In this document: positions 1 to 64,000 of the stretch, one piece after another
Numbering within the stretch: position 1 is the stretch's first letter
Layout of the letters: each line of letters begins with the position of its first letter
Source: Artocarpus heterophyllus
Taxonomy: Eukaryota; Streptophyta; Magnoliopsida; Rosales; Moraceae
Direction: 5' to 3'
DNA: 64,000 nt
Assembly: GCA_025403435.1 (NCBI GenBank)
Contig: CM046330.1
Coordinates: 13,910,239 to 13,974,238 of the forward strand
The notes under the pieces: model-generated
What the model was told of the DNA's origin: nothing
Databases searched by the model: none
What the model saw: only the letters and a program-made list of their open reading frames with translations
Translations under genes and position numbers: made by a program

Positions 1-1124
1 AATAACTCTAAGGCCACAATCTTTCCCTTCATCAACTGAGGATCCGCCAATGCCTCTTTGGGAGGCGTCTTCATGGAAAGCTTACAAAGAGCTCGGAACA
101 CCAGAAAAGCATCCCTCCTCAACTTGTTCCCAATCTGAACTTCCAAATCATCGTCTCTCTCCCCTTCCCCATCCGCCAATTCTCCTTTCCTTCCCTCCAA
201 GGCCGTCTTGTACATACTGATTTCCCAGTACTTGGCGTCCAGCATATCCTTATCCGTGGAATCCAACAAATCTGTTGGGTTTGTTGTCTCAACCGCAGTA
301 GTCTCGAATGCGCCATCGTGTCCGCCAAGCGAGCTCGGCGCAACGGGGTTCAACACTCCATCTATGTCCTGCATAATTTTAGTTATGAATCCTTGCACGA
401 ACATCGTCATCGACCCGTCCGCATCTGATTTCTCGATTGGTTCCATGAGTTCGGCGACTACAATGGGCTGAATTGGCACCGTGGACGAGTCCGCCTCCAT
501 TCTCCGGAACACAATCACCAACATTTGGATCAACGATGCTTTGGCAGTGGTCTGATTGACCACATTCTTACTTCCGAGGTATATATCGTAGCAAGTCCTC
601 ACAATCTGGAGCAAACAATCGCCGTGAATTCGCAGCGAAATCGATGTGACCGCCGACAAGAGCGTCTTTAAAACCGAGAGCTCCATCTGATCGTCGCCTA
701 AATCGTGGCATTTGCACACCGATTCGATCAGCCTCGCCAAGAGCTTCCCCTCGTCTCCGCCGCTGGGGTCGGCCTCGCCTCGCAAGTAGCCATGTGCGAT
801 TAGCTTCTGAACGCAATCAACGGCCGGATCGGCGATCTTGAGGACGCCGGAGGAGGCGGAGTTGATCAGAGGGCTGAGGATAGACTCAGACTCGACGAGG
901 GAGTATTCCGTCGGGCCGCCGTCGTGGAGCGGCCCCGGTCCAGACGCATCAGCCTCGGAATCCGGACCTGTACCCGGAGGCTGCTTGGAACCGAGCTTTT
1001 CAAGGACGGCTTTGCACTCGTGAGTGAGCTTGGCGTGCTTGCGCCACGACGCGTTCTTGATGATTCTCTCTAGGGCTGGGGACACGACCTGGCTCATGCG
1101 GGAATCGGCTTCCAAGGAAGCCAT
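1..1124 (-). CDS. BIG3: BIG3-type Sec7 ARF-GEF, N-terminal part (runs off left edge)
   Basis: The minus strand is open without a stop from the ATG at 1124-1122 to the window edge, giving about 374 residues. The protein starts MASLEADSRM and contains KNASWRKHAKL, VLKIADPAVDC, GSKNVVNQTTAKASL, VIVFRRMEADSSTVP, VQGFITKIMQDIDGV and DAKYWEISMYK. These are the DCB (dimerisation and cyclophilin-binding) region and linker of plant BIG1-BIG4. The last visible residues (GKIVALELL) begin the HUS region; the catalytic Sec7 domain lies beyond the window. Known role of the family: large brefeldin-A-inhibited exchange factors that load GTP on ARF GTPases at the trans-Golgi network for post-Golgi and vacuolar traffic. 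The assignment to BIG3 rather than BIG2 rests on recalled similarity and on the neighbouring At1g01970-like gene. No intron is seen in this first 1.1 kb. The start is supported by match to family N termini. Confidence 0.93.
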   Translation of the reverse strand, partial: MASLEADSRMSQVVSPALERIIKNASWRKHAKLTHECKAVLEKLGSKQPPGTGPDSEADASGPGPLHDGGPTEYSLVESESILSPLINSASSGVLKIADPAVDCVQKLIAHGYLRGEADPSGGDEGKLLARLIESVCKCHDLGDDQMELSVLKTLLSAVTSISLRIHGDCLLQIVRTCYDIYLGSKNVVNQTTAKASLIQMLVIVFRRMEADSSTVPIQPIVVAELMEPIEKSDADGSMTMFVQGFITKIMQDIDGVLNPVAPSSLGGHDGAFETTAVETTNPTDLLDSTDKDMLDAKYWEISMYKTALEGRKGELADGEGERDDDLEVQIGNKLRRDAFLVFRALCKLSMKTPPKEALADPQLMKGKIVALEL

Positions 1125-1350
1125 TCCCGGGAATCCTTACGAGTCACGACTCAGTGAGTCAGATCTAGAAATGAGGTTTCTGGCGCTAGGTTTTTCTAGA
1201 AGGTCCAATTGCTCTTATGTACCTTCTGCAAGGCTGCTAACTCCGTGAGTTGCCGCGGGCGAGTTGACTCAGTGGTTGCTCCGATTCGAAGCGCATCGAG
1301 AAGACGAAGTATAGTGGAGAGTGGTGGGACTGAGAGGGAGGGAGGGAGGA

Positions 1351-1386
<36 letters not shown>

Positions 1387-1420
1387 GGCTTAAGATTTAG
1401 ATCGCGTTTGGGATTTTTTT
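1125..1420 (-). promoter_or_regulatory. Presumed 5' leader and proximal promoter of the BIG3 gene
   Basis: The 300 bp upstream of the BIG3 ATG have higher GC than the DNA beyond and hold a CT tract on the gene's strand, a common arrangement in plant 5' leaders. The transcription start is inferred, not seen. Confidence 0.4.
1330..1387. repeat. (GA)n microsatellite
   Basis: GGGA/GA-rich tract ending in about 14 nearly pure GA units. It reads as CT on the strand of the BIG3 gene and lies about 210 bp upstream of its start codon. Confidence 0.9.
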
Positions 1421-2204
1421 TTTTTGTTTCTCTGGGGAAGGTTCAGTCTTAATCGAAATGACTGTTGTACCCTTGTCGTTCTCTGGAAGATGTTTGCGTT
1501 TGAACCGAAGTGACGATAGAATGGGGAATGTGACTGGGGGTATTTTCGGTGTTTCACAAGATATAATGACCGTCCAAATATGGTTCTCAGCTGGTGATCG
1601 GGGAGGATGGAGGTTTTTCAGTACGTTTGAATGGAATATTATTTTAATGAATTATTGCCTTTTTTTGACGGATTTAGATGTAGAATTTAGAAACATAAGA
1701 GTATGATTTGAATTAATGCATACACAGTAATGAGGATTTCAAAGGTAAAAATTCAGAAGTTTTCAATTAAAAACGTTTAGAAGATAATTGGAAGGGTCAT
1801 TTATACCACTAATTGAAGGAAAGGAAAAACTAAACGAAAAATATTAATCTATTTTTTAGTTGGTTTGAAATTTTTATAAATATCTCATTTCTTGTAATAA
1901 TTAATTTGGTCAGTTTAAACTTGTAACTAATTTAAATTTGGATGTCTATGGTGGAGAATGGTAAATTTTAATACCGATAGAGAATAATCCAACAATTGTA
2001 TGTGATTCTTAAATTTAGATCAATGGTAAAAAAATAATAGAATACCAAATTAAACAAAAAAAACTCTACCGCACATGGTCCAATATACATTACAACTTTA
2101 ATTCCGAAAAAATAATAATACAAAGCAACCATCCCCGCACACCATCTCCTTCCTTCACTGTCTATGCGATGAGGCGTGGAGGAGGACAAGATATCGTAAC
2201 CACC

Positions 2205-2345
2205 ATGCTCATAAACTCCGGCTCTTACGATCGAGCCCCAAAGCCCAAGCCTTGATGAAGTCCACCACCAGCTCCCATGAAGCCCTTTCGTAAGCCCTTG
2301 TGAAGTCCGTAGGCAACCGCCATGAAGACTAGACAACCTTGGCCT
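2205..2345. repeat. Direct repeat copy 1
   Basis: This about 140-bp stretch (ctcttacgat, gagcccca, gcccaagcct, gaagtcc, gaagcccttt) recurs in the same orientation at 2628-2750. The copies are clearly related but diverged. Short ORFs across them show no known domain. Confidence 0.7.
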
Positions 2346-2614
2346 TGACTCCAAGATTTGCCATTTCTTGGCTCCAACCCAAACTAGTCCCGACGGATCG
2401 ATTCTTGCCAAAAAAAAAACACGAAATCAAACGTGTTGGTAGATTCACCAATTATTTACAGAACAAACGCAAAAAATTAAACACAAAAAAAAAGAAAAAA
2501 AAAACATAAACCTAGATTTCTCCACCAAAAAAGCCCCAAACTTTCGATTCGTCGATTATTCACACTGGTGGATCTATAATACACTCTCTCCCTTGATCAA
2601 GCAGAACAAACACC

Positions 2615-2750
2615 ATGCTCATAATTTTGGCTCTTACGATAGAGCCCCAAGGCCCAAGCCTCAACGAAGTCCGCCGTCGCTTTTGTGAAGCCCTTTGCAA
2701 GCCCCTTCTAAGTTCGTCGGCAACCACTGCGAAGTCTAGATCTCTTTCCA
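2615..2750. repeat. Direct repeat copy 2
   Basis: Second copy of the 2205-2345 unit, about 410 bp downstream. It shares the order ctcttacgat, gagccccaa, gcccaagcct, gaagtccgc, gaagcccttt, gtcggcaacc. Confidence 0.7.
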
Positions 2751-2879
2751 TTGAAGCTAGATCTCACCCATCGGTGGTGAGCTTCTTGATGAGCAATGAA
2801 AAGATTAAGGGAGCTATTGACGGCCACCAGAATCCTTTCAAAAATTTGGAAGAATTTGAAGAAAGGGACCAAAAAAATC

Positions 2880-3115
2880 AGAATCGAGTAAATTACCTCT
2901 TTTTTTTAGAATCAAAAAATATGTTTTTTTGCGTAGATAAATTATATAATTTTTTTTCAAAAAAGATAAAAAACCTTAACAAAATAAAAAAAAAACTATT
3001 TTGATGTCTAAAAAGTTTTTTTTTAGTGTCAAAAATTGTCCAAAAAAAAGATCATTGATAAAAAAAAATTTCCCCAAAAAGTTATTTTTAAAAATCCTCC
3101 CAAAAATTTTGTCTC
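2880..3115 (-). repeat. T-rich dispersed repeat, copy 1
   Basis: Read on the minus strand, this segment matches 9558-9800 in motif order: ggattttTaaaaat, ggaaattttttt, ttggacaa, a ttt-gaaaaaaaatta run, aatttatctg-type sequence, then a run ending in attttttgat. It has no coding potential. Confidence 0.5.
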
Positions 3116-3640
3116 TAAACTCAGCCATTTTCAATGATTTAAGGTTTGTCTAATTTTCTTAGAACGAAGGGTTAAGATTAAAAGTTATAAATTCAACCGT
3201 TGAGATTTATTGTTATAAAAATTGATATAAAAAAATATGTATGATTAGATATGGTAGGTTTTATTTTATTTTTTTTGTAAGCAAAGCAGTTATGAGCCAT
3301 TGATTTTTAATAGGTTGGTCCATATTGCCATTCTCTACCGGTGGAGAATTTTGTCATCCTCCACCAAAACTTTTCCCTTTAAATTTTGTGAATGAAATTA
3401 TAAATACGCAAAGTAATTATTAAATAAATATTAAAGAATTTTAGTTGGCAGGATCTTTTTTATGGTTTTTTGACAAAAAAAAAATGAAACTTTCAAAACT
3501 CATCAAAAACAAACCAATGAAAAAAAAGCCAATTGATTTTGTTTGGTTCGTTTTCCGGGTTTTATCAATTTTTTGAACATCTCAAACTCGAGATGCTAAT
3601 TGAATTGACGGTGTCACGTAACATTAGTCTTGTTAGTTGG

Positions 3641-3673
<33 letters not shown>

Positions 3674-4644
3674 GAAAGATGTACCAGCACCTTGGCATTA
3701 TAGAATAAGATTGAAACTCAAAAGTTCCAATTGGACCTCAGTCCACTCCACCCAACTTGCTTGACTCTCTTATAGGGTATCTCATACCACTAGAGCAGTG
3801 TTTTAAGCTGTCAAACTTCTATAACATTTAGAAACATACATTGTCAATATGGACCTTTATCATAAAAAGAACCTATATGTAAATATACTTACACATGTCT
3901 CCAAGTGCAAAATAACAAAACTCTTACTTCCTGTATGCAAAACAACATGTCCCCTTCTCCTTTTTCTTCTTTGTTTGCTCTCAACTAGTTGAAAGCACGT
4001 GCATATTTAGAGAGTGCTTAAAAATTAAGTTGAAATTTAAAAACTATGTGAGAACTTTATATTGTAGCATATTTTTACTTTACATATAAGATGTAAAAGC
4101 TTTATACTCCAGCAATTGAAACTCTGGTCTTGAAACTTGATTCTCAAACACTCTTTTAGTTTTTCTAATCTTTTTTATATGGCAATTTAAAATTTTGTTA
4201 AAGTTTTAAGTTTTTTTTTTCTCGATTTATTATTCTTAAAGCGTTTAGTTTAGAAAAAAGAAATTAAGTAGACTGCATTTAATGGAAGAAATAAATTTTT
4301 ATGGTGCGAATTAGATAATAAAGTATCCAGGGATGTATAAGTGGAAAAAGTTAGTTTTGAGAAAGCACAAAAGGCAAATAAAGGATATTTAAGCAAAAAT
4401 ACAATTAAGAAAAACAAAAACTCAACGGAAAGAAAAGAAAAGAAATAGCAAGAAACCACACCAAAAAAAGAAAGAAGAATGAAAAGCATGGATGAACAGC
4501 TATTTATGGTCCGTTTGCACACACCCAAAAACCGTCAAACCGCCCGCTGTTCACCCCTAGAGAGAAAAGAGAAAGAAAATGGATTGGGTTTTTTGTTATG
4601 GTTTATATTTTATGGGTTTATCAGTTATATGCTAAAGTTTATTC

Positions 4645-4762
4645 TTGGCAAACTTGAGTTTATTAATGATAAACTCGAGTTCATCAATGATAAACTTGAG
4701 TTTTTAGGTTTATCAATTATAAATTCGAGTTTATCACTGATAAATTCAAGTCTTTATAATTT
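4645..4762. repeat. Minisatellite with palindromic units
   Basis: About five degenerate units of roughly 21-24 bp built on the theme aacttgagtttat-caatgat. The unit is partly self-complementary (tttatc...gataaa; actcgagt), so each can fold into a short hairpin. Confidence 0.75.
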
Positions 4763-5766
4763 AGAAAAAAAACCATTTGCTTAATTTATAAAAAGCATAG
4801 TCATTACTCATTTATTTTAAAAGTACTTTTAAAAAGATCATTTGCCTCTATATCCCTTTATTAAGAAATTGTTAAAATTGTTAAAGAAATATTAATTACA
4901 TAATTGTACCTCTTAGTTTTAACTATGTTTCAATTTGCCATTGTTTTTAAAAATACAAAGGCATACTTTAAATTTTAAAAACTTATTTTAATCTCATCCT
5001 TATGAATAAGATTTGGGCAAACAACATGACTACATTTAAATAGTTACGAAAAAAATATTTGATATATTAAAAATATAAAAAAAATCCTAAAACAAAAAAC
5101 GATATTAAGTTTATGATATTTTATATTTTACAATAGTTTTAAAAAAAATTTCTCAAGAAGAAACTCATATTTCATAAACAAACTAGGTATAATTAAAGGT
5201 ATTTTAATTTTTTCTTTATGTTTTTTCAGTTGCAAAATAATTTTTTTAAATTTAAAAGATACATTTATAGTTTTCAAAAATAAGTGGACAAATTAAGAAA
5301 TAAGTAAAACCAAGAGGTGTAATTACGAGAAAAAAAGTTCCAACCAAAATGTCTATCATTTTGCTTAAAACTATGAAACAATGAAGACATAATATTGGTT
5401 ATACTTATCTAATCAAGGATATATGTAAGATAAATTATATTTAGTTATGACGTGAACAAATTAAAAGTGGAAAATAAAAAAAGGAAAAAATAAACAAATG
5501 AAAGGTTTTAACAATGTATATGTATACTAGCTTGCAAGGCACGTCCATTTTTTATTTGTTAGTTCGAGGTAATTATGTATGACTAATATTTTTTAATATT
5601 GACAATTATTTTATCTTATCTTATGGTCGCCAAACATACGTATTTTTTTTAAGAATATTAATAAAACTATACAAAGACAATTAAAAGAATTAATTATAGT
5701 TTTAGAGTCAATAGAGATATACAACTTATTCATTTTGACTATTTATTTTTTATGTTGTCTAAAGAA

Positions 5767-5793
5767 ATATATATATATATATATATATATATT
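5767..5793. repeat. (AT)n microsatellite
   Basis: Uninterrupted AT dinucleotide run. Confidence 0.9.
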
Positions 5794-5850
5794 TGAATCA
5801 AGGTACGAAGTTTTTTTTTGAAACCCGGTGCTGTATTTTTCTTAGACAAA

Positions 5851-6580
5851 TGTTGAGGGTATGATTTGGTGAAGCCCAAATTATTAAGTAAAGGCCCAGT
5901 GTGGGAAGGCCAGGTCGCGATCAAAACAAATCAAGCCCAATGGACGTGATGACTCGTCGCAAGTTGTTGCAATTAGGATTGCAGGTCCGTTGTTTGTTAA
6001 TTAAAGTCATCGATTTATTCGATGTCTTTGGTTCAATTGCAGTCTCTACTCGACTTGTTTGGGATGGATTTTCACATCATTCACTATCACGGATTTGCTA
6101 AGTGTCGGTTCATTGGAATCGATGATGTAAGCTTGGCCGTTACAATGAAATACATGCTGTGCTACGAAGTGGAACGTGAGTAGAAGTCTGATGTTTGCAA
6201 CCTACCAAGGACTGACACGTGTTTCCTTACTACAAGCACTAGTATGCTCACTCCTTCCATCATATTGAAGGCACGATCTCAAAACTATTCTCTATAAATA
6301 GGAAGAAGAGCTCCATGGTAAGGGAGGAGGAACTTATTGAAACTCTGTAGAAATCTCGAGTGTTTTATATCAAATCACGCAAATACTTTGTAATCTGTAT
6401 CAATCAATTCATCATAGTGAAGAACAATAAACATAGCTCTCAGTATAGAGTGAACCGATATAAATCTCATGTGTAGTATCATTTACTTTTACTGCATTGA
6501 TTGATTATTTGTTGCTTTAATTTAACTTTCATTTTACAATTGCTTTAATTTTGTTTTTGAAAACTTAACAAATCCTAACA
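5851..6580 (+). mobile_element. Candidate solo LTR of a retroelement
   Basis: The segment starts TGTTGAGG and ends CCTAACA, the TG...CA style of copia-type LTRs. Inside are a TATA box (ctataaatag, 6292-6301) in a region that is otherwise less AT-rich, and a polyadenylation signal (aataaa, 6427-6432) about 130 bp downstream, followed by an AT-rich tail. This is the order expected of U3-R-U5. The flanks (acaaa and acgat) do not form a target duplication, and no primer site or polypurine tract adjoins. A pararetrovirus-type promoter fragment is an alternative reading. Confidence 0.4.
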
Positions 6581-8509
6581 ACGATGACTTAAGGGCCCAA
6601 GCTCGCTAATAACAAATATCAAATTGAGTTTTAATCTGTTTATATTTAATTGTAAATCTAACATATGCAACAAATTATTTCTTTTAAAAGAGAGAAGTGC
6701 TCAATATTAATATATACTATAATATTCTATGAGAAAAGAAATTATTGTCCCCTTAAAAAGAGAAAGATAATTAATGAAATTAATATAAACTTGTTCAACT
6801 TGTTAATATTATATCAATATTAAAAATATAAAACTTGTTATTAGTGGTTAGTTAGAGGAGCTATACTCTATAATTTGGAAAGATATAAACTCAAGGCATG
6901 AGGTGCAAAAATAGGAGTAAGCCATGTCTATCAATTTTAAGGCATTGATTAACCACACTGAAAAAGAAGCAATTTTAAACCATTAGATGAATGGTTGAAG
7001 AACAAAAGGCATTCCCTCTTTTATGGGTCTATTTCGTACAACTTCTGTTTGTATTTTAGTCAACAGAAGAAAAGAAGTAAAATTATAGCTTTTCAGTAAG
7101 TGTTTGAAATCATATTTTTGAAAGAGTTTTTATGGATCAAAATGGTTTCAAATTTTTTTAAAAGTTACAAAAATGTTATATTTAAGTTTATAATGTATTA
7201 TTAATATTCTGGTACAGGTTAAAGTCTATTTCAAAAGTATTTTTTTGGAAGCCATATTTTATAGCTTTGACAAAAAACACTTTTACAGAGTAAAAGCACT
7301 TCTAGAAGCAACTTTTAGACTTAAAAAGCCAAAAAAAGCTTCCAGGAAGCCCTCTCAAATATGAAATCATACTCAAACTACCCCTTAAAGCAATTGAATT
7401 TTTTTAAAAATTTCAAGATTACACTTCCTAATTTATATTAGATGTTATTTTAAGTACGACTTAACTAAAAATAAATAAAAAATAATTTAAGATGTTCAAA
7501 TACTTCTATTATTTTGAAGTTTTAAACCTTGTAATGTTAATTTTATCTAGTGTTTCAGTTTAATAATGTTTTAAATTGTATTTAGTAAAGGTTGGTATAG
7601 GGTTATATTGGTTTTCTAAAAAGTTTAACCACTTCAAGGTATTTTAGCCTTGATCTGTTTCTTCCTTATGTCAGGATTAACGACATTTTTTACCGGTTGT
7701 TAGACTTTTTCTTACTTCAAATTACGTATGATGACCAATGAATCACTTTGATTTGTAGATCATATGATTTCAAAAACAGAAGAGGTATTTTGAGCATTTG
7801 CATAATAAAAAGGGAAAAAATTATATTTAGGCAAAATACATAGGATGTCTTGAGGATTTTTCCTAGAAAAAAGAGGCAAATTTAAATGTATATTTAATAA
7901 CAAAAATTGATTGAAATCCATGTTTCAATCAAAACATGTGTTTTCGTTCAATATTATACGCACATAGATCAATATAGCATATTTTTGGTGTAAAATTTTG
8001 ATCGAGTTAAATTTTATAGAAACTTAATTGGAGATACATGTTAGGAAGAAAATAACTTTTTAAAGGAAAAAAGTATTATGACGGTGTATTTCATAACAAG
8101 ACAAATCAAATTATTAAAAAAAAAAAAAAGAAAGCAAAAGAAGTACAAGATTGTGTATAAAACAAAGAGACAAAAAGAAGTAAAAAAAAAAAAGAGAGTT
8201 AGAATGTAAAAGAAAACTTGAAGAGCGGAAAGGAAGGAGAAAAATGGTAAAAGCATAAAAAAAGAGAGAGAGAGAGAGACAAAATGTTTTGTCTAGAAAG
8301 TAAAAAAAAAAATGAGATGACATGTTTCATCCCAACTCTCTCTGAACTTTTGGTCCCTTTTTGAACAAAACATCAGACGCATTTTGCTCCTTTTATGTTA
8401 TTTTTTTTTTCTTCTCTTTCGTAATTCTCCCTCCCTCTCTCTTGTTAGTAGCAAATCAAGCCAACCACCTGAAATCGACCTGTTGAACCAACACGTCGAC
8501 GGGGGATTT
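6581..8509. other. AT-rich intergenic DNA
   Basis: No gene is recognised. Around 7240-7330 a stretch rich in aaaagcactt/agaagcaactttta resembles the interior of hAT-type miniature elements, but clear ends were not found. A short GA run lies at 8263-8279. Confidence 0.5.
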
Positions 8510-8720
8510 GGATAAAAAAGCTTTAAGAAAAAGTTTTTTTTGAACAAATAATTTTTTTTTCATCAAAAAATAAGTTTTTTTTCATCAAAAAATAAGTTTT
8601 TTTTTTTTTTTTTTTCATCTTGTTGAGATTCTTTTCCTTATTACAAACCTATTTTTTAGTGTAAAAAAAAAGAGACTATTTCTTTGATTGAAATTTTTTT
8701 TGCCCTTTTTTCAAATTTTC
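8510..8720 (+). repeat. T-rich dispersed repeat, copy 2
   Basis: It shares with 9558-9845 the order ttcatc-tgttgag-ttcttt-cct-ttaca, then a T run ending gattgaaattttttttgcccttt. It is diverged and non-coding. Confidence 0.5.
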
Positions 8721-9083
8721 ACATGTCGATCTGAATGACCGTCAAGCGAAAAAAAAATGACGGTTTCCCATTGCAAGCACGTGGTAAGTTAGGTATGGTG
8801 TATATTGGAGAGAAGTGATTAAAAATATGAAAAACTAATTAGAAACCAGTTTAAAAAAATTAAGAAGGGGTTTGAAAAAAGAAGAAGAAGAAGACAGTCA
8901 ATTTTTTAACATTAAATTGTTAGGATGCTTTGCAAGGGATAAAAAAAAAAGATACAATATGAGACAGTCGACAATATGAAATAAAGGGTGCAATAATTAT
9001 TTATTGGAAGACTTACAAGCGTTAAGGATAAATTGATAAATGTTTAAAAAAATGAGGAGAAAGATGTGAAAGCGAAAGAAAAA

Positions 9084-9087
<4 letters not shown>

Positions 9088-9125
<38 letters not shown>
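9088..9125. repeat. (TA)n microsatellite
   Basis: About 19 uninterrupted TA units. Confidence 0.95.
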
Positions 9126-9127
<2 letters not shown>

Positions 9128-9223
9128 AGTGTGTATGGCTTATTTTACACTTGTTAATACAATATACTAAAGAAGAGTCACTTAACAATGTACATATTGC
9201 AATGTTTTGCATTCTTATCTTAA

Positions 9224-9545
9224 GTGTTTGGTCATTTTTACTCTCAATGGTTTCTTTTGTTTTTGTTTGTGTTGGTGTTTCAAAGGTAATTTTAATTTAG
9301 ATACGTGTTTTGCCATTTTTGCCCTTAATGGTTTCTTTTTTTTTTTTTTGCTGCTTTCAGTTTTTTAGGTCATTTTGAATTCCAAATTGTCGTAATTCTA
9401 GCTAAATTGACGCTTTTGGCCTTAAATAAAATCTTTTTTATTTTAACCCGTTGGGAAACTTTGGCAGTTCAGTCGACGCTTTTGCCCTTAAATGAAATAC
9501 CCTTATTCTATTTGTTTCGTAGTTCTTTTGTCATTTCATCTTCCT
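9224..9545. repeat. Degenerate tandem repeat
   Basis: Four imperfect occurrences of a motif of the type ttttgcccttaatggtttcttttt are spaced roughly 70-110 bp apart. The copies are too diverged for a firm unit length. Confidence 0.4.
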
Positions 9546-9557
9546 CAGGCCCCATTC

Positions 9558-9845
9558 AGAGGGATTTTTAAAAATGGCCTTGTGGGAAATTTTTTTTGGA
9601 CAAATAGTCCAAATTTTTTTAGACAGTTTTTGGCATAAAAAAAATATTTTTTGGACATTAAAACGGTTTTAGTTTTTTTTTTTCATCATGTTGAGGTTCT
9701 TTATCCTGTTATAGTCATTTTTCTTATTTATTTGAAAAAAAATTAAGACAATTTATCTGTATAAAAAAACGTATTTTTTGATTTAAAAAAAATTATCATT
9801 TATCCGATTAGGATTTTTTTTTGCCCTTTCATCAAAATCTTCCCC
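9558..9845 (+). repeat. T-rich dispersed repeat, copy 3
   Basis: The longest of the three copies of this family in the BIG3-PPR interval. It keeps the order gggattttTaaaaat, gggaaatttttttt, ttggaca, ttttggacatt, tcatgttgaggttcttt, aatttatctg, attttttgattt, tttgcccttt. Confidence 0.5.
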
Positions 9846-11965
9846 GCATTCAGGTCAGTTCCTTCTAATTTTCGTTCTTTCCCTTGTTTCAGAGCTTCCG
9901 ACAAGTGCTCCTAACCGTATCATTTAGGCTTTCTTCTCTTCATTTTCTGATTCTCCCATTTGTTTGAGCTTCATCGTTTAGGGCTTTTTCTTTTCATTTT
10001 CAGGTTCTTCGTTGCTTGCTCCGAGCCCCTTCATCTAGAGTTTCTCCTCTTCATCGGAAATTGCTCAACCGTTTGCTTCCTCTTGTTCTTTTTTCTTTAT
10101 TTTTTTGGTTCTCTTATGATGTTTTTGGTTGCTTGTTATGGCAGAGAGGCTTTTTTTCGTACCTTGAATCAAGTTTTTCCCTTTTCTTTGCCTTTTGTTT
10201 CTCTTGCTATTTCACATTTTTGAGCCTTTCGTTTTTTTAGTTTTTTTTTTTTAAGGCAACTTTTATAGTCATTGTTTCTGATTGTTTTCGTATTTTTCTT
10301 TTATTTTTAATTTTTTTTAATTTAGGATTCAACAGGAGATTTTAATTGTTTAATATGGTGAATTTTTTCCCCTTTAGCCTCCGTAGTCATTGTTTTTTAT
10401 TATATTCTTTTTTTTTTTTTGCTTTTGTTTCATAATTTATTGAATATTTTTTGGTTCTTTGGGAGAAATTGCTTTGAAGAAATCAATGATGAAGAAGGAG
10501 TGAAACATACGCATTCTTTTTTTAACAATGATTTGTATTTTTAGTTAATTTAATTCAAATTTTTATTAAAAATAATAAAATAATTATTATTATTGAAACA
10601 CCCTTGATAGTTAGTCATGTGCACATCATATGGTCGCCAAAAGTGAGAAAAGAGACGGATGTCAGTCAAGTTCATCCTTTTACACTTTTTTTAGGAGTTT
10701 GAGATCATTTTGATTGAACGAAAAAAGAATCAAAACTCAATTATCACTTTTTAAATAGATCGGGAAACATGGAATAATTTACCCCAAAGCTTATTTCTTC
10801 TTGCTTCTTGTGCCATGATTAGTTCACAAAGTAAACTCAAAGCTTACTTCCAATTTTTTAGTGATTTGGATGCATCACCATCAATGGGAATTTCACGAGG
10901 ATGAAGGTTGTGTTTCAATTAAGTGTATGAAAAGCTGCATTTGATAATAACGAATCAAGCACTGCTTGTATCCGAAGGCAGAATATTACAGATGGAAAAG
11001 GAGACAAAAAGAAAGGGAAATATCAATTTTCACAACGATTCTTTTTGGTAGCAAATAGTTAGAGTAAGGTGTTTATTCTTTTGGTTTGGTGTTTAATTCT
11101 TTGCCTTAACTTTGGCGTTTACAATTTAGTATTATAGATTCCCTACCGGTCAGTACTAAACAACTCATTTCTTTAAGGCGCTACTACTCATTGAAAAAAG
11201 CAGATGTATGTGGTATGCTTGATAAGAAGGAAAGAACATAGTAATAAATGCATATAATTTCAGTGAAGAAAATAAATAGGAATTTGACCCGTTGTGTTTG
11301 GTCCGAATTTACCATTTTAATCTCTTAATATTTGGAGAGATTAGGTTAAGATACTTTGTGGGTTTTTTCTCCTCTCGATTCATCTATTCATCTTCTCTCT
11401 CCTACTAAATAATTATAATATTGAATTCCATTTACTAGTCTCCTCACCCCACTCCTCTCTCACCTTCTTTTTTTTTTGCCTTTTATTAAAAATGCTCTAA
11501 ATGATAAATGACAATTACGACATCTAGGACGATTAAAAGCATTGGTTCAAATTATTGGTTTAAAACTGATTTTGATTAAAAACCTTGTAACAGGCAAGAG
11601 TTTAACATTATAACTTATTTTTCTTGACATTGTAGCATGTGATAGCTTTACATTATACCAATCACAAGTTTTGGTTTAAACTAAAAATGTTAAACACCCT
11701 AATAATATTTGGTGCTTAAAATTCACCAACCGTTTTGTTTTAATAACGATATGATTATATCAGATTCAATGACGAAGCTAGCCTTCTACTTGGAGCATGC
11801 ACAATTTTCTTTTTAAATTACCAAAATAAAAATAAATAGTTAAAACTTTATCGTTAAAGTTATTTAGATTTATAATGGGATTAGTTATTTTTCTTTATTA
11901 GTAAGGGTAAATTATTCTTTTGCTTGTAGGGCAATATAGGGCTGTTCTTATTAGTTTATTTAATT
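9846..11965. other. Intergenic DNA without recognisable gene
   Basis: A T/C-rich block (9846-10440) gives hydrophobic ORFs purely from base composition. The remainder is AT-rich. No domain, RNA gene or element end was found. Confidence 0.5.
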
Positions 11966-12205
11966 AAGGGAAATTGTAGTAAGTGACTTTTTTTTTTTTC
12001 AAAATTTATTGAAGTAAATAGTTGATTTTGTAAATCGCAATAAATACAAACTTTACTTGGTAATTTTTTTTTTACTTTTCTATTTACTGCTAGTAAAAAA
12101 ATTACCGACAAGTTTTTATTTTATTGTATTTACTACAAATATTTTCAAAACCTACTATTTACTCAAAAAATTTAAAAATCTGTTATTTTTTTCAATCTTT
12201 CTTTA
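11966..12205. repeat. Dispersed AT-rich repeat, copy A
   Basis: It begins ggaaattgtagtaagtgac and ends near aaaaatttaaaaatctgttat, with interior motifs agtaaatag, tttactacaaat, ttcaaaac, ctatttact. Related copies lie at 20600-20932 and 30830-31115. It looks like a miniature inverted-repeat-type element. Confidence 0.45.
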
Positions 12206-12308
12206 ATTAATTATTGTTACTTTGTGCAATGGAAATAATATGAACGGAACGAAATATCATTTATGTTTGTTAGATGAATAGATCATAGAAGAAGTCATGC
12301 TATTCATT

Positions 12309-12313
12309 GTTGT
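12309..12313. repeat. Target-site duplication, left copy
   Basis: The 5-bp gttgt immediately precedes the left LTR and is repeated exactly at 20474-20478. Confidence 0.9.
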
Positions 12314-14277
12314 TGTAACGCCCCTATGTGGGGGTTAACAGTTTTTAATGAGATAAAATAAAAATAAATAATAAAAGTAAAACCTTAAAAATAAAATTTG
12401 CCCGGGACTTAAATGAAAACTCTCAACTCAAAAATAAAAATATAAACGACAAATAAATCACAGTTTTAATGTAGCACCTTAAATTTAATAATATAAACTG
12501 TTGTCATCATCATTTTAACCCTCAACACATTATAATACAGTCACAGAAAGTAACAATTGATGCTTACATTATCATGAAGAACATTCTTTACAATTGAGCA
12601 GTCCCAATGTAATATAGTTACATCGCTTCCTCAACTATATTTCTCGTAGCCACCTCACACTTAGTGAGTCCTGAAAAGATATAAACATAAGGGAATGAGC
12701 AACACTATGCTCAGTAGAGAAAGCCATTACTCACCTCTATCATTACCACATTAAAATCTGCATGGTTAGTAAGTCACATCATATTTCAGATTATGAGGTT
12801 TATTATGATCACATCTTATGGATACCGTAGTTAATCATTACCAAGTGTCATAATTACACATTTATACAAATATTACCAATCATCATTGTTCCTAGGTATC
12901 CATGTTAAATTGAGTATCACTCAACTCATCGAAACCCAAGTGGGCGCACTTGATCACCCCATAAACATTCCAAGGGTGTTCCGGTGAGGGGACATCAAGC
13001 CCCGAGTCCTCACCAAGTCGATTCCTGTACAGTGTGTTCTGGGACTTTCAACCCAAGGAAGCGTCATCGCCTTCCCCCTATTTTACCTTTTAGGGTATTC
13101 ATGCCCAAGGACGTAACCGTCGCCCTCTTCATGTCTCACAATTTCTCTATATTGAATCATTATCAATAGAGTTAGTTTTCCTAACCATGCTTCTCAATTT
13201 ATAACATGTGTCAATTCATTATGTTCCTCGCCGTACAATACAAGACGAGTCCATGTCATAGTTTCATATGTGATACTCATATAATATTAGTTCAACATAG
13301 ATATATATATTGCGACAAAACAATCAATTTTAATTCTATAAAAACCTCACAAAAGATGAGTAATAGAATCCCTACCTTTTAAGCTTATCAACAGTCTCTT
13401 AATCCTGGAATCAATTAACGTTAGCTCCATACTCCCTTGATCCTAAGGCGTGCATAAGGACAATTAAAACTAAAGCACAATATACAACTACATTCATAAA
13501 ATTCATTTTAATTTAATCTTAGAATTTCAAGAAATAACCACTGCCCATAGAGGTATTACAAAGTTTAACAATATAAATTTTCTGTCTAGGGCATATACAC
13601 TTAGACTTCATACATATGCTCCAAAATAGCAACAAACATATACTTAGGTTTAAGAACGCAAATTTGAATAATCCTTTAGTATAAAAGAAAATTTATAAAT
13701 GAAAGACTAAATTTGTTCATAAGATTCTAACCTCGGATTATGGTTAGTTGGAAGCTTGAAATGGCTTCAAAACAGATTCCTTTACTTCGGTATGACTGAA
13801 ATTCTTGCTCAAATGGAGGTGATGGTGGCTGATTTTTATGGCTGCCTTGAAGAAGTTCTCTAAGTATTTTGCTTCAGCAAAGAAATGAGAAGAAGAGTGT
13901 GGGAACCGTGGAAGAGAAAGGAAGAAAAGATGAAGTCTTTGAAGAGAAGTGATAGAAACAATTATAGAGGAGACATGTTGAAGCATGTCACGGAGGAAAT
14001 AAAGAAAATGAGGGTCAAGAGTAGTTGGAAAAGATATCCTTATGTCTCATCTAAAGACTTTAACACACATAATGCCAATATGACATTTTTGAGATTTATT
14101 AGAAGTTCTAAGGCTTTTTAGTAATCATACTAAATAAATATAGGAGAATTTTAGAAAATTTAAAAATAGATAAAAATAAATATTATAAAATAAATTTAAA
14201 TGAAGCAATTTTTTTTTTATACATTAAAAATTAATTTAATTACCTCAATACCCGTTAGGAGAATAACGGGTGTCACA
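12314..14277 (-). repeat. 3' LTR of the LOG-carrying element
   Basis: 1964 bp, TGTAACG...TGTCACA as written on the plus strand. It matches 18510-20473 except for two substitutions seen by eye (around 12449 and 12691). Compared with the solo LTR at 51364-53715 it lacks a 387-bp segment. Short ORFs within it recur in every LTR copy and are not treated as genes. Confidence 0.95.
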
Positions 14278-14294
14278 GCTCTACCCCCCTTAAA
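14278..14294 (-). other. Polypurine tract
   Basis: On the minus strand the bases next to the 3' LTR read AAGGGGGGTAGAGC, preceded by the TTTCGAGGACGAAATT motif also found next to the chromovirus 3' LTRs here (42830 and 55138). It is the expected primer for plus-strand DNA. Confidence 0.85.
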
Positions 14295-15238
14295 GAAATT
14301 TCGTCCTCGAAATTTCAATTCTAGTAATACTAGTAAAAATTATGATTCCACTATGATTCCAATTCTGAGTCTAAACCGTTAATGTTCTTTGTCCTCCAAA
14401 TTTAAGTTATCGTAACTCCACTTATTTACTTGCATAATAAATCTTACTCTAAATTCCAAATCCCTCAATGAGAGTATTTCTGACAAGTTTCAACTTGTAA
14501 CACCGTATAATAGTCTAAGAATCTGATCAGGCATACATATTGACCATACCATGATTCCGGTCCTTCATTGTCCATGGACTGTGATTTACAATCACATTTA
14601 AGGAGATTGCCAGAGAAATTTTATATACTTCATCTTTAGGTTCCTTTTCCTTTTTGAGTAAGGAAAAGTCAAATATATTTGATTTCATACCTCAACTAAT
14701 AAACTAAAACATAATCATAAAACATATATCACAAACACTTTTATTCAAAACTATACATTAAACTTACTCATAGAGATATTAAGCGGAATCTCAGAGTTGC
14801 AAACATACCCGACATATTTTTCATTAAACAGCTATCCTCATGACACAAACATTCAATCCAAATAATATACTCATATTTCATATGGAATATCCCCATAACT
14901 GACTCTGGTACTTCCACATAATATTAACAGAATATTACACATTACAAACATAATACGGATACGTTTCGAGAGTACAAGGCACTCCGTATACCAGCTATCC
15001 ATATCATGCATGCTTAGAGGATACAAAAACATCGATAAACAAAAGATCGGACCTTAAGAAGGATGCGTTTCGAGAGCATCAAGTACTCCGTATCCAGCCA
15101 TCCCGGCATTAGGCTCAATGAATCTAAAAGATTTAACAACGACGTACCACAAGAAACACAGAATACAAGGCAAACGGTTATTCGTAACACACGAAATACG
15201 GACACACATGCCTACATGCCAAAGATAAAACAAAAAGA
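14295..15238 (-). other. 3' untranslated interior of the LOG-carrying element
   Basis: No ORF of note lies between the LOG stop codon and the polypurine tract. A degenerate 40-bp direct repeat (14959-15000 and 15063-15102) is the only structure seen. Confidence 0.5.
14959..15102. repeat. Spaced direct repeat downstream of the LOG-like ORF
   Basis: 14959-15000 and 15063-15102 share cgtttcgagag, then caag-actccgtat, then ccag-catcc, with start points about 104 bp apart. This suggests an old local duplication in the element's 3' region. Confidence 0.65.
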
Positions 15239-15889
15239 TTACAGATGGAGATTCAAATCAATTGGCCGCTCCCGGCTTTCCCTTTCCCATTCAAGCTTGG
15301 ATGTTGCAGTGTCGGATTCTGGATGTATGATTTGCATTTTATCTATCAATTCCTCAGCTGTTGAAGCAGTAACAAAGATTTGTCTCTCCGATTCTGTAGT
15401 GATGTTTTCTTCCACAGCGTAATCTAGAAATTTCAAAAGACCGTCATAAAAACCCTTTACGTTCAGCAGACCCAAAGGTTTGGAATAAAAGCCCAACAAT
15501 TGCCCACAAGCAACTATAAATATTTCCTCAAGAGTACCTAGACCACCAGGTAATGCTATAAAAGCATCGGAATTATAGATTATGTCTTTAAAATTTTTAG
15601 GGATACTCCTGACTCCTTCTCCCTTACCTATGGCTTCCTTACAAAGGTTTCCTTCAACTGGAATATGAGGCCAAATTCTTACATCAGTAGCGTCGCTAGA
15701 CCTAGCTGCTAGTGCCATATTTACCATCATTTTTATACTACCACCCCCATAGATTATGTTAATCTTCTTGTGTGCTAGGACTTGCCCTAAGTGATTTGCA
15801 GCTTCTAAATAAGCTTTATCTTTTCCAAGGCTGGAACCACAAAAGACACAGATATTCTTTATTTTCTTCGTGGACTGGGAGGTAGACAT
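15239..15889 (-). CDS. LOG: LOG-like cytokinin riboside 5'-monophosphate phosphoribohydrolase, intronless, inside retrotransposon
   Basis: A 216-residue protein from the ATG at 15889; the frame also runs upstream to a GTG but no earlier ATG. Its length equals the usual 210-225 residues of plant LOG. Family hallmarks are present in order: ICVFCGSSLGK near the N terminus, YGGGS, DAFIALPGGLGTLEE (the PGGxGTxxE nucleotide-binding and catalytic motif), KPLGLLNVKGFYDGLL, and a C-terminal TSKLEWE. Known role: LOG enzymes release free-base cytokinin from the riboside monophosphate in the cytosol. Oddities: the normally invariant MHQRKAEMARQ segment just before DAFIALPGG is replaced at the same spacing by an IPKNFKDIIYN sequence, which removes its conserved arginines, so activity is doubtful. 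Plant LOG genes have several introns and this copy has none, which fits capture through RNA. It lies sense to the element, 604 bp after the first ORF. Confidence 0.85.
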   Translation of the reverse strand: MSTSQSTKKIKNICVFCGSSLGKDKAYLEAANHLGQVLAHKKINIIYGGGSIKMMVNMALAARSSDATDVRIWPHIPVEGNLCKEAIGKGEGVRSIPKNFKDIIYNSDAFIALPGGLGTLEEIFIVACGQLLGFYSKPLGLLNVKGFYDGLLKFLDYAVEENITTESERQIFVTASTAEELIDKMQIIHPESDTATSKLEWERESRERPIDLNLHL

Positions 15890-16532
15890 ATTTGGTTTAT
15901 AGAAGTGGTTGCTTAATGTCTGCTCCACTTAGACTTCGGGTTCTACATGAGATTTTAAAGATGAGAAATATACAAAAAGGGCTAAAGAGATAGACGAGTA
16001 GGTAATGAAAAAGTAATCCAAAGATTTAAACAAAATCTTGTGCGGATAAGAAAGTAAGATAAGGTGATTGATAGTTTACAGAAAATTTGATTCACTTTTT
16101 GAAAAAGATTAGACTCTAATTGTATAACTTTTGACAATTGAGAACAATTCGACAGAAGACCCTCATGACACAACTGTAGACTTTTTGACAAATATACACC
16201 AAGTCTAGAAATTTAATATAAACGACAAATACTGTAGAACTTTTGAAATTTGAGACACAAATCTTGAAATATCTGGATAAGCTTTTCAAAATTCAAACAT
16301 ATTACTGTACCGTATGTAACGTGTCTGATAAGATAATATATTTTATTATATATATATTTAAGAAAATCATAAATTAAATAAGATATTAACACTTACTGTA
16401 TCAATCTAATAATCACAATTATTTCAAACACAAAAGCAAATATTCTGAGTAAAAGAAAAACACAAACTGTTGAACATCAGCTAAAACTGCTTCAAATAAG
16501 TAAAGACTAAATAACCTTTATAGAGCGATGAC
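15890..16532 (-). other. Spacer between the two element ORFs
   Basis: AT-rich. A 69-codon open frame at 15982-16191 shows no known motif. It could be remnant untranslated sequence of a captured transcript. Confidence 0.4.
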
Positions 16533-17054
16533 TTATTTCCCATCCAGTTTTCTTATGGCTTGGCAAACAGGATCTAGAAATACCATATTCCTGAGGCGTT
16601 GTCTTTCTGTATAAAATTTAGGCCAGAGTTTAAAAATAGCTCCTTGAACATATCCACTAGGGTGACCGTGGAGAGGAGGATGGATGCTATCCAAGTTCTC
16701 CTTTGAAAGTCCATTCCTACAAAACCTTATTTTATCCTCTCTATTCGTAGACATATAACCAGGTGAAGTACATTTACCGTTACAATTTTGTCTTCCACAT
16801 TTGTTACAAGTGATCACGATGGCACGAGCTCTTCTTTTCATTGCACTACGACTGGTACCTGTTCCTGGTAAACCGACATCTTGACTAAAGTCACTCGGAC
16901 GGATCTTCCCCTCTATCAACATTCTCACATCACAAGGGATGCCAAAACGCATAAGAATCCACAACCGAGTAATTCTAGCCTTATATTTCTTTCTGAGAAT
17001 CTTTTGGGAGAGTGATGGGAAATACTTTCTCAGGTGTTGGTACTTTGGGTCCAT
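16533..17054 (-). CDS. Unrecognised basic protein with CCCC zinc-knuckle-like motif
   Basis: A 173-residue protein from the ATG at 17054; the frame extends seven codons upstream to a TTG only. The N-terminal third is strongly basic (LRKKYKARITR). A Cys cluster ITCNKCGRQNCNGKC at residues 81-95 has spacing C-x2-C-x4-C-x3-C, like a retroviral zinc knuckle with His replaced by Cys. The C-terminal part contains HPPLHGHPSGY and ends KLDGK. It is the first ORF after the leader, the position normally held by gag, and is sense to the element. I do not recognise the family. It could be a captured host gene fragment, a Gag-like RNA-binding protein, or a piece of another transposon. Confidence 0.6.
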   Translation of the reverse strand: MDPKYQHLRKYFPSLSQKILRKKYKARITRLWILMRFGIPCDVRMLIEGKIRPSDFSQDVGLPGTGTSRSAMKRRARAIVITCNKCGRQNCNGKCTSPGYMSTNREDKIRFCRNGLSKENLDSIHPPLHGHPSGYVQGAIFKLWPKFYTERQRLRNMVFLDPVCQAIRKLDGK

Positions 17055-18489
17055 GATGAGATGAAAGAAGAGCAAATAGAAAGGAAAAATTAAGATAGTA
17101 AATTGCAGAATCCTAGAATTCCTTCTTCTTTTAGAGGAAAAGAAGAATTTCTAATGAAAAAGAAGAGGATTTGCGATTTAGAGAAAATAACAAATTAAGA
17201 GAGAAAAAGTGAACTCGGAGAAATAAGCTCCTATGCACAGTAAACGTATATGTAAACAATGATTAAACCACTGTATATGACACGTATAGAGACCACGTGG
17301 GAGAGACAGTGTGAATCAAACTGATTTAAGATTTGAACTAGGCCCAAATGTTCTTAGTTGAAAATGGTCAGGTTGTTTCGGCCTTAACACATTTAGAACG
17401 AGTTAAATAACAAACATAAAATTGAAAACCAATTCGTATGAATCTTAAACCCAATTCAAAGCCCACTATAGATAAAGTTAACTATAAACAACAAATCTAA
17501 TTTAACGACAACAAGGATCTTCCTGAATGATCCAGCAACTCAAATAATTTTGTTTTAATCAAAACCTTATTGAACAATGCATACACCCATATGTTATTGA
17601 TAATACTTAACATCTATCAATGGATTCATCATCATTACTACCAAGGGTTTAGAATGCGACTAACTTTGAAATCAATACGATTTACGTCTTTTAACATAGA
17701 CCATATCAATGAACAAAGACACTAGATGTTACTACTTAAAAACATCTACAATCCCCACAATTCTACTCATACAATATATAATTTCCTCATATAACAAAAC
17801 CTTAGGTAACCAAAAGATTCACTGATACACTTAAATACAATGTACGTAACGAAATATTCCAATTTTGAGATTCATGCATTCTAGACTTTACACAGTCTCA
17901 ACAGACCAAAAGTCTAACATTTATCTCTCTCAAGATTCAATACCATGATTCCCAACTTATATCATATTCCTCAAATATATAGAACTTTCAAGAAAAGTTA
18001 TTGACACTTATGTGCTCCATCGAATCCACACATAATCATTACTTAAGTTTGAATCAATTACAAAAAATTTGGCATATCTATGCCAAACTTTAAAATCAAT
18101 AAATCAAGCCTTATATTTCTTATTGTTTTTCACAAAATAAAAGGCTATTAAATCCTTGTATCTACACGAATTTCTCATCGTTTATACGAATTAGATATGC
18201 TTATAGATCCAAATATTATACGAATCTCTCATAAGCATTCTACTTATAAACTCATTCCATATAATTATCATTCCCTTATAACTATTAATACTTTCCTTCT
18301 ATATAATTATTGTACTCATATAACCATTAGTATTTTCATTCTATGGCCTTTCCATGTTACATCCTTCTAGACTGTATAAATCAATGTGAAGGTTCATTTT
18401 GATGATGACAATAAAAATTCAGCTTCAAAACCATCTCAAAAATATATTTTTTTAAAGTGGTGCTACACTCCCTAGGTTAACCGAACCTA
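17055..18489 (-). other. 5' leader of the LOG-carrying element
   Basis: About 1.4 kb without a convincing ORF. The first roughly 100 bp after the primer site (18489-18385) match the leader of the chromovirus at 37979-38090 (cctaggttcg-ttaacctaggg, tagcaccac, ggtttt, gtcatcatca). The rest is AT-rich, with a loose 45-bp tandem repeat near 18250-18345 and a pyrimidine-rich stretch before the first ATG (17055-17200, minus). Confidence 0.55.
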
Positions 18490-18502
18490 GGCTCTGATAC
18501 CA
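18490..18502 (-). other. tRNA-iMet primer binding site
   Basis: TGGTATCAGAGCC on the minus strand, complementary to the 3' end of initiator tRNA-Met, seven bases inside the 5' LTR. It sets the element's orientation. Confidence 0.93.
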
Positions 18503-18509
18503 AAAATTC

Positions 18510-20473
18510 TGTAACGCCCCTATGTGGGGGTTAACAGTTTTTAATGAGATAAAATAAAAATAAATAATAAAAGTAAAACCTTAAAAATAAAATTTGCCCG
18601 GGACTTAAATGAAAACTCTCAACTCAAAAATAAAAATATAAACGACAAATAAACCACAGTTTTAATGTAGCACCTTAAATTTAATAATATAAACTGTTGT
18701 CATCATCATTTTAACCCTCAACACATTATAATACAGTCACAGAAAGTAACAATTGATGCTTACATTATCATGAAGAACATTCTTTACAATTGAGCAGTCC
18801 CAATGTAATATAGTTACATCGCTTCCTCAACTATATTTCTCGTAGCCACCTCACACTTAGTGAGTCCTGAAAAGATATAAACATAAGGAAATGAGCAACA
18901 CTATGCTCAGTAGAGAAAGCCATTACTCACCTCTATCATTACCACATTAAAATCTGCATGGTTAGTAAGTCACATCATATTTCAGATTATGAGGTTTATT
19001 ATGATCACATCTTATGGATACCGTAGTTAATCATTACCAAGTGTCATAATTACACATTTATACAAATATTACCAATCATCATTGTTCCTAGGTATCCATG
19101 TTAAATTGAGTATCACTCAACTCATCGAAACCCAAGTGGGCGCACTTGATCACCCCATAAACATTCCAAGGGTGTTCCGGTGAGGGGACATCAAGCCCCG
19201 AGTCCTCACCAAGTCGATTCCTGTACAGTGTGTTCTGGGACTTTCAACCCAAGGAAGCGTCATCGCCTTCCCCCTATTTTACCTTTTAGGGTATTCATGC
19301 CCAAGGACGTAACCGTCGCCCTCTTCATGTCTCACAATTTCTCTATATTGAATCATTATCAATAGAGTTAGTTTTCCTAACCATGCTTCTCAATTTATAA
19401 CATGTGTCAATTCATTATGTTCCTCGCCGTACAATACAAGACGAGTCCATGTCATAGTTTCATATGTGATACTCATATAATATTAGTTCAACATAGATAT
19501 ATATATTGCGACAAAACAATCAATTTTAATTCTATAAAAACCTCACAAAAGATGAGTAATAGAATCCCTACCTTTTAAGCTTATCAACAGTCTCTTAATC
19601 CTGGAATCAATTAACGTTAGCTCCATACTCCCTTGATCCTAAGGCGTGCATAAGGACAATTAAAACTAAAGCACAATATACAACTACATTCATAAAATTC
19701 ATTTTAATTTAATCTTAGAATTTCAAGAAATAACCACTGCCCATAGAGGTATTACAAAGTTTAACAATATAAATTTTCTGTCTAGGGCATATACACTTAG
19801 ACTTCATACATATGCTCCAAAATAGCAACAAACATATACTTAGGTTTAAGAACGCAAATTTGAATAATCCTTTAGTATAAAAGAAAATTTATAAATGAAA
19901 GACTAAATTTGTTCATAAGATTCTAACCTCGGATTATGGTTAGTTGGAAGCTTGAAATGGCTTCAAAACAGATTCCTTTACTTCGGTATGACTGAAATTC
20001 TTGCTCAAATGGAGGTGATGGTGGCTGATTTTTATGGCTGCCTTGAAGAAGTTCTCTAAGTATTTTGCTTCAGCAAAGAAATGAGAAGAAGAGTGTGGGA
20101 ACCGTGGAAGAGAAAGGAAGAAAAGATGAAGTCTTTGAAGAGAAGTGATAGAAACAATTATAGAGGAGACATGTTGAAGCATGTCACGGAGGAAATAAAG
20201 AAAATGAGGGTCAAGAGTAGTTGGAAAAGATATCCTTATGTCTCATCTAAAGACTTTAACACACATAATGCCAATATGACATTTTTGAGATTTATTAGAA
20301 GTTCTAAGGCTTTTTAGTAATCATACTAAATAAATATAGGAGAATTTTAGAAAATTTAAAAATAGATAAAAATAAATATTATAAAATAAATTTAAATGAA
20401 GCAATTTTTTTTTTATACATTAAAAATTAATTTAATTACCTCAATACCCGTTAGGAGAATAACGGGTGTCACA
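18510..20473 (-). repeat. 5' LTR of the LOG-carrying element
   Basis: 1964 bp, same length as its partner and virtually identical to it. It is the presumed promoter for the minus-strand transcript that would carry both ORFs. Confidence 0.95.
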
Positions 20474-20478
20474 GTTGT
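20474..20478. repeat. Target-site duplication, right copy
   Basis: gttgt, identical to 12309-12313. Confidence 0.9.
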
Positions 20479-20599
20479 ACTATAAAGAAAAAAAAAAAAA
20501 GACATGTTCTTCATTGTTTAAAATGTCTGATGTCTTTATTAAAAAAATTGAATCGTTTTTTGTTATTATAAAAACATTCAATTTTTTTCAGAGAACGAA

Positions 20600-20932
20600 A
20601 CAAATAACGTATTTTTGAAACTTTTTAAAGTAAATTGTATGTTGTTGAGAATATTTATAGTAAATAACAGATTTATGATGTAAATATTACATAAGAATTA
20701 TTTAAATTGTATACAAGAGAGTAAAATAAATTATTTTCACCTCAAATATATTTATTGTGGAAATAAGATTATTTTCACTATAAGATAAATAAATTATTTA
20801 TGTCATAAAATTTTTATTTACTACAAGTCTTTTAAAAACTGAATATTTACTATAATTAGTTTTAGAAAAAATGTTAAATATTTACTATAATTAGATTTTA
20901 AAAGGTGTTGTTTATTATAATTTTCCTTTTTG
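20600..20932. repeat. Dispersed AT-rich repeat, copy B
   Basis: It shares atttatagtaaataacagatttat with copy C at about 30880-30908 and ends ttattataattttcc, the complement of the start of copy A. The LOG-carrying element sits between copies A and B. Confidence 0.45.
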
Positions 20933-21218
20933 GTTTTTTGGACCAAAAGAAAACAATTTTAATGACGTCCTTTAATGAAAGTTTGTATCGTTTATTTCTA
21001 TTGACTCGTTATTTAAGTTTAAATTTCGACGTCCATCAATAATAAAACGTCATGTCGTACATTGTCTTAAAATACCATCGTTTTTGTGAAAACGACATTC
21101 CAATTTGCCAGTCCTAATAATTCCTCAAACGACATACATTTTCCTCGGTGACTTTGCAAACTCCTCCTCCTCAATCTCCAAAATTCCTAATTCCGACGAG
21201 AACCGTACGGATGATATT

Positions 21219-23344
21219 ATGGACACGCTCGCTTCAACCATGGTCTCCTATTTCCACCCACTAAACACACTAACCAACGCAATCACAAAAACCCATTTCC
21301 CCCAATTCCTTCCCAAACCACTTTCTCCTCCAAAACCCACCAATTTCTCCCATCGGAACCTCCATCTCCGACGGCCACTTGTGACTACGACCGTCGGAGA
21401 GACAGCGGCGACGGCCGAAAATGGAGAAGGGAAGCCAAAATTCAAGTGGGTCGAGGTGGGCCCCGGAATCACAGAAACCCAAAAGGAGGCCATTTCAAAA
21501 CTACCTCCAAAGATGACAAAACGGTGCAAGGCTTTGATGAAGCAGCTGATTTGCTTTTCTCCTTATAGCGCTTGCTTGAATGAGTTGTTGGGTGCGTGGG
21601 TGAGGATTATGAAGCCTCGGAGAGCCGATTGGCTTGCTGTTATCAAAGAATTGAAGATAATGGACAACCCACTTTATCTACAGGTTTTTTTCGCTCTAAA
21701 TTCCCTTCTTTTTTATGTTTATTTTATTCATTTATTAATTTTTTTTGGTCTGCTACAATTTCAAGATTGAAAAAATGCTGAGTTCTTGAATGGGTTTTTG
21801 CTTCACTTGTTATATGCACTGATATTAGGAAACTTTCCGGCTTCAATTTGCTTGTCTAAGGAGTGAACATTATGGATATAATATATTGTGGAGTAAAGAT
21901 AGAAGAAAGTGGACTTTGGACATGCCACATAATAGATTATATTACCTTGAATCAGTAGTTGTGATTAACTTGTATCATATTCTGCATAGATAACGTCCCC
22001 TGTTCTGTTAAGAAGTACTGAAAGTCTGCAATTGATCTTAGATAGATGTAGTTTGTAATCGTATTGACCTTTGTTTCAGTTTCTTATATATATATATATA
22101 TATATTGTATTGTATTGACCCGAGTGACTTCCTGGCATTATATTATTTCTATGTTCTTCTAGAGAGCTAACTATTAAACGCAAAAGAGTTAGGTTCTCAT
22201 AAGAGTAAGAATTGAAGGTTCCAGAGGCAAAAGTTTGAGGATAAACCAACTCTTATTTTGATCTTTGATTAGTTTTTTATCTTCTTACCGTAATTAGGCT
22301 CTCATTTCTTGTGGCTCATGGTTAAAATCATAAAGAAATTAATGGTTTATTGATAAAATTACCAAAATTGCAACTTATGAAAAAGCTCAAGGGGGAAGTT
22401 TTCAGTTGCAGGGGGCAAAGTGAGACAACTCCTCCTATTTGGGGTCCAAATTTGTAATCCCTTGGTTTTCTATCTACTGGCCAATACCATTGATCTAAAT
22501 TTGAGCTTTCTTTAAGCCTGAGTGTTAACACGGCTCTTCGCACATTTCATAGGTGGCAGAACTTGCCCTCCCAGAAGAATCTTTTGAAGCCAATATCCGT
22601 GACTATACAAAGATAATCCATAGTTTTGGGAAGCAAAATCGGCTCAAAGATGCTGAAAGAACCCTCTTAGCCATGAAAAGTAGAGGTTTCATCTGTGATC
22701 AAGTAACCTTAACCACCTTTATTCACATGTACAGCAAGGCTGGTAATCTTAGGCTTGCTGAAGAAACTTTTGAAGAGCTAAAGCTGCTTGGAGAACCGTT
22801 GGATAAACGATCATATGGCTCAATGATCATGGCCTACGTCCGAGCTGGAATGCCAGAACAGGGAGAGAATCTACTTGGAGAAATGGATACTGAAGAAATT
22901 TACGCTGGCAGCGAAGTTTACAAAGCATTGTTAAGAGCATATTCAATGATGGGTAATGCACAAGGAGCTCAAAGAGTGTTTGATGCTATTCAGCTTGCTG
23001 GTATACCGCCGGACGCTAAGTTGTGCGGGCTCCTTATAAACGCATATGGAGAATCGGGCCAAAGTGAGAAGGCGCAGGTTGCTTTCAAAAATATGTGGAG
23101 GGCAGGCCTTGAACCGAGCGATAAGTGTGTAGCTCTAGTGTTGTGTGCTTATGAGAAGGAGAATCAGCTTCAGAGGGCATTGGATTTTCTGATGGAATTG
23201 GAGAGAGATGGTATCATGGTAGGGAAAGAAGCTTCAGAAACATTGGTGGGATGGTTTCGAAAGCTTGGACTTGTGAAAGAGATTGATCTTGTTTTAAGGG
23301 AATATGCTTTGAAGGAATCTGGTTCTGAAATTCGCACTTCTTAG
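21219..23344 (+). CDS. Pentatricopeptide-repeat protein, At1g01970-like (exons 21219-21683 and 22553-23344)
   Basis: Two exons joined in phase 0 give 418 residues. Exon 1 ends ..PLYLQ before GT at 21684; exon 2 starts after AG at 22551-22552 with VAELALPEESFEANIRDYTKI. The N terminus (MDTLASTMVSYFHPL..) is Ser/Thr/Pro-rich and low in acidic residues, like a chloroplast transit peptide. Then comes the conserved block KFKWVEVGPGITETQKEAIS..KMTKRCKALMKQ, followed by about six degenerate P-type PPR units (DYTKIIHSFGKQNRLKDAERTL, LTTFIHMYSKAGNL, YGSMIMAYVRAGMPEQGENLL, YKALLRAYSMMGNAQGAQRVF, LLINAYGESGQSEKAQVAF, LVLCAYEKENQLQRALDFL). PPR proteins bind organellar RNA; the target here is unknown. The ATG at 21219 is the first in frame; the upstream open frame starts only with TTG. 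It is convergent with LBD18 and, in Arabidopsis, the homologue adjoins BIG3. Confidence 0.93.
21684..22552 (+). other. Intron of the PPR gene
   Basis: 869 bp, GT at 21684 and AG at 22551-22552, pyrimidine-poor but AT-rich before the acceptor. It contains a TA microsatellite at 22085-22106. The reading frame continues in phase 0 across it. Confidence 0.9.
22085..22106. repeat. (TA)n microsatellite in PPR intron
   Basis: About ten TA units. Confidence 0.9.
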
Positions 23345-24578
23345 CTTCTATCTCCAACCTTTTGGTCTCATCTTCTATGAGAACATAAAATGTCGTTCTC
23401 ATTTTATGGCATTCTTCTAATTGACAAAATTCTACAAATGGAAAGATCCAGCTCTAGGCCTCTAATCTTACCAACATTTTCCAACCGCCACCGATCCACC
23501 GAAATGTATTCCTTATGGTGTTTCTTGTGATTTTTATCACTTGATTTATTTTTGCACGGTAAGTAAAATATGGTGTAATAGACTCTCTGTTTCTGTTTGC
23601 TGGGGGGGACGTTGGGGATTGGTTTGAATATCCGATTAACTTGTAAAGCCTTTTCTCATTCAGTGACTTGTCTTCTTTGATGCGAGAGGAAAGCAGTAAA
23701 GAGATGCTTAAATGAACAGCTTTCCTTCTTTAAGTTTGCTAAAGAATCCAAGGAAATCTGTATCTTCAAAGCTTGTTGCTTGTTCACTTTCTTAATCTTT
23801 TGCGAGCTTTTGGTTGGATACTTGTAACATTGTACATAAAATTTAAAGCCTGTCTAGCCAATGACTTAGTTGGCCCACAAAGTGATCTGCTTTCTATTCG
23901 AAAACAGGAATAGTGTTTCACACGGGAAAAGGTTTTATATAGTATTTTTCTTGGTTTCTTGTACAAATAAGAGTGGGAGCTTAATATCTCTACAAGTTTT
24001 GAAAATTTCCAATTGCAATGGGAGCATTTATTAATAGTGTAAATTTTCCCAATTCCTGAGTAGGATAAGATGTGGGTCATTATCACATAAATGGTGCCAA
24101 TATGGTTGTAAGCCCAGCTAGTATCCGGTTTTAACTTAGCTTTTTAAAATTATAATAAAAAAATATTTCGGGGATGAAAAATATAGATGTTCGTCTTACG
24201 TGCTTTTTAACTTTGATATGATTTTTACTGAATTTAGGGTTGAAAAACATCACCGCTGGCAGGTTATCATATCCCTATCGAAAAAAGGTTCTCAAAAAAC
24301 TGGTTTAGCTTCTCCTAGGCAGCTTTGGGGATGGCTTTCTGCGCTTTCTAGACAAAAGTAAAATGACGTTAAAACTGAATGGGAGTTTCATTAGCATTTC
24401 AGCAAGAGAAATGGAGAAAAGAATAAAAAGAAGATATGAACAAATATATATATAAATATGGATCAGTCATTAACGTCACTTGCCCGTTGAAAACCACCTA
24501 AAAATTAAGCTGCCTTTTTCTAGAAGTATCTGATCATGACCAACAAAGAACTTTAGGCAAGCAGTTTTGTGTATCAGG
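23345..24578. other. Convergent 3' flanks of PPR and LBD18 genes
   Basis: The interval holds the 3' untranslated regions of two convergent genes. No further ORF is convincing; the 100-codon frame at 23784-24086 has no recognisable domain. Confidence 0.6.
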
Positions 24579-26757
24579 TCAGGCATCAGTCTCGTTTTTG
24601 AGAGACGGAGATTGCGAAGCATTGGAACATGGCACAGATCCATGTGGCGGTGAGCCATGTCTGTGGAGAAGTTCGCGAGCCAAAGCCTGAAGATCACCAC
24701 CACCACTACCACTTGATGATGAGCCACTTGAGCCACCAAATTGCCGAGGGTCTAACTGCCGCTGCTGCATGGCCCATGGCTGCACAATAGGTTCGAAAAG
24801 TGACGACAAATCGTATGTTGCGGGCACGGTGGAGGCGGATGGAAGGTCGGCAATTGAGAGCTGCGGGGGGTTGAGCGCTGTTGGTGGGGGCTGCGGAGCA
24901 GGTGGTGGCGGTGGAAGCTCCAATGTTGCTAAGTGGGCTTGCAAGTAGGAGAGTTCTGTTTGTAAACTCACCACCTGCGCAAACAAAATTATTAAAGAAA
25001 AAAAAAAGAGAAATTATTAAGTTAATTAGCTTAATTACCAATAACTTTCAACCCCAGCACCCAAGAGAATAAAGAGAAGAAATTTTTTATTTATTTGATG
25101 TTTCCTTCAGAGTTGATAAATAAATCATTATACGAATAAAAGTCAGGTATAACACATCTTTGAGTGCTATATGTCTATGCAATTTTTTGCACATTTTGGT
25201 GCCATTTCGTATTCTCAAATAAAGGGCATAAATAAACCCTTAAAAAAAAGTGCATAAATATCTTCAAGAAAAAGTAAAAAAATATATATATAATTTTAGC
25301 CAAAGGTAACGCTTCTTGCCTTTGTTCATACTAAATCAGTGCTTAAGATACGAGCCTTATACATGGAATTGCCAACATTTAAAGAATTCTAAAGGAAAGG
25401 GAAGAAGTGGAGACAAAATTTATACTCAAGATATATACTTATATATGATTATTAGTTTTACTATTATATTTATATTTTTATACCTTTCGTTTTAGATTAA
25501 TTCAAAAACTACACCTTTTGTTTTTTATCTCATCGAATGTATACCTTATATTTAAATTTAATATACAAATCTATACTATCAATAAATAACTTTGATCTTT
25601 AAAATAACTAAATTATCTTTAAATGAAAGAGAACAAAATTAAAACTTTAAAACTTTAAGAAGAAAACAAAAAAAAAAACATACAAAACACTCATTTTTTA
25701 GAGTGTCCTATACAATTTTTTTTATATTAAAAACCTTAGTATAAAGTTTTTTTTTTTAAAAGTTTTTAAGGTTCTCTTATTTTAAACTAGAGAGTATTTT
25801 AGACAGTTTCTCGAGTCAAAATTGAATGCTGATCGAGAAATGGTTTAACGTTATATGTTAAATCCAATATGAAGGTATACATTCGATGAAATCAAAAGTT
25901 AAAAGTATATTGTTTGAATAAATCTAAGATATAAAGTATAAAAAAGTAAATAACTCAATAATTTATATAATTGATTTTGAAAGTTATTAAAAGATGTATA
26001 ACAATTTTATATCGTTATCCAAAATTTTAGTTCCATCTATTTAAGATTCTTATCATGAAAATATGTGCATAAAAAAACTTATGTATAATATATATATTTA
26101 TATATATTAAATTAAGAGTCTGTGTAACTGAAAGATTTATTTATTTTGCTGAGGTGGATATATAATAGATTTCAGGCACATCTTAGAACAAGGAAAAACA
26201 TGGATTATATATGATGATCAGATGAAATAGCTAGTAAATTATTGAAAAAAAAAAAAAAGAAGAAGAATGGGTCACTTATACTCCTCCCAAAACTTAAATT
26301 ATCAAGTTAAACAACACTTAAATTATAAAAAAGAAATAAGGAAATGGAAGAATTATCTCTCTCACTCTTTTCTAGAACAAGAAAACTCACTAGAATGAGA
26401 GGATGACAAGATTATCCCTACTCATTGTGCCGCAACTAGGAGAAGCAATAATTAGCAGAATGGATAATATAGGAATTAAAGTGACTCATGTCCCTAAACA
26501 AAAGTTTGAATTAATTCCAAGAGGCAACAAACCGACCATTTCCTTAATACCAGCAAAGGCTAGAATTTGCACAAAAATTGGCACAAACCATGGGCTAATA
26601 ACATATTGTATTAAATCTTAACCGCCGACCACATTATTTGTTAATCTAATAAACGTTCTAGATTTCAGTAAAGCACAAAACTGTCCCCTTAGCATCTAAC
26701 CCAGCATTCCCCCCATATTCTTCCTTAATTCTCCATCCATAATTTGCTTGTATATAA

Positions 26758-26798
<41 letters not shown>

Positions 26799-27589
26799 AT
26801 TTTTGCCACCAAAGTTTCTCTCTCTATAGTTATAAGACCAAAAGAAACAGATTTCCCTCCCTTTAGCCCTTACACAAGGACACCACTCCTATAACTAAGG
26901 GCATGGTGCCCCCATACCCTTTTGTTGCACCTTAATATTACACGTAATAACCATTGCCCCAAAAGCAACAGGAAGCAAAATGACCAAAAAAAAAACAATG
27001 ATCCAAATTTAATCAGAATACAACATTATAAGGGCCATTCCCAAAACCCAATATCAAGACATTAAAGCTAAAAAAAAAAAAAAACGGAGATGATGAAATA
27101 GTATATATTTCAACCGAAAATGACAAAAATAATCACCTATGAGCAAAAAATTTGATGAATAACAACAACAGTAGTAGTAATAAGATATGATAATTCATAA
27201 CCAATAATAATTATAATATACTCATAAAAATGATGACGAAGATTATTGAAAATTACCTGTTGTTGAAGAGCGAAAATATGAGCGACGCAGCCGTAGACGG
27301 GGTCACGGAGGCGTGCCTGGGCCTCGTAGCAGACGGTGACGACGGCGTCGAGGCGCTTGTGGATGGGGATGTGGAGGAGGAGCTTGGACACGTTGCTGGC
27401 TCCGAAGACTTTGTGCACCGCCGCGAAGTGGGCTGCTCCTTGCTCCGAGTCGAAGTAAGGCGCGAATATGCAACCTGGCACGCACTTCCTCCTCAAGAAC
27501 TTGCACGCGCCGCACGGCCCGCCTCCTCCCCCTCCCCCTCCCCCTCCTCCGCCGCTACCACTGCTACTAGGGTTTTGGTTTGCGTTCAT
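24579..27589 (-). CDS. LBD18: LOB-domain transcription factor, LBD18-like (exons 27589-27257 and 24974-24579)
   Basis: Two exons, phase-0 junction, 242 residues. Exon 1 starts [10 protein letters not shown] (the frame runs five codons upstream to a TTG only), followed by a polyglycine run and the LOB domain: zinc-binding [15 protein letters not shown] (C-x2-C-x6-C-x3-C), the GAS block [17 protein letters not shown], then [22 protein letters not shown] and a Leu-zipper-like helix that crosses the junction ([20 protein letters not shown]). Exon 2 has a proline-rich stretch, [30 protein letters not shown] and [17 protein letters not shown], all typical of LBD18. Donor GTAATT at 27256 and acceptor TTTGCGCAG ending at 24975 are good. 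In Arabidopsis LBD18 acts in the nucleus downstream of ARF7/ARF19 in auxin-driven lateral root formation and with LBD30 in xylem differentiation; function here is inferred. Confidence 0.95.
24975..27256 (-). other. Large intron of the LBD18-like gene
   Basis: 2282 bp, GT-AG on the minus strand. AT-rich, with a CT microsatellite (26762-26791). A 72-codon plus-strand frame at 26403-26621 has no known domain and is not called a gene. Confidence 0.9.
26762..26791. repeat. (CT)n microsatellite in LBD18 intron
   Basis: About 14 CT units. Confidence 0.95.
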
Positions 27590-28126
27590 ATCTCTCTCTA
27601 TCAATATCTTTTTTTTTAGTTAGAGCTTGATGTTTGCTTGAAATTTTTCTGGGTATAATAAGGGATCAAAAAATACATGTGTTACGTGAAGGAAATAATG
27701 GGTTGGGGGATAATATAGTTTCTGGGTTTGGCTTGGTGGTGATTTTTTTTTTTTTTTTCGGTGGGTGTGGGGGGATTTGGGTATGGTTTAAGTGGGGACG
27801 ATTAAAAACGCTAGAGAAAGAGAAGTCTTAATGGCCACGCGAGAGAGCAAAGGCTTAATACCCACATTTAACTGCTTGCGTGAAGCAAACATGCGATAAG
27901 CCCTAGCTAGCAATTGTACTCTCTCTCATCAAACAAACTGATTTTGCTTTTTCTCTTTTTTGATTCTCTCTCTCTATCTCGTGAATTTTCTTATGTAGCA
28001 CAACTCATGATCCATATTCTCCTTTTTCTCTCTTTGCTTTAATACATATTTATGACATGTAATGTGTATCTTTGTGGTTTTCTGTGGGAATTTTTTTTTT
28101 TTTTTTTTTGTGCAATTTATATCTGA

Positions 28127-28170
28127 ATATATATATATACACATATATATATATATATGTGTGTGTGTGT
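28127..28170. repeat. (TA)n-(TG)n compound microsatellite
   Basis: TA runs either side of a short ACACA, followed by six TG units. Confidence 0.9.
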
Positions 28171-28916
28171 CTTTTTTGCAAAGAAAAAAAAAAGCAAACG
28201 GATTTTAGAAAATCGAAACGTGTAGAGGAGACTGTCTACATTTGCCACTCTGCGTGTTTTAAGCTGCGTGGAGGGCAAAAGACGCCAACTCTCTCTCTCT
28301 CCCAACGTTGAAAATGACTTAGTTTTTTCCTTACTTTCCTTTTCCACATAAAAAGACAAAAGAAGCCCGTTTTTGAAAATGACAGGAATACCCACCTTTT
28401 TTTTTTTGGTCCTGAAACCATGTTAATTTGCATTAACTGTATTCAGTGGTGGCTAATAAATGACATGGCCATGCCCATTTGAGTAACTTGCAATACGAAG
28501 CAATTAGGCTTGTTATTGAGTGGAGGGGAGTGCTACCCAGTTAATAATAACCGTGCAATTAGTTAATTAGGGAATTGGGATGGCCTGGTCAAAAAATATT
28601 AATAGACACCGTGAGATGCTGGTTAATAATTGCAGTGGTTGGTAGAAAAGTTAAAACTATATGGTTGTATCTATATATTATAACACGTAAGAGCTTTATA
28701 CTGTTTACAATTAAAATTATACGGTTGAAATCATAACCCAAACACACTATATATGTTTTTGTATAACAATATGCACACTAGAAACCGGGGGAAAAGGATG
28801 GATCAAGATGAAAATGTTAGTGGACTTATAATCAAAAGTCTTTATTGCCATCATTACTAAGATCTAAGAGATGACATGAAGATGTTTACAGAGCCAGAAT
28901 GGTTGGGATATTGATA

Positions 28917-28936
28917 TGATGATGATGATGATGATA
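28917..28936. repeat. (GAT)n microsatellite
   Basis: Six or seven GAT units. Confidence 0.85.
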
Positions 28937-29710
28937 TCAGTGGTGATGACAACGAGGAGGGTGAAGACAATGACGGGAGTGAATTTAAGTAATGGTATAA
29001 ACAACAATAATTCTGATGGTTGGTGTTCTTGTTTGTAGCTTATATGATCATTACGTTTCATCAAAAGGACGAGGAAGAAAAAGGGAAAAAAAAAAAAACT
29101 GTAAGATCATGACCTTTAGGGAAAAGTCAGGTCCACTCCAGTTAGTATGTGCCGCAAAAATTGCCACACCAAAGTTACTTTTATACAGTAATTTTATTTT
29201 ATTATTTTTTAAACCTTAATAAAGGATTCAAATTCTACGTCTTATACTATAGCGTGAAATTACTATGACATCGTTACACTGTTTGGTTCACTTGTATAGT
29301 GATTTTTATTCCTTAGTTTTTTCATAATTATTTTGTCTGTAATATGATATATTCGTTTTACTAATTAGCAATATATGCATATGATGATTACTTCCCCAAG
29401 TCTAGATCGTTTCATGTTTTCATGTATGTATGTAATGTTATATAGATTTATTGGTCATACGCTTACAACTTGTATACATGTGCCTATAGAATTAACAAAA
29501 AAGACTAAATTTAAGAGAAATTAAAAGTTAAACCTATTTCTAATCCTTTTATGCAGTCCTTGAAGCATATATACGTCATAACATCATATGCGTGGATTAA
29601 GCTAGCTAACCATAAGTACGTTTATGGAAATTTATTCATAATATATTGATCATACAAACGGCTGAAAAACAAATTAAAAATATATAGATTGACGCACCAA
29701 TTATTTATAT

Positions 29711-29830
29711 GTGGCAAGATTGCTCCTTCCCTTTGGTAATATAAGGTCCTGAGTTTAAGTTCATTCCATCACAACAACCTGGGCATTTGGGAGTCGCAAC
29801 CTGTGAGAATTTCATATGCCACACAAAATG
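29711..29830 (+). repeat. Possible tRNA-derived SINE fragment
   Basis: A Pol III A-box-like tggcaagattg (29712) and a B-box-like ggtcctgagtttaagttc (29745) sit at tRNA-like spacing. No poly-A or poly-T tail or target duplication was found. Confidence 0.3.
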
Positions 29831-30829
29831 CAGTACGGTCTTCTCGAAATTTTATGCGAGTTATATCCTCTGATTTGATAATGTTTTATTTAGAAACATT
29901 TTAATCCCGATTTGGAGGCATCTTTTCATTGTTTTCTAGCATTAAATGGCGTTTTTGATATGCTAGATTTGTTTTTTAATGATGTTTTATATGGTCTTGG
30001 TGCTGTGAGTCTTTCGATTTAAGTGAATCTAGGTTTTTTCTATCAATTATAGAGGTTTTTTCAAAGAGTTATGTGTGGGTTTGATTGATTGTGTCTCTAC
30101 TTGTTTTTAGAATTCGTGCATACGTCTATTTTCCTTAAGCGCTATTCGAATTTATTAGAAAACGAATTATTTATGAAGTTGTTTAGAAGAGTAGTTTAAA
30201 TCGACAGTTTGATGTATAAACAGTATAAAAATCTCACATATTTAAACTGATGATTAAAACTATTCTCTCAAATATCATATATGTGTTTCGGTCCTAGTTT
30301 GGTTGGTTTCCTTTTGTGTATGCTTTTTTTTTTTTTAAATTTGGAATATATCCCTTAAAAAAAAAAACTTTAACGTGCATTTCTTAATGGGAACTTTAGA
30401 ATGAAACATTCAGTACCAGTCCACTTTAAATGTATCCTATTTAACTATATACGCTTTTTTTTCCGTAGGCATCATAGCGTACTTTAGAAAAGTTTCCAAC
30501 GAAGAGAGAGAATATCATACATATGTACCTATTGGTTGGTATACCTTTCACATTTTATAAGTAATAAAATCAAGCAATTTTATCTAACCCCATAAAATTA
30601 TAACGTCATTGTTAATAAAACAGTAAGATCTAATATAAAAAATATACTAATATTATATTAGGGTTTACAATTTTATAAGTGGTGAAGGTTATGAGAATAA
30701 AAAAGATTTTTCAACAAAATCACTTTGATCTACTAGTTAAAGCTATATGATCAAGGCCCCTCAATATATATATATATGAACTCAACTGAATTCATTTATT
30801 CCCATACTACTCATAATATTTTAATCAAA

Positions 30830-31115
30830 AATTGCAGCAAATTCATTTTTGAAAACTTTGCAGTAAATATCAGGTTTTGAAAAAATTTATAATAAATAAC
30901 AGATTTATATTGTGAATAATATATTGACCTCTTTATCTATTGTGTAAAGCATTTTTATTTATATAATTATAGACTTAAGTTACAAATATTTTATTTACTC
31001 TCTTGTTTATATTGTAAATAAACTATTTATATTGTAAATCTATTATTTACTACAAATAATTTCAAAATCAACTATTTATTTTAAAAAGTTTTAAAAAAAT
31101 TGCTATTTCTCTCTT
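30830..31115. repeat. Dispersed AT-rich repeat, copy C
   Basis: It contains cagtaaatatcaggttttgaaaa, ataataaataacagatttat, ctattatttactacaaat, ttcaaaatcaactattta and ends aaaaaattgctatttct, matching copies A and B in order. Confidence 0.5.
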
Positions 31116-31213
31116 TCTTAAAACCTTCAAAACATTGAAGAAAGAAATAATTTAAATAAAAGATGACTGGTTTATAATTGTTATATTCATTATTCTTTGG
31201 GGAAAGATTAATA

Positions 31214-31619
31214 GGCCGTTTGGTACTTAGGTTTAAAATCGTTTAAAACAATTCAAATTGTAAATGTGGTTCAAACTTGCATTTGTTGGCGTAATAACTA
31301 AGGCCAGTTTAAACTGTGGAGGTGGTTTTAAAATGACCTAAGCTCCTAAAATTTAAACTTTTTTCGCCCTTCAAATTCACATGATTTGGACCATTTTCTA
31401 TAATAGAAACATTTCTCATTCTCATTTTTCTTTCATAAACAATAATTTTCTAAACACCAGTTTAAGTTTTAAACTTGATATGATGTTTTATTCTCGTTTT
31501 AATCACTTATGTTTCAAACGTCAGTTTAAAACACAGTTTAACTTATACAATTTAAAACTCACATTTCAAATCATAGAATTTTAAACAGCACTATTTTAAA
31601 CCTGTGTACCAAATCAACC
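31214..31619. mobile_element. MITE with about 26-bp terminal inverted repeats
   Basis: The left end starts ggccgtttggtac then aggtttaaaat; the right end read in reverse is ggttgatttggtac, then aggtttaaaat. The flanks show a 3-bp direct repeat ata (31211-31213 and 31620-31622). The 406-bp interior has no transposase. Size, GGCC...TTTGGTAC ends and a 3-bp duplication fit a PIF/Harbinger (Tourist-like) or hAT-related miniature element; the superfamily is uncertain. Confidence 0.75.
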
Positions 31620-32164
31620 ATAAATGCATATATACCTTTTTGCCTTGGATATTGATTCCGTAGTTAGTACTGAGTTTCGTCCCAAAAATATGGTCTCTAA
31701 ATTAAATACCACATTAATTAATACTGACTAGATCCGCGTGGATTTTCTTTTTGATCAGCGTTATTTAACTTTCCCAATGTTTCTTTTTATTTTTTAACCA
31801 AATTACATGAATAAAGGATTGTTGAAATTGGTTTGATGCGATCCAGGTATTGCTTTCCATGCAAAACCTTTGACCAAATGGGAGCCACAATATTGTGATA
31901 AATATCCAGCTAATTTAGAGCTGCAATTTTTTTTTAAAAAAAACTAGAAAAATCACTCACACATGGCGTATGTGTATGTACAGTGTAATTTAAGAAATTG
32001 CCAAAATAAAATCCTTCCCGTAAAAGGCTAAATTATTTTGAGGAAATACGCATACAATTAAGTGAAAATAAAAATAAAAAAAGAAAATGTTTTGCAATAT
32101 ATCCTCGCACTTCCATAAATGTAAAAGCCTGGTGACTTGGATCAATATTATTTTTATAGAGTTG

Positions 32165-32190
32165 ATATATATATATATATATACATATAT
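32165..32190. repeat. (TA)n microsatellite
   Basis: About ten TA units with one interruption. Confidence 0.85.
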
Positions 32191-34179
32191 CAATTTTATA
32201 AAAATATTGGAGTTTAATTCCCACAAAAATAATGCATATAATAATTACCCTTTAGATTTTTTTTTCGCTAATTATTTTACTTTATAAATATTAGGCCTGA
32301 TTTATAATACAAAATGGTACAAATTGAGTCTAGCACCATACATAAAGTCTATTATTCCCTAAAATTTATGAAATATAGTTATTAACATATTATGTTACGT
32401 ATAAATAAAACTAAAAAAAATATATTCGAAAACCAATTATTTGGCTTAGAAACTCTAGCATTTTTCTAATTCATTCATTCGCGTCATAAAAGAACAATCC
32501 CCTATATGGTAAAAGCAAAGGAAGAGGTCAAAAGCCCAAGTTCGGCGTTCAAAGACCCAACGAGAGCAGCGCCAATCTGAGAGCGCCACGTATGAGTCGG
32601 TGACCACGAACGTAACGGCCCTGCAAGAACATGACCTCATCTTGGAAATCCGGTCCCACCCGCCGTTCACTTGAAGACAAAGTAACGTCCCATTTTTCCA
32701 ACTTGTCAAAAAAATGCCATGCATTATTATTTAAAAAAATAAAAAAAACTTTTTTCTTTTGAGATAAAAGATAAAAGTAAAAAGTGGGGTTCTTTCGTTT
32801 AAAAGTATGAAGATAAATAGAGAGTTTCGTATAATGTTTAAAATTATAAATATTATAATATATAATAATTTTTTTATTATAATACGTGGGAGATTTATTT
32901 TTTACTCAAACAAGAAGCTGCTTTTATATAAAAAGTTGATTAGGTTGAATTTTGTTTTAAATTATTAACCAAAAGAAAGGAAAAGTAAAAGAGAGAAGTC
33001 GTAGTTGTGACAGGTCGTAACGGCGTGTCACCGCGCCGTCCGGTTATTGTCTAATCAGTGTGCTGTGAAGACGAAGCATTGACAGAAGCTTCAGTCCCAC
33101 CATTTGACCTACACGTGTCCTGCTTTCGAGGTGTGATGACCGGTTGCTTACGTTTTAAACAGTTGCATACATTCATCTCCCCTCTGTTCCTCTGTACCCT
33201 CTCTCCCTCTCTCACTCTCTCTCTAATTCTCTTTTTGCCAAATGAATTGAAACAATTCTGAAAGAATTACTTTTTTTTTTTTTTTTCCTGTTGAGAAAAT
33301 ATAAGTTATCTTAGTCACGTGTAACAACACACACGCGAACAAGATTCTATTTATGACGGCGTGTACGTATGAATTATTGAGTAATACACCATGAACAAGA
33401 CACCATCTAGTGTCGTCGCCTAACACTAATGGAGTGGTGCGGTGGGTTCGTGGTTACATGTTCGGGTGTTGGGTTTATCTTAAAGGTAATATTAAATGTG
33501 AATTTGTGTTATTTAACAAAAAAATTTAAACGCGCTAAGCTGTTTCTTATCAATTTAATACTCGATTTAAAATGTGTGGCATGATAATCTCATGTGTACT
33601 TTTACTGTTAACACATGTTACAAGATAGAACGAAAAATATAATTTTATGAAATATAATATGATTCTTATAAAATTTTATGAAAAATGTTGGAAAAAAATT
33701 TAGGAGAAATGACTGTCCACCTTAGACCATGAGTAGCTCCGCCCTTGTTTGAAAGACCCTTTGATGATATTCTATCTCTAGTGGCTTTCTCCCTGGAATT
33801 TCATTTATAAATAAAAAAGTGTGGCAATTATGTATAAAATTGCTCTAAAAAAGTTTTTTTCCCTTCCCCTTTTCGGTTGATGGACCTTCATTTTTCTAAT
33901 TAAGGATGAATATTAGCAAAAGGCGTTAGTATTTATGAATTTGTTACACACTTTTTACATCTTTGATGAACTCAAAAACAAATGTTATACTTTCTGAACA
34001 AAACCCACATTTATTTGAATTTCCAATAGATTAATAGAAAAAGGACAATAAAGTAACAAATACTAAAAGGAATTTAAAAACAATGTATTATACTATTAAT
34101 CTAGTTTAATTTTTTTTATTTAACTCAATCCCTCTCCAACAGTTTTATTTTTTTAATCGAGTCCTTACGCATACGGTAC

Positions 34180-34203
34180 TCTTCTTCTTCTTCTTCTTCT
34201 TTT
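34180..34203. repeat. (CTT)n microsatellite
   Basis: About seven CTT units followed by a T run. Confidence 0.85.
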
Positions 34204-35145
34204 TTATCTAACAGTTCTACAAATGCTTACCACCCTTAAGTTCAAAACTTGTAAGTAACTAGCAACAAAACTTGCAAGTAACTAGCAAAATGCTGGTCTA
34301 CAAAAATTAAAATAAATGGGCTTCTGTAGTTGTACGCGTTGAATTGGACTAGGACAAGAAAATATATTTCCAAACAAGGTCAAATTTAAAGGAAAATAAA
34401 GAGGAATTCAAATTAACTCATTCCTATATACTATACTTTTTTGTTTGTAAATGGATTCTGATTTCAAAGTGTTCATATTACTTTAAGGTTACTTCAGTGT
34501 TTTTGGCATTATTTGCTTCAAGACATATATTTTGAAACTATGTCCATATATGCGTGATTTATACAATTAATTACAATATGGTCCACTTGTTTTGGAACTA
34601 AAGTTTTAATATTATTCTATGTTGCTTTATTAGACAGTTTCTTAGTATTTAAGCAGCAGTGTGTCTTGCAAATTGGCTTTGCCTACCCTTTTGTCTACAG
34701 TAATGTACCCATGTGGTCAAAACCTTGTTATCTTAGAATTAATGTATAACAATAATAATACACAATTAATTGAGATTAAGACTGTCATATTAACTCTGTT
34801 CTGATCTTTAGATTAAATTAAGGAAATATGTTTTAATTAATCACAAGATGTTACCTAAACATGCGGCAAACTAGCTGCTAAACTTTGTTAATTAATCGAC
34901 AAACTTTATTAAATTAAAAGGGTCATTATCATAAAGAGAAATTATAAAAAGAGTCCACAAAAGATCTCGGACCACACTAATAGTTATGAGACTTTAGGAA
35001 TTGTAATTGTTAGTAGACTTTTAGAGTCATTTTAGTCAAACCATCAAGAGGGTCTATATTATTATTGATCACTGGTAACTTTGTTATATGGTGCTACTAC
35101 TGTTTGTATATACTCATTTTGTATTATGGTAATGGAAAACAGTTA

Positions 35146-35150
35146 TATAT
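35146..35150. repeat. Target-site duplication, left copy
   Basis: tatat directly before the 5' LTR, repeated at 45670-45674. The sequence is low-complexity, so chance agreement is possible. Confidence 0.7.
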
Positions 35151-37958
35151 TGTAACACCCGTATTTTTAACGGGCATGATTTTGTAAAATTTAATGAATA
35201 AAATGTGACTATTTAAAATTACTAAGTTGTTTACGATCATTAAAAAAAAAAAATACCACTTTAGTATTTTCTTACCAAGTCTTCCTAAGAAACATTCAAA
35301 ATTTACCAACACTTCTACCAATCTTGTCTCCCTAAATTATTGCTCAATTATATAGCCTTCTTCTTATTTTGCTAAAGGTATCCGAAGGGGACATTGAATT
35401 ATTTTCCCTCAATTCATAAAAGACATGGAGATATTTTCTCAACCACCTCTTTAATTATTTCCTTATCTTCTTCTATAATTCACTCCAATTGTCCCCTCAA
35501 TTATGTTAGCATGATTTGCTAAAAATCTTCATGGGAGACAAGATGATATTTTCCTTTAAGACTCTTTTGTTTCTTCTTACAACTTTCCCCCGTAAACATC
35601 CCATTCCTCTTAAGCATTTTGATATCTTTTTATTTAACTATCACCACCTTCTTCTCTAGTTCTCATTCTCTCCCTTTCTCACTTCAAATTTCTAACTAAA
35701 GACATAGAGCACAAAGCTCTCTTTGTGACCAAGACAATTATAATTCCCAACCATGATCGAGGCGGTTTTAGAGTTAATTCAAGCTTGATTGTTAACCCGA
35801 ACTTTGGTGCTTTTCAAAGAAGTTTTGAGGTAGGTTTTCTTTAATCTAAACTTAGTTTTTAGTATGTATTTTCTCCATGTTTAATGCATAATTTTCGTGT
35901 TCAAAATTCATGCAAATTTCTAGTTATGTTAACATGCATCCTTAAACATTTATGAACAAAAACTTGAGTCTTGAGTTACAACCCACAACCAACTTTTATT
36001 TTGGTTTGATGACAATGTTAGAAACATGTTAGGAATGTTTAAAACCGGTTTCCATAACTTTAAGATTGATGTTCTAATGTTTTGAGCTTAAAGAGCAAAT
36101 TTAAGCATGTTTTCATCATTATTTACAAGAAAGGCTAGAGATATAATTTGATAATGATTTTGGTATAAAACTCATGAGAATATGTTTATTCTGATTATAT
36201 AATGCATGTTGCATATTTTGGAATGGTTTTGAGATTTTAAACAAGGATAATATGCTTTAAGTTAAAGAAAAATTTGACATCCCATAAACTTTATAATACC
36301 TCTATGGGCAGTGGCTATTTCTTAAAATTCTGGAGTTAAATGAAAATGAATTTTGTAAATTGGTTTGCATATTTAAAAAGTAGACATCCTAAGCTTTCCA
36401 ATGAGCTATCATGACCCTAAATCGGAGTTGTATTTTAATTTCTATGAATTTTTCAATTTTCGGATTAGAAACTAGTAAACCTGCCAGTGGTAATAAACCA
36501 CCCGTCTATCTTAAGTAAACCACCTGTTAACCCGTGTGTTAATTGTAGATAGTGAACCCGTCTTTTTACAAAAGTATACCACCATGTTGCCATGGTATAC
36601 TAGCTGTTAACTTGAACCAAAAACCCAACTTTGCTCACCTTCTAGTCTCTTAATGTCTTACAACCTTTCCAATACTACCCTAAATGATTTATGAATTCTT
36701 ATTAGAGACTAAAACATAAAAATTGCTTGTATGTATTTTATATTGCGTTTAAGATAAAAATTGTTTACTTGGTATTTAAAGAACAATTGCATAAAAATAC
36801 TTTAATGGCACTAGTAGACGGGTTTACACATAATTCACTTATGAATGTGATTATACGTTGTGCTTTAGTTTTAATTGTCCTTATGCATGCCTTAGGGTCA
36901 AGGATGTGTGGAGCTAACGTTGATTAATTCCGAGAATAAAAGTTTGTTGTTAAGCTTTGAAGGTAGGGATTCTATTACTCATCTTTTGTGAGGTTTTGGT
37001 AAATTAAATTTGATTGTTTTATATTGTAAAATATGTATATTGTATAGCGATAAATATAATGATTTGACATATGTTATAAATTGAGAAGCATGGTTAGGAA
37101 ATTGACTCTATAAATATAAATTGAATACAAAGGAATAGTGAGATGTAAAAAGGGCGACGGTTACGTCCTTGGGCACGAATACCCTAAAAGGAAAAATAGG
37201 GGGAAGGTGATGACGCTTCCTTGGGTTGAAAGTCCCAGAACACACTGTACAGGAATCGATTTGGTGAGGACTCGGGGCTTGATGTCCCCTCACCGGAACA
37301 CCCTTGAAATGTTTATAGGGTGATCAAGTACGCCCATTTGGGTTTCGATGAGTTGAGTGATACTCAATTTAACATGGATACCTAGGAACAATGATGATTG
37401 GTAATATTTGTATAAATGTGTAATTATGACACTTGGTAATGATTAACTACGGTATCCATAAGATGTGATCATAATAAACCTCATAATCTGGAATATGATG
37501 TAACCTACTAACCATGCAGTTTTTAATGTGGTAATGGATAAACCATAAGGTGAGTCATGATTTCCCTACTGGGCATGTCGATGCTCATCCCTATCATATC
37601 TTCATATCTCAGGTGGAACTCAGTGCAACATATTTGAAGAGGAATAAGCGAAAACAATCTTGTTGTTTTCGTGTTAGAAGACCCTGTTTAATTACAACTT
37701 ATCTACAACATGTAAGAGTTGTATTATTTTTTTTTATGGCTGTGTTAAGTTATTTGGGAATTGTACTATGGTGATGATGACTGTAATTATATATATTTGG
37801 TGCTACACTAAAAACTGTGGTTTGTATTTAAAACGTTTATTTTTATTTTTCTTGTTGTTTAAAGACCCATGGGCATTATTTAATTGATTTAAATAATTTA
37901 AAATTTAAAATTATTGTTATTTATTTAAAACTGTTAACCCCCACATAGGGGTGTTACA
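35151..37958 (+). repeat. 5' LTR of the chromovirus
   Basis: TGTAACACCC...GGTGTTACA, 2808 bp. It contains an inverted repeat gtatacca...tggtatac (about 36576-36602) in a variable block, and a GC-richer core (37150-37310) conserved with the LTRs of the LOG-carrying family. Confidence 0.96.
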
Positions 37959-37965
37959 GAATTTT

Positions 37966-37978
37966 TGGTATCAGAGCC
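37966..37978 (+). other. tRNA-iMet primer binding site
   Basis: TGGTATCAGAGCC, seven bases after the 5' LTR. Confidence 0.95.
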
Positions 37979-38109
37979 TAGGTTCGATTAACCTAGGGGG
38001 TATAGCACCACCTTAAAAATTAATCTTTGGGAATGGTTTTAGAGTTAGGTGTTAATGTCATCATCATTTGGTACTGATCCTAGTTAAATTTTCGCAGCCA
38101 GTAGAAACT

Positions 38110-38451
38110 ATGCCACCAAGACGTCAAATGCAATCGTCTGAGCTGTCACAACCGGTTGAACATGCTCAAGAAGTTGAGCAACCGGAACCGATGGAACAAG
38201 CTCAAGAAGATGAGCAACTACGACATGCAACACAATCCCCGCCAGCTGCACCAGAAGTAAATAATTTAGGACAAATTCTTCAAGCATTACAAAATGTGCA
38301 AAGACCTGTGGAGGTTCGTGATCCCGAACAACGACATCTAACTCTGTTGAAGGAGTTTATGAAGCAGAAACCACCCACATTTAGTGGAGAACCTAACCCG
38401 GTCATAGCAGAACAATGGCTAAAGGCAGTCAAAAGAAGTTGGACACCTTGA
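38110..38451 (+). CDS. gag: gag, N-terminal segment (frame 1, ends at premature stop)
   Basis: It starts [10 protein letters not shown], a typical plant Ty3/gypsy Gag start; the frame upstream of this ATG opens only with a TTG. It runs through a Glu/Gln-rich N terminus to [26 protein letters not shown] and then reads into a stop at 38449-38451. The natural continuation ([15 protein letters not shown]) is in the -1 frame of the next entry. The switch lies at or near the AAAA run at 38431-38434, so one base appears to be missing, unless the element uses a frameshift here. Confidence 0.85.
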
Positions 38452-41400
38452 GGATTCCACGGGAGTATTGGGTTAGCTTTTCAACATATATATTTGAGGG
38501 TAAAGCCGAAGAATGGTGGGATCTTCAGAAAGACGACTATGACGTGCCGAATCTTACATGGGAGCAGTTCGAAACCATTTTTCGCAACACCTATATTCCT
38601 CAGAGCCATAGGCAAGCAATGATGCGAGAATTTGAAAACCTGGTGCAGGGAGATACAACAGTTGCTGAATACCATGCTCGATTTATAGAATTGTCTCGCT
38701 ACAATCCCGGGGCTGTATCGGATCCAATGGCGAGATGCGAAAAATTTAGAAATAACCTGAGGCCGAAAATCAGACAAATGATAGCTGCTGTTCCATCAAC
38801 AGATTTTCTTGATCTTGTAGCTGCGGCACAACGGGCAGAGACAGAACTAAATAACTCCTATGGAGAGTATAAGGGTTCTGGTGGGCATCAAAGGAAAATA
38901 AGTAAGAAAGAGAAGTCACAAGGGCAAGTCATTCAGCATAGTGGAGTGACTATTGGTGGTGGATCTTCTGGTAGTGGTCGTTTCCAACCGTATGCTTGTC
39001 ATAACTGTGGACAAGTGGGACATCTGAGGAGAAATTGCCCTAACCGCCCTACACAATCATCCTTTGCACCAAGGCCACAAGGAAGTCATTTTGGCTCCAC
39101 TGTTTGGGGAGGGAGTCAAAATCGTGGAGCGCCTCAGCAAAACACTCCAGCTTCCCAAGTCTCAGTAACTCAACCTCGAGGGTTCCAGCCTCAGTACAAC
39201 TATCAACAGCGGCCACAGGGTTCCAATTTTTATGCTAATCAGAACTTCCAACCGACTCCACAAGGCTCAGTGAATCAAAGGCCATATTTTTCTGGGAGAA
39301 ATAATAATAAGGCTAGTAGTAGCCAAGGAAACCGAGGAAAAAGTGATAAAGGAAAAGCACCAGCACAAGCTTATGCAATTACGGCTACAGCTGGACAAGC
39401 AAAACAGGCTGATCACTCAGTTGTAGACGGTATGATTCACGTGTCTCATTCTTGGGCTCATGTATTATTTGACACTGGTGCCACTCATTCATTTATATCT
39501 ATGTTATTTGCTTCCGTACTACAATTAGAAACTGAGACATGTAGTTCATCATTAACCCTTAGTACACCAATGGGCGGGATAGCTGAAGTATCCATAATTT
39601 GTAAATCAGTGTGTATTGTTATAGGAGAACATAAACTATCGGCTGACCTATATGTAATAACTATGACAGAGTTTGATGTAATCTTAGGAATGGATTGGCT
39701 AACTAAATACCAGGCAATAGTAGATTGTCATAGGAAACGTGTCTCTTTATTCACCAAGAATGGACAAGTCGTCGAATTTCAGGCAAAAACAGGAACAGTG
39801 ACACCAGCCCCGGTGCTAAAGGCTTGTATTGGAGGACGAAGGAATTTCACCAATCTTGGGACGATCTTTGCTTCAAATGGAGAACTAAAGAAGAGTGACC
39901 TATCCTCTCACACTCTTGTGGTGGACGAATTTTCAGATGTTTTTCCAGATGAATTGCCCGGACTTCCGCCTAATAGAGAAATTGAGTTTGTCATCGACCT
40001 AACTCAAGGAACAACGCCTGTTTCTATTGCTCCGTATCGAATGGCACCTGCTGAGAAAGTGGAATTGAGGAAGCAGTTGGACGAATTACTGGAAAAAGGA
40101 TTTATTCGACCAAGTACATCACCTTGGGGAGCTCCAGTACTTTTTGTGAAGAAACATGACGGATCGTTGAGGCTCTGTGTCGATTATCGCCAGCTTAATC
40201 GATTGACTATCAAGAACAAGTACCCTCTACCCCGAATTGATGAGTTGTTCGATCAGTTAGGAGGATCTTGCTATTTCTCAAAGATTGACTTACGATCTGG
40301 ATATCACCAACTGAAGATAAGAGAAGAGGACATTCCAAAGACAGCTTTTCGGACTCGCTACGGTCATTTTGAGTTTCTTGTCATGCCTTTCGGGTTGACT
40401 AATGCACCAGCGGCTTTCATGGACTTGATGAACCGTGTCTTTCGACCGTACTTAGATCAATTTATCATTGTCTTCATAGATGATATCTTGATCTATTCTA
40501 AAAATGAAGAAGAACATGCTGAGCATTTGAGGATCGCTCTACAAACGTTGAGAGAACATGGTCTTTATGCAAAAAGAGAAAAATGTGATTTCTGGATGAC
40601 GAAGGTCAAGTTCCTTGGACACGTTGTCTCTGAAGAAGGCATCTCAGTGGACCCCTCCAAAATTGAAGCAGTGCTAAATTGGGAACGACCAAAGAACGTG
40701 TCGGAGATTCGAAGTTTCCTCGGACTAGCTGGATACTATCGACGCTTTGTAGAGAATTTTTCAAAGATTGCTTCTCCATTAACAAAACTCACAAGGAAGA
40801 ATGTCAAGTTCGTGTGGGATGATAAATGTGAAGAAGCATTTGAGGAACTGAAGCGAAGACTCACTAGTGCACCTGTGCTAATCATACCTAACAACGAGGA
40901 GCCTTACACAGTATACACTGATGCCTCAGGAAACGGTTTGGGTTGTGTGTTAATGCAGCATGGACGAGTAGTTGCCTACGCCTCACGCCAGTTGAAACCC
41001 CATGAGAGGAACTACCCCACACATGATCTTGAGTTAGCTGCTGTGGTTTTCGCACTCAAAATTTGGAGATGTTATCTATATGGTGCAAAGTTCGAGCTAT
41101 ATTCAGATCATCAAAGTCTGAAATATTTGTTTACTCAAAAGGATCTCAATCTAAGGCAACGAAGATGGACTGAGTACATGGTGGACTATGACTTTAGTAT
41201 CCAATATCATCCTGGAAAAGCAAATGCCGTGGCAGATGCTCTAAGTCGTAAGAACAACGGACGTATAGCCAGTTTAGCATTGGAAGATTGGAGACGAGTC
41301 ACCATCGCCGACTTCAACTTGCAATATTATGAAGATGACGAGAGAGCTTTCCTATTCAATGTGATAGCAACTCCTACGTTAATTCAGAAAGTAAAACAAG

Positions 41401-42806
41401 GACAATGGCACGATGAAGGATTACGTAGGGTTTGGGAGCAAATACAAAATGGAGAACAACTGGATGGATGGCAGATTGAGCCAGAAGGATTTTTACTTTA
41501 CAAAGGAAGATTAGTTGTTCCAGAGGATCCATATCTCAGGCATGCGGTGCTAGATGAGGCTCACCGTTCAAAGTTTGCTATTCATCCTGGAAGCACAAAA
41601 ATGTATATGGATCTAAAACGACAATACTGGTGGCGAGGAATGAAACGAGATGTAGCAACCTTTGTCTCTAAGTGCATGACGTGCCAACAGGTTAAAGCGG
41701 AACATCAAAAGCCTGGAGGCGAGTTGAGGAGCTTACCTATTCCAGAATGGAAGTGGGATCATGTGACAATGGACTTTGTTACTGGATTTCCTAAGACTCA
41801 AATAGGGCATGACGCCGTTTGGGTAATTGTAGATCGTTTAACTAAGACAGCCCACTTCATCCCAATCAGAACTAGTTATAGTGTCTCAAAATTATGTCAA
41901 TTATACGTGGAAAAGGTAGTGACATTGCATGGAGTGCCAATGTCAATAGTTTCCGATAGAGATACACGTTTCACGTCGAAATTTTGGAGAGGATTGCAGA
42001 GGGCCTTAGGAACTCAATTGAATTTTAGTACAGCTTTTCATCCTCAAACAGATGGACAATCTGAACGTGTCATTCAGATTCTCGAGGATATGCTTCGGGC
42101 TTGTGTGCTGGACTTTGGAACAAATTGGGCTGCACAGCTGCCATATGTTGAATTCGCATATAACAACAGTTACCAAGCAAGTATTAGAATGGCTCCATAT
42201 GAGGCCTTATATGGTAGACCTTGTAGATCTCCATTGTGTTGGGCTGAAAAGGAAGAGCGTCTTGAACTTGGGCCTCAGTTTATCAGAGAAACAACGGACA
42301 AGATCCAGATTATTCGCGAACGTCTTCAGACAGCTCAAAGTCGACAAAAGAGTTATGCAGATAAGAGGAGGCGACCTTTAGAGTTCATGATTGGAGACTT
42401 TGTGTTCTTAAAAGTGAAACCAAAACGAGGTGTATCTCGATTTGGTGTTAAAGGAAAGTTAGCACCAAGGTATACAGGACCGTTTGAGATTGTGGAACGC
42501 ATTGGAACGTTGGCATACCGTTTAGACCTACCACCACAATTGTCTCATGTACATAATGTGTTTCATGTATCGATGTTGAGAAAGTATGAACCCGACCCTT
42601 CACATGTGATCATGTGGACAGATGTGCCGATTCAAGGAGATACGAATTATGAAGAAATTCCAGTTCAAATACTGGATCATGAAATAAAAATATTACGTCG
42701 TCGTGAAATTCCTCTGGTGAAAGTGATGTGGCAACACCATGATGTGGAGGAAGCCACATGGGAACTTGAATCTGAAATGAGAGAAAAGTATCCACATTTG
42801 TTTTAA
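38415..42806 (+). CDS. gag-pol: gag C-terminal part plus pol polyprotein with chromodomain
   Basis: Open for 1463 codons; the first ATG is probably not a real start, since it lies inside gag. Order and rough residues: Gag core with EEWWDL (35) and [15 protein letters not shown]; zinc knuckle [14 protein letters not shown] (about 195-208); aspartic protease FDTGATHSF (Asp about 353); reverse transcriptase with [18 protein letters not shown] and catalytic FIDD (about 687-690); RNase H starting YTDASG (about 833) with DHQSLKYL; integrase zinc HHCC (His about 1050, Cys about 1087 and 1090), catalytic D, D and E near 1120, 1181 and 1217; the GPF/Y-type [12 protein letters not shown] segment; chromodomain about 1400-1463. 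All catalytic residues are in place. The product would copy and integrate the element, with the chromodomain thought to guide it to heterochromatin. Confidence 0.97.
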
Positions 42807-42849
42807 CATTGTAATCAGTGTAAGAAATTTCGAGGACGAAATTTTTTAT

Positions 42850-42862
42850 AGGAGGGGAGAGC
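42850..42862 (+). other. Polypurine tract
   Basis: aggaggggagagc directly before the 3' LTR, following the conserved tttcgaggacgaaatt motif. Confidence 0.9.
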
Positions 42863-45669
42863 TGTAACACCCGTATTTTTAACGGGCATGATTTTGTAAA
42901 ATTTAATGAATAAAATGTGACTATTTAAAATTACTAAGTTGTTTACGATCATTAAAAAAAAAAAATACCACTTTAGTATTTTCTTACCAAGTCTTCCTAA
43001 GAAACATTCAAAATTTACCAACACTTCTACCAATCTTGTCTCCCTAAATTATTGCTCAATTATATAGCCTTCTTCTTATTTTGCTAAAGGTATCCGAAGG
43101 GGACATTGAATTATTTTCCCTCAATTCATAAAAGACATGGAGATATTTTCTCAACCACCTCTTTAATTATTTCCTTATCTTCTTCTATAATTCACTCCAA
43201 TTGTCCCCTCAATTATGTTAGCATGATTTGCTAAAAATCTTCATGGGAGACAAGATGATATTTTCCTTTAAGACTCTTTTGTTTCTTCTTACAACTTTCC
43301 CCCGTAAACATCCCATTCCTCTTAAGCATTTTGATATCTTTTTATTTAACTATCACCACCTTCTTCTCTAGTTCTCATTCTCTCCCTTTCTCACTTCAAA
43401 TTTCTAACTAAAGACATAGAGCACAAAGCTCTCTTTGTGACCAAGACAATTATAATTCCCAACCATGATCGAGGCGGTTTTAGAGTTAATTCAAGCTTGA
43501 TTGTTAACCCGAACTTTGGTGCTTTTCAAAGAAGTTTTGAGGTAGGTTTTCTTTAATCTAAACTTAGTTTTTAGTATGTATTTTCTCCATGTTTAATGCA
43601 TAATTTTCGTGTTCAAAATTCATGCAAATTTCTAGTTATGTTAACATGCATCCTTAAACATTTATGAACAAAAACTTGAGTCTTGAGTTACAACCCACAA
43701 CCAACTTTTATTTTGGTTTGATGACAATGTTAGAAACATGTTAGGAATGTTTAAAACCGGTTTCCATAACTTTAAGATTGATGTTCTAATGTTTTGAGCT
43801 TAAAGAGCAAATTTAAGCATGTTTTCATCATTATTTACAAGAAAGGCTAGAGATATAATTTGATAATGATTTTGGTATAAAACTCATGAGAATATGTTTA
43901 TTCTGATTATATAATGCATGTTGCATATTTTGGAATGGTTTTGAGATTTTAAACAAGGATAATATGCTTTAAGTTAAAGAAAAATTTGACATCCCATAAA
44001 CTTTATAATACCTCTATGGGCAGTGGCTATTTCTTAAAATTCTGGAGTTAAATGAAAATGAATTTTGTAAATTGGTTTGCATATTTAAAAAGTAGACATC
44101 CTAAGCTTTCCAATGAGCTATCATGACCCTAAATCGGAGTTGTATTTTAATTTCTATGAATTTTTCAATTTTCGGATTAGAAACTAGTAAACCTGCCAGT
44201 GGTAATAAACCACCCGTCTATCTTAAGTAAACCACCTGTTAACCCGTGTGTTAATTGTAGATAGTGAACCCGTCTTTTTACAAAAGTATACCACCATGTT
44301 GCCATGGTATACTAGCTGTTAACTTGAACCAAAAACCCAACTTTGCTCACCTTCTAGTCTCTTAATGTCTTACAACCTTTCCAATACTACCCTAAATGAT
44401 TTATGAATTCTTATTAGAGACTAAAACATAAAAATTGCTTGTATGTATTTTATATTGCGTTTAAGATAAAAATTGTTTACTTGGTATTTAAAGAACAATT
44501 GCATAAAAATACTTTAATGGCACTAGTAGACGGGTTTACACATAATTCACTTATGAATGTGATTATACGTTGTGCTTTAGTTTTAATTGTCCTTATGCAT
44601 GCCTTAGGGTCAAGGATGTGTGGAGCTAACGTTGATTAATTCCGAGAATAAAAGTTTGTTGTTAAGCTTTGAAGGTAGGGATTCTATTACTCATCTTTTG
44701 TGAGGTTTTGGTAAATTAAATTTGATTGTTTTATATTGTAAAATATGTATATTGTATAGCGATAAATATAATGATTTGACATATGTTATAAATTGAGAAG
44801 CATGGTTAGGAAATTGACTCTATAAATATAAATTGAATACAAAGGAATAGTGAGATGTAAAAAGGGCGACGGTTACGTCCTTGGGCACGAATACCCTAAA
44901 AGGAAAAATAGGGGGAAGGTGATGACGCTTCCTTGGGTTGAAAGTCCCAGAACACACTGTACAGGAATCGATTTGGTGAGGACTCGGGGCTTGATGTCCC
45001 CTCACCGGAACACCCTTGAAATGTTTATAGGGTGATCAAGTACGCCCATTTGGGTTTCGATGAGTTGAGTGATACTCAATTTAACATGGATACCTAGGAA
45101 CAATGATGATTGGTAATATTTGTATAAATGTGTAATTATGACACTTGGTAATGATTAACTACGGTATCCATAAGATGTGATCATAATAAACCTCATAATC
45201 TGGAATATGATGTAACCTACTAACCATGCAGTTTTTAATGTGGTAATGGATAAACCATAAGGTGAGTCATGATTTCCCTACTGGGCATGTCGATGCTCAT
45301 CCCTATCATATCTTCATATCTCAGGTGGAACTCAGTGCAACATATTTGAAGAGGAATAAGCGAAAACAATCTTGTTGTTTTCGTGTTAGAAGACCCTGTT
45401 TAATTACAACTTATCTACAACATGTAAGAGTTGTATTATTTTTTTTATGGCTGTGTTAAGTTATTTGGGAATTGTACTATGGTGATGATGACTGTAATTA
45501 TATATATTTGGTGCTACACTAAAAACTGTGGTTTGTATTTAAAACGTTTATTTTTATTTTTCTTGTTGTTTAAAGACCCATGGGCATTATTTAATTGATT
45601 TAAATAATTTAAAATTTAAAATTATTGTTATTTATTTAAAACTGTTAACCCCCACATAGGGGTGTTACA
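42863..45669 (+). repeat. 3' LTR of the chromovirus
   Basis: 2807 bp. It differs from the 5' LTR by a T run of eight instead of nine near 45438; no base substitution was noticed. Confidence 0.96.
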
Positions 45670-45674
45670 TATAT
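45670..45674. repeat. Target-site duplication, right copy
   Basis: tatat, matching 35146-35150, at the edge of a TA/CA microsatellite. Confidence 0.7.
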
Positions 45675-45708
<34 letters not shown>

Positions 45709-45709
45709 T
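45670..45709. repeat. (TA)n-(CA)n-(TA)n microsatellite
   Basis: Compound run beginning at the chromovirus insertion site. Confidence 0.9.
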
Positions 45710-45863
45710 GATATCGAAAAGGGTATTTCTCTTTATATTTTGTCGTTTTGAAGAAAAGATAATACTTTATTGGCTTGATAATTGTTGATTAATGACAGAA
45801 AGTGTAATTAAGGCCAAAAGGAACTTAAATAGCCAGACCAATAATCATGAGCCATTGCCAACT

Positions 45864-45909
<46 letters not shown>
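45864..45909. repeat. (TACA)n-(TA)n microsatellite
   Basis: Three TACA units followed by about 16 TA units. Confidence 0.9.
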
Positions 45910-45911
<2 letters not shown>

Positions 45912-46547
45912 CATGTACAAAACACTAAGTGTTAGTGAAGATAGCTCTGCACCACACAATTTAATTCTCAGCACTTTTCTTTAAGCAATAATCTTAAGAT
46001 ATTGTTGAGAAGTGGCATACTTTTCGTGCACATTATTTACAAATTAATAATAACAATCCAAGGACATATATATCGCTATATTAAGTAAATTTCCTTCTAA
46101 TTATCAATAAATTTGCGTCTTCAAGACCTGATTCCACTTTTAAGTGGAAAAATCTAAAACCAACACGATTATCCGAGGATCTTTTGTGTTTTTTCAAGAA
46201 ATTTTATTTCTTGAAAAAGAGGGAAAAAAAAAGGGCCGAGTAGTCAATGAGATTTTAAGGTAAACGGTGCTTGATTCTATGTCAAAGATTATAATTATAA
46301 ATCCTTATAAACATAAAATGTGTCTAGCGCTACATTAATATCCAAAATTATATACATAGAATTTAATTTAATTTAATGATCAAAATAATCCATATTTCTT
46401 CAGTACAGCCATTTCATGCCTTCTAAGGATCACTAGGCTGATCCTTCAACTTGAAGCATCAAACTACTCACATGTATTAGCTAGTCATCATCAGTTTCAC
46501 TGACTGTAACGCCAAGGCCATTCAAAAGAATCTGATCATGTTTTGAT

Positions 46548-46573
46548 TATATATATATATATATATATATATA
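46548..46573. repeat. (TA)n microsatellite
   Basis: About 12 TA units. Confidence 0.9.
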
Positions 46574-47765
46574 ATGTTACGGTACAGTGGAATCTATCTT
46601 CCTTCAATTTATTCGTATTTTTATGTTTATTTTTTATTTTTTTTAATTTGTTCTATAGACGAAATCTCATGCATGGCTTCTCATTATATTGCAAGAGTTT
46701 TACCTTCAAGCGATGATTTTATTAACAACTTTATAATAAAAGATTTTCTCATTGATTTCAACAGTTTTACAACAGAAAGTTTCTATAATATTAAAAATTA
46801 TTTTCTATGATATTTCTCTCATAAATCCTTTTTTTTTCCCGAATTCTCCAACTAAAATACTTTTTCCTAATTAAAGTTTTTAAATTATTTATTTAAATTA
46901 CTTAAGTGTCTCATCCAAAAAATGAATTTTGATTTCGCAATGACTCACTTTCTTTTTATTAGGTCCATTGTCTTTCGAATCGGAGGTCTATACTGGCAAT
47001 TAAATTATGACCATGCATGTCTCCCTTTTATTTTTTATTTTTATAAAATTTTCAATTTGTAAGTCTTTATACTCTATGCTATATGTCTATATATCTAAAT
47101 TTATATGTATAAAAGATGTAATTGTTTTTTCATTTTTTTTTTGTTCAACCATCACTATTTCAATATGAAATTGTTGATTCTTGTTCACTACCATTTCATC
47201 CAGGATAACATGCTAATCAGTTCACACTATTATTTTCACAATACAACCACTTTTAAGGAATGACACAGCACAACACAAAATTGATACGTGAACTCAAAAT
47301 TGACGTGACATTCATATATTTTTATTGAGTTTTTTTTTTCCACACACTATAGAGAACTAAAAATTTATAACCCACTAAAATATAATAACATTAATCAAAA
47401 TTGAGCAAATATGATCCTACAATTATGGAAACAACTATCGTAAGATTGGAAATTCTTAAAAAAGTCTGAAAATTCTGATCTAAAGCATATTTTTTAAATA
47501 TTTGTTATGGGTTTTGTGTCATGTTTGGGCTAGGCAAGTTCAAACCCAAGATTGACTTACTTTTTATTTTTTATTTTTTTTTGTCAATTATAAGTCAACC
47601 CAAATCTGGCTCCTTTTTTACAATCATAACCCCAAAAAATAATGTCTTTTTTTAGTCTTGTTGTCATGTTATGACTCATATTGCCGACCCTACTTTTCAA
47701 GAGATTTTTAACGTTATCAACAATGTCAAAAATGGTGGCTAGAGATGAGCATGGAGAAGATAGAG

Positions 47766-48624
47766 ATGCAACAATGGGCCGGAGCCCGTGGGCTTGGCCG
47801 AGGCCGTCCTGCTACAGTGATGGGTCAAGCCGGCATGGCCCGGTACTGTTCAAGACACGGTCCGGCCCATGATGCCGGCTAGGCCCATAATGAACTGGTC
47901 CATATAAGGCCCATACAGGCCTACAATGGGCCAGCTCATTGAAAGCCCATTGTGACCCAATTGCATATATATATATATATACAGATATTTTTTTTCATGT
48001 TCATTCACTGGTAAACATAGTTGAGTATGGCCTTCTCCAGTAAAAGGCCTCACACATCACATCATAGCAAGTTTTTTTTTTTTTTTTTTTTGTTGCTTGT
48101 AGGCATGCTTTGCTTCTTCTAAGAAGCAAAGCTAAGACAATGCCTCACATATCACGTTATAATAGGCCTAGCAAGCTCTTTGTCTTTTCTTTTCTTTTCT
48201 TTTCATTTTTTTTTTATATTTTTCTTCTAGGCATACTTTGCTTTTGAAAAACAAAAGCAAGGTTTTGCCCCACTGGCTTTTCCTTAGAAAGGTTTTAATA
48301 AGGCAATCGTAAATAAAATATCCCTTTTTATATTTCTCTTGACTATTCAAATTTTTATATTTGTTAACTTCTTTAAAAATTAAAAATTAAAAAAAATTAA
48401 AAATTACATGCTTAGATGGGGTGCTTCATCTAAACCCATGATAGGCCAAGATGGGCCGGCCCACTCAAGGCCCACAGCATGGCCTGCCACGGCCCATGTA
48501 AAATGGGCCCGCGGACCAGGCCATGCTGGGCCTGGCCGAGCCAAGGTAATTCTAATATGGGCCTTCGCCCACGTGGGCCTAAGGAGAACGTGCCAGGCCA
48601 GGCCGAGCTGGCCCATTCTTGCAT
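47766..48624. mobile_element. GGCCC-rich terminal-inverted-repeat element
   Basis: The ends are inverted: left atgcaacaatgggccgg (47766), right in reverse atgcaagaatgggccagc (48624). Both 200-bp arms (47776-47960 and 48425-48615) are packed with GGCCC/GGGCC subrepeats and are far richer in GC than any neighbour. The middle is AT-rich, with T runs, a TA microsatellite (47965-47981) and small aagcaaag hairpins. No transposase is encoded. Such subterminal GGCCC clusters suggest transposase binding sites of a hAT- or Mutator-like non-autonomous element. No clear target duplication was seen. Confidence 0.7.
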
Positions 48625-49559
48625 TACTAGGAGAAGAAAGCCATGAGAAGGAAAAAGAGAGAAAGTGGGAGGATAAGAAAGGAGATCAAATAAAGGGATG
48701 GAGATTCTACTTGGGTATATCAAGAGATGACAACAAGGCGGGTTTGGGACAGGGTGGTCTTCTTGTAAACTCATCTTGCAAAGAAAAGCAATCCTCATCT
48801 TAGCCCCAACAACCCACTTTTTGCAAAGGATGAGGCGGTTTTCCCATCATGAGCTCAGAGTATTCACGGTATATAATTTATCAGATTAATTATTTTTGAG
48901 TGAGGTGGCTTTATAACATTGGCCAAATCAATCCATATGACAAACAATAATAAAGTATAGCAATCAGTTTATAAATTGGCCTTGATGTTTAAGAATTTTA
49001 AAGATGAAATTAAAAATTTTAAAATCATGACAAAAGAACTCAAAATAAAAAATTTTAACTGCAAGTCAAAATATTGATAGTTTTAAGATGACTAATTAAA
49101 AAGAAAAAAGGAATGATTCATCTTTCTATTACGTTTTAAAATACTAAGAATTTGTACTAGAACATTGAAATATCTTTTCTTTAGAAATCACTTTTTTCTT
49201 TTAAATGTAGAATTTTATATTCTATTCTTCAAGATATAAATGATGTAGTCTAATTGTGTATTAACATATTAATCTATATATTCATAATAAAAATAATTTT
49301 AAAAGCAATTTTATTATTGAAATAAAATGGATATCAAATTACCATAAAAAGGCCAACATGTTGTCATTACTAAGGGTCTGTTTAGTATCATTTTTTTGTT
49401 TTTTAAAATAGAGAAATAAAAATATTATTTTCAATTTTTTATTTTTTAAACAAAAAAATGCTTGGTAATCCTTTTTTTTGTTTTAAAAACAAAACATAAA
49501 AAATACATTTAGTAATATAATTTTGATACATTTTTTAATTAAAAAAAACATAAATATCA
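48625..49559. other. Intergenic DNA without recognisable gene
   Basis: A/G-rich near 48630-48700, then AT-rich. No gene or element boundary was identified. Confidence 0.5.
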
Positions 49560-49599
49560 TTAACTTAGGGTCATTGACTAGGTCACAGCAGTGAATCAG

Positions 49600-50130
49600 A
49601 CTCACGGTTGAGGTTAGGTCATTATCGTTGACAAGGTCGTACTCTAGGACCGAGACCAAGGTTGGGCTCCAGGACAAGGCATAGGAGTTTCGGGACAAGG
49701 ATTAGGTTCCAAAACCTAGGGCAGGTTTTAGGGTTAGATTTTAGGTTCGAGACTGAAGGGAAGGTCGAGTTTTAAGACCAGGGACAAGTTTTGAGATCGA
49801 GAGTGGGGTCGAGTTTCATGACCAAGGATGAGTTTGGGAATCAAGGGCAAGGTTGAATTCTGAGACCAGAGTTGGGTTCTGTGACCGATGTTGGGGTCAA
49901 GGACGGTTCTGGGACCAGGATTGGGGACAGGTGTTGAGATCAGGTTTGGGGTCAAGTTCCAAGACCATCGTTTGAGTTAGGTTTTAGGACTAGGGTGGAG
50001 GTCGTGTTTTAGGAACAGGGTCGAGGTTGAAATCTGATATTAGGAAGGGGGTTAGGTTTCAAGATTAGGGTCGGGTTTCTAGACTATAGCTTGGGTCGAG
50101 TTCTAGGACTAAGGTCAAGATCACACACAG
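49600..50130. repeat. G-rich degenerate minisatellite
   Basis: About 19 imperfect units of roughly 25-30 bp on the theme ggtcgagttctaggacc-aggttgg, all with the G-rich strand on the plus side. It ends where the decayed chromovirus pol begins. Minus-strand frames through it are repeat-encoded and not considered genes. Confidence 0.75.
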
Positions 50131-50186
50131 GTTCCAAGAAGACATGCCTTGGAGGATGAAAGAATCTAGCTTGTTATGCCCTTCTT

Positions 50187-51363
50187 TTGAGTTTAGAGGA
50201 AGAGTCTAGTATGGCAGGAAGGGATGTAGCGATACTGATGGTTAACGAGTTCAATGGTGTCTTCCCCAACAAGTTACCAGGATTACTGTTGTCCCGAGAG
50301 ATTGAATTTGGTATTGACATACTCCCTAGGACCGCTTCGATCTCCGCAGCACTGTATCGGATGGCGTCAGCAGAAATAAAGGAATTAAGAAAAAACTTCA
50401 GAAACTTGCAGATAGGGGTTATATTCAGAACAGTATGTCACTGTGGGGTGCGTCGGTTTTGTTCGTCACAAAGCATGATGGAACCCTTAGACAGTGGTTT
50501 GATTATCGATAGTTGAATCGAATCACCGTGAAGGACAAGTGTCTGTTGCCAAGGATCAATGAGTTATTTGATCAACTATGAGGTTCCCAATATTTCTCGA
50601 AGATGGATTTGTGATTCGGATATTATCAGCTTAGGGTTAAGGAAAAAGATATTTCCAAGACAGTCTTCAGGACCCGGTATGGACATTTCGAGTTTTTAGT
50701 AATGCCGTTCGGGTTGACAAATGCTCCGGCAGCTTTCATGAATTCAGTGGATAGGATTTCTTGAAGATGGTAGCACCATTGACGCGATTGATTGGGAAAA
50801 ATACAAGTGTGCTTCCTAAGAGTTGAAGAATCGGTTGACTACCACTCCAGTATTGATCATTCCAAGTTGTCGTTAGCCGTACAAAGTCTACACTGATGCA
50901 TCGGGACAAGGACTTGGATGCGTGTTGATGCAACGTGGACGAGTAGTCGCATAAGGATCACGACAGCTAAGGCCTCACGAACAGGACTACCTTACTCATG
51001 ATTTAGAGCTCGTAGCAGTGATACATGTGCTGAAGATTTGAAAACGTTATCTGTATGAAGCAATGTTCTAGGTTTTCTCGGATCACAAGAGCCTAAAGTA
51101 TTTATTCACTTAGAAGGATTTGAATTTGAGGCAACGAAGATGGATGGAATATATGGAAGACTATGACTATACGTGGCAATATCATCCTAGGAAATCTAAT
51201 GTGGTTGCAGACGTACTCAACAAGAAGTCTTCTGGAATTCTCGCTTGCCTAGCAATAGAGGATTGAAGAAGAAGTGCTATAGTCAATGAATGGGGACTAC
51301 AGTACCACGAAGACATCGATCAGACTTTAATGTATCATATGGAATCTACCCTAATGCTCATTC
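50187..51363 (+). pseudogene. Broken pol: reverse transcriptase and RNase H
   Basis: Matches the intact pol in several frames: VNEFNGVFPNKLPGLLLSREI and a YRMASAE region, a damaged YRQLNR segment near 50500, [25 protein letters not shown] sequence near 50675-50740, then a deletion that removes the FIDD catalytic motif and joins to the RNase H domain ([17 protein letters not shown] near 50890, SDHKSLKYLF near 51080, [15 protein letters not shown] near 51180). Multiple in-frame stops; not functional. Confidence 0.85.
51359..51363. repeat. Target-site duplication of the solo LTR, left copy
   Basis: cattc, repeated at 53716-53720. Confidence 0.9.
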
Positions 51364-53715
51364 TGTAACGCCCCTATATGGGGGTTAACAGTTTTTAATG
51401 AGATAAAATAAAAATAAATAGTAAAAGTAAAACCTTAAAAATAAAATTTACCCGGGACTTAAATGAAAACTCTCAACTCAAAAATAAAAATATAAACGAC
51501 AATTAAACCACAGTTTAATGTAGCACCTTAAATTTAATAATATAAACTGTTGTCATCATCATTTTAACCCTCATCACATTGTAATACAGTCACAGAAAGT
51601 AACAATTGATGCTTACATTATCATGAAGAACATTCTCAACAATTGAAGCAGTCCCAATGTAATATAGCTACATCACTTCCTCAACTATATTTCTCGTAGC
51701 CACCTCACACTTAGTGAGTCCTGAAAAGATATAAACATAAGGGAATGAGCAACACTATGCTCAGTAGAGAAAGCCATTACTCACCTCTATCATTACCACA
51801 TTAAAATCTGCATGGTTAGTAAGTAACATCATATTTCAGATTATGAGGTTTATTATGATCACATCTTATGGATACCGTAGTTAATCATTACCAAGTGTCA
51901 TAATTACACATTTATACAAATATTACCAATCATCATTGTTCCTAGGTATCCATGTTAAATTGAGTATCACTCAACTCATCGAAACCCAAATGGGCGCACT
52001 TGATCACCCTATAAACATTCCAAGGGTGTTCCGGTGAGGGGACATCAAGCCCCGAGTCCTCACCAAATCGATTCCTGTACAGTGTGTTCTGGGACTTTCA
52101 ACCCAAGGAAGCGTCATCGCCTTCCCCCTACTTTACCTTTTAGGGTATTCATGCCCAAGGACGTAACCGTCGCCCTTTTCATGTCTCACAATTTCTCTAT
52201 ATTAAATCATTATTAATAGAGTTAATTTTCCTAACCATGCTTCTCAATTTATAACATGTGTCAATTCATTATGTTCCTCGCCGTACAATACAAGACGAGT
52301 CCATGTCATAGTTTCATATGTGATACACATATAATATCAGTTCAACATAGATATATATATATTGCGGCAAAACAATCAATTTTAATTCTATAAAAACCTC
52401 ACAAAAGATGAGTAATAGAATCCCTACCTTTCAAGCTTATCAACAATCTTTTAATCCTGGAATCAGTTAACGTTAGCTCCATACTCCCTTGATCCTAAGG
52501 CGTGCATAAGGACAATTAAAACTAAAGCACAACATACAACTACATTCATAAATAAATCATGTGTAAACCTATCTTACTAGTATGCCATTAAAGCTTTTAT
52601 ATAAATCTCTTTTGAATACCACAGTAAACAATATTTGTCTTAACACAATATAAAATGTGAACAAGTAATCTATATGTTTTAGTCCCTAATAAGATTCATC
52701 AATCACTTAGGATAATATTGGAAAGGTTGCAAGACATTAAAGAATTAGGTGGTGAGCAAAGATGGGTTCTTGGTTCAGGTTAGCAGCTGGTATACCATAA
52801 CAAACTGGCAGATTTACTAGTTTCCAATACAAAAATTGAATAATTCTTAGAAAATAAAACACAACTCCGATTTAGGTTTATGATAGCTCGTTAGAAAGCC
52901 TAGGATGCTACTTTTCAAATATGCAAACCAATTCATAAAATTCATTTTAATTTAATCTTAGAATTTCAAGAAATAACCACTGCCCATAGAGGTATTACAA
53001 AGTTTAACAATATAAATTTTCTGTCTAGGGCATATACACTTAGACTTCATACATATGCTCCAAAATAGCAACAAACATATACTTAGGTTTAAGAACGCAA
53101 ATTTGAATAATCCTTTAGTATAAAAGAAAATTTATAAATGAAAGACTAAATTTGTTCATAAGATTCTAACCTCGGATTATGGTTAGTTGGAAGCTTGAAA
53201 TGGCTTCAAAACAAGTTCCTTTACTTCGGTATGACTGAAATTCTTGCTCAAATGGAGGTGATGGTGGCTGATTTTTATGGCTGCCTTGAAGAAGTTCTCT
53301 AAGTATTTTGCTTCAGCAAAGAAATGAGAAGAAGAGTGTGGGAACCGTGGAAGAGAAAGGAAGAAAAGATGAAGTCTTTGAAGAGAAGTGATAGAAACAA
53401 TTATAGAGGAGACATGTTGAAGCATGTCACGGAGGAAATAAAGAAAATGAGGGTCAAGAGTAGTTGGAAAAGATATCCTTATGTCTCATCTAAAGACTTT
53501 AACACACATAATGTCAATATGACATTTTTGATATTTATTAGAAGTTCTAAGGCTTTTTAGTAATCATACTAAATAAATATAGGAGAATTTTAAAAAAATT
53601 TAAAAATAGATAAAAATAAATATTATAAAATAAATTTAAATGAAGCAATTTTTTTTATACATTAAAAATTAATTTAATTACCTCAATACCCGTTAGAAGA
53701 ATAACGGGTGTCACA
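51364..53715 (-). mobile_element. Solo LTR of the LOG-carrying retrotransposon family
   Basis: 2352 bp with the same ends (TGTAACGCCCC...GTGTCACA on the plus strand) as the LTRs at 12314 and 18510, flanked by the 5-bp duplication cattc. No internal region remains, so it formed by LTR-LTR recombination. It keeps a 387-bp block (52544-52930) that the young element lacks, bounded by 9-bp direct repeats attcataaa; that block is related to the chromovirus LTR at about 36360-36840. It carries more differences than the young pair, so it is older. Confidence 0.93.
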
Positions 53716-53720
53716 CATTC
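53716..53720. repeat. Target-site duplication of the solo LTR, right copy
   Basis: cattc, identical to 51359-51363. Confidence 0.9.
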
Positions 53721-55140
53721 AAATAAACCACGCGGAATCAATGGCGAGATCAACATCTACAGTGGATATGGATGCGGATCCAAAATGAAGCACAATTTGA
53801 AGAATGGGGAATTCATACAGATGGATCATTGTACTTCGGGGAACGTCTGAAGTACCTACGATCGAGGAAGTGACAAAGACCGTAGTGGACGAAGCTCATA
53901 GATTTCAATTCACTATTCATCCAGGAAGCACGAAAATGTATCGTGATTTGAAGAGGTAATATTGGTGGAGAAGTATGAAGAAGGATGTCTAAGAGTGTGT
54001 AGCCAAGTGCGTGACTTGTCTTCAGTGAAAGCTGAGCATTACAGTCACTTCCCATTCTAGGATAGAAATGGGAGCATATCACGATAGATTTCCTCATTAG
54101 ATTGCCAAGGACGGAACAAAGGCATGATGTAATTTGGGTCATTGTCAATAGGTTGACAAAATCTGCACATTTTATACCTTTTAGGCCAATGTGTTCGAGG
54201 AGAGTTCTCAGGGAACTATATCTAGAGAATATAGTGAGATTGCATTGAGTTTCATTGCCCATCGCCTCTGATAGAGATACCCAATTTAACGCCAAGTATT
54301 GGAGGAATTTCCAAGAAGCTTTGGGCACTGATTTAAACTTCAGTATAGCTTTTCATCCTCAGACCAATGAGCAATCTGAGCAAGTCATTCAGGTTCTGGA
54401 AGATATGTTATGTGCTTACGCGTTGGATTTTGACAAGAATTGGAAGAAGCATTTGCATCTAGCAGAACTTGCATACAACAACAGCTACCAAGCGAGTATT
54501 GGTATATTACTGTTTGCGACACTTTATAGATGACCGTGTTGATCACCAGTGTGTTGGGCAGAACCAGAGGACAAGACCGCCATCGGACCTGAAGAGATTC
54601 GTGAGAGTAATGAAAAGGTTACTATGATTCATGATCGGTTAAAAGCTGCTCAGAGTAGGCAGAAGAGCTACGCTGACAGAAGACGCCAACCCCTAGAACT
54701 TGAAGTAGTTGACTTCGTTCTCTTAAAGGTTTCACCATGCAAAGGAATTTCACATTTTGGTGTAAGTGGGAAGCTTTCACCGAGGCATGTTAGGCCGTTT
54801 GAGATATCTCAATGTGTTGGTACGGTTGCATATCGTCTCGACCTTCCTCCCAAACTCTTTCATGTGCATGGCGTATTCCACGTGTCGATGCTTTGGAAAT
54901 GTCCGTCCAAGTTAAGCAAGATTATCTTATTTCATGATGTACAGATTTAGAAAGACACAACCTACAAGGAGGTGCAGTCTAGATTATCGATCGAAAAGTG
55001 ACAAGTCTACGACGCCATGAAATTCTGTTAAAGAAAGCAGTATGTCAGCACCATGGAGCTGATGAAGCGACTTGAAAATTAGAATATGCTATGCAAGAGT
55101 CGTACCCACATTTGCTCAGTTTCTAAATTGATTTTCAATT
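53721..55140 (+). pseudogene. Broken pol: integrase and C-terminal region
   Basis: Continues the interrupted pol. An [12 protein letters not shown] zinc region lies near 53920, an HDVIWVIVNRLTKSAHF-type core near 54125-54170, then an intact stretch ASDRDTQFNAKYWRNF..FHPQTNEQSEQVIQVLEDM (54255-54533) with the second Asp and a Glu, a stop, and [53 protein letters not shown] (54549-54950). The chromodomain region to 55130 is damaged. Frameshifts and stops make it non-functional. Confidence 0.85.
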
Positions 55141-55173
55141 TCGAGGACGAAATTTCTTTTAGGTGTGGAGAGC

Positions 55174-57257
55174 TGTAACACCCTGAAGTTAATTAAGCAT
55201 AATTAGTGTATAAATGGTGGATTAGTATACCGTAATGTAAATTTGAAATTAATTTAATTATTTTGTGGTATTTTTAAATTTATGTTATTTTTTATTATTT
55301 TCATTGTTATTTTGAATTTTGAAACAAAATAATTTTTCAAATACCGAATATGTCCTTTTTGTGAAAACCACGTGTGGAAGATAGTTTTCACTATGCAAAA
55401 ACCACCCTCCTTCTCTATTTCACTCTCTTAGCTCACTCTTCTTTCTCCCTCTCTTCCACGTTTCTTCTCTTTCTCTTTCATTTTTGTTTTGAAAAATTTG
55501 AGCTCAAGTCTTGATCTTCAGCTGGATTGGAAGCTTAGGAGCAAGATTGAGCCTCCACAAACTCGATTTAGAGCTCAAATTCTAGGTTAGTTACTCTATT
55601 TTTTTTTCAAAATTTCAAACTTTTTTCAAATCCCTTGATTTTCTTAGAAATTTGAAATCTAAGTTTGTTTTAGCTTAGAAACCCTTCAATCTAAGTTAGT
55701 GGAACCCTAATCATTATGAATTTAACCTTGATTGAACAAAAATTGAGCTAAATCAAGTTTTTTCTGTTTTCTCTATTTTCGGATCTATTTGAAAATCTCT
55801 AAGTAAAACTTGTTTAAAAGTGTTCTAATATGTTTTTCTATCACTTATAAGTATTATTCATGCTTGAGAATTGAGAAAATAAGTTAGAAATGAAATTTTG
55901 AGTTTGGGGAGGCCAAGACTCGAAGTCTCAGGTCCCTTAGATTTTTCTAGTTCGACAGGTCGATGATGAGTATCGACAGGCTGAACTCATGAGTTCGGCA
56001 TGCCGGACTCATCTAGTCGGCAGGCCAAACCTGGGCCAATTCGATAGGCAGGTGCTGCATAGCCAGTAGGCCGAACTGTGCAGTTCAACAGGCCAGACAA
56101 TAAAGTTTGGTTGGCCGATCGGACTTCATGAAATGTTGTCGTTTTCATCTGTTTTCACCGTTTAAAACATATGATATTATGACTATAAAAGGCATACTAA
56201 GACGTCATGAAATAGCATAGTAGCGTAGAATATTCTAAGTTAGATATTGATGAAGCTTAGTTACTTTTAAGGTTGATCGTGGTTTCGTGGAGCTAACGTA
56301 TAGCAGGTTGGGACTACAGTATTGAGTCACGGTGCAGAATATTGATGTAGGACTCTATACATTTTTCTTGGTAGCCAAGTTTTAAAAAAAGAGTTTTGGC
56401 CACAAAAGTGATTTCTTTCAAGACGACTTTTAAGAAATGATTAACGTGAACTACAACAAATGATTATAATGAATGTAAATGTGAATACTTGGTAAGATAA
56501 GATCTAAATAATGACATAGTGCCAGACGCGTTATAAATACCATTCGGAACGAAATAATAGAGCATGATGCTATACTTAGAGATCGGGTCGTGTAGAGAGC
56601 GACTTGGGGGCAGGTTTCAAAACCCAGCTAGGCCACTACAGTGGTGATATTATGGCTTTGCCAAAGGACTAATTAATAAGAACATTTCTAGACAAATAGT
56701 GACTTTAAATGGTAAGAATGAATTTAACATGTTCTATTTATTCTTTTGAATTTTTATGAATTCCATTCAAATACAAAAATTTATGTTTAAAATTAATATT
56801 TTCTAAACTTAGTCCTACTGAATCTTTCGCTCACATTTTTATTTGTTTTTAAAATCTTTCCCCCTAGATAGATTGCAGCTTAGGACCAACTAACTGAGAG
56901 GCGACAAGACAAACACGTGAGTCGTAGGAATGCTATTTAGGTCATTTTTTTATTTCAATCAAGGCATATAATATTTAATACTATTTCTCATATTAGGGTG
57001 TGGTTAAAATTCGTTATTGTTGATATCATGTGTGTGCACTAATGTAGGTCCTGTGGGGTTTGACTTATGTTTATCTATCCTTATTATTTTATTTCATTTT
57101 ATCTGCTCCAATTTAACGATAATTGTTTTAATAGGTTTTAAATTATCACTTTTTATTTAAAATAACCCAAAGTATTTAATTGGTAATTTTAATTAAAATT
57201 TAGTTTTATTAACTTAATTAATCCATCACGTCACTACTCGGATTTAGGGTGACGGCA
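55174..57257 (+). repeat. 3' LTR of the decayed chromovirus
   Basis: It starts TGTAACACCCTGAAG right after the polypurine tract (55157-55173). The 3' end is set near 57257 (gatttagggtgacggca), a decayed form of the expected ...GGGTGTTACA. It has a pyrimidine-rich segment at 55405-55480 and a palindromic minisatellite at 55945-56110. Confidence 0.7.
55945..56110. repeat. Palindromic minisatellite inside the old LTR
   Basis: About four degenerate units of roughly 36-40 bp around gttcggcaggccgaac, a near-perfect palindrome, separated by ctcatgag-like spacers. Confidence 0.65.
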
Positions 57258-57516
57258 CTATTTCAACATTTGATAGTGACAGTTTTATATTTTTGTGTAT
57301 AGGAGAAGTAAACAAATAATTAACCTCGTTGGGAGAAGTGAAAAAAGAATTTTCACTGATTAAAAGTAATTAGTAATAATACAAGCCCAAGATTCAGACC
57401 CTGTATATAAACTTTTCTTCTCATTTGAATTTTCAAGATAAGGACAAACTCGTAGTTATATGTATAAACAGCAGTGCAATTTGCAAATAACAAAATTTAA
57501 GTATAATGCACCAAAA

Positions 57517-57720
57517 GTGGTGGCGGCAAGGTGGCAATGGAGGGGCTACACTTCGCTTCTACTAGGTCATGAGTTCAATTGTTGTTAAGTTTAAAAAGTC
57601 CACTAACCATTTGGTAGTATAGACCATGCCTTTAATGTAGACTGTTGAAACCTATAGTGGATCAGGAAAATTAACAATTAAGCTGGTCGCATAACAGCAA
57701 CAAAAATTAAGTATAATACA
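57517..57720 (+). repeat. Possible tRNA-derived SINE
   Basis: An A-box-like tggcggcaaggtgg (57521) and a B-box-like ggtcatgagttcaattg (57565) lie at tRNA-like spacing, and the bases between read like a tRNA arm (gggctacacttcgcttct). Tail and target duplication were not resolved. Confidence 0.4.
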
Positions 57721-60700
57721 TATCCTCAAAAGCACCTTAACTTTTCACGGTACCGTACGAGAAAGAAGCACCTAAGTACACATTATTGATTATTAATGCG
57801 GAATTGCAGTGTAATTAAGAAAATGTCTCATGATCATCATACATTCTATTAAATAAATATATATTTTTTGCTGACGCATTTTATTTAATAGTTAATTAAT
57901 CTCATTAACTACTCCAGCGTTTCCCACACGGTCGCCATGGATGACAGACCAGACAAACGGCGTACGGCGCGGCTCTACTCTGACAGTCTTTTTTTATTTT
58001 TTATTTTTATTTTTCTTCTCTTGAATTGGCTTTGATAGTCTCAATTTATATCATTACTTCGTCTCTCCTTTTTCCCCCTCAGTTGGTTGTTGCGTTTTTT
58101 GAAACTCGACATCCCCCTCCCTTTTTCAGGTCACATTGATATATTTTTTTAATTCTTTTGTGAATGAATTATTTGCATATATGAATATATAGGAGTAATT
58201 ATATAAATACACTTTCTAATTTTAACTTTTGCATAATTTATATTTTTAGTTTTAGAAAATATAAAAAGGTCTCCTTTTCCTTGCACATTTTGTGAACTAA
58301 AACCAAGGAAAGAAGCAAGAGACAAAGATAGCCTTGGACCAAATCTGCTTATGACTAATTGTTTTGGAGGAAAATTTCTGGAAAGTACTTTAAACATTTA
58401 GAAACATAAAATTGGGAGATTTTTTTTTTTTTTGGAAGTGTATGTATTGTTTTAGGGTTTTTACATGCTTAACATATTTTCTCAAACTATTTAAGGTGTA
58501 TTTTGTCTTTTTGTCTTCTTTTTCTTCATTCATAAAGTGTTCAGGACGTGGTTTCAAAAAAATAAAGCGATAAATTGAGAATAAACTAAAACTAGTAGCT
58601 ATAGTCATTTAATCAACACTACACGCACACACACTACACATGCATATACGCACGTACAAACAAATATATAAGGCATTGATTCAATGTTCTTGAAACATAT
58701 AGAAATAAGAACCATAATATATCATTTATTTTTTTAGGGACACATGATATTTATTCGGCATAACACATTGAAAATGGGCACCAAAAATTTAGAATCCATT
58801 TGCTTTAGTGAAAATTTTCATCAAGTTGGTGTTTAGCAAAAAAAATATATATATATAGTGAAGCTCGTTTCAAACCATGGAATATTAGACATTTTGAACC
58901 AAAAAGCAGCCTGCATTCATAAACAGCCTTGTGTTCTTTTCAACACTTTGAACCAATTTTTCAAACCACATATTTCAAACCAAAAATATTTAAGCCACCA
59001 TGTTTCGAACCAATAAACTAAAAGAACTCTTAATTTTCACTGACTATGTTATATCTTTTTAATGCATGTACTATGTTAAATAACTAAATTAGAAGTGCAA
59101 CAATAATTTCTAGTAACATCTTTCAAAAATTTGTATGATGTGAATAACAATCGTGTTAGATCAAAATAAGAGTTAATTAGTCCTAATACCACTTTTAATA
59201 TACTCTAATTCAACCATAGCACTTTCTTTAAGATCTTTGGAGCATATCACTTTTCGATAGTAAAAAATAATTTTACCCCATGTTTAGCTAAACATTAAAA
59301 CACCACAAATGAACTTTATAAAACACAAACAACAACTATGATTGCAGTGCTGAGATCGACGACAGGCAAAGAGGAGATTTGAGATTGGCTATCAACGAAG
59401 ACATCAATGAAGGACGGACAGAGAAGATAAGATTAATGTAGACTTGGGGTCAATTTTGTCTTTATATTCTTTGAAAGTGGTATGTTTTAAATTCTCTCAT
59501 AGAAACGGTAAAGTTGAAAAACAATACCATAGAAGTTTTTTTTTTTTTTTTTTTAAATTGACCATCAAATAACGTCCATTTACCTTAAATAACTGTTATA
59601 TTGTATAGAAGTATGATCCTTCTAGGAAGACTATAACAAAACCCTTTGTATATGCACAAACACGCCTGCACGTACGCATACACTCGCTAGATAGATAGAA
59701 ACCCTAGAAGATGAACTCACGGCCATATGATTCTCAATGCACGTTGGTTATTGGTTTTTCCCATGTGGTAGGTGTTAAGAATTATACTCCTTAATTTTAT
59801 ATTACCGATATATACATGAAGAAAATAAACAAAATAAACATACAAGATTTATAGTGGTTTATCTTCAATATTAGAGCTACTTCTATTTTTAGCTATTATA
59901 AAAAGTTGCAATGACGAAAAGTTTATAAGATAAAATTGTACACGTCACAACTTTCTATAAGTGTGAAATTTTTAAACCACTCTTAAGGTTGATTTGCGCA
60001 CGTGTTAGACAATAATAGTCAGGTTATAATTATACTCCACAACTTAATAATAAAAAATCTAAAAAGACGGCATAGGTGAAAAGTTAGAGATTGTAATTTA
60101 TTGAATAGACATAGTTATATATTTTAATTATTGAGTAAGACACAATAATGATTTTATTATAAGATAGAGACATAACATCATATTTTAATTAATCAAGGGA
60201 AGACAATTATGATTTTCTTGCAAAATAAGAATATATCTATTTTTTTTAGAAAAAACTCATGAGTAAAAAATACAAATTTTAGAAATTAATTCCCTCAATT
60301 TAATCTAGAGTGGCTCCACTGCTGCTTATGAATTTAATAGAATCCCAAACTGACATTTGGGTGGAGAAATAAAATACCACTTTTGTCCTTTTCAAAAGGA
60401 AAAAAATAACAAAAAAAAAAGAGTACTGACATTCACGTACTAGATTCGATGTAAATATTCTAATATTTACAGTCACCAAAAAATAAATAAATCTTATATT
60501 TACAAAGTCAAAGATTTTACCTTTATGAGTACCTTAATTATCAACGAAAAGAGGATCAGTAATTATTGTTCAATCACTACAGTTGCATGTATTGCATTAC
60601 TAACAACACTAGCCCATGTTCAAATCACAAAAAAGATTTTCCTAGTATTTTCAGATCTAAAACGTGTCACATTATCTCTTAATATCCAAATCAAAATATC

Positions 60701-61737
60701 TTCTAAGCCATTCCCAACGTAGGAATGCCTTAGCTAGGGTTAACTGTTTCTGATCACTATTCATAAAAAAAAAAAGTATTGCTGACCAGCCATTGGGTAT
60801 GGTATAATCTTCAAAGAACTGTTGCAAATGTCATATTGGTCGTAAAAGTATTTCCTCACAGTACTTCTCCTGATACTTCAATCTTTTAGTACTATACACA
60901 GTACTGAAAGTCTGAAACCAATGAAATTAAAAAAAATATTGAAGATGGAAGTGAGATATGGATCGATCAAATAATTATGAGCATAGGGACATAGGTTCTT
61001 GTACTATGTACGTATTTTAATCACCTTTTCACCCCCAAAGGGGAACAGGAAATAAGATGAACTGAAAACTTGTTTGTTTCATCGTGGGTACTAGTGGACT
61101 AGAAATCTGATAATCAAATAACGTGTAGGCCTCTCTCTCGTGTTATGAATGATAGTTGTTTATTTGTTGAGCACTAAATTCAAACTGTTGCACTTTAAAT
61201 TGTTTTTTTAATAATATATCTTAAATTTTTAATATTAAAAATAGTTAAAAAACATTAAAAAGTAAACAATTTTGGTCAAAAAATTTGCATGTCGACTTCC
61301 TTAAAAGTAGATCTCGGTATTTTAAGAAAAAAATAAAAACTCAACATGTGAAAAAAAAAAACTTAACAAAATAAAAATAATTATTAGATTACCGATTATT
61401 TTAAAATTCAATATGTACTATCCTAAAATTAAAAGTTTAATATATATTACGTAAAAATAAATATTTGGGGTGCAATGGTCCAACTTCTTGTTGAGTTTGC
61501 ATCGAAAACAAAGAGTAGTACCGCTTGTAAAGAGGGACTGTAGAAGTACTGGTGTAAAACTGTGTGTGCCTTTCCTTTGTGTTGTTGTTTGAAAGGAAGA
61601 GGTGAATCAAACCCCACTTTCAAGGGACACGTGTCGTTATTATGATGCGTGGAGTAAATACGTCAAGCATTGTTGTTCGTGCTTGATTATCTGTGCGGGG
61701 GCTTGATGAGTGAGAGAGTCTGGCCATTCTATATCTA

Positions 61738-61779
61738 TGTGTGTGTGTGTGTATATATATATATATGTATGTATATATA
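61738..61779. repeat. (TG)n-(TA)n microsatellite
   Basis: Seven TG units followed by TA units with two TG interruptions. Confidence 0.9.
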
Positions 61780-63143
61780 GCCAGTATTTCAGAGCACATG
61801 GATTCGACGCCACACGCGCCTGCGTGTCTTTATTGCTTGTCCGTTTCTACATCCACTGACGTAGCTATAGTTATGTTGGAGGGTGTTCTCCTCTGGAAAC
61901 ACTTTAGTTCGGTTCAGTTTTCATACAGTATTTTTTTCTCACTGAATTCAAATTATTATAGAATTTTTATTTTATATTAATAGTTAGAACAATATTTGTA
62001 AATATTATCTTTTTTTTCCCTTATTATCATGATCTGAAAGATTAATTTTGATTCACTTGATCTTGATGATCATAATCAACATCTGAAATTTCTTGGCATG
62101 TAATGTCATCTTTTGCAATCATAAAGGTACGGACAGTGGAGTAACAGCCGATTTTCATCATGCCCCTAAACCCTTGTGTATAGGCTCAATATGAAAATTA
62201 CAAGTTGAAAATGAATATTAAAATTATTCATTTACCTTGTCATCAATCAATCTGCAAGAGCACTTTTTGAAGTTAATAAATTGCATGTCTTTTTACACTT
62301 TGACAGTATTGTATAAGAGAATTTCATTAACTTTTTCTTTTGGTAGAAACTAGAAAGAATTCCAACAATAATTGATAGTTGATAAATCTGCTCTTGGTCA
62401 ATATTATTATTGGAGAGTAACTTCTAAACGCGGTCTGTTTTTGTCAAAAAAAAAGAAAAAGATCATGAGCACAAAACTTATAACTAATTTTACGATAATT
62501 TTGAGATATTAAAAACTCTGATTTCATGCCAAAATCATGAGACAATATTCTCAAAAAAAAGAACATATTAATTATCTAAACCTACGGAACCAACAACTAG
62601 TCCCTTTCTTCTAAATGCCAAAGAAACTTGAAAAATGCAGAATTTGGAAAATATTTTGATGGCCACAAAACTCCAGGTATGATAGTTTTTCAAGTCTAGT
62701 CATTATCCAAGGTTTTATGTGATGATCATCAGCAACAGATGCAATTAAACTGCTTCCACAGCCATAATAATAATTTCCTTTTTCAGCAACATGGATCTTC
62801 ATGGGTCGCATTTAATCCAAGCTTTTGATGCAAAATCTCCTCCAATTCTTAAAAACGAAGGAATCGTTCCGTTAAAAAAATATCGTTTCAACCGTTAATA
62901 TATTATAGTATAAAATAAAAATATATTACAATATAAATCTTTTATACGCTGCATAAAATTGTTTTAACTTCAGATTTTTTTGCCAAATATGCCGTAAATG
63001 ATTATATAGCCTCACAAGTGAGATCGAGTCAGTACAAAACTAATGAAACCCAAAACTGCACCAAGGCGGTAGAATTGTCCAAGTTGAAATAGAGGCTCCA
63101 TGCACCGGGTAATAGTAAAGGCTCTGCATGCATAGGCATTTGA

Positions 63144-63184
63144 ACTCTCTCTCTTCTCTTTCTCTCTCTCTCTGTCTCTCTCTA
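63144..63184. repeat. (CT)n microsatellite
   Basis: Interrupted CT tract. Confidence 0.85.
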
Positions 63185-63492
63185 TAATTCTGTGACGTGG
63201 GTATATGTAATTTTTTGTTTTTATTTATTTAATCTTTTTCTGAGAAGAAATGACATGAGAGGAATAGAGACAGATGGGATGGGAAAGAAAAGAGATGGAT
63301 GTTTGTCCCACGTATGGTTCGCACGTGGCTACAACTGCGGCGGGTGGAAGTTTGATAGTGTCACTGCAATATATATGATGTCTGTTTGCTTCACGCAAGC
63401 AGCTGCTCCACTCCTACTCCTGCTACTACTTCCACTTCTCTTGCCCTTTCCATTTTTATTCTTTCTTTGCCGTGGCTTTAAAGTTCGAATTT

Positions 63493-63519
63493 GCTCTCTC
63501 TCTCTCTCTCTCTCCCTCT
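63493..63519. repeat. (CT)n microsatellite
   Basis: About 12 CT units. Confidence 0.9.
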
Positions 63520-64000
63520 AAACTACTGGTGGTTTTGGAAGAAATGAAGGCGTAGTAGTACTTTGATCAACTACGTAATGTATGCAACGAGTAATACATC
63601 ATTTTCAATGTCTGATCATGTTGCTAACTAAAGCACTAGGTTAATGAGAACTTCGTACTGTTCTAAACAATTAAATGGGTTTTAGAATACTTTACACAAA
63701 TTTGTTACTATCAACTGGTTTATTATTTATAGTCAATTGATTTATTAAATCAAAGAACCACATAATGTATATATAACGAGTAATTGATACATCATTTTCA
63801 TCGCCTGACGATCATATTGCTTACTTTATAATAGCAATAGGTTAATGAGAACTTCGTAAGGTTTTTAAATAATTAAAGGGTTCTTAAACATACTTTAAGA
63901 AGATTGGAATCTGTTGTTAACAAAGAACTTTATATATAGCCAACTGATTTATTAAGTCAAAAAACTTTATATATTCAACATATATACTCGTGTATATATG

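Follow-up and report, generated by a model that had tools for sequence, protein, structure and literature searches.

The window analysed here, a stretch of 64,000 nucleotides, contains a young LTR retrotransposon without gag and pol, and the copies found elsewhere in the genome support its placement in a recently active family of non-autonomous LTR retrotransposons that multiplies a LOG-like ORF. The second ORF of the element is, as judged from Pfam and structural matches, a homologue of the cysteine-rich nucleic-acid-binding proteins (NABPs) of flexiviruses. Both ORFs look maintained, and the pattern of variation fits purifying selection acting on the transposing lineage.

Structure of the element and its candidate partner

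12309..12313: target-site duplication GTTGT, low-coordinate side
12314..14277, minus strand: 3' LTR, 1,964 nt
14278..14295, minus strand: polypurine tract region adjoining the 3' LTR
15239..15889, minus strand: LOG-like ORF, 216 aa, trimmed to ATG
16533..17054, minus strand: NABP-like ORF, 173 aa, trimmed to ATG
18491..18502, minus strand: primer-binding site TGGTATCAGAGC, 7 nt inward of the LTR at 18510
18510..20473, minus strand: 5' LTR, 1,964 nt, two mismatches against the other LTR
20474..20478: target-site duplication GTTGT, high-coordinate side
35151..45669, plus strand: intact related Ty3-type element, candidate gag-pol donor in trans, target-site duplication TATAT
35151-37958 and 42863-45669: LTRs of the candidate partner, 99.96% identical
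38415..42806, plus strand: gag-pol ORF of the candidate partner, 1,463 aa (gag, protease, RT, RNase H, integrase, weak chromodomain)
51364..53715, minus strand: solo LTR of the same LTR family, target-site duplication CATTC

The window element lies on the minus strand with both ORFs in sense to it, the NABP-like ORF coming before the LOG-like ORF. It has the marks of an LTR retrotransposon, namely near-identical LTRs with TG..CA ends (here TGT...ACA), a 5-bp target-site duplication, and a primer-binding site and polypurine tract beside the LTRs, the G-rich tract AAGGGGGGTAGAGC immediately preceding the 3' LTR. The sequence TGGTATCAGAGC we take to be an initiator tRNA-Met primer site. The first-pass annotation had described a young element with two 1,964-nt LTRs, GTTGT on both sides, primer site and polypurine tract, and a LOG-like ORF and a second ORF both in sense, and it is borne out in all these points. 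The gag and pol of an autonomous Ty3/Gypsy element are absent from the interior, where the ORFs are those of the NABP-like and LOG-like proteins; comparison of the neighbouring gag-pol with the interior gave a single 47-residue match (E 0.02) and none that is credible, in line with the earlier statement that retrotransposon proteins are missing there.

The LTR, primer-binding and polypurine tract regions are related to those of the autonomous element at 35151-45669, as is characteristic of a non-autonomous Ty3-type derivative: identity is 90.6% over 554 nt in the LTR core, 84% over 111 nt around the primer-binding site and 90% over 40 nt around the polypurine tract. From these similarities, the partner could supply gag-pol to the window element. 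The solo LTR holds about 365 nt that are missing in the LTR of the window element. LARD and TRIM elements are non-autonomous LTR retrotransposons moved in trans, with interiors described as non-coding. The window element resembles them in having LTRs, primer-binding site, polypurine tract and target-site duplication, no gag-pol that could be found, and ends and primer regions like those of an autonomous relative, but it differs in carrying two open, apparently selected protein-coding genes. To our knowledge, the interior of a plant LTR retrotransposon usually encodes gag-pol or else has nothing intact.

The LOG-like and NABP-like proteins

The 216-aa product matches Pfam PF03641 (E 9e-22), and its predicted model (mean pLDDT 74.6, below 50 in the tail at residues 196-216) matches LOG enzymes in Foldseek (E 1.5e-16). 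It shares this fold and the PGGxGTLEE motif with the plant LONELY GUY (LOG) cytokinin riboside 5'-monophosphate phosphoribohydrolases At2g37210 and At5g11950, from which it differs in being one uninterrupted, multiplied ORF and in having lost, in the window subfamily, the conserved Arg of the MHxRK stretch, which we take to be a catalytic residue. This Arg, replaced by Asn in the window protein, is present in 113 of the 120 relatives listed and in the other subfamilies of the same genome. Around it, in residues 50-105, 13 of 17 near-invariant columns are changed in the window protein; two other subfamilies show only 3 such changes each. Together, the lost Arg and these changes nearby make cytokinin production by the window copy doubtful, so that of the earlier claim that the family spreads a hormone-related ORF the spread of a LOG-like ORF stands, while active cytokinin from this copy, with the active-site half degraded, is in doubt.

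Continued synthesis of active cytokinin by the window subfamily, with more meristem activity and hence more germ-line cells inheriting new copies, would agree with the predicted fold and with residues 106-125, where PGGLGTLEE (PGGxGTxxE motif) is intact and 0 of 14 near-invariant columns are changed, and another subfamily keeps the Arg and GGGS(L/I)GLMG in all five frames looked at. This reading is nevertheless unlikely given the Arg to Asn replacement, the clustering of changes in residues 50-105, and dN/dS values of 0.78 and 0.95 over that region. Faster evolution of the same residues is also seen when the two other subfamilies are compared with each other (dN/dS 0.54), and over all near-invariant columns the window protein (27 of 83 differing) is almost equal to Pseudomonas aeruginosa LOG (25 of 83).

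The window protein ends in LNLHL, and an LxLxL tail, presumably an EAR-like motif, is present in 112 of 121 proteins; the Arabidopsis chains were compared without their last residues (2a33: beyond 207 of 215). In a tree of 31 hand-chosen relatives of the 120 listed, with two canonical plant LOGs, the element clade adjoins the two Arabidopsis LOGs and the bacterial LOGs fall outside, from which we infer a single acquisition from plants. Genome searches with the patterns PGGYGTLEE (canonical) and FIALPGGYGT gave 0 matches, and no host LOG genes or introns were seen; our guess is that host LOG genes have an intron that interrupts the motif.

The 173-aa protein has a basic stretch followed by a C-x2-C-x4-C-x3-C cluster, the combination typical of viral NABPs. 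Among 125 family members, 116 match Pfam Carla_C4 (best E 3.7e-8) and 115 match Viral_NABP (best E 1.1e-8), both at E<=0.1; in a smaller set the matches are 13/15 and 12/15. The window protein itself falls short of both curated cut-offs (E 0.012 for Viral_NABP and 0.13 for Carla_C4; profile score 16 bits for a cut-off of 23), so its homology rests on its relatives, of which P0009 (31.7 for 23) and P0002 (22.6 for 20.9) are above them. Of the five best viral Foldseek matches three are named, namely a cherry mottle leaf virus protein of 15 kDa and the proteins annotated as NABPs in red clover vein mosaic virus and Indian citrus ringspot virus; no viral match reached E 0.001, the best being 3.8e-3 (TM 0.40). 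Viral contigs scanned with the NABP alignment yielded 54 pattern matches and no relative, and a PDB profile search gave two matches at chance level. The possibility that the second ORF is an orphan is rejected on the Pfam and structural matches to flexivirus proteins.

The likeness to carlavirus, vitivirus and trichovirus NABPs (PF01623, PF05515) thus lies in the basic stretch, the four clustered cysteines and the Pfam and Foldseek matches, whereas the cysteine spacing differs, x2-x4-x3 here against x2-x12-x4 in the carlaviral finger (PMC8839810), and the gene here belongs to a retrotransposon family inside plant genomes. Carlaviral NABPs are reported in the same source to suppress silencing, to localise to the nucleus and to upregulate a transcription factor connected with the proliferation of cells.

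Copies, subfamilies and selection

A 27-nt degenerate LOG pattern had 3,120 matches in the 985-Mb genome and its reversed control 0, so the alternative of one isolated copy clearly fails. Among 15 further copies with both LTRs resolved, a subset of the 20 fetched, 14 have perfect 5-bp target-site duplications, all different, and seven have no LTR substitutions. These data uphold the proposal of the first-pass annotation of a non-autonomous family multiplying a LOG-like ORF, with full-length copies bearing target duplications. An Arabidopsis LOG query gave 5,601 first-look candidates, of which 150 were scored; 110 are stop-free within the uninterrupted match and 40 bear stops. In six copies picked by the 27-mer alone, LOG is open in all six and NABP in five.

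NABP also stands upstream of LOG in three copies from two other subfamilies of the same genome; this order is retained at 50-57% LOG protein identity, and the three subfamilies with the pair are about 0.8-1.6 dS apart. In the single older copy examined, L053, no LTRs were found using the window element or the partner, and the older subfamilies are putative LTR elements. Short repeats of 80-88% identity are present between the two sides of L053.

The open ORFs could simply reflect youth, with host and viral sequences gained by template switching and carried without benefit. The very young age of the copies, the choice of 40 of the 46 counted copies (window included) as best-scoring places by LOG similarity, and the well-known capture of genes by LTR elements (PMC13317346) would all suit such passive cargo, as would the LOG variants, which do not differ between shared (5 nonsynonymous/7 synonymous) and private (4/3) classes (p 0.65), in a polymorphism too sparse for a strong test. 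However, NABP variants common to copies are constrained (pN/pS 0.16) and private ones are not (0.97; Fisher p 0.003). The window element and L053 give dN/dS values of 0.20 (NABP) and 0.32 (LOG), whereas L051 and L054, which are broken relatives of L050, differ from it in LOG by a dN of 0.04-0.06 at a dS of 0.07. With the retained gene order and the open frames of the 27-mer-only copies, we find passive cargo very unlikely; a dead or passive passenger is rejected on the constraint of shared NABP variants, the low dN/dS and the conserved order.

Relatives of both proteins occur in other plants, some of them being annotated genes that lie on named chromosomes, as might be expected if NABP and LOG were domesticated host genes lately taken together from a neighbouring host locus. 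We give this very little credence, in view of NABP protein clusters of up to 566 sequences, the thousands of LOG motif matches in this genome and the depth of divergence at which the pair recurs. A single recent capture is likewise rejected on the pair in two divergent subfamilies and the relatives in other plants, and the earlier comparison with host capture of the Bs1 type is not supported in that form, the second gene being of viral type.

NABP and LOG probably occur together in elements of other plants, to judge from contig sizes and trees. Comparison of contigs with NABP relatives and contigs with LOG relatives (49 and 51, hand-typed, about 1.5 kb or more, unequal cut-offs, chromosome-scale contigs omitted) gave two exact size coincidences (P 0.11 over all sizes; P 0.0006 with a 4-kb cut chosen after seeing them). 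For the 4,511-base coincidence, NABP and LOG both branch beside Populus in their trees, the NABP tree comprising 34 hand-chosen relatives of those listed. The pairing in Xanthoceras is weak, since its LOG (P0017) contains two LOG stretches, lacks the tail and falls outside the main group of 32 rows in the tree.

Proposed mechanism and relation to known systems

We favour, with some reserve, a model in which a non-autonomous Ty3-type element is moved in trans and carries NABP and LOG as accessory genes serving the element. The gag-pol of related autonomous elements, e.g. that at 35151-45669, would mobilise it, and both proteins would benefit it through changes in the host cell. By analogy with its viral relatives, NABP would most likely act in the nucleus as a zinc-finger protein, binding nucleic acids and opposing RNA silencing or altering transcription. 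LOG was most likely gained once as an intronless copy of a plant LOG, originally a cytokinin-activating enzyme with the LxLxL tail. The other subfamilies retain the active-site residues. In the window subfamily catalysis was probably lost, and the protein probably persists in some different function, for which nucleotides, LOG partners from the host or a co-repressor could be the ligands.

It is possible, though distinctly more tentative, that these elements form an ancient gag-pol-less plant retrotransposon lineage in several rosid families with a two-gene module for host manipulation. The virus-type NABP would dampen silencing or change transcription, and LOG, bearing a co-repressor tail, would shift cytokinin status, rendering the host cell permissive and proliferative; one subfamily would have kept the enzyme site and shortened the tail, and the other kept the tail and broken the site. 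Viral and retrotransposon NABPs would then share ancestry, in either direction.

Bs1 of maize is likewise an LTR element with plant-derived coding sequence, but it contains only incomplete segments, from three host genes (PMC13317346); the present family has a full-length LOG-type ORF together with a gene of viral type, and both have multiplied and occur in several old subfamilies. With regard to host-gene capture the features are mixed: LOG is of plant type and uninterrupted, whereas NABP is of viral type and the association of the two is old. Bdelloid rotifer LTR elements also have extra ORFs common to divergent elements, but these apparently accompany the usual genes (PMC5408684), and here the accessory ORFs stand without gag-pol. 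A literature search that reached few subscription papers, and that included PMC13317346, PMC8839810 and PMC10606437, turned up no description of LTR retrotransposons with LOG or NABP, which is no proof of absence.

A family that multiplies with two apparently selected genes, one common to RNA viruses and one of the cytokinin pathway, suggests that transposons can carry counter-silencing and developmental effectors, as viruses do. The retrotransposon NABP offers a cellular relative for the viral NABPs, those of carlaviruses, vitiviruses and trichoviruses. Some of the LOG genes counted in plant genomes may be transposon genes, for instance the Populus entries named LOGL10.

Structure of the element and a candidate helper

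The analysis confirmed the LTR retrotransposon read at 12314-20473 in the first-pass annotation and placed it on the minus strand, with its LTRs, GTTGT target duplication, primer site and polypurine tract all present. The LTRs, each of 1,964 nt, differ at 2 positions; the primer-binding site TGGTATCAGAGC, which we take to be that of initiator tRNA-Met, starts 7 nt inward from the 5' LTR, and a G-rich polypurine tract precedes the 3' LTR. The layout from 5' to 3' is 5' LTR, leader (1,455 nt), an ORF for a flexivirus-type cysteine-rich nucleic-acid-binding protein (NABP), spacer (643 nt), a LONELY GUY (LOG) cytokinin phosphoribohydrolase-like ORF, tail (961 nt) and 3' LTR. The reported absence of retrotransposon proteins was borne out, the sole match of the neighbouring element's gag-pol to the interior being 47 residues at E 0.02. 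The interiors of LARD and TRIM elements are described as non-coding.

Features in the window
12314-20473, minus strand: the element
16533-17054, minus strand: NABP ORF (173 aa)
15239-15889, minus strand: LOG ORF (216 aa)
35151-45669, plus strand: neighbouring Ty3-type element, intact, LTR identity 99.96%, target duplication TATAT
51364-53715: solo LTR of the element's family, perfect target duplication CATTC

The neighbour is a possible helper, judging by its similarity to the element: 90.6% in the LTR core (554 nt), with LTR ends common to both, 84% around the primer site (111 nt) and 90% at the polypurine tract (40 nt). Its gag-pol (1,463 aa) has Pfam matches to gag, protease, reverse transcriptase, RNase H, integrase and, weakly, a chromodomain (E 0.0025). 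If established families are a guide, the element's RNA would be packaged by the gag-pol of related Ty3 elements and reverse-transcribed via the common primer site and polypurine tract.

The solo LTR, an LTR variant of the family, has about 365 nt missing from the element's own LTR, an addition also found in the LTRs of three further copies (L013, L016 and L026). It interrupts a degraded Ty3-type element (50094-55183) whose protein is 38-66% identical to the neighbour's gag-pol and whose polypurine tract (55137-55173) is still like that of the family. By eye, frames at 22553-23344 and 27137-27604 resemble host genes, pentatricopeptide-like and LOB-domain-like.

Recent spread and apparent maintenance of the two frames

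Searching the genome (985 Mb in 334 contigs) with LOG as guide gave 1,322 first-look candidates, of which 40 were scored, the window included, all at a rounded 100% identity. Twenty other copies were fetched whole; both LTRs were resolved in 15 and were cut or interrupted within the fetched stretch in five. The resolved copies are 7.9-8.3 kb long, with no LTR substitutions in seven and at most 9 per about 1,970, and the predicted full-length copies with target duplications were recovered, as 14/15 have identical 5-bp flanks that vary in sequence between copies (the exception being L028). A degenerate PGGLGTLEE pattern occurs 3,120 times against 0 for the reversed control, a mixture of subfamilies and not a tally of complete elements. 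With an Arabidopsis LOG as query there were 5,601 first-look candidates; of the 150 scored, the match is stop-free in 110 and contains a stop in 40. Patterns for the canonical PGGYGTLEE motif and for FIALPGGYGT matched nowhere in this genome, so that no host LOG gene was seen with them.

Both ORFs stay intact in most of a set of 46 copies (that of the window, 39 further scored places and six picked by 27-mer only): LOG is stop-free in 46/46 and NABP in 42/44, or 42/46 counting two excluded for indels. NABP variants present in at least two copies comprise 18 synonymous and 11 nonsynonymous changes (pN/pS 0.16) and private variants 6 and 22 (pN/pS 0.97; Fisher p 0.003), as expected if the ORF matters to transposing copies and then decays freely after insertion. 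The LOG counts do not differ (shared 7/5, private 3/4; p 0.65); they are sparse and biased by the selection of most copies. The element is non-autonomous and recently spread, with two genes that look maintained.

The NABP and LOG proteins

Against Pfam, the window NABP alone matches Viral_NABP (E 0.012) and Carla_C4 (E 0.13), both under curated cut-offs. An initial search found 15 relatives, and searching with a profile yielded 856 at E<=0.01; among the best 120 of these, some lie on chromosomes of Populus x canadensis, P. alba, Xanthoceras sorbifolium, Acer yangbiense, Hibiscus cannabinus and Rhamnella rubrinervis, which are grouped as rosids. When 125 family members were scanned singly at E<=0.1, Carla_C4 matched 116 (best 3.7e-8) and Viral_NABP 115 (best 1.1e-8), followed by SHQ1 with 11. 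The AlphaFold model (mean pLDDT 75.7) has no viral structural match at E <=0.001, the best being 3.8e-3; three of the five best are named, namely the cherry mottle leaf virus 15-kDa protein and two proteins annotated as NABP, from red clover vein mosaic virus and Indian citrus ringspot virus. A basic KRRA stretch is common to the family and most members have a C-x2-C-x4-C-x3-C cluster, whereas carlaviral NABPs, as described in passages of PMC8839810, combine a basic nuclear-localisation stretch with C-x2-C-x12-C-x4-C, so that both share a basic stretch and four cysteines but differ in spacing. The same passages describe silencing suppression by carlaviral NABPs and link one virus's NABP to transcription-factor upregulation and cell proliferation.

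The window LOG model matches LOG structures, and its closest PDB sequence is Arabidopsis LOG 2a33 (E 1.5e-43). In a 38-row tree the genome's three subfamilies form one clade (100/100) nested in a 34-row clade (96/90), with two Arabidopsis LOGs next outside and bacterial LOGs farther out. The Arg of the MHxRK stretch, presumably catalytic, is retained in 113 of the 120 listed relatives and is Asn in the window LOG. At 83 near-invariant columns the window LOG differs at 27, the divergent copies L053 and L050 at 18 and 17, and Arabidopsis LOG at 17, a window total not unusual by itself since P. aeruginosa LOG differs at 25. Within residues 50-105, however, 13 of 17 such columns are changed in the window against 3/17 in each of L053 and L050, while residues 106-125, including PGGLGTLEE, have 0/14 changed. 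In residues 50-105 dN/dS is 0.78 (window versus L053) and 0.95 (versus L050), compared with 0.12-0.27 in other computable stretches; the value of 0.54 for L053 versus L050 indicates that the region is looser in general. Of the amino-acid changes assigned to a single lineage, 14/28 in the window and 4/23 in L053 fall there. Catalysis has, on this sequence evidence, probably been lost in the window subfamily's LOG.

The C-terminal LxLxL, which we take to be an EAR motif, is present in 112/121 LOG proteins (window plus 120 listed relatives). In five LOG frames of another subfamily, from the top of the Arabidopsis-query matches (L063-L067), the Arg and GGGS(L/I)GLMG are present without exception and the protein ends in DLSL, a shortened tail as in L050. 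The genome therefore has one subfamily with a preserved enzyme site and a shortened tail, and another in which the tail persists and the site has changed, from which we infer a division of function.

Age and possible role of the NABP-LOG pair

Five divergent copies (L050-L054) were found via a variant spelling of the motif. In three of them (L050, L051 and L053, from two subfamilies) an NABP frame lies upstream of LOG at window-like spacing, with protein identity to the window of 50-57% for LOG and 58-68% for NABP; these NABP frames have 1-3 stops each, and the L051 LOG is also broken. Between window and L053, dS is 0.82 and dN 0.26 for LOG, and 1.07 and 0.21 for NABP; in the comparison with L050, dS has reached saturation or nearly so. 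LOG of L050 differs from the broken L051 and L054 by dN 0.06 and 0.04 (dS 0.07). In other species, two pairs of LOG and NABP matches lie on contigs of exactly equal size (8,723 and 4,511 bases); both members of the 4,511-base pair branch beside Populus, and the 8,723-base pair is without a named relative permitting tree comparison. Judged from these comparisons, the pair is old.

We somewhat favour reading the element as non-autonomous, with NABP and LOG as accessory genes that alter the host cell. By analogy with established families, NABP would act in the nucleus, countering silencing or changing transcription, and the LOG lineage would have changed cytokinin level, its LxLxL tail perhaps affecting transcription too, with catalysis probably lost in the window subfamily. 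An ancient plant retrotransposon lineage that lacks gag-pol and bears the two genes as a host-manipulation module is a bolder and rather unlikely form of this reading.

L052 is degenerate. L054 has a different frame upstream of its broken LOG, not NABP (299 aa, retroelement-protease-like by eye), and is either a nested insertion or another LOG-carrying element. L053 has short 80-88% repeats on both flanks (L061 and L062) that match neither the window element nor its partner and are possibly remains of an unrelated LTR.
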